A stretch of 64,000 bases of DNA from Isoetes taiwanensis (lineage: Eukaryota > Streptophyta > Lycopodiopsida > Isoetales > Isoetaceae): positions 9,852,572-9,916,571 of the forward strand of contig JAJEKV010000005.1 in NCBI GenBank assembly GCA_021234155.1. The letters run 5' to 3'. Shown here one piece after another: positions 1 through 64,000 of the stretch (its first letter is position 1; the number at the start of each line of letters is the position of its first letter). The notes beneath the pieces are model-generated. The model was not told the DNA's origin and did no database searches. It saw nothing but the letters and a program-made list of their open reading frames with translations. The position numbers were made by a program, and so were the translations under genes.

Positions 1-148
1 AATTGATTCTAAGCACGCTTTTTACAAACCAGAGACCCCATAGCCTTTGAAGTCCCAAAACTCTAAACCAAAGGTGTGCTCTCGATCAGCGATTTCATCC
101 CCAAATTGATTCTAAGCACGCTTTACGTACCAGACCCCATAGCATGCC
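1..148 (+). repeat. two tandem copies of a ~103-bp unit at the LINE 5' side
   Basis: The motif AATTGATTCTAAGCACGC starts at 1 and again at 104. Each copy is followed by a similar ACCAGA-CCCCATAGC stretch. The unit is about 103 bp. It could be a repeated LINE 5' untranslated monomer, but the window edge cuts it off and prevents proof. Confidence 0.55.
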
Positions 149-1899
149 ATACATACCGGAAAACTAAGGCGTAGGGCCGCCACGGTAAACCCGGCCCCCG
201 CCAAACCATCATGGGAGAGTCATCTCCGCGAAGAAGGAGGCTCGCTAAGGCTAAGGTCTCGGCCACGGGCCAGCCCCAAATGGAAGGGATTGATTGCTCG
301 CATCATTACTGTGAACTCCCGGCCCGCCGAGAATTCAGAGCTTACCGCCAAGCCGGGCGTGGAGGCTACCAGCGCCCGTGATTGAGGTTAATAGCGTTCA
401 CCGGCCGCATGGCAAAGGGAGATGGAGTCCCTGCGAACCCATGTGCTCGTAAGGCACCTGGGTGGTTTGAAGAACCCACACCACAGTTCCTCAAGACCCG
501 CATACGTTACGTGAAGATGGACTTGGCTCCGCACACTTCGAATCCAAGCAACAGCCGTGCAGATACCATCGACATAAAGTGCCCGCTTAGGCTCATTGTG
601 GTTCACTCACTCGATGACAATGAGAGGGAGCTGCAATGCACGAGACAATGGTCACCGTTCCCTGGCTTCACCAGCTTTCATAGCCACCACCATATACCTG
701 GAGCGCAGTCAGCTTCTGCGCATAGCCGCCATTGTGCTCAAATTTTCGTAGTATGATCGAAAGCAAAGAAGCCCAACTCGACGCAAATGTTTCGAAAGTA
801 TCACATCACCCATTCCGTGAGTTGCGTACCATTCATAGACAGGCTGTGGTCTCCCTATCGAGGTTCAGTCACCGCAATGCTGCGCATGTGATGCGCCAAG
901 TAGCAAAGAAAGCCCGCAAGAGCTGATCTCGACCAATAGTATCGAGGACGCCGCCTTCGCATCAAGCACCGCGAACCCCCGCAAGATGTACGTACCGCAC
1001 GGTGAAGTCGACCTTGATCACAGCCGGTGATCAAGCCACCCCATCGCCATCTCTCAAACACTTCACCACTACCACCTAACACGCCCCGCCTCGCCCACCT
1101 TTTGACCCGCAGTCGCTAACCTGTGAGCTGCATCAGAGCCGGCCAATCCGTAGTCCGAGGTACGCCGTGAAGAGGAAGGGAGAGTTCACCACAACATCCG
1201 AACACACATTCTCGACGGATGACATCTCGCCAGCTTCACATTTCCCCGAAAGTATTCGGCCATGGGGCTCACGTTGTAACCGCGATTGTCATATTCATAT
1301 GGCGACGCGAAAGGTGGATGCCATATTGCGCCATGGCAAGATGTCAAGGACGCCCTCAGACGTGGACCGACTCAATCTTCGCATTACCAGAGGCGCACGC
1401 AGACAGAGCTTGTCACCGTAGATATCCGCCACCAAGGTGCCGCAGATTGGTTCGCGTGATGCACATTTTCGCCAAACAAGCATCAAATGGGCCAGAGGAC
1501 CCCGCGAAATTTCAATCGCAATGGAACGTGGCCCCGCTTCGCCTCTACCGCTAGCCCCCTTCTCCTCGCCCTACTCCCTTCGCCCCCACGCACTCCATTC
1601 ACCATTAGCGTCAGCCCGCTTCCATCTAATTTCCTTCATCAAGGACAGCCTCCTCAACTCCACATGGCAGCGCATATGATCTCATCTTTCCCCATGGAGA
1701 CATGGGAGCATGCCGCACGCTACCCGGACCGTTGCTCAACATTTCTATTCTTCAATGCCCTGCATTGTGACAGTAGGGGTCATGGTGGGGTTGCTTGCTA
1801 CTACCGGACAACCTTAAGTACATTCGGGTCACCCTCCGTATGACGTATTGCACAACCGGTAATTTGTGGGTCTGTGGCATAATACCAAGGCAACCCTTT

Positions 1900-2110
1900 T
1901 TTTCCGGGTCACTGTTATTTCCTTCACGCAGAGAGCACCTTCTATCGCAGCCCACTGATGCGGATAGGATGGACCTTATGTCGATTCATATGATGACATA
2001 CAGAGCACAAACAAATGGGTAGGTCGCCCGGGGATTTCAATGCACCTGACAGAGTAGAGTAGCCCATGAAACTTGACTCTCACGACGATGTCCTATTGCC
2101 TACGCCTCGC
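1900..2110 (+). pseudogene. LINE endonuclease remnant
   Basis: The codons at 2030-2044 read GDFNA, the conserved strand and catalytic-site motif of apurinic-endonuclease-like domains, in which the Asp and Asn help bind metal and phosphate. The surrounding frame is broken, so only a fragment is readable. The position 1.6 kb upstream of reverse-transcriptase motif A fits the usual order, endonuclease before reverse transcriptase. The domain limits given are approximate. Confidence 0.5.
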
Positions 2111-2211
2111 AGAGGCACCGCCAATGCAGGATCTGGATGATAGCCGCTTCACTCGCCATGCATAGCTTGCCTCAAGGAGCGAGACATTTTCGACTTGATA
2201 ATTCTGTAATG

Positions 2212-2531
2212 GGGTAAAAGCATGTTAGGGTGTCCCTTTAAAAGTATTATTTAGTGACCAAAAGTATTCTAAAAAGGTACCTGTGGACTGGTAATCGGGT
2301 CCTCGTGGTAATATCCCAAAGGTACATTCTAGAACTTTTATATATATTTTGGTCTCCTGCAGAAAGTATCATCTTTAATCTTAACTTTGAATATTAATGC
2401 TGCCCCTGACTTTTATTTTGATATTTGTACTAGTTTCTTAATGAAAATAAAAATGAGAAAGTACCCGGGCCTGGCACGGTGTATGTACTTTTGCAGTTCC
2501 AAAAGTGGTACACCCTAACATGCTTTTACCC
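2212..2531. mobile_element. MITE with 22-bp terminal inverted repeats and AATG target duplication
   Basis: The left end begins GGGTAAAAGCATGTTAGG at 2212. The right end, ending at 2531, is its exact reverse complement over 22 bp. The 4-bp AATG at 2208-2211 is repeated at 2532-2535, as expected for a target-site duplication. The 320-bp interior is AT-rich and has no coding frame, so this is a non-autonomous DNA transposon. Removing it and one AATG rejoins LINE sequence, so it arrived after the LINE. The 22-bp perfect ends suggest a fairly young insertion. I cannot assign a superfamily from a 4-bp duplication and GGG termini alone. Confidence 0.85.
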
Positions 2532-3433
2532 AATGGCCTCGTCACAAGGGTCTCACGTGCACCGCGTAATGCAAATAACCGGGGAGGTCTAGTGTAGTGG
2601 ACGGCGGTGCTCAGAGTTCGCAAGATGGCGGTCTCATCGGGCCAAGCTTCCAAGGGCACCGACAGCCGATGAGGAGGTCGACTCGTATCACTCCTAATTT
2701 TATTTGGACATGGTCGGGTAAGCTAACTCCCCACTATGCCAGCCCTTCGCCTATCCCTCGCCTGCGACCGGATTATGAGCAAAGGTAGATTACGCCGAGA
2801 TGCTCATGGACGCCAAAGAATTCTCATGGACTCCCCACACTTGAGCAGCCAGGATGCATCTGGCCTGACTGAAGCTATTACGGATGCAAATGGACAGTGT
2901 TTTGGCACTTCTCCCTCCCCCTCGCTGGCCGCCAGTGGACAGCAACCTTTCGCAGAACTCCCAAGTGGTTTGATGCGCTGCGTAAAGAACGCAAGCGCCT
3001 CCGCCACGCTCGATCCGTGTACCCGCCAGGTGTTAATCGCGACGCATCAGCCCCATCCGGCGCGAGACAAAGCACGGCATCTGCCGTGCATAAGGGGAGA
3101 TGTTTGGTCACTGACACTCATCCTCGAACCTTTTGGCGAGTGCTTCAAGGCCAGCCCAGCCTATGGACATCACACCCGCAAGTTGGGAATAGTACTTGGC
3201 GCTACCTCTATGACCCACCGGATGCGACGCCTACACTTCTTCTGGCCAGATGGCCCCCATTGGTTCTCGCTGGAGGAGGATGTTGTATAGGGCCTTAAAA
3301 ATCCATCGCCTAATGGGCGTTCACCCCATGGTATGCAGTCGAAGCTACTTCCAATGGGTGTATCGCGCCATCCTCACTACCCCCTGCTCAACAGAGCATT
3401 GCAGAAGGTTTCCATAATGGGACCATAAGTAGG

Positions 3434-4010
3434 TTGTCCTCATTCACAAGGCGGCGACTTTACACCGTCCTACCACTACCGGACGACATGGTCGGGCTCA
3501 AGATTTGCCAAACCGCTATCGCATTCCTCGAAGCAAGAGTTGACCACCAAGCGAGGCGCAGATGTGCGAGCCCTCACAATAAGCAAGCTTTAGACCCCGC
3601 CACTCAACGGGTTGACTATATCTTTACATCAGCGGCACTGATTGAAGATACCAAACCATCGCGTGACTTGTATTGCCGCTTGTGGACTTCGCGAAAGCTT
3701 TCGATACCTACCCCCGAGAAGCTATGGGCTAGGATCAAGGCCAATTGGGCCGCTACCGCCGTGCGTAATGCCATATACAGCCGTATGAGAGTTGTTTCGG
3801 GCGTGATGCAGCCGACGCGCCAAGCATTCACTCGCCGCAGTATCGGAAGGCCCCGCTTGTGGCTGCCCCTCCTCACTCAACACTTTGGCCTCTACATTGG
3901 GATCGGGCCATTAAAGCCCTCGCCATCGGCATGGGGGGATGGCATGTACTTTTGCACTAGGTCATCCGCCTATCTATGCTGACGATGTTGACCTTCCTCG
4001 CCCACACCCC
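3434..4010 (+). pseudogene. LINE reverse-transcriptase core remnant
   Basis: Reading across at least three frames gives the fingers and palm of a LINE reverse transcriptase. VDYIFTSAALIEDTKPSRD is followed directly by the motif-A stretch VDFAKAFDTYPRE (3682-3720), then by FGLYIG and finally YADDVDL (3975-3995). The two Asp of YADD are metal-binding catalytic residues in this family. The longest single frame runs from 3434 to 3982 but leaves the true frame between motifs A and C, so no functional enzyme is encoded. The copy at 53130-55200 belongs to a related element. Confidence 0.7.
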
Positions 4011-5080
4011 GTATTTCATACGCTGTAAATTTCATCTAGATGTCCTGTGACATTCCCCGCCGCTACGTACATGCGCTGCGACCGCCAAGTCCGTGGTGTA
4101 TTTTCATATCTCTTCAATACCACCCTTACGCCCTTTGCACTCACATATCAAGGATATTCAGGAGGTCACCACCTACAAGTACCTAGTGGAGTTCCTCCTC
4201 GCCACTAGAGACGCCCATCCGGCTATGGATGATGCTAGCCGAAGGCTTTATGTCATGCGTAACAACAATCACCAGTAGCTCTATGATTGGGGCCATCAAC
4301 ACATCCGCTTCCGGCTTCTGGCCTGTTCCTCGTTTTTGTATGGGTCGAGAATGTATCCGGCCACTTTCATGACATCGGGAATGACTTGGAGCTAAAAAGT
4401 GGCGCATTTTGGCATGCTAATTTTGCGAAACCTTCAAATTCCCCATCGACTTCGCTGCAGAAATCGATTCTTACGCCATTTCAAATGGGTACTCTTGATG
4501 CATTACATCGCCTACTTCTCGTGAAGTGGTTAATGGTGGTGATGCTCTCTATCTCGCCGCGACCTGGCTTACACTGTAGCAATGGCCCACAGCTCGTAAT
4601 TGCTGGAGGTAAGAGACGCTGGTTCGCCGATGAACGCGGCAGGAGCACGATGCGCGTGGACACATGAGGCCGATCGTGATAAACCGCTGGAATACCGACG
4701 CTGTTTCCTTTGGTGCTTCCCGGACCCCTACTTCCATTACAAGGAACACATCAACTCATAATTCTAACCCACAAATTTACCTCGCTCCTACCGCTCCTCA
4801 AAAGCGCAGTTCATTGCCTCCATTCAAGACAGTACCTACCCATCTCCGCGATTGACGGCGTGGATTTGGGAGCCCCGCCAGATGTGCTTTGTCGGGCGCT
4901 GATGAACACACCGCCAAGACGCGTTCGGGGTCGCATATCTGTGAGGTAATCGGATCTCAGAGCTCCACCTTTGCCCCTCGCCGTCAGCTGGATCGTGCAC
5001 TATGGGTACCTGACATGAGTGTATATATTTGTGTGTTTTGCATTTCGTGATGTTGGAACAGCTTTGTCTAGGTGCTGATT

Positions 5081-5140
5081 GTTGCCACGCTTTTCCCTAA
5101 AAACCCCGTGGATTTTTAATCCGGTAGTAATCCGCTTGTC
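5081..5140 (+). other. structured LINE 3' end (predicted RNA stem-loop)
   Basis: This is one of four copies of a TTTTCC...AAAACCCC...GG.TTTTTAATCCGGTAGTAAT pattern in the window. A left flank close to GATTGTTGCC can pair with GGTAGTAATC on the right (7 of 10). The inner part can pair as CCCCGTGG or as TTTTCC against the A-rich run. The LINE tail follows about 65 bp downstream. Reverse transcriptases of several LINE clades recognise a 3' stem-loop in their own RNA; that role is inferred here. Confidence 0.55.
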
Positions 5141-5219
5141 AGCGCTTTGTATCGGGTCTCATAGACCGATTGGTCTCCTCGCGGGATCGAGTAAAAATAT
5201 CTTCCTTCCTTCCTCCTTA

Positions 5220-7200
5220 CTCCACAAACCATCTTAAATTATAATTTCATTTCATTGTACTCAAGAAGTCGGATTTGCCAAGTCAGCCATGAATAAAGAG
5301 CATGTGGTATAATTCTTAAAAGGGACAAATGCATTCTCGATGGCGTATCGAGATAAATTATACATGAGGATTTATAGCTGGTAGTCACATACCCAATAGG
5401 TCTAGAATTGCAACTACTTAACCGCCAGATAGAGGCTAGAGGTTAGACGCCCCTACAAAATATACCTGCGATCCACCGCACACTCTCAGAGGAAATCCCC
5501 ACCGGCCCTCCGACCGCATCTGCTCCCTCCGCCTATCCCGCGACTCGATCATCACCTAGTGCGGAAGGGGACACGGCGGTGTCTTTAGCGCTCTTCCTAT
5601 GGGCTCCTATCAATGAAGCATAAACAACGTAATCCAGCAATAACAACACATCATATATTACCCTCTAAGGGTAGTCTATCCACATATCCATAGCTAGCAA
5701 AGAAGATAAACATATGCCATAAAACATGAGAGCTCCTACCCATGGTTCAATTCATGGGGAGGTTGACCGACCGGGCTAGGCCTCAAGATATTTTTCGCAC
5801 TGAAGTCATAACAATGGCGGGCCGGGCTATAGACAATGGCTAGGGTTGATTCACTCCATCCTCTCCCTCGCGTGCATATTTTGCAGATGGCTAGATCAAG
5901 CTCGCATGACTCTAGCCTTCCGGATACGCAATCCCACATCACCCATCGACTACTCCAGTTGCATCTCCTCGGGTCCGGCCGGTGCGGTGAACGGTTGCAT
6001 CTCCCCTTCCTGGCCCAGAGGTTCCACGACGCCAGAGAATCGCGGGCGCATTAACAATGACTGCACCCTCGAATTTAACCCCCAAAAATAAGAGCCAAGC
6101 CAACACTTGCAACTCTTGAGAGGCGTGGCGACACCATTGCCCCTGTGGGTGTTCCGACCCATGCCCTCGGCCACACGGCACGACCATAAGCTCCAGCCCA
6201 CTATGGGATCCCCTCAGAAGCTCCCCCGCCCCAGTGGATCCTCCCTCCCATCAGCCCCAGTAGTACTGAAGTCACATCATAGCCTATAGCCCGGGATGGG
6301 TTCCTGTATGCACAAAGCCGCGATAATAATAGAACTAAGGGCTCCGTGACTAGGAGCATACTACGAATGGCTACTTCAGGTCTATACCCCTTCCAATACA
6401 AGAGGAGCAAACATGATCAACCAACATCACATAACATCATATCATGATAATCATCATAAGAACATCTTAACCTAATCATACATATCTAACTTACAGCTAG
6501 GGTTCCTTTGGATTAGGGTTCAAGATGTTGAACAAGGGTTCTAGGATGGCTCTACCGGGTGTGTTTATGCTGATATGCGCCATTTTCCTACCGGGCTACA
6601 GCTTCTTTTAGCACTTTATTTTCGCTTTTTTTACACTCCATGTCCGCGGATCGGCAAGAACCCCGACGAGCCGTCACCATAAAAGTTGAAGGGCAAAGTT
6701 GACGGCCTGGAGAAGGCCACCGTAACAGAAAGTTTTGGGCTAACTTCGCAAAGAAGGTCAATCCATGATGAATCAATGATTAATTCTCCTGTCACAGCTA
6801 ATGGACGGGAATCGTCCCACCCATCGCTGCAAAAGATCTTCAATGAATTTGGAAATAATTCATGTTTTGAGTTTACAAAACTCGCTTTTTTGATCTGAAT
6901 TCAAGTACTTGAAGCATGGCTGTAATTCAAAACCAATTCCGCAGGTAACAAGCTCCCTTGCATTTCTAAATTTTTTAAGGACCAAATCCAGAACTCGGTT
7001 TTGCGTGAGTTACTTTTTGCAAGAACACTCCATTGAGTTTTCAAAGAATCGGAAACTTCGGGATGAGGGAAAGAATCCAAGAAGTATCAAATGGGCGATG
7101 TTCCGCGGGCCGATTTTTTATGTGTCCGAAAACCTATGCCCAAACCGCAAGATACACACCGTTAATCAAGCCCCAGCCAAGACAAAGACTCGACGATAGA
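5220..7200. other. no supportable gene; mixed composition
   Basis: From 5220 to about 5450 the DNA is AT-rich flank. From 5450 to 6250 it is GC-richer, with short pyrimidine-rich stretches. No frame shows a recognised domain, and open frames on both strands are below about 100 codons. Nothing here can be named. Confidence 0.4.
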
Positions 7201-8387
7201 GAGAGTTTATCGTAAACCGCTTCCAAATAATGAATTGAGAACCCCTTTGCAAGGGCTTTGCCCCGTCACATACGTAAAAGGCATTGCATCCCGACGAAGT
7301 TTAAGGTTAATTGGGTAAGTCTTGCGCAGATGCTTACGTGGATTGGCCAAGCTCACCAACAAAGAACATGTGAATTGCTTTCTAAAGAACACCACTGCAT
7401 TGCTGAATCACATCAGGTCACTTTCCCATATGTATGAGGACAGCAAGAAGGAATTGGTGCGTAAATGTGCCGAATTGAGAATGGAAGGTTCCATCGCCAA
7501 CTCCACTCTGCAAACTTCAAGGATCTAGAAGACGAGATAAAGGAGAAGAGGCGATGTGGGATGGATTTGCAAAATGCCTCAAATTCTCATGAGGAAGAAG
7601 GAATACAAGAGTTGCAAGGGATGGCAAGCTCTCCAAGCTTCTAGACAAGGCATGTCGAAGGTGAACACTTCAGTTTGCAGCAACTAAAGAAAGAAATTTC
7701 TATTCTCAATTTTGATATTGAAAATTATAAAACTAACATTTAGTTCCTCGGCATGCCAAGTGCAAGCATGTGGCTCACTAAGATCAAAAATGAGAAATCC
7801 AAGAAGAATCTCCTTAAAACCGGAATGGGAACTTATAATTTCAATGTCCATATAGGGGCAACTACATGAGGGTTGTGGCCTCTTCGCTGTGAATATGAAT
7901 TCGTTAAGCTTAATTCATGGTCATATTTACCATGTAATATGTTTCAAGGTTAGGCCGGAAGGCATGCATTGTATCATTGCATCCTGGTCAGGATGTTGAG
8001 GTTCCTCCAAGTATTCTTGATGAACTTGGTTTCAAGGAACCTGCCACCAGGTTCGCACATGAAGAAGAATCAAGGAAGAAACAAATGTATTAGCGAAAAC
8101 CAAATAGAAGGAAAACCAAATAGAAGAAGTAGAAAACCAAAGAAGATCGAAAAAAGCGTATGAGGTGACAATTCCAAGAAGAGATCCAGAGAAGAAACTA
8201 GCCTCGAAAGCACCTCTATGTATAATGATCCACCTCAAAGTTCGATTTCAAAATTGCCGAAAGTGGCAAAGAAAAAGAATAAGGAGTGCCACTAAGTCAT
8301 GGTCAAAACCCATAGATCTAGGTACTATCTCAAGATTTTCTCAAGTTAGTTAAAGCCTGTTTTGAAGTTTGCTTCTATTCCTTGCAG

Positions 8388-8481
8388 ATCCAATTGATGC
8401 GGACAAGCAAGTTAGTCCTAATGAAGTTTTCTCACTTAGCCTCGCGGAAGATAGTCCTCGATAGGCAAGAAAGCAAAGCAG
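8388..8481 (+). other. exon-like block with acceptor and donor
   Basis: CTTGCAG precedes the block and GTAAAA follows it. One frame is open throughout the block (IQLMRTSKLVLMKFSHLAS). It is part of the decayed gene at 7.3-9.1 kb; the reading frame to the next block is lost. Confidence 0.3.
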
Positions 8482-8562
8482 GTAAAAAATTAATAATTAC
8501 GTGTATTTGAGTACAATACTTAAGATTTTTTTGCTCAAGATTTTTGTCGCATGGTGTTGTAG

Positions 8563-8619
8563 GATGAACTTGTCCGCGACTATTTTGCAAAGGCATGATT
8601 TGTCTCCAAAAATGAAAAG
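8563..8619 (+). other. second exon-like block with GTAAGC donor
   Basis: TTGTAG precedes the block and GTAAGC, a strong plant-type donor, follows it. One frame reads DELVRDYFAKA and then a stop. It probably belonged to the same decayed gene. Confidence 0.3.
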
Positions 8620-9149
8620 GTAAGCAACATTTCAACATATGTATCATTTACTCATGTGCATTTGACTCACATCAGCCTTTTAAATGCGTAAAAAATTCTT
8701 CAAAAGTGGTTGGACAGATGGTGCCGCGGGAAACCGATGCTTCAAAGGAGGGCTTATCCTAAATGCACACTCCGCTTAAAAAGGTGTTACCCTTTTTCAA
8801 AGACATGTGTTCAATAGTTTTATTTTAGTCCGACCTAACTTGTATTATGCATCCTCCGCCCAGCTTTGCATTGTTCAAAGAATGCCAATTACCTTGAGCA
8901 CTTGTAAGTGTTATCTTGCAAATTTGGTTTGCACAAATAGCCTTAACATTAACTTGTTTTGTTTCAGAAGTCGAGAGTTGAGCACGCTAAGGATCCCACC
9001 AAGATCGAGATATTCTCTCCGTGACGAGGAAAGGCCGAGTCTCCACAAAGCCCATGTTCCATGGAAGATGATGTTACCATGGAGAAGTGGTTGAGAAGAA
9101 GATGCATAAGAAGTTGCAACTGTAATCCCTCATGTTGGCAATACCGCTT

Positions 9150-12100
9150 AATCTCCATGTTGACAATACCTTTTTATGTTGATTAATATCGCTTTTTATC
9201 GCACCAATTTTCCCCTTAGGTGCGAAGTTTTGAACATTTTGTGTAACACTTGTATGAAATGACGAAGTTTCTCTGAATCGTAAAATGATATGTTTGCTTT
9301 GATATTTTGCACTTTTGTTATGAATATCCATGTATGAAAGCTAGAAGTATATCAAGGCCACAAATTCCTCAATGCAAACACACTTCAAATTCATTTTCAA
9401 TCAATAACACAAATCAAAAGACATCTAACTAATTGACAATCAAATTCAATCTCAAACCAAACAACACAATTCCAATTCATTACACGAATGTGAATTTCAT
9501 TACAAAATCAATGACCATATAATACAATGGTTAAAATTTCATCATAATGGTTTGTAACAATGGTTACAATCATAGAATGGTATACAAATGTACACCCTAA
9601 AAGAATTAGGTTGTTCTTCTTTTTCCCCGAAGTTTCTTGTCTTTGTTAAATTCAAATAATTTGATGCAGTTCATCCGAGTTTTGAGCTATCAATGCAGTA
9701 ATCGCTTTGTGGCAAGCTGTCCAATATTTGGTTATGTGTATCTTTCCAAGTGATCAAAAACAATACCACTAATCTCGTCAACTCAAAACAAAGAGAAGTA
9801 AACTAAAATGACTATAACATTACACTCCCTCAAGTCATTTACCAACTCATATCCGCGTCTCTAAGAACTTGTGAATAAACCAAAGGACAACTACTCATTT
9901 CCCAAGTAAAACTTTTTGGCCCCATGGATCTTTGAACGCTTCTCCACCACATGTTTCACCTTTTGTGCACTTCAAAGACATAGAAGTCCACATTCTCCCT
10001 TGTTGTCCGGCTCTCGCGAACTACGTAAAAAATTCATTCCAACCGCAAGAATATCACTTCCATTGAGGATCACCTTCAAAAATGTGGCTATCCACAACAT
10101 CTTCCACATAATCAAGACCTCGGTCTTAGTTTCGAGTATTGCTATGCCTATTCCTACCTTTGTTAGCACTCGGCATGTTTGCCTAACCAACAATTATGAT
10201 GTAAACAATCAGAGTCCATATGAGCAACTTGTGTAGGATTCAGAGGCTTGAATTGGCTCGGGATGGAATGGAACTTGCTTGAACCTCGAAAGTGTAAGGC
10301 CAATCATACCTTTCTCGGGAATTCCTATCAACCTCGCTCTACTCCAATTTCCCTAAAACCTCGCTTTAGAAAGAAACCAAGATTTCAACACACAATAACA
10401 TTCAAACAAAGCAAGATTTCTCAAAGACACACTAACAAGAAAAGCAGATTTCAAAGATACCCAACCCGCTTTGCCCTCGACAGAGTTGTCCATGAAATGC
10501 TTGGACTTAAAACCATGATCATGTGCATTTCAGTGGTATCGATCCTCTTTCAACATCTCATGTAAGAGCTCGCTTAATGACAACAAAGACTCATCATGTT
10601 CAATTGCTCTATTATTAGTCAAGAAAAAAAAAAAAAAAAAAAACAAATTAAAACTATAAATCCATTGACAAAGAATGTAGCTACTTTTGCCATGATAGGA
10701 GGCAAAGTAATTCAATTTATTGGAATGCCATTGGTATGGTAGTTCCTACCAAGGAAATAAAAGTTCCTTGCTCCTCGAACTCAGATGAGCAAACTATTGT
10801 GGGGACCACATGATGTGTCCATATACTTTCAACATCAATTCCGCTTTGTCGTAAATACATGATGCTTGTTCAAAACAATACCGCACAAACAAGGTATCAT
10901 GGTCCCTCGCTATCCCGATATGTAGAAATGAGTCTCTTTATAATTCTCTCTATTTTCATCCAAACTTGGATCATCCTCGACAATGCTGCATGTCTCAGGA
11001 GCGTATTACGTACCAAAATTGTGCATCGATCATTCTTCCAAAGGTAGACTCTCAGATCTCTTGTCAATCTTAAAAGTATAATTTCAGCTAGACCCATGAC
11101 AAACTATGGTGTCCTTGAAATGTTGCCAAACACTCCCTCGAATTGTTCGGGTCACTTACTTCCTTCATATAATTATGTGGTATAAACTCTTTAAGACACT
11201 CTCGGGCTTCCCCGGATAATCTCTAGCTTGTGTGATTTGTAAACCAAATTTCTTGTAACGGGTTTAGTAGAAATCTTGTACCTCCCTTTACATCGTGCAC
11301 GTGTTCTCCAATGGGTTCAAGTACCGCAATGGTAATGACAGATCAATGATATAACTTGGATAAAATAAAGCCTAATTCTAACCTTGTCATAGGTCTTCCA
11401 TTCATCGTTGTGTCCTCGGAATGTACTAACTATTTGGGCAGGTTGGTAACTCAAGGTGTCCACAATTTTGCACTTGAGAGTCAAATCAGCCACGCTGCAT
11501 GCCACTCTCTATTTCATCATCCTTCGACAAACCAGTTGATTTCCAAAGCTCACCGTAGAAGAGTATGTACATTTATTTGCTATGCAAGTTGGCCTGTGGC
11601 CACAAACCACACAAGTGCACTTGCGCCTAGCTCCATGTAATTTCTCATCATGCCTAACCTTATTTATCATTGCCTAATGAACTGCTTTTCATGTGATACA
11701 CACAAATGCCAGTTTCTATCCCCACCTTCCTTACATATGGTGGTTTCAGAGCATGAAACATCTAAAAAAGACAAGTCAAACTTGGGATATTCAGCAAGAA
11801 ACGCTTATAGAAAGTAACCCGCAAGTGCAAATTCACAAGTTATAAAAAAAGAATTTAAAAGGCCAACAAAAAAAATCAATATATAGAAACATCTTTACTT
11901 GAGTTTCTAGAAATGCAAGGGATGCATTATGTCTACCTTTGCCTAGTCCGACCTTCTTCAGCCACATGTTTTTGCAAGGTGATACCCGGTGTTATTCCTC
12001 CAAAAGTCAACCACAAGTTTCCTCCATCATAAGAAAGCTTGTCACTTCGAAAGTGCTTTTCTTGAACATTGACCATGGTCCTTCCCATGTTCAAGAAATA

Positions 12101-13270
12101 AGCCCTCTTTTTTAACAAAGAATGAGACAATTCTTCTATTCAGTTTAGCTGTTTTGCAAAGGCCCTTCTATTTGTGTCAAAGATTGATTGCAGTGCTTCA
12201 TGGCGACTTCTTGCTCTCCATATGCATCAGATCCTTTGCATATTTGTGGCTGCAAAATGAATCCTTCCAAGCTGTCCACTATAGCTTTATTGTCTTTGAA
12301 TTTTGGTGGTTTGAACACCTAGACCAGCAACCATTTGGTCGCGACTCCTTAGAATATCTTCCTATCTTTTTCATCAGCATTCCTACAAATATTATTAACA
12401 AGTTTGCCAACATCTTTTGACAATCTTTTCTTTTTTTGTGCTGAAATCACCATTCACCTTTGGCTTGTTCATCACCGCATTTCTCTCTCTGCCTTTGTCT
12501 TTCTTTTCTTTGTTCAAAATTTCTTCCAAAAAAGAACACCTAAAGAAGCTAACAAAAGTTAATTTGTAAAGGATTCATAAAAACAACCGGAGATACAACT
12601 TTGACATACCTTCAATATCCATTGAGCTTGTGCTCATTTGCTATAATTCACCATGTGAAGTCCTCGCCATAAAAATCACCGCTTCTTCATAACAAAATTC
12701 ACCACTAATTTCGAAAGATAAATCAAGAACTATTACCGCGAAGTTTCTTTTTACACAAAACAAACAACAATATAATAAATCCTTTAATTACCCGGATCCT
12801 CTACATCTCAGATTTGTGTCATTCTCCGACAACTTCAAGATAAGCTTTTCACGTAAACATCCACCACCTTAGATGAAGTTTACATTCAATATCATTTCAA
12901 GATTCACTGGGTTATTACAAAGACTAAACAAGCACTACCAACATACCTTCATATCTCGCTTCATGTAGAATATCCTCTCGGTTTTGTTTCATCTTGGACA
13001 GCTAGGTTCGCTCTCCTATCAAGGCAACAGCTTAAAAATTAGTGTCCACGCTAGCCAAGAAATCGTGCAAGAAGCTTATGGCATACCTCTACCAGAATCA
13101 TCTTGTCATCAAAATTTTGTCGAAACTAAGGCACTCCATAAATCTTCTGATTAATAAATTGTTGTAAGCCCTATAGAATTGTGCCAGATCAAATTGCACT
13201 CCTGGCTCTGGCCAAAGAAGACTGTGAAGGCGGAATCTACCCATAGTGGGATGATGAATGAATTGCAAAA
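9150..13270. other. AT-rich stretch without a supportable gene
   Basis: Only short open frames are present on either strand. The minus strand from about 11640 to 11050 has scattered coding-like pieces, such as CKIVDTLSYQPAQIVSTFRG at about 11400-11470 and HNYMKEVSDPNNSREC at about 11130-11180. No domain is recognisable and the frame shifts repeatedly. A run of 20 A residues lies at 10624-10643. The stretch is probably old repeat DNA. Confidence 0.35.
10624..10643 (+). repeat. poly-A run of 20
   Basis: An uninterrupted A run lies in AT-rich DNA. It could be the tail of a retroposed copy on the + strand, but no matching target duplication or source gene can be seen. Confidence 0.5.
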
Positions 13271-13467
13271 ATTTTGCAAGAATACCGACACATTAACACC
13301 GCCATTTCCTATTTCCCTCAATTCCAAAATTCAGCTCCGGCGCTTCTAAACGATCCAAGAAAAGAATCTCCTCCCGCCGTGAATTTTGCATATGACGGCC
13401 AAATGGACAGGCGAAATTCCGTGACCCGGTGGGGAGCGAGCGTGAAGCGTCGTTAATGAAGTTGGCA

Positions 13468-13517
13468 GGTTTTTTTGACATGGGTGTCATACATGCTTTT
13501 GCATATGTCGAAAAAAC
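13468..13517. other. short inverted repeat (hairpin)
   Basis: GTTTTTTTGACAT at the left is nearly complementary to ATGTCGAAAAAAC at the right, giving a stem of about 13 bp around a loop of about 24 nt. The loop holds a second small palindrome-like piece. No flanking gene gives it a role. Confidence 0.45.
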
Positions 13518-14299
13518 ACACCCTACTCTAGATCACCAGTACTAACCCGCTCGGAGTGCTAGCTTCCGGATGAACTACTAAACACTACTCTACATGCACG
13601 CTCGAGGCTCCCTCTCGTCGGCATCTCCATGAGATGTGAAGTGTTCGAGGTAGCTCCGCTCTCGCGGAATCGCTCAGCTCACGGGGAGGCTGCCATGCTG
13701 GGTACCCTGTGAGCCCGATTCAGCGGAGTTCAGCTGCCAGCGTTCCAGGCTGTTGGAGCCCGAGAGAAAAGAGGCCTAGGAGGTTAGGGTTTGAGCCTTT
13801 ATAGGTTAGGGTTCCTACATGTTAGCATGCCGATGAAGCCAATAGAGTATGTGTCGCGTTGTGGCGGGTGCCCATCAGAGTTAAGGCCGTAATGAAAATG
13901 GTCTTAACCTAAGGTTAACTAAGTTATATGAAGATGGCAGGTCATTGCCACAATCTATGGTATACAAGGTATGAAGATAGGAGCTTGTAGTGAGCGATTC
14001 AAGAAACATATGCGTGTTATGGTATATTTCTTTGGAAGAGCGTCACGAGGAGCTATGCTAGAATAAATATAAAATTTCAAAATAGCCAAAGGAGGCGCTG
14101 AGAAGGGGAGGAGCATTAAGAAGGGAAGTTAGAAATAATCCTAAAGATCTAATTGGTACTAGGGCTGCCAAGAAGAAAGTTTGAGATCTGATGTAGTCCA
14201 CTCTACCAAAACATCCGCACCATATGTTCAAGCATGTTATGTCTGCTGCATAGGCAATTCCAGCGGCTACTTTATTCTGAATTTCAATAAAATTGACCA

Positions 14300-16500
14300 A
14301 TTAAGAGGTATTTCCGGTGTAAGGTACTCTTCATAATTTGGCTCTACACATCATTGCTATTATTAGTTCCATTTGGCCCTCCATACTATTTACGGCTTAA
14401 TTTGTTTTGCATCATAGATCAAAGTGAGATAGTAATATAATAGCACGTTTTACGTTAGCGCACATTCCCACATTATGTGGTTATCAATTGGTCTAAGAAA
14501 AGAAATTACCTCCCTTTATTTGATTTCTTTATTGAAAAGTTTTCAAGCGAAAGTATGTATGTATGTAAAGTAGGTAAAAGTAATAATGTATCACGGCGTA
14601 ATACAAAGGAAGAGCATCGGAGTTAACTTTTCCCTAATATTACCAACCATAAGGGTAGCTTGATTTTACCTTGGTAATGTTGCCTTATTGTATTCTTCTT
14701 TCTTTTGACTAAGTGTCTTGAGCACGCAAAATTTAAAAAGCACAAACTAAACTTTGTAATCTTTAAAAGTATTGCACAAAGCATCACGAAGAGCGCAAGC
14801 GATAACACATAGTCAAACTAAGCGAGTTTCTATTGTACATTATAATGATCGCCGAGAACGCTGTTGCTTTGCTTTCGAAGATTGTAAAGCCAATCATTTT
14901 GTTAAATTAAAGTGTAAACAAATGTAAATATCTATCAAATCCTAAAATTTAATGAGGCCATTGCCCACATCATTTTAAAGAAATATTAGGTTTACCAACA
15001 TTTTACCATTACCTTGTATGGACTGGTTTTTGAAATGCATTGATAGTCATAAGTTTTTATGATCAACATTGATAGCGTAGAAATATCAGAAACCGAGAAT
15101 AATTTGGATGGTTTTCTTGAAACATAATGAGCTTATTCACAATTCATTGACATAAATTGATTTTTCATGATATAAAGAATGATGCTTACCAGCTCAAAAA
15201 GCGCTTTCTTTGATGCTTCACGGAATTTGCAAGCGTGTTACTATTATCCACGAAGCTATGAACACTTTTGGTAGGCATCGGCATAGGCAATCGATAAAAT
15301 CATTTGTTAATCTGGTGACGCTTATGTCGTGCATTATTTTGTTATTTGTCGAGGAGTATTCTAATCAATAAAAGCTGCCCCGGAGAAAAATATACATACG
15401 GATCTGCAAACTAGCGACCCTAGCTGTTGGCGGTTCGTTACAATGCCACAAATCATAAACTCAGCGAGATTCCGGTAAAGGATCTAAACTGTCGAGAAGG
15501 AAAACAATAGATCCTCGGGAACAACTAAGATAGTACCTCACGGAAGCGAGAAACGTTTAATCAAAATTGCAATCGAGAGCCACCACAACAAACCCGAGAA
15601 AGAAATTCGCCTCTGTGAACTCGATCGACCAACCCAGGGGTTACACTAACTGGTTCTTCACTGCTTCTCAATTTGTATGATGACACACATCTTACCCCAA
15701 TGGTAACCCCTCCCGGTTGCATCGTTTTCTAATGTCTTGAAGCTTGCCAGTTCACGCGTCGCCGGATCGCGTTCAAAGAAAGGTGAACCACGCGCTTTGA
15801 TCGCCGCTTGCTACCCACAGTGGAAGAAACAAACCGGCTTTGATGATGACCATTTGCTAAGCGAGATGCCATAAACCATAATATGCTTGCCGGACCATCA
15901 CGGAAGGAATGAGAATATAGCGGTTTATCAAAACAAACATGTAAGGAAAGAGGAAAAAGAAGGGCTTCTTATCTTGCTCCAAGCTCCTAATGGCATCGGC
16001 TCCATCCGTAACTTTCTCCTTCCCTTCCTTTAACTACATTAAGCAGAAGATAAACCACCAGGGCCCCGGTCACACCATGCTATGCTTGAGGATTGGCCAA
16101 GCGAGTAATATTTGAAAAACCTACAAATGATGGATGCGGGTTTTTGTTAGGTGCGCGATTTTCGCGAGAATTGCAAAAAGGGATGCTACTTGGTCCACGA
16201 GTGCTGCGGCGATCTTGAAGGATTGATTGCACCCAACTCTGATGCCGACCGGGGCTAATGCGGTGACAAATTTTAAGGCGGGGAGTAAAGCGAGCGATGA
16301 CCTAACCTTGAATTTTGTATACTTGCGCCCTTGATTTTTGTATTTGCCACATGGGCATATAAGCCAACATTGCATCATTTGGCCATACGTCATCAACCAT
16401 GCCATATCATCCAAAGCGTATCATTCTCCATCTTGCGCCCTTACTAGGTTCTTTTCAAAGCTGGGCTTATGAAGTTTTCCCCATTTAGGTGTAACAAGGT
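14300..16500. other. no supportable gene
   Basis: The first kilobase is AT-rich. From about 15.4 to 16.3 kb the composition is more balanced. No frame longer than 100 codons occurs and no domain is visible. I see no terminal repeats. Confidence 0.35.
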
Positions 16501-16531
16501 GTTTTAATATGCGCCCGTTGGGTTGGCTCAG

Positions 16532-16770
16532 GTGAAACCCTTCCTGACCTCATGGAAACCCTTCCAGAGGAATTTCCATGGAAACCCATCCTTCAGTTCA
16601 TTAAGGCAAGAAGGGTTTCCACTTAAAACCGTTCTAATTTTTAGGTGGAAACCCTTAAATTTCTAAGTTTGGAAAATAGGAAGGGTTTCCATGAAATAAG
16701 GAAGGGTTTTCCATTTTAAAAGCTAGGAAGGGTTTCCCGCGAAAAATAGGAAAGGTTTCCACCCTTTTTT
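16532..16770. repeat. cluster of nine GGAAGGGTTTCC-type motifs in both orientations
   Basis: GAAACCC cores occur at about 16534, 16555, 16580 and 16647. The reverse GGGTTTCC type (once with a single extra T or a base change) occurs at about 16612, 16683, 16704, 16729 and 16754. Spacing in the second half is 21-25 bp. Forward motifs lie mostly left and reverse motifs mostly right, so a transcript could fold into alternative hairpins. The cluster is not part of any recognised gene. Confidence 0.7.
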
Positions 16771-19700
16771 AATATTTATAATGTTCCGCGCGGCTTTTTC
16801 AATGGACCATGCTTTTTCTAGGCGGATGCCCATTAATGGGGCAGCTCATAAATATGCAGAATCACAGAAATTCAAAATTTAATTCATATGGGAAACACTT
16901 CACCTTTTGCTTGGCACTTTTTAGGGCTATGATTTGTGGTTTTGAAAATCTCATGGCTTTTGGCTTATCACGATTTGAAATTTTTCATGGACACGGCTTA
17001 TCCATAACGTAACCCTTACGATTCCTCCACGACATATCGTCCCATGGCAGGTCTTTCGAAATGCGATACGGTGGTATTAGCATTGAGAGGCAGCGGGAAG
17101 GCGACTCATAGAGGGAGAGGGTTTTGGTACCACCATTATCTTTTTATTTTTTCAAAGAATATTGTTAATTTGGAAGGCTTCTTTTAGCCAATTTTGTTCC
17201 TTTCATGAGAGGTCAATCTTGTAGACTCAAAGATCGACCCACATGCTATCGGGCGTTCAAAACTTTGGTACTCAAAGAGTAGAGCCTTTTCACATTTTGT
17301 TTTTTTGTTCAAGGGAATATTAACTTGCATTGACATTTATGCGTTTTATTTGTCTGAAGACTTTTTGAAGCTACAACTATTCGCGGTTTTCTTCAATGGC
17401 GGGTTAATTGATGTCGGATATACTAAGTGAACTTTTCCTGCAGTATGAGCCGCGCCATTTCGTCCGAGGAAATTTGTTGCCTAAATTTGTCCGCGGATGA
17501 AGATGAAGATATTGTAAGGTTTTACTTGATGGTGCATCCTTTTTTACGTATATTTTGTTGGCCTCCCAACTATCCGCTCTTTGCTATTAGCTCGACCCTT
17601 AGATATGTGTCCACCATCTTTTTGTTTTTACTTCATGAAACTTCTGTTATGATTGTATTTGCTTACTTTGCCAAATCATGAGTTTGTGTTTCATCATGGT
17701 TATTTATGATGCAAGATCATATGGCGTCATTACTAGGCATTGTTTGAAGTGATGTGATTATTCTTGCAACTTTTTAGCGACTGCTATTATGTAAGGAGTA
17801 ATGCTGACTCTCAAGTGTTAAAGCTACATTGGAATGCGGCGGATATCGTTTGTGTTTACAATTGATTTGGTTTGATAGAATCATGCACATCTTGGGTGTT
17901 TATTCTATGTTAAATTTGCTTTAATTTATAAGAAAATGGCACCTCACCGCATAGTTATCATTTTTTTACTTGAGTTTGAGGAGGTTACTACTTGGCGGTT
18001 GATCAGTGATTTTCTTTTGGTCTAAATCACACCTTGATCAGTGACTCACAATAGCTTTGAAATTTTGCGAATTCATCACGAGGTTATACACATAATGCCA
18101 ATATTTAGAGTTCCCTTAAGGTATCTCAAAATTCTTTTAGCGGTGTCAATGTTCTGGGCCGGGGATTATTGTTATTACCTTAATATGTTTTACACTCAAA
18201 AGGCTATATACGGTCTTATGCAGGTTTGCTAGATAAGACAAACATCCAATTAGTGACGTAAAGTGTATTTTTCCATTTGCCTTTTTCTCTTTCTGCGTTT
18301 TGGACACGCATATGAGCTGAGATCTTGTGCCACGGTACTAAAGAGTGCATTGCTATGTTACAATCACTCATATTAAGTACCGGCATATTTACAACCATGA
18401 GTTTCGGCATTTCAATGTCGGCAATTTATTTTCGATCTGTAATATTTCAATGCCCGAGAAACCTCTTAGAAGCTCACCGTCGTCATTTGAAGCGTTTGTT
18501 GGCAGCACAATGAAGGCCAAGACCTTTGTGCATTTTTGCAACCATGATATTGTCATCAACATAGAGCTATATAATACACCATTGCTTCCCATCATTGTAT
18601 GCGTACAAATTCCCATCACATTTTAACTTTTTCAATTTGTTGTTCTAAGAGATAATTATCAAAGCACATTTTACCCACTCTTTTGGTATTACCTTGTCTC
18701 AACCCACTTAGCCCCGCCCTATTTAATCTCTAAACTTTCCTTCTTTTTCCTCAAATCTGATGCGAACTTTAAATGAATTTCTTCTTTAAATTTTTGCATT
18801 AAGAAACTTCTTTGTGCTTACATCCATATAATTGAATTTCCATGTCACATGAGTTTGCAATATTTGCTTGTTCTCAAACTATTAATTTTGACTAATGGTG
18901 AGAATGTTTCGGCATCAAAATCTAACCCTTTCTTGAGTAAATCCATGCTACAAGCCTTGCCTTGAATTTTTTTTGTTTTCCCATCAATGCTGGCTTTATC
19001 CTAAAAATCATTTATTGCCAACTTAACATTTTTTACCTGGTGGCTTATCAACCTTGATATAGGTCTGTTCTTTTGAATGATTGCCTCTCGTCCTCCATGG
19101 CTTTGCTCCGAGTTTTTGAATCATCACTTTTTATAGCTTCTTTAAATTGTTGTAACTTATCAGTTTCTAACACTAGAATATCAAATACAGAGTGAATTTC
19201 ACCTTTATCATGATGTCTTTTACTTCTACACTTCAGGTTCTACCATGACACAATTCTAGTTTATAGGCTTGCTTTCCTTGACCAAGATGCAGGCCTCGAG
19301 TTCTTGGCTTTTCCTCTTTGGCTTTTCCACTTAGAGTCTGACTAGCTCGGGGTTACACTATCTTGGTTTTGAGGTAATGGGCTGTCTGAGGTTCAAATTA
19401 CCACGATGGAGCTTTTTGGCTATCTTGTGCCTCGGTTTGTCTTCATCTCCATCCTCACTATCGCATGAAGGAATTTCCCTTTGTATTCCTTTTTTAGATT
19501 GATCCGGCGGTATGCTCAGTTGTTTCTTCCACATGGGTGTTAGTTTAGTCGTGCTTCAAAGATATTATGATCATTAACATTAGGAATTGTTTTCATTTAA
19601 CACTACTCTCTACTAACCAAGATTTTCTATGAGCGGGATCATACAACTTTGTAATAGCTTTTGAATGCAAATCCTTACCCTACCATATATGCAATATACT

Positions 19701-20257
19701 CGGTCATCAAGATTTTTCCTAATTCTTGAGGAATGTGAACAAAACCCAAACAACAAATGACCTAAATGTTCCTTAGCAGGAGTTTTTTCTTGACCCACCC
19801 ATTTTGGTCACATACCTTTTATGTATAGATGGCAATATGTTTTGAGACATGAACTCTTGCTTTCAAGCTTCACTCCATAAAAAATTTGGTAGACACGAGT
19901 ATTTTAGCATGGAGCAAGGCGGCGTGAAACAGAATCTATTTTTTCTCAGCACTCCCATTTTGTTGTGGAGAATACCTACAAGTCAAGCTGCCTTTTAATA
20001 CCAGTTAGCACAATACCACTTGAATTCTTTTGACCCATTGTTCCCCTCCTGCAGCCACGATCTTATGCATTTAACTTTCCTTTATGTCTCTAGCTCTACT
20101 TTGCTTCAAAATAGTTCAAAGCTTCGAAAACACAGTCTTTTGTCTTCAACAGATAACATCTTGTTCTTCTGCTAAAATCATCTATGAAGGTCATAAAATA
20201 TTTATGTCCTTCTATTCCTGTTATATTAATAGGCCCACAGATCTGTGTGTATTAGAT

Positions 20258-20509
20258 CTAACGCTCTTTTAGCTCTTTTTGCATTTGTTTTAAATGCAAG
20301 CCTTGACAACCTGCACACAACATTTTTCCTTCATCTACTTTTGCTGTTATAAACTTGTTTTTAATGAGCAAATCAATATTGGATGAATGATTGTGGCATA
20401 ACCTATTGTGCCAAGTTGTCTTTGATGGATATTCAACAAGGTTGATAGACAAAGTATGATCTTCATCAAAACCAAACAAATTGCCTACTCTCCTTCCAAT
20501 AAACTTCAA
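20258..20509 (-). pseudogene. copia GAG-pre-integrase fragment
   Basis: This is an 83-codon open stretch. It carries TWHNRLCHNHSSNIDLLIKN and then CAGC about 24 residues on, the His and Cys pattern of the GAG-pre-integrase zinc-binding domain of copia polyproteins. In the intact family this domain precedes the integrase core and helps bind DNA ends. The frame ends soon after, so the piece is a remnant of the element at 18.05-22.0 kb. Confidence 0.7.
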
Positions 20510-21865
20510 AATATTATTAAGAAATATTTTGCATTCGAGCTTCTCAAAGACAACCTTATAACCAAGATCTGGGATTGTGGCCCAAAATTAAATTTCTCTC
20601 ACAAGTTTTGGCACATAAAAACTTCTTTAAGCATCACACTTTTTCCATTCAAAATCAAAGCCGGTTCTAATATTCTAGAATCTCTAATCTTTTTGCACCC
20701 ACCATCTCCAGCTGAACTTGTCCATTCTCCTTTTTACATTCTTTTAAAATCTTAAAATCATGCACTCTTGACTTTTACGCTCCACGAATCTATATTAAAA
20801 CTTATTTATCATTTTGTTAAAATCCACGAGAAACATTAAGTACATGTTTTACCTCAATGTCATCGAGTTTTTCTTCATTTGTTTCTTCCATAATATTCAA
20901 CATTTCCTTTAAACGAATACCCCTTCCTTTTAGAGATCCATTTGTGCTCTTCCTCAAACTCTCCTTACTTCCTCAATACCCTTTGGACTTGGGCAGTTGC
21001 GGACATATAGCCTTTACCATCACAATTAAAGCACGCCGGTGTACCTTCCTTGGACATTCATTTTCGGATGGCGATCTGGGTTACGATATAACCCAGGGCC
21101 CCAATCTTTCTTTTACCAAAGCTGAGTACCACCTCCCTCTTTTCTGCTTCAGCATAAAACAACACTTCTAGAGATTGATCATCCTCTTGCATACCCTTTG
21201 TTGCTCAAATTCGGTTCAGAATGATCCTCAAGGCATGCTCTCTTTTTTGATGTGGCCATATTTCTACTCACTAATGTTGCGAAGGCTGGGTGTGAGAAAC
21301 AGCTCTAGGCAGTGCCAATGTTTGAGTATTGTTCACTTAAAACATTTCTAGCTCCTTTAAGATCTGCCACAATTGAATCAAACTTCTCAAAATGCATTAG
21401 ATCATCTTTTCAAATAACTTTGGCTTTCTTAGTTGTTTTTCCAACAAATCAATTTGAGATGAACTCTTTACCTCATATTGATTGCAGTCTTGCTTACATT
21501 TCATGTGGCTAGCCACATCTTAGCCCTCGGGTTTGAAAATGGGGTTTCCTACATTGCTCAAATTATACGGTGTGCTGCTTGACTGTGGTTTCGTCGACCA
21601 CACTGACAGCGTTGAGTGCGAGAAGATACTCGAGCCTTACGCTCCAGCCTCTCTGGACCACTTGAGCGCTTTGGACTTACATTACAGGCCCGTTTGGCTT
21701 GGGTAGCTCTAAGCTTGACCACCATCCTCAGATGCCATAAGTTTCAAATTCAGAAACAGACTTATTAGATTCCTTCAAACTTGAAATCCGTTATCCCCCT
21801 TGAATACTTCCAATTTGGTTTAACAAATTAGGTTGCAAATCATGTATAGTGACTCAAGCCAAAGT

Positions 21866-21882
21866 GGCTCTACGATACCAAT
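21866..21882 (-). other. primer-binding site and LTR boundary of the copia element
   Basis: Read on the minus strand, an LTR terminus TTCCAACA is followed by TTGGTATCGTAGAGCC. This is the usual plant copia primer site for tRNA-iMet except for inserted bases between TATC and AGAGCC. On the + strand the LTR therefore begins TGTTGGAATT at 21882. Its far end is uncertain; CCAACA at 22015-22020 would give an unusually short LTR of about 139 bp. Confidence 0.55.
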
Positions 21883-22599
21883 GTTGGAATTAAAGCCTAC
21901 TAGATGTTCACCTTCACAATCTACTTGACAAACTTCTCAAACAACTTTACAAATGATATTCAAAGGTTTGCAAGTTTTATAGACAAGACAAATGGGCGAG
22001 ATTGATCCTTGCATCCAACAAGTCAAGTGTATACCAATATCAAACGCCGTTTCTCGAAATTCACCGCTTAAACAAAGGAGCCACAATATGGTCACTAATC
22101 CCACTTGCAATTATCAAGTATATTAAATAAAGCACATACCCAATGAAATCATGATCATTAATGCCCCAAAACTCACGGCTATGAGATTGGCTCAAACAAC
22201 ATAGCTACGATTGACGACTTGAAATAACCCTGTTCTTCTTGGTAACTCGGCTTAGATCAATGCAATGCTGGTCAGAATTGTTCTTCTAAGCCTCTTAATA
22301 CAATCGATTTATATTTGATTCCTCGATCGGTTTCGGTTGGATAAAGAATTCTAAGTTAGAATTCTTTAGTATGGAAATATATCCGCAGGCATCTTCCTTG
22401 AAATCAGCTTTTGAACCATTGGATTCAAAATTCTAACTTTCAATACTTGTTTTAATATTAGTTGCATCTCTTAACCATGTCATTGCATTTCCAATATAAC
22501 CTCAACTTCGAGTGTTCTCCCGCCTTTGTGACTATGGTTTATTGACATGAATCTACGAGATTCAAGCGCATAGAGGATTTCACATGACACCTGTTTCTA

Positions 22600-24850
22600 A
22601 CATTTTCTTGCCTGATGAAGCTTGTAGATTGAAAATATTTCAGACATGTTTAAGGAAGTCTTCTGTTTCAAAGGATTTGGATCTTGGCACCCTTACAAAA
22701 TTCACAATGTGGATTCAGGTGGAGGCGGAATATCCATGATTTGTCAACGTGCACTTTTGATTACATTGATGACATGAATCCGGATTACCACTTCCTTGAT
22801 TGCAATATTTCACATATGGCACTGAGGTTAGTTTTTCTTACTGTCAGTTGGCTATTTATAAAACAAAAGCGGTTAACATAATCTCTTTACGGTTTGTGCA
22901 AATAAAAGGGACCGGAATGGACAATAAGGTTTTTTTATTTCTCCATGTTGCAACTATCAAATTTGTGGGCAAATTTTTGCCTTTTTGAAATGATGCATAA
23001 GTAAGAGAGCTGCATTCATTTGTGGGAAATATTTAATGCAGAGGGGAGAATCTTGTAGTAGAATAAATGGACATTTCCACGTGTATAATTTGATGTGCCT
23101 TTATAAAGTGAAATGAAATCTCCCTTCAGTCCTATAGTGACTCCTATAGTTCTCCCTTCAGTCCTTCAGCAAAACCACATACACATCCTATAGTGACTCC
23201 TATAGTGAACGTAAGCTGCCTTCAATGTTTTGACTAACAACGTATGTCCTTTTTGAGCCTTATTAAACATGCAAGTGCATGAATATATGAACCATTGGCG
23301 ACATTTTGAATATAGCTTCCAAAAGCTATTGTTTAAACTGCACGAGTTCAACTAAAGCTTGTCATGCCGAATGAAGGTGCTTATTTGAGATTATATTCTT
23401 TAGATGTTTTATCTCTTCAGTCTGGTTGATGAAGACCAACAGAGCATAGAGCACTCCCATTTTTTTTTTTTTGGAGCAGGCATGCTTGGCGAACCAAGTG
23501 GACAATTGCTAAGAAGATGTAAAGAGCAACTTTACAAAGACAAATTCTTGATGTGTCACGAAGGAGATGCGCCGAGCAACTTCCGCCAATACAATTTTCA
23601 GATCTACACAGATGGTTTTTTTTTTGAAAAGTGGGGACGTAGACATTTAATGTTGCATGGTCTAAGGTTAGCTAAAGCAGTTTCAAGAAAAAGGCTATGG
23701 ACAACAAAGTGGTCTATGGAACTTTAAATGAAAGCATGGGTGAAAATAGAGGTTACCTACTAGGAATTTGGTGATATCTTACGCGGGATATCCCTTACAG
23801 TGCAACAAAAATCGATGGGTGGAATCACTTTCGACCAAGCTATGCGTATGGCCCAGGTTACTACGCATTTTTGGTGATTTTACGCCCTTTTGAATAGTTG
23901 AATTAGGGAGGCGGCGGAGGAGATTTTTGATTCGCGACAATCAACTCCTCTATCTCTCTCATTAGAGCCACGATGGGAAGTCCCTCGAGGCAGGTTGGAG
24001 CTATATTGGCTTAGAGATCCATGCCCTAAAAGAATTTGAGCAAAAAAAAATGGCTAAGGGTTAGGCCTTGATCGGCGTGGTTGTCACGATTCTTGTAATT
24101 TGGTGAGATGCGGAAGGGACTACCCTACGAATGTCGACAAAACCCAGGATAACCTATGTTACCAAAGAACATATACAACTTTCCCTAATGGTCTTGCACA
24201 TTACATGCGAGCATTATTTTTCTTTTAATTTAAATTTTATGACACCTTAGAATTTGAATGAAAATGTGTTTTTGATCTTTCATATTATGCCTCATTAACA
24301 TACTACAAAATTAAATTCACACCCTTCTAGAACATCACAACAAAAGAATTAGCCCTTCTTCTTAAACCATGTTGAGCATAATAATTCAACCCTATGATGA
24401 GACATCATGAACGCACCGCCTTCCTCACATGATAGTCTCTTGAACAGTGAGCCTACAGCGAGGATGTGATAATATTCCTTGTATATTACAAAAGATACAA
24501 TTAGTAGAACCACTAGATAACATGTAAAACTTGCAAAATTTAATGATGATTTACCCATGTCAAGAGACATTCATGTGAATTTATTAACAATTAGAAAGTT
24601 TCGGTTGTCAAAGTGGAATAGTAATTCGATTGTGATTCCAAATTAACTCACACTCATGCTTAAGAAAACACATAAAAGTCTGCACTTATTCTTTGTTACA
24701 ATCACTTTTGATGAATTATTACTTGCTTGGCACATGTTTTGTTAGATGGAAAATTCATTTATTGACACCTTACAATTCCTCACATAGGTTTGCACTACTT
24801 ACTTTGTAAATACTATCACAAATGCCTATAATGCAAGTAATCAATAGTAA
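22600..24850. other. no supportable gene; one unrecognised open frame
   Basis: The longest coding-like piece is on the + strand at 23404-23727 (107 codons, with GEPSGQLLRRCKEQLYKDK in the middle). It has T-rich homopolymers inside and no recognisable domain. A 20-bp CCTATAGTGACTCCTATAGT direct repeat occurs at about 23131 and 23187. The rest is AT-rich. Confidence 0.3.
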
Positions 24851-25094
24851 CAAAACATATTTTCCTATCGCTAAAACATCACAAACAGAAATTATACATG
24901 ACCAACAAGACATAGATATTCAATCACAATTACATTAATTCGATCGCACCATTGCAATTGCTCCCAAAAATTTGGGGCAAGAGGTTTCCCAACTTATACA
25001 ATTTTTTGCCCTAGATAAGTTAAATCTACCATTTTTTTTTACTTTTTAGCTTACGATTTTTTTTTTTTTACTTTTTAGCTTATGCCCGATGAAA

Positions 25095-25123
25095 AACCCA
25101 GCAAAGCTGGGCACTTTTTCTAG
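25095..25123 (+). mobile_element. Helitron 3' terminus (hairpin plus CTAG)
   Basis: CCCAGC-AAA-GCTGGG forms a 6-bp stem (extendable by an outer pair). Eight nt later comes CTAG at 25120-25123, followed by T. Helitrons end in CTRR, have a short GC-rich hairpin about 10 nt upstream, and insert between A and T. The paralogous copy at 52690/52691 reads A then TGTTCTATAAATAAC, the same flank without the element. The end therefore coincides with an empty-site junction. The 5' TC end and any Rep/helicase gene are not identified; it may lie within the AT-rich DNA upstream or far away. Confidence 0.7.
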
Positions 25124-25223
25124 TGTTCTATAAATAACAAACATTCATGCCGAAAACTAGAGTTTTGGTTATATCGAATTCCAGTTTTTATCTCAATTAG
25201 CATGCAGAAGAGTCAATAAATAC

Positions 25224-25387
25224 AAAATATCGAATAAAAGATTCTTGTCACCTACATGACAATTACAATAGTGTGTAATTGCGAACGCGTCAACAACGGG
25301 AACATAAAATATCGAACAAAAGATTCTTGTCACCTACATGACAATTACAATAGTGTGTAACTGTGCACGCGTCAACGGGTCTTCTAA
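25224..25387 (+). repeat. 82-bp tandem duplication, private to copy 1
   Basis: AAAATATCGA begins at 25224 and again at 25306. Both units continue with ATTCTTGTCACCTACATGAC and end near an ACGCGTCAA motif. The paralogous block in copy 2 has a single unit, so this duplication arose after the segmental event. Confidence 0.7.
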
Positions 25388-25420
25388 TGGGCAACCCATT
25401 GATGCGTAACATGTCTTACG

Positions 25421-25440
25421 TATGTATGTATGTATGTATG
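25421..25440 (+). repeat. (TATG)5 microsatellite
   Basis: Five TATG units in a row lie downstream of the receptor-kinase pseudogene. Copy 2 has only two to three units near 52936-52946, so the locus varies in length between paralogs. Confidence 0.8.
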
Positions 25441-25679
25441 ATATGGAGCCCAAAAGGTGTTTTATAAAGATGTGACAGTCAGAAAGAAGACTAAGGGCCT
25501 GAGATACATATTTGACGAATGTTTGCTTTCTAGAAAAAATTTCAGCTGCAGCTCTCTGCAATGTACACAGTATAAATTCCAAAAATGATTGCTTATGAAA
25601 GAATGGTTCTCTGTACATTGTGTTGCTCTTGCAATTTTGTCATAGCCATAGCCAAGAAAAATTAGCTCTTGCAATTTGG

Positions 25680-28600
25680 TCATAAATGCTCCGAGATAAG
25701 AGGGCCTCTTATCTCGGAGAGGGTATGCAAAATTTCCCGCATACTTGGTCTGTTGACAGGCTCCCCACTGGTGCATAGCAGGGCTAACTTCAGTAGAATC
25801 ACCAGTTCTTCTTGTGTAGACTCATGGGCTATAACAGGATCGAGGATCTCATATACAGTCTGTGTTTGTTCCAGAGTAATCTTTACCCACATCTCACCTC
25901 TCAATGTCTTCACAAACTAGGATCAGCAGGGAATTTGCCTGTGAGGGTTCACCGAAATTTTACCCCACCATGCGTAAGCATCAATTTTCTCGTTCCTTTC
26001 ATTGTCATAGCGAGACCTCTGTCCTTAAAAAATTATTCTTCGTTTAGCGGACAAGATAAAGAAATTCGAGATAGTTGAAATTTACCTAGACAATATATAT
26101 CCAAAAGTGCCAACAATGCTTGACATAGATAAACCGTTCTTGTCAATCAGCTTTGCTATGCCAAAATCAGTGATGTGTGGTACCATATCAGAGTCCAGGA
26201 GAATGTTGCTGGATTTGATGTCTCTATGAACAATCTGGGGTCTGGCATCATGGTGCAAGTATGTCAGTCCCTGAGCAATCGCAATGCAATCTTTTACGTA
26301 TGCACTGTTTCCAATCAAGAATCGATTATTTGCTTGGGGTGCAGAGCATCATTTAAGTTTCCTCCTTCAAGGTAATCAAGCACGATGTAACCATTTTCTT
26401 CTCGAGTCATGAATCCAATAATTTTAGCTAGATTTCTATGCTTCATCTTGCTTAAAATCTCTATCTCCCTCTCAAATGTTGTTGCCACTGACTGACTTGA
26501 TAGCAACAATTGTTTTACTGCAAGAACCCGTCCAGAACTTGTAGTTACTTTATGTACAACACCATGACCACCTTTTCCAATAATATTGTCCTCTGTCAGG
26601 TTTTGTGTTGCTTCCACTACTTCTTCTACTGACAAATACCTCCTGTCTGCAAAAAGACGAATGGATTTTTGCCTTTTATGAGATGCGGTTCTTTTGTACA
26701 ATAGTAAAAGAAGTCCAAGGACTCCAAAACAGAATGCCACTGCTCCAAGGACAATCCCAGCGATGGCACCAAAACTGATTCTGATGCCCTTTTTAGTTTC
26801 CTTAGCATTATCTGCATTGCAAGATACATTTGAAATGCAAGTCCTGGGATTCCCCATAAATGATTCTACTTAGTGGCAACATTCTGAAGTTTTTCCATGA
26901 TTGAGGAACACTTCTGTCAGTTCATTAGATGACATTGACAGATATCAGAGACCGCATATCAGATAAACTTTCAGGAATAGCACCTAATTTGTTATATGAA
27001 TGAATCCTTTCTCGAGCTTTTGTATTCAGGGGCTTCCGCTCTGCTGATATACTGCCATCGAGCTCATTTAAGCTTAGGTTCAACATCATGCTTAGTTGGC
27101 CTAGCTTCCCAAACTCAGCAGGTATGTGGCGCATAATTTGTTTCTTCTTCCAATCTTGGCTCACGAAGTCTCTGAAACAGAAAGAAATAAAAGGGGATTT
27201 CTCCTTCAGACTATTCCTTCTGGATTCAACTGCTCCAAGGAACTCAGATTTTGTATTTGGACGGATATTTCAGCCTTCAAAAGTTGATAAGATCTAGAGA
27301 AGTTATATTTTTGCAGTAAGCAATTTCTGCTGGAGAATAGAACCATTCAGCTTATTATCAGAAAGTCAAGGATTACCAACTTGGAAAGACACTTAAACTA
27401 CTTGGGGCGGTCCGTAAAGCAAGTTGTTTTTAAACTTTAAATGGCTCAAGTTCCAGCATAATCCAGATCCCATGGAACTAATATGACCTTCTGATTTATT
27501 AAACCAGCAAAATCTAGTAAATATAGACTTTAGATGAGTTCAAAGCCTACAGGAATGGCGCCATTTAGAGGTTATTTGCCAGTTGCAAACATACGTACTT
27601 TTGCACCCTGCTAAGTCTTCTGGGATGGTGCCTGATAGCTGATTTCCTTCCATGTCCAAACTCCAGAGATGTCCAGAAGCACATAAAAATGGAGGAATCT
27701 TTCCTGTCAAACTGTTGTGATTAAAGTCAACCAGAGAGAAATTATTCAGCTTGCCTAATTCCTGAGGAATATCACCTTGCAGATTGTTGTTGTCAAGATA
27801 CAGTTCCTTCAAATGTGTGAGATTGCAGAACTGTATGGGTATGGAGCCATTGAGCTTGTTAGTCCGCAGGTTCATCACAATGATGTTACTTAAATTTCCA
27901 ATATCTCCGTGAATAGGACCTGTAAAGGCATTCTGATCTAATCTCAAAATTTCAAGCCTTGATAACCTACCTAACTCCCTAGGAATACCACCGCTGAGCT
28001 GATTTTCCTGAAGAAACACAGAAACTAAACTTTTGGCATTCAAAATCTCTGATGGGATGTTGCCACTCAAGTTATTGGAATAAAGGGATACCCTGTCAAT
28101 TTGAGACAATAATCCTAGCTCGGAAGGGATATTTCCTGTAAGGTTGTTGTTTCCTAGGGACAACTCTTGAAGCAGGCTGCAATTTCCCAATTCAGAGGGT
28201 ATTGAACCATTCAACCCATTGAAAGACAGATCAAGTATCGATAGAGAAGTGCAATTACCAAGCTTTGGAGGAATGCCACCTTGCAGCTGGTTACGAGACA
28301 AGTAGAGTATTTGCAAATTTTGAAGCTCACCAAGTGATGCTGGAATGTTGGAAGAGAATGAGTTGCTATTAAGATAAAGTATTTCCAGCGCGCCGCAGCT
28401 CCCGAGTTGTGAAGGGATTGGTCCAGTGAGGGAGTTGTAGTCCAATGCCAAATACGTTAGATATGCAAGCTCATGTGGGAAGTCAATCTGACCAGATAGT
28501 TTCTCATTCCAACCCAGATCCAAGTGTCGAAGCTCTTTCAGCTTAAATATGTCAGATGGAATTCCTTCAGACAGATAGTTGGCACGAAGAGACAAATATG

Positions 28601-29072
28601 TGAGCTGGTACAATCTTCCAATCCCTTGATGAATTGGCCCTGTCAGCAAGTTGAAGCCCAGATCAAGATATTCAAGTTTAGTGCAATTTTCAAGTTCTGG
28701 TGGTATGATGCTGCTGAAACTATTTTGACTAAGATCCAACCTTTTAAGCTTTGTAAGATTGCCTATATGGGGCGCAATATTCCCTCCCAATGATAAACTG
28801 GACAGATTGAGAGTTTGGACCCTTAAACCATCTGCAGTGCAGGAAATATGAAGCCATGAGCAGGGACTAGAATCAGAGGCATTCCAAGAATCAAGCATTT
28901 TCTGAGTGTCTATGATATAGGATTTCAGAGAAATAAGTGCTTCTCCATCTTGGGAGAGCTTGCAATTGACTAGAAATGATGGAAGAGTTACTGCAATGAG
29001 AAAGATTCTTGTCATCAAGTCGTTTATGGACAAGGCCGCCATATTGGGCTGTCTTTTTGATAAATCCACCAA
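25680..29072 (-). pseudogene. LRR receptor-like kinase pseudogene (copy 1)
   Basis: This is the paralog of the intact kinase at 55302-58652. The signal peptide and about the first 485 residues (LRR cap and most repeats) form one open frame at 27540-29072, which then shifts just after the residues TIPEDLAGCKS. The last LRRs are scattered over frames at about 26925-27500. The transmembrane segment and the kinase N-lobe (GKGGHGVVHKV, AVKQLL) are readable at 26315-26857. The C-lobe core (VHRDIKSSNILL, DFGIAKLI) is at 26082-26318. GYIAP is corrupted to GYILSR at the exon end, and the segment holding DVYAYG is lost or scrambled. The distal end (VKITLEQTQTVYEILDPVI) is at 25680-25913. At least four frame breaks make a full receptor impossible. 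The long open 5' part could still give a truncated, secreted LRR protein, but that is speculation. Confidence 0.85.
27540..29072 (-). CDS. open LRR ectodomain part of the copy-1 pseudogene (510 codons)
   Basis: The frame starts with an ATG eight codons upstream of the position equivalent to the copy-2 start. It carries a hydrophobic signal segment (IFLIAVTLPSFLVNC), an LRR N-terminal cap (CSWLHISCTADG) and about 17 plant-type LRRs of the LxxNxLxGxIPxxLG form. It then leaves the frame and stops after about 20 unrelated residues. It has no membrane anchor and no kinase. It may be only the undecayed half of the pseudogene. If transcribed, it would encode a secreted LRR fragment. Confidence 0.4.
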   Translation of the reverse strand: MVDLSKRQPNMAALSINDLMTRIFLIAVTLPSFLVNCKLSQDGEALISLKSYIIDTQKMLDSWNASDSSPCSWLHISCTADGLRVQTLNLSSLSLGGNIAPHIGNLTKLKRLDLSQNSFSSIIPPELENCTKLEYLDLGFNLLTGPIHQGIGRLYQLTYLSLRANYLSEGIPSDIFKLKELRHLDLGWNEKLSGQIDFPHELAYLTYLALDYNSLTGPIPSQLGSCGALEILYLNSNSFSSNIPASLGELQNLQILYLSRNQLQGGIPPKLGNCTSLSILDLSFNGLNGSIPSELGNCSLLQELSLGNNNLTGNIPSELGLLSQIDRVSLYSNNLSGNIPSEILNAKSLVSVFLQENQLSGGIPRELGRLSRLEILRLDQNAFTGPIHGDIGNLSNIIVMNLRTNKLNGSIPIQFCNLTHLKELYLDNNNLQGDIPQELGKLNNFSLVDFNHNSLTGKIPPFLCASGHLWSLDMEGNQLSGTIPEDLAGCKSTYVCNWQITSKWRHSCRL

Positions 29073-29264
29073 TCACACTATTTTCTATCTTGTGCTGCAT
29101 GTTTAAATAAACTGCTTATCAAGGACTAGGTCAGGTGAACTAATATTGTATATTGTATGAGCATCAATAAACTAAGACGATTTGGACTGTTTCCACTCAG
29201 AATATCAACTCGCATTAACTCGCTTGTCAAAGACACGAGCATATACTATACTAAAATATATAAA

Positions 29265-29651
29265 AAACCCGATCTGCCTTGCATGTGTTTTGCTGTATCT
29301 CTTTTGGCGGTAAGGTGAGTGTCTGAGACTCACTAAATACATTAGATAATATTCTAACTGTTTGACTCAATAAGTCATTTGGACAATATTTTAAGTATTC
29401 TCCAAATGGTAATGCTCTTAAATATAATTCTGATGTCATCTAGTTGATCCTCAGTTTTTAGGCCAAGTGTTACTTGCATGTGTATGCTGTATCTTTTGGC
29501 AATGGGTGGTGATACCAGACTCCTAAATACATTAGACAATATTCTAACTATTTGACTCAATAAGTCATTTGGACAATATTTTAAGTATTCTCCAAATGAT
29601 GATAACACTGATATAATTCCTGATGTCATCTAGCTGATCCTCCAGTTTTCG
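29265..29651. repeat. two ~190-bp tandem units upstream of the copy-1 kinase
   Basis: Each unit begins near TTGCATGTGT, contains CTTTTGGC with CTAAATACATTAGA, then TTTGACTCAATAAGTCATTT, and ends near TGATGTCATCTAG. The same pair lies upstream of copy 2 (58841-59220), so the tandem predates the segmental duplication. Because both genes are on the minus strand, these repeats lie within about 600 bp of the start codon, in the promoter region. Confidence 0.75.
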
Positions 29652-30218
29652 TTGTTAGTAACAGAAATGACAATCTAGAAGTACTCATAAAACCATTGAT
29701 GGTCTAGTTGTGAATGACGTTCTTGGCATTTCTTTGATATGAATTATTCTAGAAAAGTATTTGAAGTCAATGAGCTAAAATGGCCTAGATTGTCTAATCA
29801 AAATCAACTTGCATTAACTAGAACATCCCAGTTGGAGCGTACTAATATAAAAATCAGGTCAAGCTTTACATGTGCTCAGGCAGGTGGTATGCCAAATGGA
29901 ATAAATCTTTATCTAAATAGTTATAGTCAATAAGCTAAATCACAAAGATATACCTAGGACCCATGCTCCACGACAATACTGAAAAATCTAAACAAATATA
30001 GGGAATGTACAAATGTATGCGCCAATCCTTAGGAATATAGAAGGTGCAATACACAACAATCAAGAGCTTCCCAATCCCTAAGAATATAAAAGGTGCAATA
30101 CACAATGGTCATGAGCTTCCCTGGATTCATATCCGGGCTACACCACAGGACTAAATAATCAGAAGTAGACCATACCTAAGCTATACCCCAAGGCTAAATA
30201 ACTAGTGGTAGGACATGC

Positions 30219-30425
30219 TTGGGGCAAAGGGTGGGTTGCTCTCTTTATACGAAGGGTTCCTACTTGTATATGTCAATTGCTTATCTTTTGGCAATGGGTG
30301 GTGATGCACACTCACTAAATAATTGGGGAAAGGGGTGGGTTGCTTGTTTATGGGAAGGGTTACTACTTGTATATTGTCAATTGCTTATCTTTTGCCAATG
30401 GGTGGTGATGCAGACAATATTCTAA
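30219..30425. repeat. ~115-bp tandem units with TTTTGGCAATGGGTGGTGATG
   Basis: Two units share GGGTGGGTTGCT, a GAAGGGTT.CTACTTGTATA stretch, CAATTGCTTATCTTTTG and AATGGGTGGTGATGCA. Their core resembles part of the 190-bp units at 29265-29651, so one repeat family occupies the upstream region. The same arrangement occurs in copy 2 near 59800-60006. Confidence 0.65.
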
Positions 30426-30689
30426 CTATTTGACTCAGTGAATCATTTAGACAATATTCTAACTATTTTTCAAATGATGATAACGTTGATATAGTTCCTA
30501 ATGGTTATCAAGCTGATGCTCCAATTTTGGATGTTAGTAACGGAAATGACAATGTGGAAATAACTCATAAAAACATTGTGAATATCATCTTAACAACTTT
30601 GCCGATGAGATTATTCCAGAAAATGTATACAGAAGATTGTCCTCTGATATGCATAACTAGCGTATGGGTTCGTACTAAAACATCTTCTT

Positions 30690-31270
30690 TTTTATTTTGG
30701 GATGAAGTTGGGGTGTCCCGGGTCTGCGTGTTATGCGGCGTTCAGCACTAAATCTTGCGGACCACCTTTCTACGGGCGGGCTAGCATCATTGATGGCCAG
30801 TTTTTTAGCGGCCAAAGTGTTGAATCTTTGCCATCTCTAGCTTAATGATGCGACCATCCTTCCTTTAATCACCTTTCTGCCCACGATTTATGGCACTCCA
30901 AGTTCTCTCCGCGATTTTTGGCCCTCAAACTTGAAAGTTTGGAGTGGGTTTTGAGTTTTGTATAAATTTGTAAGCAAAACCATGATAGCATGAGCGCAAA
31001 TAAACCCTTGTTCTTTTCTGGGGCTCCCATCTACGAACCAAGGCTTCTAAGATCTCTGCGGACAAGCTGGGAAAAGGTTTGTTGGGCAGGGGCGGTTCTG
31101 CCATGTTAGTAAACCTCAGCGTGTCCCTACCATTTTCTTCATATCTTTGCCCTTTAAGGTCTTTTAGTTTAAAGACTCCAATCTTTGTCTTGGATAGAGT
31201 CAATGTGCTTGTGGGGGATTTGGACAAGCACATTTATAAGATGCCAAATAGACTTTTGCATTATACCTAA
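30690..31270. other. block shared by both duplication copies, function unknown
   Basis: This block matches 60260-60850 in copy 2. On the minus strand both contain similar short peptides, for example an SCYHGFA segment and a piece with FSAERR (copy 1) or ISAERR (copy 2). On the + strand copy 1 has a short open frame at 31079-31270. Neither strand gives a frame conserved along its length between paralogs. It may be a fragment of an old gene or repeat. Confidence 0.3.
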
Positions 31271-31299
31271 AATTTCTTTCTTCATATATAAAACTCTTT

Positions 31300-32610
31300 G
31301 GAGGCTGGAGCATTTTATTGTAGTTCGATGAACTGCACTTAGCTGAAGTGATTGCAGAGCCTAATCTTTTAGAAACCTGAAAATGACAAGTCATCCTCTA
31401 TCATCTATCATATTCAGCGTTAAACACGGCATCTAGATGTAAGTCGGTCAACAATTTCGGATATATTGCCATTGCTAAGCGGGAAATAGAATTGTGATTA
31501 AAGCGATGTTTTCATCAGTTACATCGCTAAACTTCTGCATTTGCCAAGAACCAAGTTGTGAAGGTAAATGGATAATTTTAGGTGTATATATGGCATTTGT
31601 CAAGATCAAGATTTTGTTTAGTATCTGAGGAATAAAGGAGCCTTGGATGCAGGAGCCTTTGGAGCTTCTCTCGGGGGAAATTGGGTATGTGAATGGGACT
31701 TGGAATATGAAGAAGTGAAGCAAGGCAGTATCAAGCGATTTAGGCGGTGGGCAATATTAGATGCAAGTCGAGGTCAATGAAAATTTAATACTTAAGAGTG
31801 GTTATATGGGTAAGATTAGACTTGTACTCTAATGATGTATATGTTGGATTGGATTGACAAGGGGAGAATTGTGCAATGCATAGGTGAGCTTCTTTAGATT
31901 TGCCATCCGATTGTACAAAGCAGAAGGTCTTCACTATCCATTGTTTTTGGCGTAACCCATGGTGGAATAGGATGCAAGCACAAGTTTGCATCTAAGTGAA
32001 TTTCTCTGCCATGGCTAATTTTCCTAATTGAAGCTGTAGCATTCATTTGATGATTAGATCATTGAAAATTGTTACACAAACATAGGGTTTAGGTTAGGGT
32101 TATAGAGTATACACATGCATTAGAAGAATAGAGCGTTATGAATAGTTTGCTATACAACTTTCTATATCTTTTGTAGACTCATACAGCATATGACTAAAAC
32201 ATTTGCTGTGTAAGCACACTACTCTTATTCTCTATTTTGCATCTTTTTAATATTTTTGAAGATTTTTAAAATTTTTGAAAAAAGCTTTAAGCGTATTTCA
32301 TATAAAATCGTTAAAATCTTTAAAATTCTTAAAATCATAAATCCTTAGATTGTGCTTTTTAAATCCAAATATATGATATTCTTGAACTTATTTATCTTTG
32401 TATTCTCCAACCTCTATAATAATGTTTTTCCTAAACTTTCTTGAGAGTTGCATGGCAAAAGCGACTATGATATCTTTGTACTTGAACTTAATAGTTTCTA
32501 ATAGCGGCATAAACTTTTGATTTACTTGTTGGCATGCTCGTCTTATAATTTGTAGCAAAATGTGCATTTTGACAATAGCAAATATGTCAATAAAGCATTG
32601 CAAAGGAATA
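31300..32610. other. shared intergenic DNA of the duplication, no gene seen
   Basis: The stretch corresponds to 60890-62210 in copy 2. It is AT-rich, with many 1-5 bp indels between copies, and no frame is conserved. Confidence 0.45.
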
Positions 32611-32643
32611 TTCAGCCGGTCAGCGTGGCGAAATCATTCTAAC

Positions 32644-32692
32644 TCAAAACGAGCATGCATGCATGCATTGCATGCATCGCATGCGTTTGGGC
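32644..32692. repeat. GCATGC palindromic array, left arm
   Basis: Repeated GCATGCATGCAT leads to CGCATGCG. It is matched in reverse by the arrays near 33708-33757 and 34098-34133. It marks the outer part of the foldback arms. Confidence 0.75.
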
Positions 32693-32969
32693 CGTTCGAT
32701 GAGTTAGACATTTGCTACTTATTCTGATTCTTCATCGACATTTATGGTAGCTTCTTCTTCTCTCGTGATGCCTTATTCTCTTTGAACCCACCCTCCCCTT
32801 TCTTTTGTTTTACTATATTTTGTACAGGATTGCATTTGTCATGTTTTCCACTGGGTGGGTGATGCTTTTTCCATCCGGTTTGGATCAAAAAGCGGCGCCA
32901 TCGTTTTGACTTCTCCATGCAGCGGAGTTTTGGGAAGCGATTACGCCTTACGTTTAGCCAAGCGCAGAA

Positions 32970-33022
32970 CTTATCACTAGGAGTTTTCCTCGAAAAGTAG
33001 GAATTTTTAATCCGGTGATAAG
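32970..33022 (+). other. LINE-type 3' stem-loop in the left foldback arm
   Basis: TTATCACTAGG at the left pairs with CCGGTGATAA at the right. The inside keeps TTTTCCT, AAAA and TTTTTAATCC in the same order as the LINE ends at 5081-5140 and 55040-55100. The outer stem bases differ from those of the LINEs yet remain paired. Confidence 0.55.
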
Positions 33023-33338
33023 CTTTGGCAGGTATCAACACTCATCTATTAGCATTGTATTTGTTTTTAGGGTCCAAATGTATAAATTGGATTTTCCCTT
33101 TATTTTTTAAGTGGGTAGTTAGCGTGTGATAGGCTATCCTTGTCCTCATTAATAGAAATGTGGGGATAGATAAAGGAAGCCTATCTATCATCTCAACTGA
33201 TTTCTACAATGGTGGGCGGTGGATAGCGCACACATAGAACTACCCACGAAAAATAAAGGAAAAATCCAATTATAACATTTGGACCCCAAAAACAAATACA
33301 ATGCTAATAGATGAGTAAGGCGATGTGTACTAAGCTAT

Positions 33339-33390
33339 CAAGGATTAAAACCCGCCCTTTGGGTTTTAGGAAAAACCTAGTGATAAGCCT
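33339..33390 (-). other. LINE-type 3' stem-loop in the right foldback arm (inverted)
   Basis: Read on the minus strand, this has TTATCACTAGG, TTTTTCCT, AAAACCC, AAAGGGCGGG, TTTTAATCC and TGATAGC. It preserves the outer TATCA/TGATA pairing and both inner hairpins. It faces the copy at 32970-33022. Confidence 0.55.
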
Positions 33391-34622
33391 TACGGCGAGA
33401 TAGACAAGCGTAAAAAGCGAATACCCAAAAACAGCGCGGAAATCAAAGCGGATGGCGGCTAAGCCAACACGGCGCATCACCAACAACAAGCGAGAAACAT
33501 ACCAAGAATAGCATCACCCGATTGGGTGGAAAAAAGCATCACCTTAGGAGTGGAAAAACTTGTCATGAGAACTTGTACGATATAGTAAACAAAGAAAGGG
33601 GAGGGTGGGTTCAAAGGCCAAAGATGCTGAAGAAAAGAAGCGCCCGATAAAATGTGATGAAGAACTGCGCAATAAGTAGCAGCCCATCACGGCGAGCGGC
33701 CCCAAAGCGCATGCGATGCATGCATGCGGCGCTGTATGCATGCATGCATGCTCAAATAACGAGCAAGAATGCCGATTAAGCTACGAATCCTGACAACATT
33801 CTTACTAGCATTTCGCATGAAACCAACAAAGCGCTGAGAATACCAAAGGACTTCCTTAACAAACTAGGATGAGGGCGAAGGTCGCAGGATGAAGGCTAAA
33901 AAGGCCGAAAGGGCCAGCCGGGAAAACAGCGCCAAATTAGCCAAACAGGCGGGGAAAGAAGCCCCTCCCACACTTGCGGGGACAAATCAAAAGAGAATAA
34001 AGATGCTGGCGAGGAAGCGGAGTAAAATATACCGATGAAGAACTTCTGCGCAATAAGTAATAGCCCATCGACGAAACTGACCCAAAAGCGTCACGTGCAT
34101 GCATGCGACACATGCAATGCATGCATGCATGCTTCGTCTTGAAGCAAGAATCGCAGATTAAACTCTGGCGAATGCGACAACGTCTTACTGCTAAACTCGC
34201 ATAAAACCAACAAGCGCCATGCAAATCATAAAAATTCTTTAAAAGCATTGAGATTTATAAATTGCACAAAAATAAGCAGGTCTTTTAACAACATTGTTTC
34301 CAATTTTGGGAGGCTAACAAATTTGAAGGAATATAGTTTGTCAGCTCTCCCTCCGGAAATGGGACTTCAAGTTGTACAACATGCGACATGTCTTAGAAAA
34401 TTTGTATTAAGAAATTAAGTGTCTTTATGCCCGGCCGAGAGAAATGGACAGCAACTTCAAGATCAAGAGCAAAATGAGGATGCTCTTGGAAATTGACCGT
34501 AGTCTAGAAGACACACACTTGTGTTAGAGATTGGAAATCATAGAAAGTTGAGATCAACCATTAACATTAAGGGCTACTTACATCTAGTTAGACGATTGCC
34601 TAATGATATAATGTCGTTAGAT

Positions 34623-34856
34623 CCCCAATGAAGAGATAAGATTATGAGAGAAACTCATGGGCATGAAGATCATAGGAAGGAAAGGGAGGAATAGAATTTG
34701 AATAGAGGTGTGATGAACACTAGAGAGTGGGTAACCATCTTCCCAATGAAGAAAAAGATTGAGAGAGAAGGTCATGGGCATGAAGATCATAGGGAGAAAG
34801 GGGAGAATAGAATTTTGAATGAGTTATGATGAACGCACTAGAGTGGGTAACCATCT
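34623..34856 (+). repeat. ~115-bp tandem duplication at the right edge of copy 1
   Basis: Two units share CCAATGAAGA, CATGGGCATGAAGATCATAG, AATAGAATTT and GAGTGGGTAACCATCTT. The second unit lies just past the end of homology to copy 2. Confidence 0.7.
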
Positions 34857-34859
34857 TGG

Positions 34860-37840
34860 GTGTATTAGGAATGTTAAAGGCTTTACAATTCCTAATCTAT
34901 CATTATTCAAGGGCACTCAAATGAGGCAAAGATAACATAGGAAGATGTGAAGAGAGGGTGCAATTTAGAAATTTACATCAATCTTTAGCATGATGATAAG
35001 CTGAATTGTAAATCGTGGTTGTCACACTTTCAATCAAGAGTCCTAGTCGTGTGTCTCAGACGGGCGGCTCTTAATCATTTTGGATGATCATGGTAGCCTT
35101 GTAGACTTGATGTCATTTTGTGATGGGACATGGAAATTCATTTTTCCCTTGTTGCTTGCATACATTCATGGGCTGCAACCTTTGGATGTTGTTTCTTTTG
35201 TATCTTTCAATGCGGTAGCTTTTCAAGCATATGGGGTTGTATATATGGTTAGGAAAGGCTGAGGTTAGGGCCTAAGAGGAGGAGATTGTTGAGCTAGTCT
35301 CACTATCCATTAAGATAGGATTGACATCAAGCAACACAAGGCTAGATTGTTAGTGAAATTGGTATTTTGCCTTTATATTACGGAAAGAGTGAGATTAGGC
35401 TTGAAGGTTGTAGGTTTGTTAACCATGTCGCTGGCTTTACAGTGCATCTGGCCGAGGGAAGATGTGCAGATGGCAATGCCATGGGACTTGATGGCAACAA
35501 CCTTGATGAAGCATGTGTCTTGAATGTGCAAATGCATTTGGAAGGACCACAGGAGATTGTTCATCGATCAAAAGCCGGAGTTGGAAAATGTGATGTTGGA
35601 TATGCCTGTCGAGAACCTAAACATATGCAACATCAAATTGACAATGTGAAGGGCATGCATTGGATGCTCAAAGAGAAAAAGCCAGGAAAAAGGGCGGTTC
35701 GGGCTACACCTTAATAGGTATATATTTTACAAGGAATGGCCTATTATATACTTAGAAAAAAATCATATGTGGTACACCACCTTAAATGTATTATTGCTAG
35801 TCAGAAGAGGTTTTAGAGGAAGAACCTTGACACTAATATGTATCTTTGAGAAATTGTACAATGATACATTATGATGCAGCACCCAATCTCGCTGCGATAT
35901 CACGAGGGCATGGCGGGTGCATGCATTCGCGGTGGAATAGATTCTAGCACATCCCTTTGGGGTTGTGGTGAGTAGCACATGGTCTGTTGGTTAAGGAAGC
36001 GGGATCAACTCGGCCTGAGAGGGTGGATATGAGTGATGCCATGCAATCTTGCAAGTATGACATTCACCTTCAATAATGCCATGGTGGAAACAGCGGCATA
36101 TATTATTCTATCCTTCGCCTCCCGATCCCACTTGCCTACACACCAATTTAGAGGCAATGTGCATCTGTGCAAGTGAAGCTATCAATGCCACCTGCACTTT
36201 TTAGTGGCAAATGTATATGGAGGTATACTTTGTGGACATGGGGTTGATGAAGTTGGTAGTGTATTGTCTTAATATGTTCAAGACCACACTGGCATCCAGG
36301 CTTAGCGATGAAAGAAAGTATCAAGGTATGAGTGCGTAATGGCGATCCCTCTTTAATTTCAACACAGTATGCATTTGCGCTCTTGCACATATCTTGGGCA
36401 CAAGTCTCTCTCCACTTTGGGCTTTCGTCTCTCCTTGAGGCATTCTTGGAGCCCACATCCGCAGTATAAGCAAGGTGAGTTGATTGGTGCCCATATGACT
36501 ATCTTCAAAGTAGATAATGTATGGCAATCAGAGTCTTGTGCTTTGTAAAGTAAGAATCATGTCTCTTGTAAAGTATGGACTATGGATTTTACCTCAGTAC
36601 TTTGAGCTTCATTAAGGCTTTTCCTATTTCCAGGTGGCTAGGGTATGAGCCGGGCAGGAGTTACCGACTCTTTACAAAAGAGCGAGTTCTACCAAAACCC
36701 CTAAGCAGCATGAGATATGGGTCGATCGCCATAGCTGCATCTTTGTATTTATTTACTCGCATTGCATACAATGCCTTCCAACACAACTTGATAGAAATAC
36801 TAATACGTAGTGCAGGGAAACTCGTCCAAGTACTTGCAGGTGATTACACACCACATTTTGGTCGATAAGTGAAGAAAGGAACGCCGTGCGCCATAGAAGA
36901 TGAGACAAGCGATACCTCAATCTTAACCAAATTGGCCCACATTCCAATGGCTCGGTAGAGAGTATCAAGGACATGTAGATGTTGCTCCATGTCTTCAAGG
37001 ATCTTCCAATTGATTAATGTAGAGGCCAAACGACATTGAAAGAAGGCGAGCATCCACAGCGGACCTATACTATTGTTGGCGGGCTTTTTACGCCGATGTC
37101 ATTCCCACACGGCCGGAGTCTCATACAACATAGTACATACTATATTTTTGCAAACTATAGAGGCTCTCAATTGTCTTCTTTCCTACAACTTTTACGTAAT
37201 GTCCCACTGCTCATATCTGATGTTCCCATGGTATAGAGCAGGAGTTCATCCCTCGTTCCAAGCGTACATGTACGAGGAGCCATCCACCCAACATCCGAGA
37301 TCATACAACCAACAGGACTGTGAGTGAGATGGATGTGTCATTCATCTAAATAAGCCGCTGCTGGCCCAAATCGTTGGGCAAGGGAGAGTTACTAACTTGG
37401 GACCCAAATTGGGGTTTGTACCCCATTTGCCCCAATTGGTGGGAGGTTGGTGGAGGAGGAATTTCTTGTTCCACCCATGTTCCCGGTAGGAAGGATGGAG
37501 TACCCGGCGAATAGTGGACCTAGCTATGATCCGTTAGATGCGTAGATAGCTTGGATTCATGATAATCTCATACGCCTTTAATTCATCTTGATATGTTATT
37601 TGAACCAAAATGGTATGCGGTTATTGACCCGGTAGCATCATTTGCACCTTCTCTTGTTCCTTGAATGTATAATTCTCTGCAAAATCCCTTTCACAGGGCC
37701 ACGATAAATGCTGGGGATTCTCTAGGAAGCTCCTTGAAACATTTTACTGCTATATATTATAATATTTATTGTGTAAGGAAGTGTTGGACCCAGCCCTAAT
37801 TTAGGCCCAGTTTGATGAAATCAATGGAAGAGATGATGCA
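34860..37840. other. no recognised gene; one unrecognised open frame
   Basis: A + strand frame at 35367-35714 (115 codons) is rich in Gly, Cys and His (GNAMGLDGNNLDEACVL in the middle) but matches nothing I know. It has a non-ATG start as drawn. Minus-strand frames at 36148-36527 and 36753-37053 are likewise short and unrecognised. I see no repeat termini. Confidence 0.3.
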
Positions 37841-37849
37841 CGTAAGATT

Positions 37850-38178
37850 CTAGGTTTTTGCTAGGGTTCGCGAGTTCCGGCATTTAGAAGAAACAAGAAG
37901 CCGATTCCGGCTATGTGGGTATTTAGAAGAAGGAAGAAGCAGCTTCTGGCTATAGAGAAGAACGTTGCCGCAAAGAGCGCCTCTTCTACCTGTCGCTTTC
38001 CTGCCATGATCAGAGCTTCGACAACTAATGGAGATGAAGCTGTTCAGAGCCACAGATCCATGTTAGAATCTCGCCGTTATTTGTGGCTATCGATTCTACT
38101 ATTCAATCTTCATGCCGGTATATGGCGAAGTATATTCCAAGACTTCCAAGGTTTTGATGGTGGGATGTGGCAATGCCG
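37850..38178 (+). pseudogene. possible first exon of a METTL13-like methyltransferase
   Basis: In one frame 38151-38177 reads VLMVGCGNA, the S-adenosylmethionine-binding motif I of the METTL13/EEF1A-lysine methyltransferase-like family. It is preceded by YSKTSK and a degenerate aromatic stretch (YRFYYSIF). This family usually has an FDWYQRYS-type segment about 25 residues before motif I, which the stretch resembles. A donor-like GGTGAG follows at 38178. The upstream 37913-38050 has an Arg/Ser/Ala-rich peptide in another frame that could be a transit peptide. I cannot find the next exons (motifs II-IV), and the frame contains a stop at about 38064. I call it a fragment. Confidence 0.35.
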
Positions 38179-38489
38179 GTGAGTTTTAGGTATGGGACCT
38201 TCCCTTTGAATTTGGGTTGATGAATGGCGCAATCACAGGGATAGCAGGATGCATAGAGCATGGGCATGCAGGAAATTGGAGTGTTTGCAATGAATCAATG
38301 GCTGTTCAAGTAATCTTTTGCAGAAATAATTATACAATATGCAGATAAAGCTTGTGACTGTAGGCTGTAACGCTTTGTAGGGCTATCATGCAAAATTGTA
38401 AAAGTTCAGTCTTGCGTTAGTCAGGGACAATTGTTGTTGTAATTCTGGCAAGTATTATGCTGTTATCAGATGGGCAGGACACCCATGGC

Positions 38490-39186
38490 TGGCAAAATGG
38501 AACCCGATTCTAAACATTCACAAATTCTTTCCAGCATGGTTTTGCGGATTTATGGGACAAAGAAGAGACAAACACCCTATGCACACTTTTGGAATTGGAG
38601 GCAGATCACAATCCTGCTATTATACACTCCATAGCTAGGCAATCTGGCCGGAACTTTTTGGATTTATTGAAACGCTACTATGGTGCAGGATGATTTTGCT
38701 AGATGCATCGGAGGACTGCTCAGTGTTTTGGCCCAAAATGTCAGGCTGGATTTTCTTACAAATTACCATTTTTATCATGGATAAAGATAAGCTAAAGCAT
38801 AGCTTGGGCAATGCCATTGCGGCTGGACCAATGACGGTACATTATGGTGCTAAATTTCTACAAAACTTTTAGGTTCTGGAGATGTAGATGGTGTAAAGAA
38901 GTCTTCTGGCCCAAGATTTGAGATAAAGTCCTTTCATAGTCCCATTTCATTTTCCTTGCTTGAAATTACCTCAGGCTCCATTTATTGCATCTTCATTCCT
39001 CCAAAGAGGGCAATTTGTGTACAGACTATGATGTTCCACTCTGATCCTATACATACAGGTACTGCCCTTCCTCATGGATTTATAAATTTACACAACTTAA
39101 TTCCACGTTTCCATAGTTCAAATGATCTTGCAGAGATCCTTTATTCTCAACTCTATATTCAGGCATCTATACTCAGCCAAAGCTGA
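38490..39186 (+). pseudogene. frameshifted coding remnant of unknown family (~230 codons)
   Basis: Four consecutive stretches read as ordinary protein with changes of frame between the first three. About 38538-38688 gives HGFADLWDKEETNTLCTL through LDLLKRYYGA. About 38690-38785 gives DDFARCIGGLLSVLAQNVR and FLTNYHFYHG. About 38778-38870 gives DKDKLKHSLGNAIAAGPM and VHYGAKFLQNF. About 38873-39186 gives SGDVDGVKKSSGPRFEIK through EILYSQLYIQASILSQS and a stop. Joined conceptually they look like one intron-poor gene end. The stop at 39184-39186 could be the true C-terminus. TTTTAG before 38873 could instead be a splice acceptor. I do not recognise the family. Relation to the methyltransferase fragment just upstream is unknown. 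Confidence 0.45.
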
Positions 39187-39659
39187 ATGAGAAATGCAGA
39201 AAAGTTACAAAATGGTAGCTCCCACTTTTTAATACAGATCTATTAGGACATCAATACTGAACTTATTATATGGGAATCTGTACGAATAATATTAGTGAAA
39301 GAATAAGATTTCTCTGCTCTTCTGTTATTGCAGTCTGCTTCTTTCTCTCTTGCTTATTGTAGAATATGCATTGTCACCATAAGTGGCATTTATCAAATGC
39401 ATTACTAGGTGATCTATTTAAATTCTCCAAAAACATCTGACTCTAGATGTATCCTATCTATTTAGACTTCTCATTTTGAAAAGTTATTATGTAGCTTTTC
39501 AGGATTATAACTGGAGCTTGCTGCAAGGGATACACCACTTGAGAAATTTCATTCCAATAGTGGCCTCTACCCGCTTAAAAATGCTTGATTGCTTATTGCA
39601 TTTTGTTGTTTCATTTTCTGTAATTGCCAGGTTTTGATCATTACTTGAACTTTAGGCAG

Positions 39660-39808
39660 AAGGTTACAGGATCGCTTCATTTGGGTGCTTCATTGGGGTG
39701 CACTGATTGTCAAGGCGGTACAGGAAGCCTAAGGTTAAACCTACAAGACCTCCTTTGCTTCCTGCTTTGACTGCGATCAGTGCATATCCGCCATCAATAA
39801 ACTGGGTA
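39660..39808 (+). other. exon-like stretch with GTATGT donor
   Basis: A basic, Pro-rich peptide (YRKPKVKPTRPPLLPALTA) runs open to INW and then GTATGTCAG, a plausible donor. It has no recognised domain and may be chance. Confidence 0.2.
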
Positions 39809-40573
39809 TGTCAGATTACGTACATCTCATGGCATTAAATTATACTGTGCTCAGCTAAACACAGATTTGCATGCAAATATTGATTGTACACGTTTGGTTG
39901 GAGCAATTATTAGGAGACACAAATTATGAAATACATGTTAGAGGTGAATCCCACTTGATTTCTACTTCAACAAGTTCATGTGACTAAAACCCATGCTTTG
40001 TTTCTATGGAAAGAGCCAAGCTCACGTATAGCTATAAAATTCTTCTCTTTAGTTTTTTATTGAACTTTTTAACATATCTGCAGATTGAGAAACATCATGT
40101 ACATGTGCAATGATGTATTTGCAAAAGATTCTTCCTATTATTCTAGATGTAGGATGTCATTTTGCTTGATATCCCAGAAGGTAGAAACGTTTATATAGGC
40201 ACAAGGTATGCTATTATTAAGCTCATGAAGAAAGGAGAAGAAACATGAACCACGACAAACAAAGTATTTTTAATGCTTTCTTTGAGGGAGAATGTAAAAG
40301 TGACGAAGCTGAACTACGTAGTTCCAATAATAATATTATGTTTCATGTTTCACATGTATGATGGACATCATGCACTCGATTAGGTACCCAATTTATGTTA
40401 TACCTAAGTAGCACATCTTAACCTTATAAAGCGCATGTTTGCTAGATCGTTTCTCTTTCGGCTTCTCTTTCTTTTAAGTAATTAGAAGTTCCTTTGCAAT
40501 TGCATAGGTACCAATGATATCTAGGTCCTTAGCCATATAAGGGCACGATGTTGAGCATGGACATAAGCGTTGT

Positions 40574-40671
40574 CTACATTCCTATTCTTCACGGGATCAA
40601 TGTAAAAAGTATTACAAAGCTTCTACATTCCTATTCTTTACAAGGATCCAATGTAAAAGTATTACAAAGCT
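40574..40671 (+). repeat. 49-bp tandem duplication
   Basis: CTACATTCCTATTCTT starts at 40574 and again at about 40623. Both units end in AAGTATTACAAAGCTT. The units differ by a few bases. Confidence 0.7.
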
Positions 40672-41636
40672 TTTAAGAAGAAATCTTTTATAATTGAAGA
40701 TGCTAGGCTATAAAACAAATTAACATTTTCAAGTTCTCAACACACTATCGGTTAATATGTACTCCCAAATTAGGCCCGGCAAACAGCTTCCCTATTGTTT
40801 TTGATATTGTTTACCAGTCCACTTGGAAAGCGTTGTTAAAGCTTTGAAAAAAAAAATTATTATAATAAGAAGTTACACAAAAGTTGGCTTATTCTTGAAA
40901 GCCCTTCTTATTCGCGGCCAAAACATTCACAGGCGAACTTATGCCGGCTTAGCGGTAGGCACCATTAGTTGGTACCTAAAATTACTCTGATTGGAAAGAT
41001 CTTTAGGCGCTCTTTAGGTTTATCAGCGGGAAGCTCCTTGGGTTACTGTCTCATTATCTTGATGAGTCAATCTCTAATAGGAACTAAGGGCGTTGTCTTT
41101 TCATAGTCAATGTATACATTCCCTTTCCCTCGCACTTCCTTCCATGGGGCCAATTAAAACTTCTTGATTCCACGATACGTTTCCAAGGTGCGCCTTCTTG
41201 TGAAACTCATCTATTCACTCTTTGAACACAATATAGATCTCCACAAGCTTCACAATACTTGCAATTTTATGGCACGGTGTACTGCATTGACCAAGTTCAT
41301 ATGTAATCTACAAACATAGCGAGGTGCAAGTGCAATTCTTGAGATGTTTGGTTCATAAAATCATTAAGTCCATCCACTAGCATTTGCATCCTCACGTCTG
41401 AATGCAATACTTAATATTGAAGTCCTTCAATTTCACAACAAACCCGGGGTTTAACTATAAAAGCGAAGACAAATCTTAATTTAAGTGTTGATCCGAGAAA
41501 CCTCTTAATTTCAATAGCATGCATAGAAATGAACACTAAAATTTGTTGGGATGTGTATACCACACCAAACCATGCGCCATACCATGCCCCACACTCATCA
41601 TATTCACGACGGAGCACCTTAGTCTCTTTGTGTACA

Positions 41637-42440
41637 TTACCACACACCACACCACACCCCACCACACACCACCATTCACCACACCGCACACCAAATGGTG
41701 GAGTGTAGAGTGGTGGTGGGTGTGGTGGGGAAGGTAGTGGTGTGTGGTGGGTGGGGGGGTGAGTAGTGGTGGAGTGTGGTGTAGTGGTGGGGCGTGGTGG
41801 TGGGTGGTGGTGGTGGTGAGTGCATTGGTGGTGTGTGGGTGGTATGATGTGGTGTGGTGGAGTGTGGTGGTGGGGTGTGGTGGTGGTGGTGGTGTGTGGT
41901 GTGGTGTGATGGAGTGTGGTGGTGATGGAGTGTGGTGGGGGTGTAGTGGTGGTGAGGTGGTGGTGAGGTGGGTGTGGTGTTGTGGATTGGCGGTATGATG
42001 TGGGTGTGGTGGGTGTGAGGTGAGGTGGTGGTAGAGGGGTGTGGTGTGGTACCGGTTGGAGTGTGGTGGTGGTGGAGTGTGGTGGTGGTGGTGGTGGAGA
42101 GGGGTGTAGAGGCGTGGGGATATGTGGGTGGAGTGTGGTGGAGGGGTGTGGTGTGGGATATGGTAGAGTGTGGTGGAGTGTGGTGGTAATGGGCAATGTG
42201 GTGCATGTGGGTAGTAATGTGGTGAGTGTAGATGTGGTGGTAGTCTATGGTGGTGGGATAGATGATGGGGTGTGGTGGGGTGAGGGGGAGATAAATGGAA
42301 TTGAATCCACACATATCATACATTAGCATACACCTGCAGGCTTGACACCATGGACATAATGCACCCCGCCACACCGCACCACACCACCACCCGCGACACC
42401 ACACCACACCACACACCATCCACGACACCCCATCATCACA
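41637..42440. repeat. GGT/ACC-rich minisatellite with two strand switches
   Basis: From 41637 to about 41692 the + strand is an ACC/ACACC repeat. From about 41695 to 42290 it is GGTGT/GGTGG-rich for about 600 bp. From 42355 to 42430 it returns to ACC/ACACC. The ends can pair with the centre. Long open frames rich in His, Pro and Thr occur in all three minus-strand frames only because the repeat rarely makes stops. The G-rich strand has many GG and GGG runs, so quadruplexes are possible. Confidence 0.85.
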
Positions 42441-42449
42441 TCACCTTAT

Positions 42450-45400
42450 CCTATTATTTAAATTCGACGCCAAAAATCTGCCTAGCACCGCTCTCATAAA
42501 TACTTACGAAATTGTTACACCACGATAATAATTACATTCTCTTCTAATGCATTTAGAAAGGATGGGTCTAAAATCACATTCCTAGCGCGTCGATTTTTGG
42601 CGTTTCATTCCCAATTGAACAAGTTCATTCAGGCAACATGGTAGGAGGGATGTTGAGAGATCACTACGGCTATTGTAGGGTGGCCGAGGAGCACTTTCGG
42701 CACATATTGCATGAGACTCGTGATCAATCTCACGAAGGTGAATATGCCTAAATCTACCTTCTTTGCTGATTTTGAATCAACCTAAAGGCATACAACGAGA
42801 CTGAATCTTTGGGCCTTCAGCGGCTATGCTTGGAGTGATTGGCGAGAAGTGAGCTCTTAGACAAGGTCATGAGCTTATGTTACATCTTTAACGCAGAAGC
42901 ATTTGGATTTATTTGTTCTCTACATCACTTGTAAAACGACTGCGCAATGGCGGGGAATTCTTGTGAGGTTGTGTTCTTACCACCGGGGATCACGGGAAAT
43001 GCGGCATCTGTTAAGTGCAGGATGGCGCAAAAGCTTGGGTGTAGTGCGGAAAACAATAATTTTGGATGCACGGTTCTCGAGCAAGTCATACCCGGCATTT
43101 CACATTTGCTTAGGAAATGCATGTAAATTTGGTTCACCAGTGCAGGCTTTTCAATGGAAGAAGCCAAATTTTTGTAAAAGCCAAATTTTGTAAGATCCTT
43201 TTTTAATATATTATACTCCAACAGTACGTGCTTGAATCACGACAAAATTGTCTTTATTCAACAAAAATTTGTATCTTAGGATCGATTAATTATCATTCTC
43301 AAAATATTTTAATTTGTACACACACTTTCGGTAAAAGGAGTACTCAATTACTGTCATGTTCCTAATATTCAAACATTAAATGTTGCATTTCGATTTAGAG
43401 TCAACTACACACAATTCTAAAATAGCATCTGTTACACCACAATCCTTTGTACAACACAATAACCACCACATACCCACCACACTAACACCATAACTAAGAA
43501 ACATGAATAAGCGAGGAAATAAGCTAACCTTTGATTCCCTCCACATAGTAGGCAGCATATTCTTCTCTTACATTTCTCTCCAAATCTTCTAGTTCCTAAC
43601 ATCCTTTTGTGTTAGGAGACACTCACAGTGTTCTCAATCCAAAATTTTGAATCTTTTCCATATGTTCATAAAGGGAATTGCATGAATCTTTAGCCCTCTT
43701 GTAAGAAGCCATTTCCCACCATTGTGTCGATCTCTTCCCTCTTTTTCTTTTGCTTTCTTGAGGTTTCTTGGGTGAATACTGTACCTTTCAAGATCTTCTT
43801 TGGCTGATTTTGTCACTTGTTTTGAGAATGCACTTACTTGTGCATTAGTCTGGTTTATTGCAAGGTAGCTATTCAGCAGCTCTTCAAGTCATTCTTTGGT
43901 AGAGAGTTTGGCGGTCTGCATGGAGTCGAGCTCCTTATATACTTGATGCTCTTGGCTTCCAAATCCTTTAATTCTTCACCTATGAATTTTTCCAATGTTT
44001 TTATCCCTCCAGCTCAAGTAAAATTTCCTTCTTAGGTACTATCTCCATTCTTTTGGAGTACATTTATGGAAGGCGTTAGCAAATTAAGGACAATGGATTT
44101 CTTTGCTTGCACTTCTTGATAGGCTGGATCCTTCTACCAATTCGCACCAAGCTCAATTTTTCTTCTCTTCTTCTTTTCCTCTGGCGTCTTTTCTTCAGCA
44201 TTTCTTGTTCCTTGGTTCTTCTTAAGTTTTCTCACATGCGAAGTAATGCGGTTTGTGAATGATTACCTCATTGACATCCATATCCACAATGGATTGGAGC
44301 TTACTTGAAGGAAAAGTAGCGGGGCATTAGGCAAAGAAGCAGGGAAGGGGCCAAAAGAATAGGAATTTGAATTTGAATTTTAGTTTTGAAATTAGAATTT
44401 CCCCACAAATTGGGACTCTATTCTTAAATAGTAGCAAGCTGGCGGTGCCATAATTATACTTTCATACCACAAAAGTGAGTGGATGCAGCACATTTTGGGG
44501 GAGGGGCAGGGGGACAACCCGAGATTGGAGCATACACTGACGTGCTTTTACCCATTGCAATGTCGGAAGATGGTCCGGAAGGCTATGCTTCAAGCGGCCC
44601 TAGAAATACTTTCATCCTTTGTTCCGTAAAGGAATATCTCAATATGCACCTCCATTCTAGCAAATCTTGTACATCAAAATTACCATTTTAATACTAATTT
44701 AGACAAGTGATAATACTTGCAAATTAATTACATAGTAGAACTACCAAAACTATAGAGTCTACGGCCGTGAGAGCAAGGAGATACTGGCATGCGATAATGC
44801 ATGAGGGCAAATGGATTCAAGAATCAGACTTATACTCATCAAGATACTCAAAACCTTTTCGAAACGGAATTTTAGTTGAGTCCTAGCACCCTTTTCATTA
44901 TTTGGAGCGTCAAGCAAAATGAAGCACGAAAAGGGAAACTTTTTATATGAATGAGACTTACTGTGAGAAGGGAGAAGATATGAATGATCTAAAGGATTTG
45001 AGATCTTACTCTAACAAAGTAATCATGGAAATGAAATTCAGGAGGAGAATTTTGGAGGCCTTGGTCATGAGAAGCAATAGTTGAGAACAGAAATCTTTTC
45101 GACTAAACCCCTCATTAATTAGTAACCCAAACATCATATTATTTATAGTTAGCATGTATGAACAATTAAACCCCTAGGTGAATGTGAAAGAGGAAGCTAG
45201 AATCTGAATGCCATTTTGCTATTGGAAAAAGATCTTAGAAATATTTGTTCTGAGTGAAAGATAGAATAGAATAGAAAGGTCCTTTAGTCCATATGTCCTT
45301 AAAATTTGGTACAAAAGCGATTTAGCAACAACGATGCTTGACTACATTCTAAAGCTTTTTATTTTGTCCCTTTCTAATTGTTGCTTTATCTGATGTTTTT

Positions 45401-46000
45401 TTTTTTCCTAAATCACATTCCACGTTTTTAAGAGCTAAATTAAGTGACATTAAGCTCCTCATGTTGGAAACCGTTCTTATATCTCATTTATTGTGAAAAT
45501 ACCTTCTTGTTTTGTGCTTGTATTCAAGTAATCTTTTTGACCTTAGTAACAAATTGGCAATAATAAATCCATTTCACGGAAAATCAACCCTTTGGGAAAA
45601 TCGATCTACAAACTTGTTTCTATGTTGCATGCTTTCTATTGCTTCTAGATCTTGACCTTTTGAACACCAGCACGGGCCGGGTTCACAAATCCGCCCTTGC
45701 AAAGTAGAATGCGTTGCCACTTATGCTTTCCATGAACAAAATTATTTACACTGCAACCGTTTGGAGCAAAGGGTTAGAGACTCAGGTTGAAACAGCGCCG
45801 GGGTTGGGGAGAAAGTGGATTCTTGAAATATGCGGCAATCTAAAAAAATCAATAACCAAAAGATTTTTACGGCATTTTTTTTGAGCCATTTTCCATCAAA
45901 TTTCACCAGGGTCTTCGAGGGTAACTATACTACAATGTGAGTCGGTAGTCTTATTATAAGCATGCATTTCTGGAGCATATATTTAAGTAATAATTTCATC
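42450..46000. other. no supportable gene
   Basis: The largest frames on each strand are under 100 codons (for example 42925-43221 minus) and carry no known motif. A degenerate GAATTTGAATTT repeat lies near 44363. I see nothing else. Confidence 0.35.
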
Positions 46001-46115
46001 TACATCCTTGAAAGTATAATATCTATTGAAGTTTATGAATAAGCACTATGAATAACCACCCTTTTAGTTGGGAATTATAAATAACCACCATGCTACAAAT
46101 CATATTGATTGTTAG

Positions 46116-46520
46116 TAGACAATTCTGCAGTAGAAAAACAACATGAATAACCACTAGATATTTATATTGGCTGATAAAAACAACCTTAAACTACATTAAT
46201 TTTTAATAAGCCATACTACAAAAGAAAACCAATGTGGTAGATTTTAATATAGACAATTTACGGCAATAGAAACCAACACTTGAATAACCACTAGGTATTT
46301 AAATTGGCGGTAGCGCCTTCAAACACTACACTAATTCTAGTAAATACATGCTACAAAGAAAACCAGTAGCGGAGAATCATCGTCTAGCATTGAAAACCAT
46401 ATATAAACCATTACCAACAACCAACGTGTTGTATCAATAAACTAACAAAGAAAACCATGCTAGAAACAGTATCCAATTTAAAATAAACCGTATTTGCAAC
46501 AAAAACTAGCATGAAAAACC
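46116..46520. repeat. degenerate ~134-bp tandem repeat with AATAACCAC motifs
   Basis: Units starting TAGACAATT at 46116 and 46250 share GAATAACCACTAG, TATTTA.ATTGGC, CTACA.TAATT and CTACAAA.GAAAACCA. A third, poorer unit begins near 46384. Flanking copies of AATAACCAC occur from about 46052. This looks like an old small satellite. Confidence 0.6.
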
Positions 46521-46619
46521 ACATCCTACTAATAAAAAGCCATATAATATGTGGTTTCTATTAAAGATTATTATTTTTGCATAAGTAACCACATGTATAG
46601 TGGTTCCTTAGTGAAGTTA

Positions 46620-49600
46620 ATTATATGGCGTTAAGTGTCAAATTGTTGACAATCACTTAGTCATTGTGCCTAATTCTTTTCAATTTCAACATTTCAAATT
46701 AAAGCGTGACAACTTAAGCGGCACCTTGAAGAACTTCTTTCCTCCTTTTTGAAAGTTTTCGACATACCTTATTAGCATGATACGCGGAAATCAACTTCGA
46801 CATTTGTTGTTTTCTTCTCTTGCTCAAAACATCTTCGGATCTTTGTCATCTTCTAACAATTCAACCCCGTTCTTTTTTCTTGCTCTCTGCTGCCTTTTCT
46901 TTGTGCGCCGATTTTCCTATAGATTAACAAATTTTCTTGTGCTTAGTTAAGCAAATAACTGCTTGATTATGAAAATAAGCCACGATTCTGCATAACAGGC
47001 ACCAAAAAGCGAGAGTCGATCTGACACCAATAACACCTTCAATTTTGTCATACATGTCTTTGGTCTTGGATGTCCTCTGCATAATCTTGGATATGCCATT
47101 GGACGAAATCCTCTTCTTTCTCTCTTCCGGGTTACGCAATTAATAAAACTTACGAAAATTAAACGTTAATTTTTATTGCCGATAAAGCAATGACACCTTC
47201 AACCCGTCCTCCATGTCTTTGTTCTTGAATGTGTACTGATTCAACACAGGCATCATATGTTGGCTGTGTATCTTTTCTCATTACGCCAGTGGAACAAATC
47301 AATATGAGGGCAAATTCAATGGCCCAAACACTGTGCTTTGATTAGTGAACTCTTTGATTACCATGAATGTATTCATATAGCCAAAGATTGTTACGGAACA
47401 TGGGAACATTTGCGAAACGGTATAAAGGTGTATTCAGCAATTTTGGAGGCCGACCGACCACCTGGTACTTAAATTCTTTGAGATTGCTCTTCAAAATTAT
47501 GCAAGTCTGATGGGGTCTTAGGGATCCAAATCTTGTTCCATTCTTAGAAATGGCCAAAAGGAATCGCCTTCCCATGCAAAAGAAAAGTAGCAGTACGCAT
47601 TACGCCAAATAAGCGGAGCTTTGGAAAATTTGCCCGTAATTGCAAATTCAAGCACCACCGAATTGCTACACATACGAGGATCGGCTGACTTGGACAAACA
47701 ATTGGTCGATCCTCCAAAATTGATAGGATCAACCATTCGGGAGGTTGGGAAAAATGGCGGGAGGAAAAAAGCGGTGTGGTGCCGGGGCGTCCGCGATGAA
47801 GAATCGCCGACACCGATATCAGTTTGCTTTTTTGTACACCACCAATAAAAAGACCCTTTAGCAACCTCATTTGCTCTTTTTGGTCACACCTAGACCTTTG
47901 GCCTACCATTCTCATGGCGTATGAAATTGTTCCATTCGTGCACCGATCAACCTAAGTTGTCCATATCTGATTGTGGAGGTACCAATGGGCTATGTAAAGG
48001 CATTGATAGTGGCAATCCTAATCTATATAGAATTAGGATTGAAAATATCTAACATGTACATAGGCCTTGATTTAAATATGAGATAAATATATTTGCAAGT
48101 AAAAGATCGAGGAGAGGAGGAAACAAGGTTAAAGTGTGTCTAAGGAAGTTAATAGAATGAGAACAAAATAAAGCTTGAGAAGTGAAAGCGTCTTTGGAAT
48201 AAACCAAGGTCATCTATTACTATAAAGTAATAGTTCCTATAAAATGATGCCCTACTGATGGAAGGAAAGAATATTTGCCATGCACATTTATAGTCTTTAA
48301 AGCATTCTTAATGTTCTAATAGATTATGTGATTTTTGAAAATCACGGTGGTGTTCTTATCCAAGCAATAAAAAGAGGCACAAATATGCCAACAAGCTTAA
48401 GGGAGTACCATTAGATTCACTCTTTGGGTGATTACGCTTCCATATTAATATGGTTTTAGGGGCTTTACCCAATATTTGTACTGAGTGGGCTACTTGATTA
48501 CCGATTATTTAATAGTTCCTTTTTTGTTTAATATTTTTGCTTTTCTTACGTTTATGTTTGGTTCTACTTGGATAGAATTTGTTAAGGGATGTACATTGGT
48601 CTAGCGAAGAAACCACGATACCCTTGTTAAGATGTCAAATAGGAGATCCTATAGTTTTATTAAATGCTTAATTTACGAGAAGTTAAATTTGGTATGAGGA
48701 TTTTCTTTAAACCCATTCTCCGTAAGACTATTTATGCGTCAAATTGTTGGACTAAGGACTCAAATTGAGGGAATTTGGTTTATGATTAGTCCAATAAACC
48801 ACCCAAAATTTTTCGTCATTGACCTTTTTTTTTTTTGGTATTATTGCTACTAGCTTGCAAAATGCATCAAGCAAAAGTCTCATGAGGCTCACCAAGAAAC
48901 CTGATCAAAGTGGTGGTGACAAGGATGGACATACCTTTGTGTGATGGGAGTCGGCAAGATGCGTCTGTAGTCTCACGAAGCGGGCTGAACAAGATACATG
49001 CATAGTGCGGAGTTAGAAGAGGATATTTGTGTAGTATGTGGTTCAGTTTGCAAAATGGCGGAAAACTTACACCTTGATGCCAACTTCTTATGAAAAAGAT
49101 GAAAACGATGCATGATATTGAGGATAGAGAACACACTTGCATAACCTTGGAAGATGCCAATGGGTAATGATTTCATATAGGAGAGTCATGTTTTATTTAT
49201 ACAAGTCTCTATGTGAAAATTCTTCCTTTTTCTCACTTCTCACTTAATAGATACCGTTTTGCTAAATGCTTTCTTCCTTAGCGGATTTTTCACTGTATCA
49301 GTTTTACAAACTTCCCTTTGAAGGTTTTGTTCAATATTTCAGTTTTCAACCACCTCGGTATGTTGATTTATGTTATAACGAGGGGCATATAATATTCCAT
49401 ATTCCCATTCATTTAAGTTGCTTAAATGGGTACATGTTGTTTTACACTAGTGAATTTGTATGGGTTAAACTCATCACTTTTGAGGAATAACAAATGAGGG
49501 AGGGCAAATTGACGATTAAGCGAAGAGGCTTAAGCGGGCCTCTTTGGAAAGAATTGTGATTGCTCATAGGACCACATTTTTGCATGCACCTCACACCTTA

Positions 49601-49840
49601 CGAATTATCATTATCATCTGCAAAGTGGTAGCAGTGTTGGTCATTCTCATTTGGCCGTTTATTCTATTCCCGGTCCCCTCACAGTGCGAGATATGCTGTG
49701 AGAGCAAGCCCTTTCATTTGTAGACAATTCACCAAATGTAATATCTGGTTGGAATTTCGTTACTTTGTTGTTTATCCTTCTCTAGGTCATTAATATTGCA
49801 CATAGGTATCCTATGAGGGTAAAAGAGTGGCTAGGCATAT
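46620..49840. other. no supportable gene; weak coding-like pieces on the minus strand
   Basis: A minus-strand frame of 123 codons at 47544-47915, with overlapping frames at 47342-47736, is the longest. It has no domain I know and no conserved frame around it. The rest is AT-rich. Confidence 0.3.
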
Positions 49841-49849
49841 GATTTAAGA

Positions 49850-49897
49850 TTCTCTCTCTCCCCTCCGCCCCCCCCCTCCCCCCCCTCCTTTTTTCCG
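49850..49897 (+). repeat. pure pyrimidine tract
   Basis: About 48 bases are almost only C and T, including runs of nine and eight C. Such tracts can form triplex DNA. It is also a hard place for sequencing. Confidence 0.7.
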
Positions 49898-50349
49898 ACA
49901 AAGGAGACGTAACTTCTTTTGCCCACATCGATTCCGGACATTTAAGAATAAAAATGTCCCCATAAAGAAAAATCAAATCGATCCATGGTTTGAGCACTAC
50001 AATTGTCAAAGTCTTATACTTTGTAAAGAAACATTTCAAAATAGTCATATTATGACACCTTAGTAGTAAGATTTCCAAACTCCCCACTTGAGCACTTTCA
50101 ATACCACCAACCAATAGCGCTGATTTTCCTTAAGCATCCTTATGAATTAGGCCTTGTGATAAATTTCTTGTCTACACATATATAATTGTGTTTCCTTAGA
50201 TTCGATTCTTTTATACCTTTGATATTTTAGTAGACACATACCCAGTTTTTCACAGGTACAGCAGCCGTCAAAATTTTTAAAGGCGGTTGTAGATATACTT
50301 GTGGAAGCCACAGCAAAATCTTGGTTTGGGCATGGAAGCGACCCCAAAC

Positions 50350-51930
50350 CAGCTGACCCCCAAACCCGGCTGACCCAATCCAGGAGCTTGAAGCGAGGTG
50401 GTTCTTTCTTAGATCCCTTTTTTTTTAATATGCGAGTTTTTCTTGAGTGCCGTTGGAGTTGACCGGCGGATTTAGTGGCCCTTTTTGTTTAGTTTCATCT
50501 CCTTCGATGGCAATGCGGGTGGTCTGGAAACATATGACACATTTTGGTATGAGCAGTGATTGATGATAGGCAATCCCGGTCGCCAAAAGGATCAAGGCTT
50601 CAATTGGAATGAAGTGAGAATTAAATTAATTACTTATTATGCTTGTCGGTTGCAAAATCGATGGAATTGCCCAAATTCAAGAATTTGTCTCGGCTTTTCC
50701 ACATATTTGTAGAAGCTGAAAGGAGCCCATAGTCCTATATTCCGTCGGCATCTGAAGGGATAAAGCGGGGAAAAGAGCATAAATAGAAGAATTTGAGACA
50801 AAGGGAAATTTAAGCCCTATTGCGGTTCACAGAAAAATGAAATTATTCGATTCAAAAATCATGATTTTGCATATGCTCAACGATTATTTCACGATTGAGA
50901 GAAAAACTTATCTTGGTATATGGGCTGGCCCACAGTAGGCTTGCTATACAAGAATTATTCCCATGCAAATAAAAGCGGCCATATGCAGTGGCTGAGCCTA
51001 TGACTCTCTGAACCCTTATAATTTTTATTTGTTCTTAGATGATCACCGGCTCTCAAAGTTTATCTCTTTGCCATAGATCTGCTCTCACAAGCGTTTTGCC
51101 ATAGACTGACCATCTTTGCTTTTTGATTGGCCGAAATTAGAGCACGGGGTGGGAGCCAGAAAATGGTCCTGCCTCCTACTTTCGACCTCAACAATCATCA
51201 ACAGAGACAACATTGGATTTGCCGGGCAAACAAATTGATGATTCACCCCAATAAACAATTTACCGGTTAAAAGAAAACCCGAGCAATATCCCGGATGTCG
51301 AGAGGGCAATTCACGAACCTCGGCCTCCAGCGCGGCAATCAACTCCCTTGCCGCCGATACAAACACAAACAATCCGATTACTTATGCAAAGGGGGCCAAT
51401 TTTTTTTCCGGAACCGTCTACGGGTCGGTATGGCCTTCTTTTCTGTTGCCTCGGATTTTTGGCTACTATCCGGCTATTCGGATACACTGCATCAAACAAA
51501 CTCGGCACAGATCCGAATTCAAAACGGCGCACGCTTGATATCCTTTGTGTGTTAAGTTATGTCGACTCTCTCATTCCTTTTTTCTTCTTCCGCGTCCCAA
51601 TGCTTATTCAACACAATGTGTCAATTATTACTCTACCAAATGTTCATGTGGCATGACTATAATTCAAGCATTGATTTTGTTAATTGATTTACTTGACAAA
51701 CCACCTATATGATTAGCGGATAGACAACATAAAGTCACTTGACATGGGTTCTTTACATTCCATTTACAACTACTAAAGATTTTCTTATATATTTGCCCTT
51801 ATGGCCTTGACAACTTATGTTCTAGAACTTACAATCCTTTTGTATTATGCTTAATTGATAGTTTTAACTTATTCTACCTATAACATCTCTAGCAATCACG
51901 TATTTGAATCTAGTGCTATATCAAGCTGCA
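50350..51930. other. no supportable gene
   Basis: A minus-strand frame at 51085-51372 (95 codons, with ARELIAALEAEVRELPSRH) looks coding for a short way, followed upstream by broken frames to about 51560. I do not recognise it. The rest shows nothing. Confidence 0.3.
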
Positions 51931-51932
51931 AA

Positions 51933-52068
51933 TATTTGGAGGTCCACTAATTGGACAATGTTTTGACTCCAACATGGAGTATATGCAAAATAACAACTCA
52001 TATTTGGAAGTCCACTAATTGGACAATGTTTTGACTCCAACATGGAGTATATGCAAAATAACAACTCA
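51933..52068 (+). repeat. 68-bp tandem duplication
   Basis: TATTTGGA.GTCCACTAATT starts at 51933 and 52001. The two 68-bp units differ at one base by eye, so the duplication is recent. Confidence 0.9.
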
Positions 52069-52960
52069 TTGTTGAGACTAGAGAATTATTTTCATTAGAA
52101 TTGTTTTTATTATTTTTGCTAGATTCATATGCATGCTCTTAGGTTGCATCCCCCATAGTCTACTCTTGCAATGCTAACACACATCACTAGGACCTCATAT
52201 TATAGAAGCTTGACAAGTCTCCGCATTTTGGGGCATAAATAGAGTTACAGGTCTCTGAGGTGAGATTGTTATATTTTACAACTGACCTTATAAGATGGGT
52301 GTTATATCCACTTACGTCACAAAATAGTGGCTTAGAAGACAACAAGAGGATTAAAGAATATTTGAAGGATTAAATTATTTGATTACTTTACAAAATAAGA
52401 GCCTACAATTGATGAGCAATGTTGCAAATAACAAGCAACACCCTTCAACAACTATGGTAAAGGAGACCAAAGATGGGGACAGAGTCATCAAGTATTGTGG
52501 TATCGCTTGAAAGACAGCAACAGGCCTATATTCTCTGCTCAAGGCAACAAGGCATTCCTTCGCATCAATAATCTTTGCACAAAACATTGCAAGAGCCTTT
52601 ACAATTCTAATTGTAAGATAAATTGAGAGTAAATTGCTAATTAACACTTGAATACTCCATGGAGCAATCAAGTGAGACAAATCAAGCTAATGTTCTATAA
52701 ATAACAAACATTCATGCCGAAAACTAGAGTTTTGGTTATATCGAATTCCAGTTTTTATCTCCCCTGGCATACAGAAGAGTCAATAAACACAAAATATCGA
52801 ATACAAGATTCTTGTCACCTACACGACAATTACAATAGTGTGTAATTGTGCACGCGTCAATGGGTCTTCTAATGGGCAACCCATTGATGCGTGACATGAC
52901 ATGTCAATTGATGCGTGACATGACATGTCATGTTTATGTATGTATGATATGGAGCCCAAA

Positions 52961-53080
52961 AAGATGTTTTATAAAGATGTGACAGTCAGAAAGAAGACTG
53001 CCATGGAAAAAGGGCCTGAAAAAATGTTTTATAAAGATGTGATAGTCAGAAAGAAGACTGCTGTGGAAAAAGGGCCTGAA
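52961..53080 (+). repeat. 60-bp tandem duplication, private to copy 2
   Basis: Two exact-length 60-bp units contain TTTTATAAAGATGTGA.AGTC and GTGGAAAAAGGGCCTGA-type ends, with only a few differences. Copy 1 has one shortened unit near 25458-25500. Confidence 0.85.
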
Positions 53081-53322
53081 ATACATATTTGACGAATGTT
53101 TGCCTTCTAGAAAAATTTAAATTTGTAGCTCTTGTGATTTGGATGGGATCTGCAGTGAGCTTCTCAAATTGGGCGGGCCCCAATGAGTCTTGCGGTTCTC
53201 ACGGCACTCTTCAGCGGGCATTGCAAGAAGGCTTCCCCCCGCCTTTGGACTACCCCCGGTAGAGTTGTGCCCATATACAAAGCGGGGGACCCCCGCGGCC
53301 CGACCAACTATCATTTACCATT

Positions 53323-53535
53323 ATGGTCGATTACATCTTTGCCAAGTTGTTTGTAGGGATTCTTGAAGCCGGCCCGACACTTTGGAAGGCGGAAGGATGG
53401 AGAAGTCTGCGGGCTCTCAGCGGTGACTTCGCCCAGGCATTCTACTATTGGCCATATCTTCACTCTGCGAACCTCATAGAGGATAGCGGAATCAACGCCC
53501 GAGGAACTGTCTTTGTTGCTTTATGGATTTCATAA
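53323..53535 (+). pseudogene. LINE reverse-transcriptase N-terminal part
   Basis: VDYIFAKLFVGILEAGP is the LINE pattern leading into the fingers of the enzyme. The frame shifts before motif A (FMDFIKAFD at 53520-53546). Confidence 0.6.
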
Positions 53536-53769
53536 AGGCTTTTGACCGGTGCCTCGGGATAAGTTGTGGGAACCCGATTGAGGCGGTAGGGGACCCCGTC
53601 GACTGAGAATGCTATATCACCAGGACTATCACGAGGCTTGCTTTCAAATTGCGTCTCACACTGCTCCGGAGGAGCCCGTTGTTAGTAACATTAGAGATGC
53701 GCGGTACGCCCTCTGTATCCCCGGCAGCTCTTACGGCTTGTACATTGACGGCTAGAAGAATGGCTAAAT

Positions 53770-54066
53770 TTGAAACTGCGGGGAGGGCTGATTGATGCAC
53801 CACGCATAATCCGGCAACTCATATATGCGGATGATGTTGACTGCTTCGCATATACGAGGACGCCGCTAGCGCCACACGGATGCTTTGGACACTACGCCAA
53901 TTCCTTTGGCATGAGAGTTAACAGCCCGAAACTGAGAATGTGGCCCCAGAAATTCCCATCATCCGGCACCCACTTCCCTCATTCAACACGAGGTGTAGTG
54001 GAGGTGGCTCGATCTTATAAGTATTTGAGCATTGAGTTTTCTTGCCTTGGCAGGATGCATCCGTGA
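53770..54066 (+). pseudogene. LINE reverse-transcriptase palm with YADDVD
   Basis: The open frame contains QLIYADDVDCFAYT, in which YADD is the metal-binding catalytic motif, followed by FGMRVNSPKLRMWP, the usual segment after motif C. It belongs to the same broken ORF as 53323-53535 and 54304-54672. Confidence 0.7.
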
Positions 54067-54303
54067 GATTCACAGTCTCACTTTGCAATTTTGCGACCAC
54101 ATATGCAATAAAACAACGGTCACAAAGCGGTTTGTATGCATAATGGGGGTCACCGAGCACACTTGTTGAGAGCCTTGGTTGAGCGATCCTCCTACATGGG
54201 GCCTTTGAGAGATTAATGAGGGGCAGTGATATACTCTGCAGGAAGAATCGAAGCGTCAGAGGCGCTGCGGCAGGAGTGAAATCCACGGTCCCATGTCGAG
54301 ATC

Positions 54304-54672
54304 TTGCTCCGAGAGCAGGCTTCCCTTCCATTACGAGCTGCGGTAGAGCGTCACATTATTTACTTCGAGGAGAAGGTGGTGGCTATGGATGAAGCCCGGC
54401 TGCCCAACCTTGCTTTGGCGATGGCGATGGGCCGCAAGCAAGCCAGTGGTTCTCAGCGATGGAATGTGCGAGCACACGAGATGTGGACGAGTGCATACAC
54501 AGAAGAAACCTTGGCCCGATTTGAAGCGATCTTGGATGCTTGCTTCATGGCCAAGCTTTGGGATCACGAGGAGGCCACATCACGTATCAAGGTAGCAAAT
54601 TGCTCGGCAATGAGGTTAATCCCATGCTCACCGAGGGGCCCACACACTACTGCGCACCACCTACCCACGTAG
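54304..54672 (+). pseudogene. LINE ORF C-terminal region
   Basis: This 122-codon frame lies downstream of the reverse transcriptase in the same element. It has a hydrophobic, Ala/Leu-rich helix (LALAMAMGRKQ) and CFMAKLWDHEE, and it resembles the thumb or C-terminal part of LINE proteins only by position. The function is not visible. Confidence 0.4.
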
Positions 54673-55039
54673 CCTTGAGGGTGCTTCCCGTTCATGAGGT
54701 CACACCACCTCGCATTGAGACATGGAGATGGATTGAGGGCAGCGGGAGGGAGCCAGTCTGTCGATCTTTGTCAACTGGTGCCATTGAGGATGAAAGTCAA
54801 GCCTCCCGGGCTTTATCCAGTACGAAGCGTATCCGGACTCGATATGCTCGGTTAGTTGTGCCCCATCGAGGCCTGCGCCAGGCCTCACGAGCCGCGACCT
54901 CTGTAGGCTTGTTGGGATAAATCTGCTCCGGGAGGTAATGGATCTAGCGAGATTTCGATTATGCCCCACGGCCCGGGCAGTAGCCTCGGGCTGTGCTTGT
55001 GATTATGTATATAATGCATTATGTAGAAAAGCATCATAT

Positions 55040-55100
55040 TGCTACTAAGGTTTTCCCAAGAAAACCCTTGGGCGGGGTTTTAATCTAGTAGTAATGCGCT
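55040..55100 (+). other. structured LINE 3' end (predicted RNA stem-loop)
   Basis: ATTGCTACTA at the left pairs with TAGTAGTAAT at the right. Inside, GGTTTTC can pair with GAAAACC, or alternatively AAAACCC with GGGGTTTT; the two inner stems share the AAAACC strand and exclude each other. The same layout is seen at 5081-5140 and in the foldback arms. Confidence 0.65.
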
Positions 55101-55301
55101 TTCTTTGCTTTCTCGCACTTTTTGTACTTGGAGTCCACATTAGGCGATTGTTCTCAGGTGAACTGATAAAATAAGTATTCTATTCTATTCTTTCTGATAT
55201 CTATGATATAAATTCCAAAAATTGGTTCTCTGTACATTGTGTTGCTCTTGCAATTTTGTCATGCATGCCATAGCCAAGAAAAATTATCTCTTGCAATTTG
55301 G

Positions 55302-58300
55302 TCATACATGCTCCGAGATAAGAGGGCCTCTTATCTCGGAGAGGGTATGCAAAATTTCCCGCATACTTGGTCTGTTGACAGGCTCCCCACTGGTGCATAG
55401 CAGGGCTAACTTCAGTAGAATCACCAGTTCTTCTTGTGTAGACTCATGGGCTATAACAGGATCGAGGATCTCATATACAGTCTGTGTTTGTTCCAGAGTA
55501 ATCTTTACCCATCTCACTATATCAATGTCTTCTGGAAAACTAGGATCAGCAGGGAATTTGCCTGTGAGGAGTTCAAGAAGTACTACCCCATATGCGTAAA
55601 CATCAATTTTCTCGTTCACTTTCATTGTATAGCAGATCTCTGTCAACAAAAAATTATTCTTCGTTAGCATGGACAAGATAAAAGTGCGAGATAGTTGAGA
55701 AATTTTACCTGGAGCAATATATCCAAAAGTGCCAACAATGTCTGACATAGATAAACCATTCTTGTCAATCAGCTTTGCTATGCCAAAATCAGCTATGTGT
55801 GGTACCATATCAGAGTCCAAGAGAATGTTGCTGGATTTGATGTCTCTATGAACAACCTGGGGTCTGGCATCATGGTGCAAGTATGCCAGTCCCTGAGCAG
55901 TACCCAATGCAATCTTGCATCTGCTGTTCCAATCAAGAATCCGATTATTTGTAGGGTGCAGAGCATCTTTTAGGTTTCCTCCTTCAAGGTAATCAAGCAC
56001 AATGTAACCATTTTGTTCTCTGGTCATGAATCCAATAATCTTAACTAGATTTCTATGCTTCATCTTGCTTAGAATCTCTACCTCCCTCTTAAATGTTATT
56101 GCCACTGGCTTTCTTGATAGCAGCAATTTTTTTACTGCAAGAACCCGTCCAGAACTTGTAGTTACTTTATGCACAACACTGTAACCACCTTTTCCAACAA
56201 TATTGTGCTCTGTCAGGCTCTGGGTTGCTTCCAGTACTTCTTTTACTGACAAATATCTACTATCTACGAAAAGACGAATGGATTTTTGCCGTTTACGAGA
56301 TGCTAAAACAAGTCCAAGGACTCCAAAACAGAATGCCACTGCTCCAAGGACAACCCCAGCGATGGCACCAAAACTGATTCTGATGCCCTTTTTAGTTTCC
56401 TTAGCATTATCTGCATTGCAAGATACATTTGAAATGCAGAGTCCTGGGTTCCCCATAAATGATTCTGGGTAACATTCTGAGAAGTTTTTCCATGATTGAG
56501 GAACACTTCCTGTCAGTTCATTGAATGACACATTGACAGATATCAGAGACCGCATATCAGATAAACTTTCAGGAATAGCACCACCTAATTTGTTATGTGA
56601 TAGATCCATTTTCTCAAGCATATTCAGGGAACTTAGCTCTGCTGGTATACTGCCATCGAGCTCATTTAAGCTTAGGTTCAACATCATGCTTAGTTGGCCT
56701 AGCTTCCCAAACTCAGCAGGTATGTGGCCTTGTAATTTGTTTCTTCCCAATCTTAGCTCACGAAGTCTCTGAAACGAAGAAATAAAAAGGGGGATTTCTC
56801 CTTCCAGACTATTCCCTTCTAGATTCAACTGCTCCAAGGAACTCAGATTTTGTATTTGAGACGGGATATTTCCTTCAAAAAAGTTGATGCTAAGATCTAG
56901 AGAAGTTATATTTTTGCAGTAAGCAATTTCTGCTGGAATAGAACCATTCAGCTTGTTATCAGAAAAGTCAAGGATTACCAAATTGGAAAGACTGCCCAAG
57001 CTACTTGGAATAGGTCCATAAAGCAAGTTGTTTTTAAGCTTTAAATGGCTCAAGTTCCAGCATAACCCAAGATCCCATGGAATATGACCTTCTAGTTTAT
57101 TAAATGACAAATCTAGTAAATATAGACTTTTAGATGAGTTAAAGCCTACAGGAATGGCGCCATTTAGAAGGTTATTTGCCAGTTGCAAACGCTGCATGCT
57201 TTTGCACCCTGCTATGTCTTCTGGGATGGTACCTGATAGCTGATTTTTTTCCATGTCCAGATTCAAGAGATGTCCAGAAGCGCATAGAAATGAAGGAATC
57301 TTTCCTGTCAAACTGTTGTTATTAAAGTCAACCAGAGAGAAATTATTCAGCTTGCCTAATTCCTGAGGAATATCACCTTGCAGATTGTTGTTGTCAAGAT
57401 ACAGTTCCTTCAAATGTGTGAGATTGCAGAACTGTGTGGGTATGGAGCCATTGAGCTTGTTAAAGCGCAGGTTCATCACAATGATGTTACTTAAATTTCC
57501 AATATCTCCATGAATAGGACCTGTAAAAGCATTCTGATCTAATCTCAACTTTTTAAGGCTTGCTAACCTACCTAACTCCCTAGGAATGCCACCACTGAGC
57601 TGATTTTCCTGAAGAAGCAGAAGAACTAAACTTCTGGCATTCGAAATCTCCGACGGGATATTGCCACTCAAGTTATTAGAATAAAGGGATAACCAGTCAA
57701 TTTGAGACAATAATCCTATAGCAAAAGGGATATTTCCTGTAAGTGTGTTGTTTGCTAGGGACAACTGTTGAAGCTGGCTGCAATTTCCCAATTCAGAGGG
57801 TATTGAACCATTCAACCCATTGGAAGACAGATCAAGCTGTAAGAGAGAAGTGCAATTACCAAGTTCTGAAGGAATGCCACCTTGTAGCAGGTTATCAGAC
57901 AAATAGAGTATTTGCAAATTTTGAAGCTCACCAAGTGATGCTGGAATATTGGAAGAGAATGAGTTATGATTAAGATAAAGTATTTCCAGTGCGCCGCAGC
58001 TCCCGAGTTGTGGAGGTATTGGTCCAGTGAGGTTGTTATAGTCCAATGCCAAATACGTTAAATATGCAAGCTCATGTGGGAAGTCAATCTGACCAGATAG
58101 GTTATTATAACCTAGATCCAAGTTCCGAAGCTCTTTCAGCTTAAATATCTCAGATGGAATGCCTTCAAACAGATTGTTGAGACGAAGAGACAAATATGTG
58201 AGGTGGTACAATCTTCCAATCCCTTGATGAATTGGCCCTGTCAGCAAGTTGAAGCCTAAATCAAGATATTCAAGTTTAGTGCAATTTTCAATTTCTGGTG

Positions 58301-58652
58301 GTATGATGTTGCTGAAACTATTATGACTAAGATCCAACTTTTTAAGCTCTGTAAGATTGCCTATATGGGGCGCAATAATCCCTCCCAATGATAAACTGGA
58401 GAGATTGAGAGTTTGGACCCTTAAACCATCTGCAGTGCAGGAAATATGAAGCCATGAGCAGGGACTAGAATCAGAGGCATTCCAAGAATCAAGCATTTTC
58501 TGACTGTCAATGATATAGGATTTGAGAGAAATAAGTGCTTCTCCATCTTGGGAAAGCTTGCAATTGACTAGAAATGATGGAAGAGTTATTACTGCAATGA
58601 GAAAAACCCTTGTCATCAAGTCGTTCATGGACAAGCCCGCCATATTGGGCAT
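55302..58652 (-). CDS. LRR receptor-like kinase, subfamily XI-like, one 69-nt intron
   Basis: The ATG at 58652 opens 1116 codons, and splicing out 55640-55708 gives 1093. Residues 13-30 are a signal segment, 33-75 the LRR cap (CSWLHISC), 78-725 about 26 plant-type LRRs, and 759-784 the membrane helix. The kinase spans 815-1110: glycine loop GKGGYSVV (820-827), Lys841, Glu857, HRD (935-937), DFG (955-957), and Asp1017 in DVYAYG. All catalytic residues are present and it is an RD kinase. The kinase tail (FPEDIDIVRWVK, EILDPVI, NRPSMRE) resembles LRR-RLK subfamily XI, which includes peptide-hormone receptors such as PEPR; the ligand is unknown. The protein would sit in the plasma membrane and phosphorylate Ser/Thr. 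Start choice: in-frame ATGs also occur at codons 4 and 9, and all keep the signal peptide. Promoter repeats lie upstream, and a LINE sits about 100 bp past the stop. Confidence 0.9.
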   Translation of the reverse strand: MPNMAGLSMNDLMTRVFLIAVITLPSFLVNCKLSQDGEALISLKSYIIDSQKMLDSWNASDSSPCSWLHISCTADGLRVQTLNLSSLSLGGIIAPHIGNLTELKKLDLSHNSFSNIIPPEIENCTKLEYLDLGFNLLTGPIHQGIGRLYHLTYLSLRLNNLFEGIPSEIFKLKELRNLDLGYNNLSGQIDFPHELAYLTYLALDYNNLTGPIPPQLGSCGALEILYLNHNSFSSNIPASLGELQNLQILYLSDNLLQGGIPSELGNCTSLLQLDLSSNGLNGSIPSELGNCSQLQQLSLANNTLTGNIPFAIGLLSQIDWLSLYSNNLSGNIPSEISNARSLVLLLLQENQLSGGIPRELGRLASLKKLRLDQNAFTGPIHGDIGNLSNIIVMNLRFNKLNGSIPTQFCNLTHLKELYLDNNNLQGDIPQELGKLNNFSLVDFNNNSLTGKIPSFLCASGHLLNLDMEKNQLSGTIPEDIAGCKSMQRLQLANNLLNGAIPVGFNSSKSLYLLDLSFNKLEGHIPWDLGLCWNLSHLKLKNNLLYGPIPSSLGSLSNLVILDFSDNKLNGSIPAEIAYCKNITSLDLSINFFEGNIPSQIQNLSSLEQLNLEGNSLEGEIPLFISSFQRLRELRLGRNKLQGHIPAEFGKLGQLSMMLNLSLNELDGSIPAELSSLNMLEKMDLSHNKLGGAIPESLSDMRSLISVNVSFNELTGSVPQSWKNFSECYPESFMGNPGLCISNVSCNADNAKETKKGIRISFGAIAGVVLGAVAFCFGVLGLVLASRKRQKSIRLFVDSRYLSVKEVLEATQSLTEHNIVGKGGYSVVHKVTTSSGRVLAVKKLLLSRKPVAITFKREVEILSKMKHRNLVKIIGFMTREQNGYIVLDYLEGGNLKDALHPTNNRILDWNSRCKIALGTAQGLAYLHHDARPQVVHRDIKSSNILLDSDMVPHIADFGIAKLIDKNGLSMSDIVGTFGYIAPGKISQLSRTFILSMLTKNNFLLTEICYTMKVNEKIDVYAYGVVLLELLTGKFPADPSFPEDIDIVRWVKITLEQTQTVYEILDPVIAHESTQEELVILLKLALLCTSGEPVNRPSMREILHTLSEIRGPLISEHV
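55640..55708 (-). other. 69-nt in-frame intron without stop codon
   Basis: The minus strand reads CCAG|GTAAAATT at the donor and TTGACAG|AGATCTG at the acceptor. Splicing restores APE (GYIAPE then CYTMKVNEK), the conserved end of the activation segment. The intron is phase 1, divisible by three and free of stops, so retention adds 23 residues beginning KISQLSRTF in place of a clean APE. Confidence 0.85.
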
Positions 58653-58840
58653 GTCTCCTTGATAAATCCACCTTGTGTTGCATGTATAAATAAACTGCTT
58701 ATCAAGGACTAGGTTAGGTGAACTAATATTCCATATTCAATAAACTAAAACAACTTGGACTGTTTCCACTCAAATATCAACTCTCATTCACTCGCTTGTC
58801 AAAGACACGAGCATATACTATACTAAAATATATAAAAAAA
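58653..58840 (-). promoter_or_regulatory. likely 5' untranslated and core promoter region of the LRR-RLK
   Basis: A TTTATTTATAC stretch lies about 40 bp before the start codon on the minus strand, and a second AT-rich box (TATATTTTAGTATAGTATAT on the minus strand) lies about 170 bp away. No transcription start can be proven from sequence. The same stretch is preserved in copy 1 near 29100-29265. Confidence 0.3.
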
Positions 58841-59220
58841 CCAAGTCTGCCTTGCATGTGTTTGCTGTATCTTTTGGCAATGGGTGGTGATACAGACTCA
58901 CTAAATACATTAGATAATATTCTAACTGTTTGACTCAATAAGTCATTTGGACAATATTTTAAGTATTCTCCAAATGATGATAACACTGATATAATTCCTG
59001 ATGTCATCTAGTTGATCCTCCAGTTTTCGACCAAGTCTGCCTTGCATGTGTATGCTGTATCTTTTGGCAATGGGTGGTGATACCAGACTCCTAAATACAT
59101 TAGACAATATTCTAACTATTTGACTCAATAAGTCATTTGGACAATATTTTAAGTATTCTCCAAATATTGAGAATGCTGCTTGATATAATTCTGATGTCAT
59201 CTAAAGTCCTCAGTTTTAGA
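58841..59220. repeat. two 190-bp tandem units upstream of the intact kinase
   Basis: CCAAGTCTGCCTTGCATGTG starts at 58841 and again at 59031. Each unit has CTTTTGGCAATGGGTGGTGA and TTTGACTCAATAAGTCATTT. They match 29265-29651 upstream of copy 1. Confidence 0.85.
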
Positions 59221-59532
59221 TTTGTTAGTAGCGAAATGACAATCTAGAAGTATATATAAAACCATTGATGTGGTCTAGTTGTGAATGGCGTTCTTGGCCG
59301 GCTTTCTTGATATGGTATTCGAAAATGTTGAGCGTCAATGACTAAAATGACCTAGATTGTGTCTAATCAAAAAATCAACTTGCATTAACTCGCATTTGTC
59401 CAAGATTGGAGCATGTACTAATATAAAAAATCGAGTCCAAGCTTTACATGTGCTCAAACGGAAGTGGTATGCGCCAAAAGGTGGATAGTCTTTGTCTAGA
59501 TGGTTATGGTCAATGGCTAAATCCTAGAATAT

Positions 59533-60006
59533 GCCTAGGACCCATGCTCCACGACAATACTGAAAAATCTAAACAAATATAGGGAATGTACAAATGTATG
59601 CGCCAATCCTTAGGAATATAGAAGGTGCAATACACAACAATCAAGAGCTTCCCAATCCCTAAGAATATAAAAGGTGCAATACACAATGGTCATGAGCTTC
59701 CCTGGATTCATATCCGGGCTACACCACAGGACTAAATAATCAGAAGTAGACCATACCTAAGCTATACCCCAAGGCTAAATAACTAGTGGTAGGACATGCT
59801 TGGGGCAAAGGGTGGGTTGCTCCTTTATACGAAGGGTTCCTACTTGTATATTGTCAATTGCTTATCTTTTGGCAATGGGTGGTGATGCACACTCACTAAA
59901 TAATTGGGGAAAGGGGTGGGTTGCTTGTTTATGGGAAGGGTTACTACTTGTATATTGTCAATTGCTTATCTTTTGCCAATGGGTGGTGATGCAGACAATA
60001 TTCTGA
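59533..60006. repeat. block nearly identical to 29954-30425
   Basis: The first 290 bp or so match copy 1 without a difference by eye, and the remainder has a few indels. It contains two 50-60 bp tandem units (TAAGAATATAAAAGGTGCAA type) and the ~115-bp GGGTGGGTTGCT units. Confidence 0.8.
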
Positions 60007-60192
60007 TTATTTGACTCAGTAAATCATTTTAACAATATTCTAACTATTTTCCGAATGGTGACATCACTGATATAGTTCCTGATGGTCATCAAGCTGATGC
60101 TCCAGTTTTGGATGTTAGTAACGGAAATGACAATGTAGAAGTAACTCATAAAACATTGTGAATATGCGTCTTAACAACTTCTTGGGTAAGGA

Positions 60193-60700
60193 TTATTCGA
60201 AGAAATGTATCTGAAGATTGTCCTCGATATGCATAATTGGCGTAATAGTTTTACGTGCTAAAACATCTTCTTTTTTATTTTGGGATGAGGTTGGGAATTG
60301 TCCCACGGAATGCCGCATGTTACGCCGCATGCGGCGTTCAGCACTAATCTTCGCCGGACAGCCTGCTACGGGGCCTTGAGCTATATCATTGATGGCGGTT
60401 TTTAAGCTGGCGGAAGTGTTTCGAATCTTTGCCATCTCTAGCAATGAATACGAATAATCCTTCCTTCCATCTGCTCGCCCGCGATTCATGGCACTCAAGT
60501 TCTCTCCACGATTTTTTGGCCCTCAAGCATTTGGGTGGGGTTGCCTTGGTTTGTATCGGTGTGGCAAAACCATGATAGCATGAAGCGCAAACTAACAAAC
60601 CAATTCTTTTCACGAGGGGCTCCCATCTACGGAACCAAGGCTTCTACAGATCTCTTACGGACAATGGGAAGTGAGTTTTGTTGGAGCAGCGGGCGGGGAT
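60193..60700. other. shared block, possible old gene fragment
   Basis: This is the counterpart of 30690-31270. A minus-strand frame of 101 codons (60193-60498) holds MAKIRNTSASLKTAINDIA and PAKISAERRMRRNMRH. Its copy-1 equivalent is frameshifted. No domain is recognised. Confidence 0.3.
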
Positions 60701-60899
60701 TTCTGCCATATTTAGTAAACCTCAAAGCGTTTTCCTACATTTTAATTCATATCTTTGCTAAGGTCTTTTAGTTTAAAGACTCCAATGCTGTCTGGATGAA
60801 AGTCATGCTTACATAGGTGAGTTTAGACAAGCACATTGATAAGATGCCAAATGAACTTTGCATTATACCTAAATTTCTTTCTTCATATATAAAACTCTT

Positions 60900-62660
60900 T
60901 GGTGGAGCATTTTATTGTAGTTGAAATGAACTGCGCCCAGCGCAGTGATTCTGAGAGCCTAATCTTTTTTAGAAACTTTGAAAAATGACAAGTCATCCCT
61001 CTATCATCTATCATATTCCAGCGTTAAACTGGCATCCTAGATAGCAGTCAGTCAACAATTCGGATATATTGCTATTACAAGCGGGAATAAATTGTGATTA
61101 ACGATGTTTTCATCCACGAAGTTCTGCTAAAAGCTACTGTTTGCAAGAACCAAGTTGTGAAGGTAAATGGATAATTTTTAGGTGTATATATGGCATTTGT
61201 CAAGAGATCAAAGATTTTGTTTAGTATCTGGGGAATAATGCAAACCTTGGATGCAAGGCAAGACTACTCTGAGAAATTGGGTATGTGGATGGGACTTGGG
61301 AATATGAAGAAGTGGAAGCAAGAGCCTTGGCCCAGTATCAAGCCAATTTAAATGGCTGGAGCAATATTAGATGCAAAGTGGAGTCAATGAAAATTTAATA
61401 CTTCTAAGAGTATGGTTATATGGTAAAGGTTAGACTTATTACTCTAATGATGTATCACGTTGGATTGGATTAGACAGGGAGAAATTGTGAAATGCATAGG
61501 TGAGCTTCTTTGATTGCCATCAGATTGTACAAACAACGAAGATCTTCACTATCCATTGTTTTTTACATAACCCATGGTGGAATAGGATGCAAATGAAGTT
61601 TGCATCTAAGGTGAACTATACGCCATGGCTAATTTTCCTAATTGAAACTGTAAGCATTCATTTGATGATTAGTTCATTGAAAATTGTTACACAAACATAA
61701 GGGTTTAGGTTCAGGTTATGAAGTATACACATGCATTAGAAGAATAGAACGTTATGAATAGTTTGCTATACAACTTTCTATATCTTTTGAACTCCTTCTG
61801 CGCATGACTAAAACATTGCACAATATGCTTACTACTCTTATTCTCTATTTTGCATCTTTTAATATTTTTTGAAGATTTTTAAAATTTTTGAAAAAAAGCT
61901 TTAAAAACGTATTTCATATAAAATACGTTAAAAATCTTTAAAATTCTTAAAAATCCTTAGATTGTGCTTTTTTTAATCCAAATATATAATATTCTTGAAC
62001 TTATTTATCTTTGTATTCTTAACCTCTATAATAATATTTTTCTAAACTTTCTTGAGAGTTGCATGGCAAAACAGCTATGATATCTTTGTACTTGAACTTA
62101 ATAGTTTCTAATAGCAGCATAAGCTTTTGATTTACTTGTTGGCATGCTACGTCTTATAATTTGTAGCAAAAATGTGCATTTTAACAATAGCAAATATGTC
62201 CAATAAAGCATTGCAAAGAATGTGCAATTTTTTTATTTTTTATTTTTTGGCCATACCAAATCATAAAAATTCTTTAAAAAACGTGAGGATTTATAAAAGT
62301 ACTTTAAAAATAAAAAACGGGTCTTTTAACAACATTGTTTCCAATCTTGGGAGGCTAACCAAATTCGAGGTAGGGAGATAGTTTGATCGCTCTCCTCGGA
62401 GAAATGGGACTTCAAAAGTTGGCCTCAACATGTCTTAGAAAATTTGTATTAAGAAATTAAGGTGTCTTTATGCGGCCAAAATGGACAACCAACTTCCAAG
62501 ATCAGAGCAAAATGAGGATGCTCTTGGAAGTCGGCTAAATGATCTAGAAGACACACACTTGTGTTAGGGTGGAAATCATAGAAAGTTGAGATCAACCATT
62601 AACATTAAGGGCTACTTACATCTAGTTAGACCGGTGCCTAATGATATAATATCGTTATAG
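60900..62660. other. shared intergenic DNA, no gene seen
   Basis: AT-rich DNA that matches 31280-32610 and 34215-34630 in copy 1. At about 62219-62260 it has a T-rich filler where copy 1 carries the foldback insertion. Confidence 0.45.
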
Positions 62661-62664
62661 ATCC

Positions 62665-64000
62665 CCAATAACCTGATTTCATTAAATATGGACAATACCT
62701 TGAATTGTGGACTTTTATAAAGAGGCGATAACACTAACATACATCCGGCAAGTCGCATATGCTTCTACTGACAAATTAGGAATCTTGGCGGTGTTTGGTA
62801 GCTTCTTCTTGACCGAAGGGATAGCGTGGTCGATGCTCTCTCTATCTCGAAATGCGGTCACTAAGCGTTGATGCGGCCTCCATCTCTTCTTCCAACAATT
62901 GACATAGTTGGTATTTTGGGAACACTGGTTCCTACTTGAGGGGAGGCTCCCACCAAGTGACTGGATAGTCGAAGTTGTCTTTTCTTACCATCCATTTTGG
63001 GGTTCCCTCTGTAGCATACCCTAGCCATGTTAGAGGAACAAGACATCATCGAGGCGTAATACAAACATGCCCTTCTTCAAATCCTTGAGAAAGGATTGAA
63101 TTAAATGCAGACTTATCCTTCAATGGACCAACATAAGCGGAGTGATGGTTGCAGGTGAAACCACCCGCGACCACATGAATGCGTCAAGTACATCACACTT
63201 TAGTCTTGCTGACCAAAAGTCCTCGTAAAAAGGACCTTCCACGTTAGTGATGTTGCGGATGCTCCGAGTCCCATCTAATATTCAATTGTCGTAGGGTAAT
63301 GTTTGTATATATTTGTAGTCTGCAGTGTGCCTTCTTGTTAAATGAGCATGCGACCCAATGGAGGGATATGCTTATGGATCTTTTGTTTGAGACTGACCAA
63401 TGTCTTTCACTTGGAGACTCTTAGGTGCTGGCATCTTCAGTTTCGGATGAGTAGGGGTTTTCCATCCTCTCCTTCTTTCCATTCTTATTCCACGGTAATT
63501 GTAATCCACGAATGTAGGGCAGGCCTTATATGGTACACTGTGAGGCGATCACCATTCATAGCAAACTTAAAGGTGAGGAGGCTGAGTGTGACTGTCAATC
63601 TATCTTCCCCATCAGGATATACCCTTCTATGAAACCTTTCCAATGCAGGAACCTTATGAACAACATATGGCATTGGCGTGTTGAGATTGCAGTATGAAAT
63701 TCATACAACAACTTCGGGCATGGTTAGCACTTGGCTTTCTTCAAGGTTAGATGAAAATTACCAAACATAGCATCTATATCATCATGTGTATGGCGGCATC
63801 ATAAAACCTAACTCAATCTCCTCGAAAACGCGGATATACAAGGTATGAAAGATATGAGAATACATACCTATTTTTGTTTTGTCGGATGCATTGTCTAGTT
63901 GCAACATCAATTTGGGAGAGCCTTCAATGGGGTCGAGGGGATGCTTGAGGGATGCTCTTCGAGCGGCGGCAACTTGGGCCTTCGTAGCGGTGGTATCCGC
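62665..64000. other. no supportable gene at the window end
   Basis: Short frames occur on both strands, for example 62861-63064 and 63485-63673 minus, and 63342-63632 plus. None carries a known motif. Confidence 0.35.

Follow-up and report, generated by a model that had tools for sequence, protein, structure and literature searches.

In a 64,000-nucleotide stretch of DNA from the lycophyte Isoetes taiwanensis (contig JAJEKV010000005.1; the whole stretch is hereafter termed the window), a short hairpin-forming motif recurs, and the locus raises the questions of whether this hairpin is maintained as an RNA structure, in which elements it resides, and what it may do there. A sequence-only reading had proposed four copies with a common order of blocks, quoting outer-stem arms for two of them. 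All four copies are present in that order, with positions shifted by a few bases (Table 1), and they are the only matches of the covariance model R1 in the window at E ≤ 1; because all four were included in the training set of R1, their E-values are not independent. The quoted arms are present as well, although TTATCACTAG/CCGGTGATAA holds one A.C non-pair, the A of which, judged from other copies, is a conserved unpaired A. Copy 4 has a damaged right arm, TTGATAGC, as opposed to GGTGATAAGC in relatives. A search of Rfam gave no match in the window at the gathering score; below that score, four matches (E = 0.92–1.9) were located at 55000–55200.

Table 1. Coordinates of the hairpin copies in the window and of the elements that carry them.
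Feature	Position	Strand	Details	Basis
Copy 1, family A	5077..5133	+	outer stem GATTGTTGCC/GGTAGTAATC, unpaired A, U4 and U5 tracts	covariance-model match, family-A relatives
Copy 2, family B	55037..55097	+	outer stem ATTGCTACTA/TAGTAGTAAT	covariance-model match; 40 scored family-B matches
Copy 3, family D	32969..33023	+	outer stem CTTATCACT/GGTGATAAG	covariance-model match
Copy 4, family D	33331..33390 (model match 33339-33388)	-	right arm damaged	
Tail-to-tail inverted pair of family-D repeats with copies 3 and 4	32651..33753	.	central palindrome 33040-33316	
Decayed LINE, family A, ending in copy 1	2668..5221	+	start possibly as early as 1078	blastn against genomic copies
Reverse-transcriptase remnant of the copy-1 LINE	3559..4356	+		tblastn with RVT_1 segments of L017
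A5 tract, then (TTCC)n 3′ tail of the copy-1 LINE	5193..5213	+		sequence, tally of copies
Decayed LINE ending in copy 2	53218..55190	+		blastn pieces, tblastn reverse-transcriptase remnants 53432-53749 and 53803-54183
A4 tract, then TATTC-repeat 3′ tail of the copy-2 LINE	55168..55190	+		sequence, tally of copies

Host elements of the hairpin

Relatives of the window copies were sought in the genome assembly (1,658,258,908 bases in 1110 contigs), where family A gave 700 candidates (40 scored), family B 572 (40 scored, 20 fetched), and family G, a LINE family with a TATTC tail, 956 (40 scored, 20 fetched); R1 matched all 40 fetched loci of families B and G. The reverse-transcriptase domain RVT_1 is clear in L017 (family A) and L112 (family G), on the strand of the motif and upstream of it; it was not found in L113, the second family-G stretch scanned, and Pfam returned no family for the read-through frames of 1–5000, 50101–55100, L009, and L019. 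By sequence, the solved chain nearest to the LINE reverse transcriptase is a 'Reverse transcriptase-like protein' (E = 0.005); R2 retrotransposon proteins come next, the best of them at E = 0.14. Families A and G match at the DNA level over about 120 bp from the motif onward, in a comparison that extended only about 140 bp upstream of the G motif. The LINE ends consist of TTCC or TATTC repeats with no visible poly(A), and the motif lies, as judged by eye, roughly 60–80 nt upstream of this terminal tail in families A, B, and G. The run of A that precedes the tail repeat most commonly has a length of 5 in family A (18 of 31 copies, with no run found in 6) and in family G (14 of 21, none found in 4), and a length of 4 in family B (19 of 21, none found in 1).

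Several further observations concern these LINEs and their surroundings. Between the motif and the A tract or tail repeats (about 5140–5190 and 55100–55165), a second conserved hairpin is discernible by eye, reading GGGTCC-CATA-GRCC-NNTT-GGTC-TCC-GTGGAC in families A, B, and G; this tail-proximal hairpin is a candidate that could be recognized by the LINE reverse transcriptase. A lone reverse-transcriptase remnant on the minus strand (36742–36996; tblastn) resembles the same LINE group. In L009 and other family-A LINEs, the coding parts contain many small indels, and the A+T-rich 3′ parts look well conserved. Copy 2 sits just upstream of the second unit of a direct duplication of approximately 7 kb (25598–32605 and 55217–62218; 88% identical), which contains LRR and LRR-kinase open reading frames.

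Copies 3 and 4 are situated in a different kind of element. They are inverted copies of each other that flank a palindrome within a repeat of about 1 kb, the outer arms of the pair spanning 32651–32870 and 33531–33753; since they are mutually inverted and the motif lies inside the repeat, they are neither independent copies nor LINE ends. The search with copy 3 gave 383 candidates and 40 scored matches and returned 30 loci, the window among them, which share the repeat of about 1 kb with L022, some of them partially. In those full copies elsewhere that were measured, the sequence runs about 190–205 bp beyond the motif to the repeat's own end. Among the 12 copies compared, 11 have TCRCATCG as their first bases in the alignment; in L038, TCGCATCG directly precedes this start. 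The sequence CCCATTCTAGA occurs in every one of the 12, either at the aligned end or no more than about 20 bases from it. Long inverted arms, as in the tail-to-tail pair of the window, occur in at least six other fetched loci (L024, L034, L037, L045, L047, and L050), and L022 contains a partial head-to-tail dimer with an exact junction. Inspection by eye suggested insertion at A^T with exact head-to-tail junctions and showed no target-site duplication, features that would fit a possible rolling-circle-like element; the repeat does not look like a 5′-truncated LINE copy. Palindromic target sites received no significant support, with a mean inverted-flank score of 3.11 over 19 loci versus 2.72 ± 0.24 after shuffling (shuffle maximum, 3.53). 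As judged by eye, one more stretch, GTATT..GGGTCC..ATTGG, is common to family D and the LINE ends.

The third host type was encountered in family E, for which a search gave 52 candidates and 42 matches; 24 of these matches form 12 same-strand pairs that are 7.40–7.58 kb apart. In the two copies compared, the motif is contained within direct repeats of at least 1178 bp (96.2% identity), about 350 bp from the repeat start. Between the repeats lie gag, reverse-transcriptase, RNase H, and integrase domains on the strand of the motif, so that family E is an LTR retrotransposon, the domain order of which we take to be Gypsy-like. The hosts of the motif in this one genome are, then, LINEs, a non-LINE repeat (family D), and the LTRs of a retrotransposon (family E). 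The original placement of the motif at LINE 3′ ends holds for copies 1 and 2, which lie in decayed LINEs, and for families A and G; it fails for copies 3 and 4 in the non-LINE repeat and for family E in the LTRs. Occurrence away from the element 3′ end, which the sequence-only reading had itself named as evidence against its proposal, is what families D and E display.

Covariation of the outer stem

The outer stem was assessed in an alignment (A7) of 116 sequences, namely, 31 of family A, 21 of B, 2 of B′, 21 of G, 36 of D, 3 of D2, and 1 each of E and F, which were aligned with MAFFT without structure. These 116 represent the 121 model matches minus two overlapping-locus duplicates (L011:7555 and L006:1-66), two loci identical to L053 (L060 and L063), and the weak match L033:1004 (E = 0.93). 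Pairing was retained in 91.7% of 1131 outer-stem cells versus 77.4 ± 0.8% after shuffling. Compensatory cells, in which both sides have changed, numbered 201 versus 67.2 ± 11.7 in shuffled alignments and at most 30 when the stem was slid by 1–3 columns; these cells count sequences and not events, and the shuffles ignore relatedness, whereas the slid control keeps it. The covariation score amounted to 0.516 versus 0.282. The number of pairs with both sides changed, 7 of 10 versus 5.7 after shuffling, was reached by 73 of 500 shuffles and is not beyond chance; further pair types show a modest excess (20 versus 17.4 shuffled; 13 of 500). Pairing is absent at pair 6/76 from 25 sequences, and family G contributes 20 of these.

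The differences among families follow the same pattern. Between D2 and D, for instance, the outer stem changed from C-G to U-A and from A-U to G-C, with one G.U intermediate, and the different arms of families A, B, G, D, D2, E, and F probably reflect several independent compensation events. The outer stem is therefore established as a selected RNA structure. The sequence-only reading had interpreted its paired changes as those left by selection on RNA structure, and this interpretation was borne out when covariation was evaluated statistically over the 116 genomic copies.

U tracts, upper stem, and A tract

The inner part of the hairpin is less uniform in its predicted folding. Two non-overlapping, hand-picked sets were folded with RNAalifold without a supplied structure, one with 28 LINE copies (of the 73 in families A, B, and G) and the other with 16 copies of D, D2, E, and F (of 41). 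In both consensus folds, the U tracts are largely unpaired between the outer stem and the upper G-C stem; the LINE-set consensus has an upper stem of 2 pairs only and no G-C pairs just below the loop, and in the second consensus, 10 of the 16 copies have the final U of the 5′ tract paired within the top stem. An ENE has a U tract on each strand of an internal loop and G-C pairs adjoining this loop on both sides. The 5′ tract (U1) is 4–5 long in 109 and the 3′ tract (U2) 4–6 long in 101 of the 112 copies that could be parsed (of 116); by base identity only, 104 of the 112 allow a G-C pair immediately below the loop, 101 allow one immediately above it, and 96 allow both. ENEs are located near the 3′ end of the RNA or its poly(A) tail; at the level of the elements, the motif is close to the 3′ end in LINEs and about 350 bp from the LTR start in family E.

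Single-copy predictions differ among the families. The open fold with adjoining G-C pairs is the free minimum-energy structure in the family-A copies L070 (−30.6 kcal/mol) and L061 (−29.9 kcal/mol), and only in these two when the two best open folds each of families A, B, G, and D were compared. The share of the ensemble with fully open U tracts averages 12% in family G and 11% in A, compared with 2% in B and 1% in D; in family D, folds with paired U tracts are favored, pairing of the A tract with U2 (AAAA with UUUU) is common, and open folds cost about 4.5 kcal/mol on average. The mean expected numbers of A-U2 and U1-A pairs are 1.8 and 0.53 in D, 1.57 and 0.86 in B, 0.8 and 0.66 in A, and 0.11 and 0.07 in G, respectively. 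A permutation test of the upper stem, in which the family-A copy L070 was grouped under B, was not convincing (3.53 versus 3.42; 50 of 1000 permutations reach 3.53). The A tract has two columns that are at least 90% conserved over 116 copies; in family G, it is interrupted as AAACAA in 21 of 21 copies, with no matching change in the U2 run. The small loop, read by eye, is UUCG in A, GAA(A) in D, and UUUA in G. Overall, the folding models render an open U loop likely. The assembly was made with nanopore reads (PMC8566536); small indels in G+C-rich repeats, including those in the coding parts of family-A LINEs, may thus partly be assembly errors, and the inner hairpin should be read with corresponding caution.

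Candidate roles of the motif

With a probability of roughly 0.55, the motif is an ENE-like RNA-stability module common to the three element types, the triple helix being proposed by analogy. Such a module would comprise an outer stem of about 10 bp in which the sequence is free and the pairing is kept; a conserved unpaired A and 2–3 possible G-C pairs that would lead into an internal loop; a U4–5 tract on the 5′ side of this loop and a U4–6 tract followed by AAU on its 3′ side; and, above the loop, a stem rich in G-C, a bulge of A4, and a small hairpin. If the module works as known ENEs do, an A tract would be held between the two U tracts in a short U.A-U triple helix. This A tract would be the poly(A) tail or, for LINEs, perhaps the A4–A5 tract immediately ahead of the terminal repeats; the triple helix would then slow 3′-end decay of the transposon RNA. 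A-tract binding, triple-helix formation, and stabilization are all inferred from this likeness. U1 most often has a length of 5 in family A (25 of 31 copies) and in family G (15 of 21), and a length of 4 in family B, where it was found in 14 of the 20 copies that could be parsed and one copy could not be parsed; a U1 tract equal in length to the A run before the tail would suit an intramolecular triplex, the comparison comprising only three families. The conserved A4 within the hairpin is without a role in the simple ENE model. In a self-contained variant, which we consider doubtful, this A4 would lie between the U tracts (U-A-U) in an intramolecular U.A-U triple helix that opens for poly(A) or the LINE terminal A tract, and a poly(A)-sensing triplex switch would have been passed among the LINEs, the LTR retrotransposons, and further repeats of a lycophyte.

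Known systems provide partial counterparts to the ENE-like module. In the 3′ triple helix of MALAT1 and MENbeta, the place of poly(A) can be taken by an A-rich tract encoded close to the 3′ end, and the A4–A5 tract of families A, B, and G might similarly do so in a triplex that is putative here. ENEs in transposons are already known: Tycowski et al. reportedly described them in 2016 in transposon RNAs of plants and fungi, with U-rich loops said to be short enough for about five triples. The present motif shares with these the location in transposon RNAs, and its internal A4 bulge and LINE-encoded A tract may be distinctive. ENEs bind poly(A) in a U•A-U triple helix and occur in transposon RNAs (PMC12501189); the ENE of Arabidopsis Copia93/Evade forms such a helix through U-rich internal loops and adjacent G-C pairs, shields the RNA from deadenylation, and promotes Evade mobility (PMC12501189). 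The motif resembles it in having U-rich internal-loop tracts flanked by G-C pairs in a retrotransposon RNA. Evade, however, belongs to the Copia LTR elements and carries its four U tracts in a spacer before the LTR, and its ENE has a proven function (PMC12501189), whereas the motif has two U tracts, resides in LINEs and other hosts, and has a putative function. Among the matches listed by an open full-text literature search, nothing concerned ENEs in LINEs or lycophytes, which is weak evidence of absence.

Other explanations account for parts of these observations. The motif could be a stringent-type LINE 3′ hairpin, that is, a stem-loop recognized by the LINE reverse transcriptase for target-primed reverse transcription, which other elements copied from LINEs. 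Its position before the tail in families A, B, and G, the DNA match of A and G from the motif onward, and the stretch that family D shares with the LINE ends are in keeping with this, and a precedent exists in the monocot L1 lineage 1a and the maize and sorghum SINEs, in which a 3′-end hairpin exhibits compensatory stem changes (PMC3747384). That hairpin is likewise found at a plant LINE 3′ end and shared with non-autonomous elements; its loop is UCU, and CGAG follows the stem on the 3′ side (PMC3747384), both of which are absent by eye from families A, B, D, and G, where another sequence follows the right arm. Nevertheless, a stringent hairpin belongs at the 3′ end of every carrier, and here the motif lies well inside the D repeat and within the E LTRs, neither of which should need a LINE enzyme; moreover, the D-like D2 copies continue to differ from D on both sides of the stem, and the candidate tail-proximal hairpin could serve recognition instead. 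A LINE recognition hairpin by itself thus leaves the hosts D and E unexplained, and this explanation is judged unlikely; a double role in LINEs is possible. A LINE-only reading of the motif was ruled out by the D and E hosts.

An improbable alternative, which extends the two-state switch of the sequence-only reading, is that AAAACCC pairs with either the left or the right U tract and that the choice regulates translation against reverse transcription. In its favor, either pairing can form and is represented in the ensembles of single copies, and the two conserved A-tract columns would accord with it; however, the consensus folds of both hand-picked sets choose neither pairing, the interrupted A tract of family G hardly forms either, and no ligand or partner is known. 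Hitch-hiking, whereby all copies inherited one ancient hairpin that is now without function, is more improbable still. That all examined copies come from one genome, that the window LINEs are decayed, and that the flanks adjoining the motif in family D are also well conserved (0.91–0.99 per 12-base block) would fit neutrality, under which the differing yet paired outer stems of A, B, D, D2, E, F, and G are not expected; in 29 family-D copies, furthermore, conservation is 0.99 in the arms versus 0.75 in the inner hairpin.

If the ENE-like reading is true, one RNA-protection device with the same core sequence would serve three hosts in a single lycophyte genome: a group of LINEs, an LTR retrotransposon, and one more family of repeats. 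This would suggest that such RNA elements are modules able to pass from one transposon class to another and that LINEs with non-A repeat ends may encode their own A tract for the module; the motif families constitute natural compensatory mutants for a direct test.
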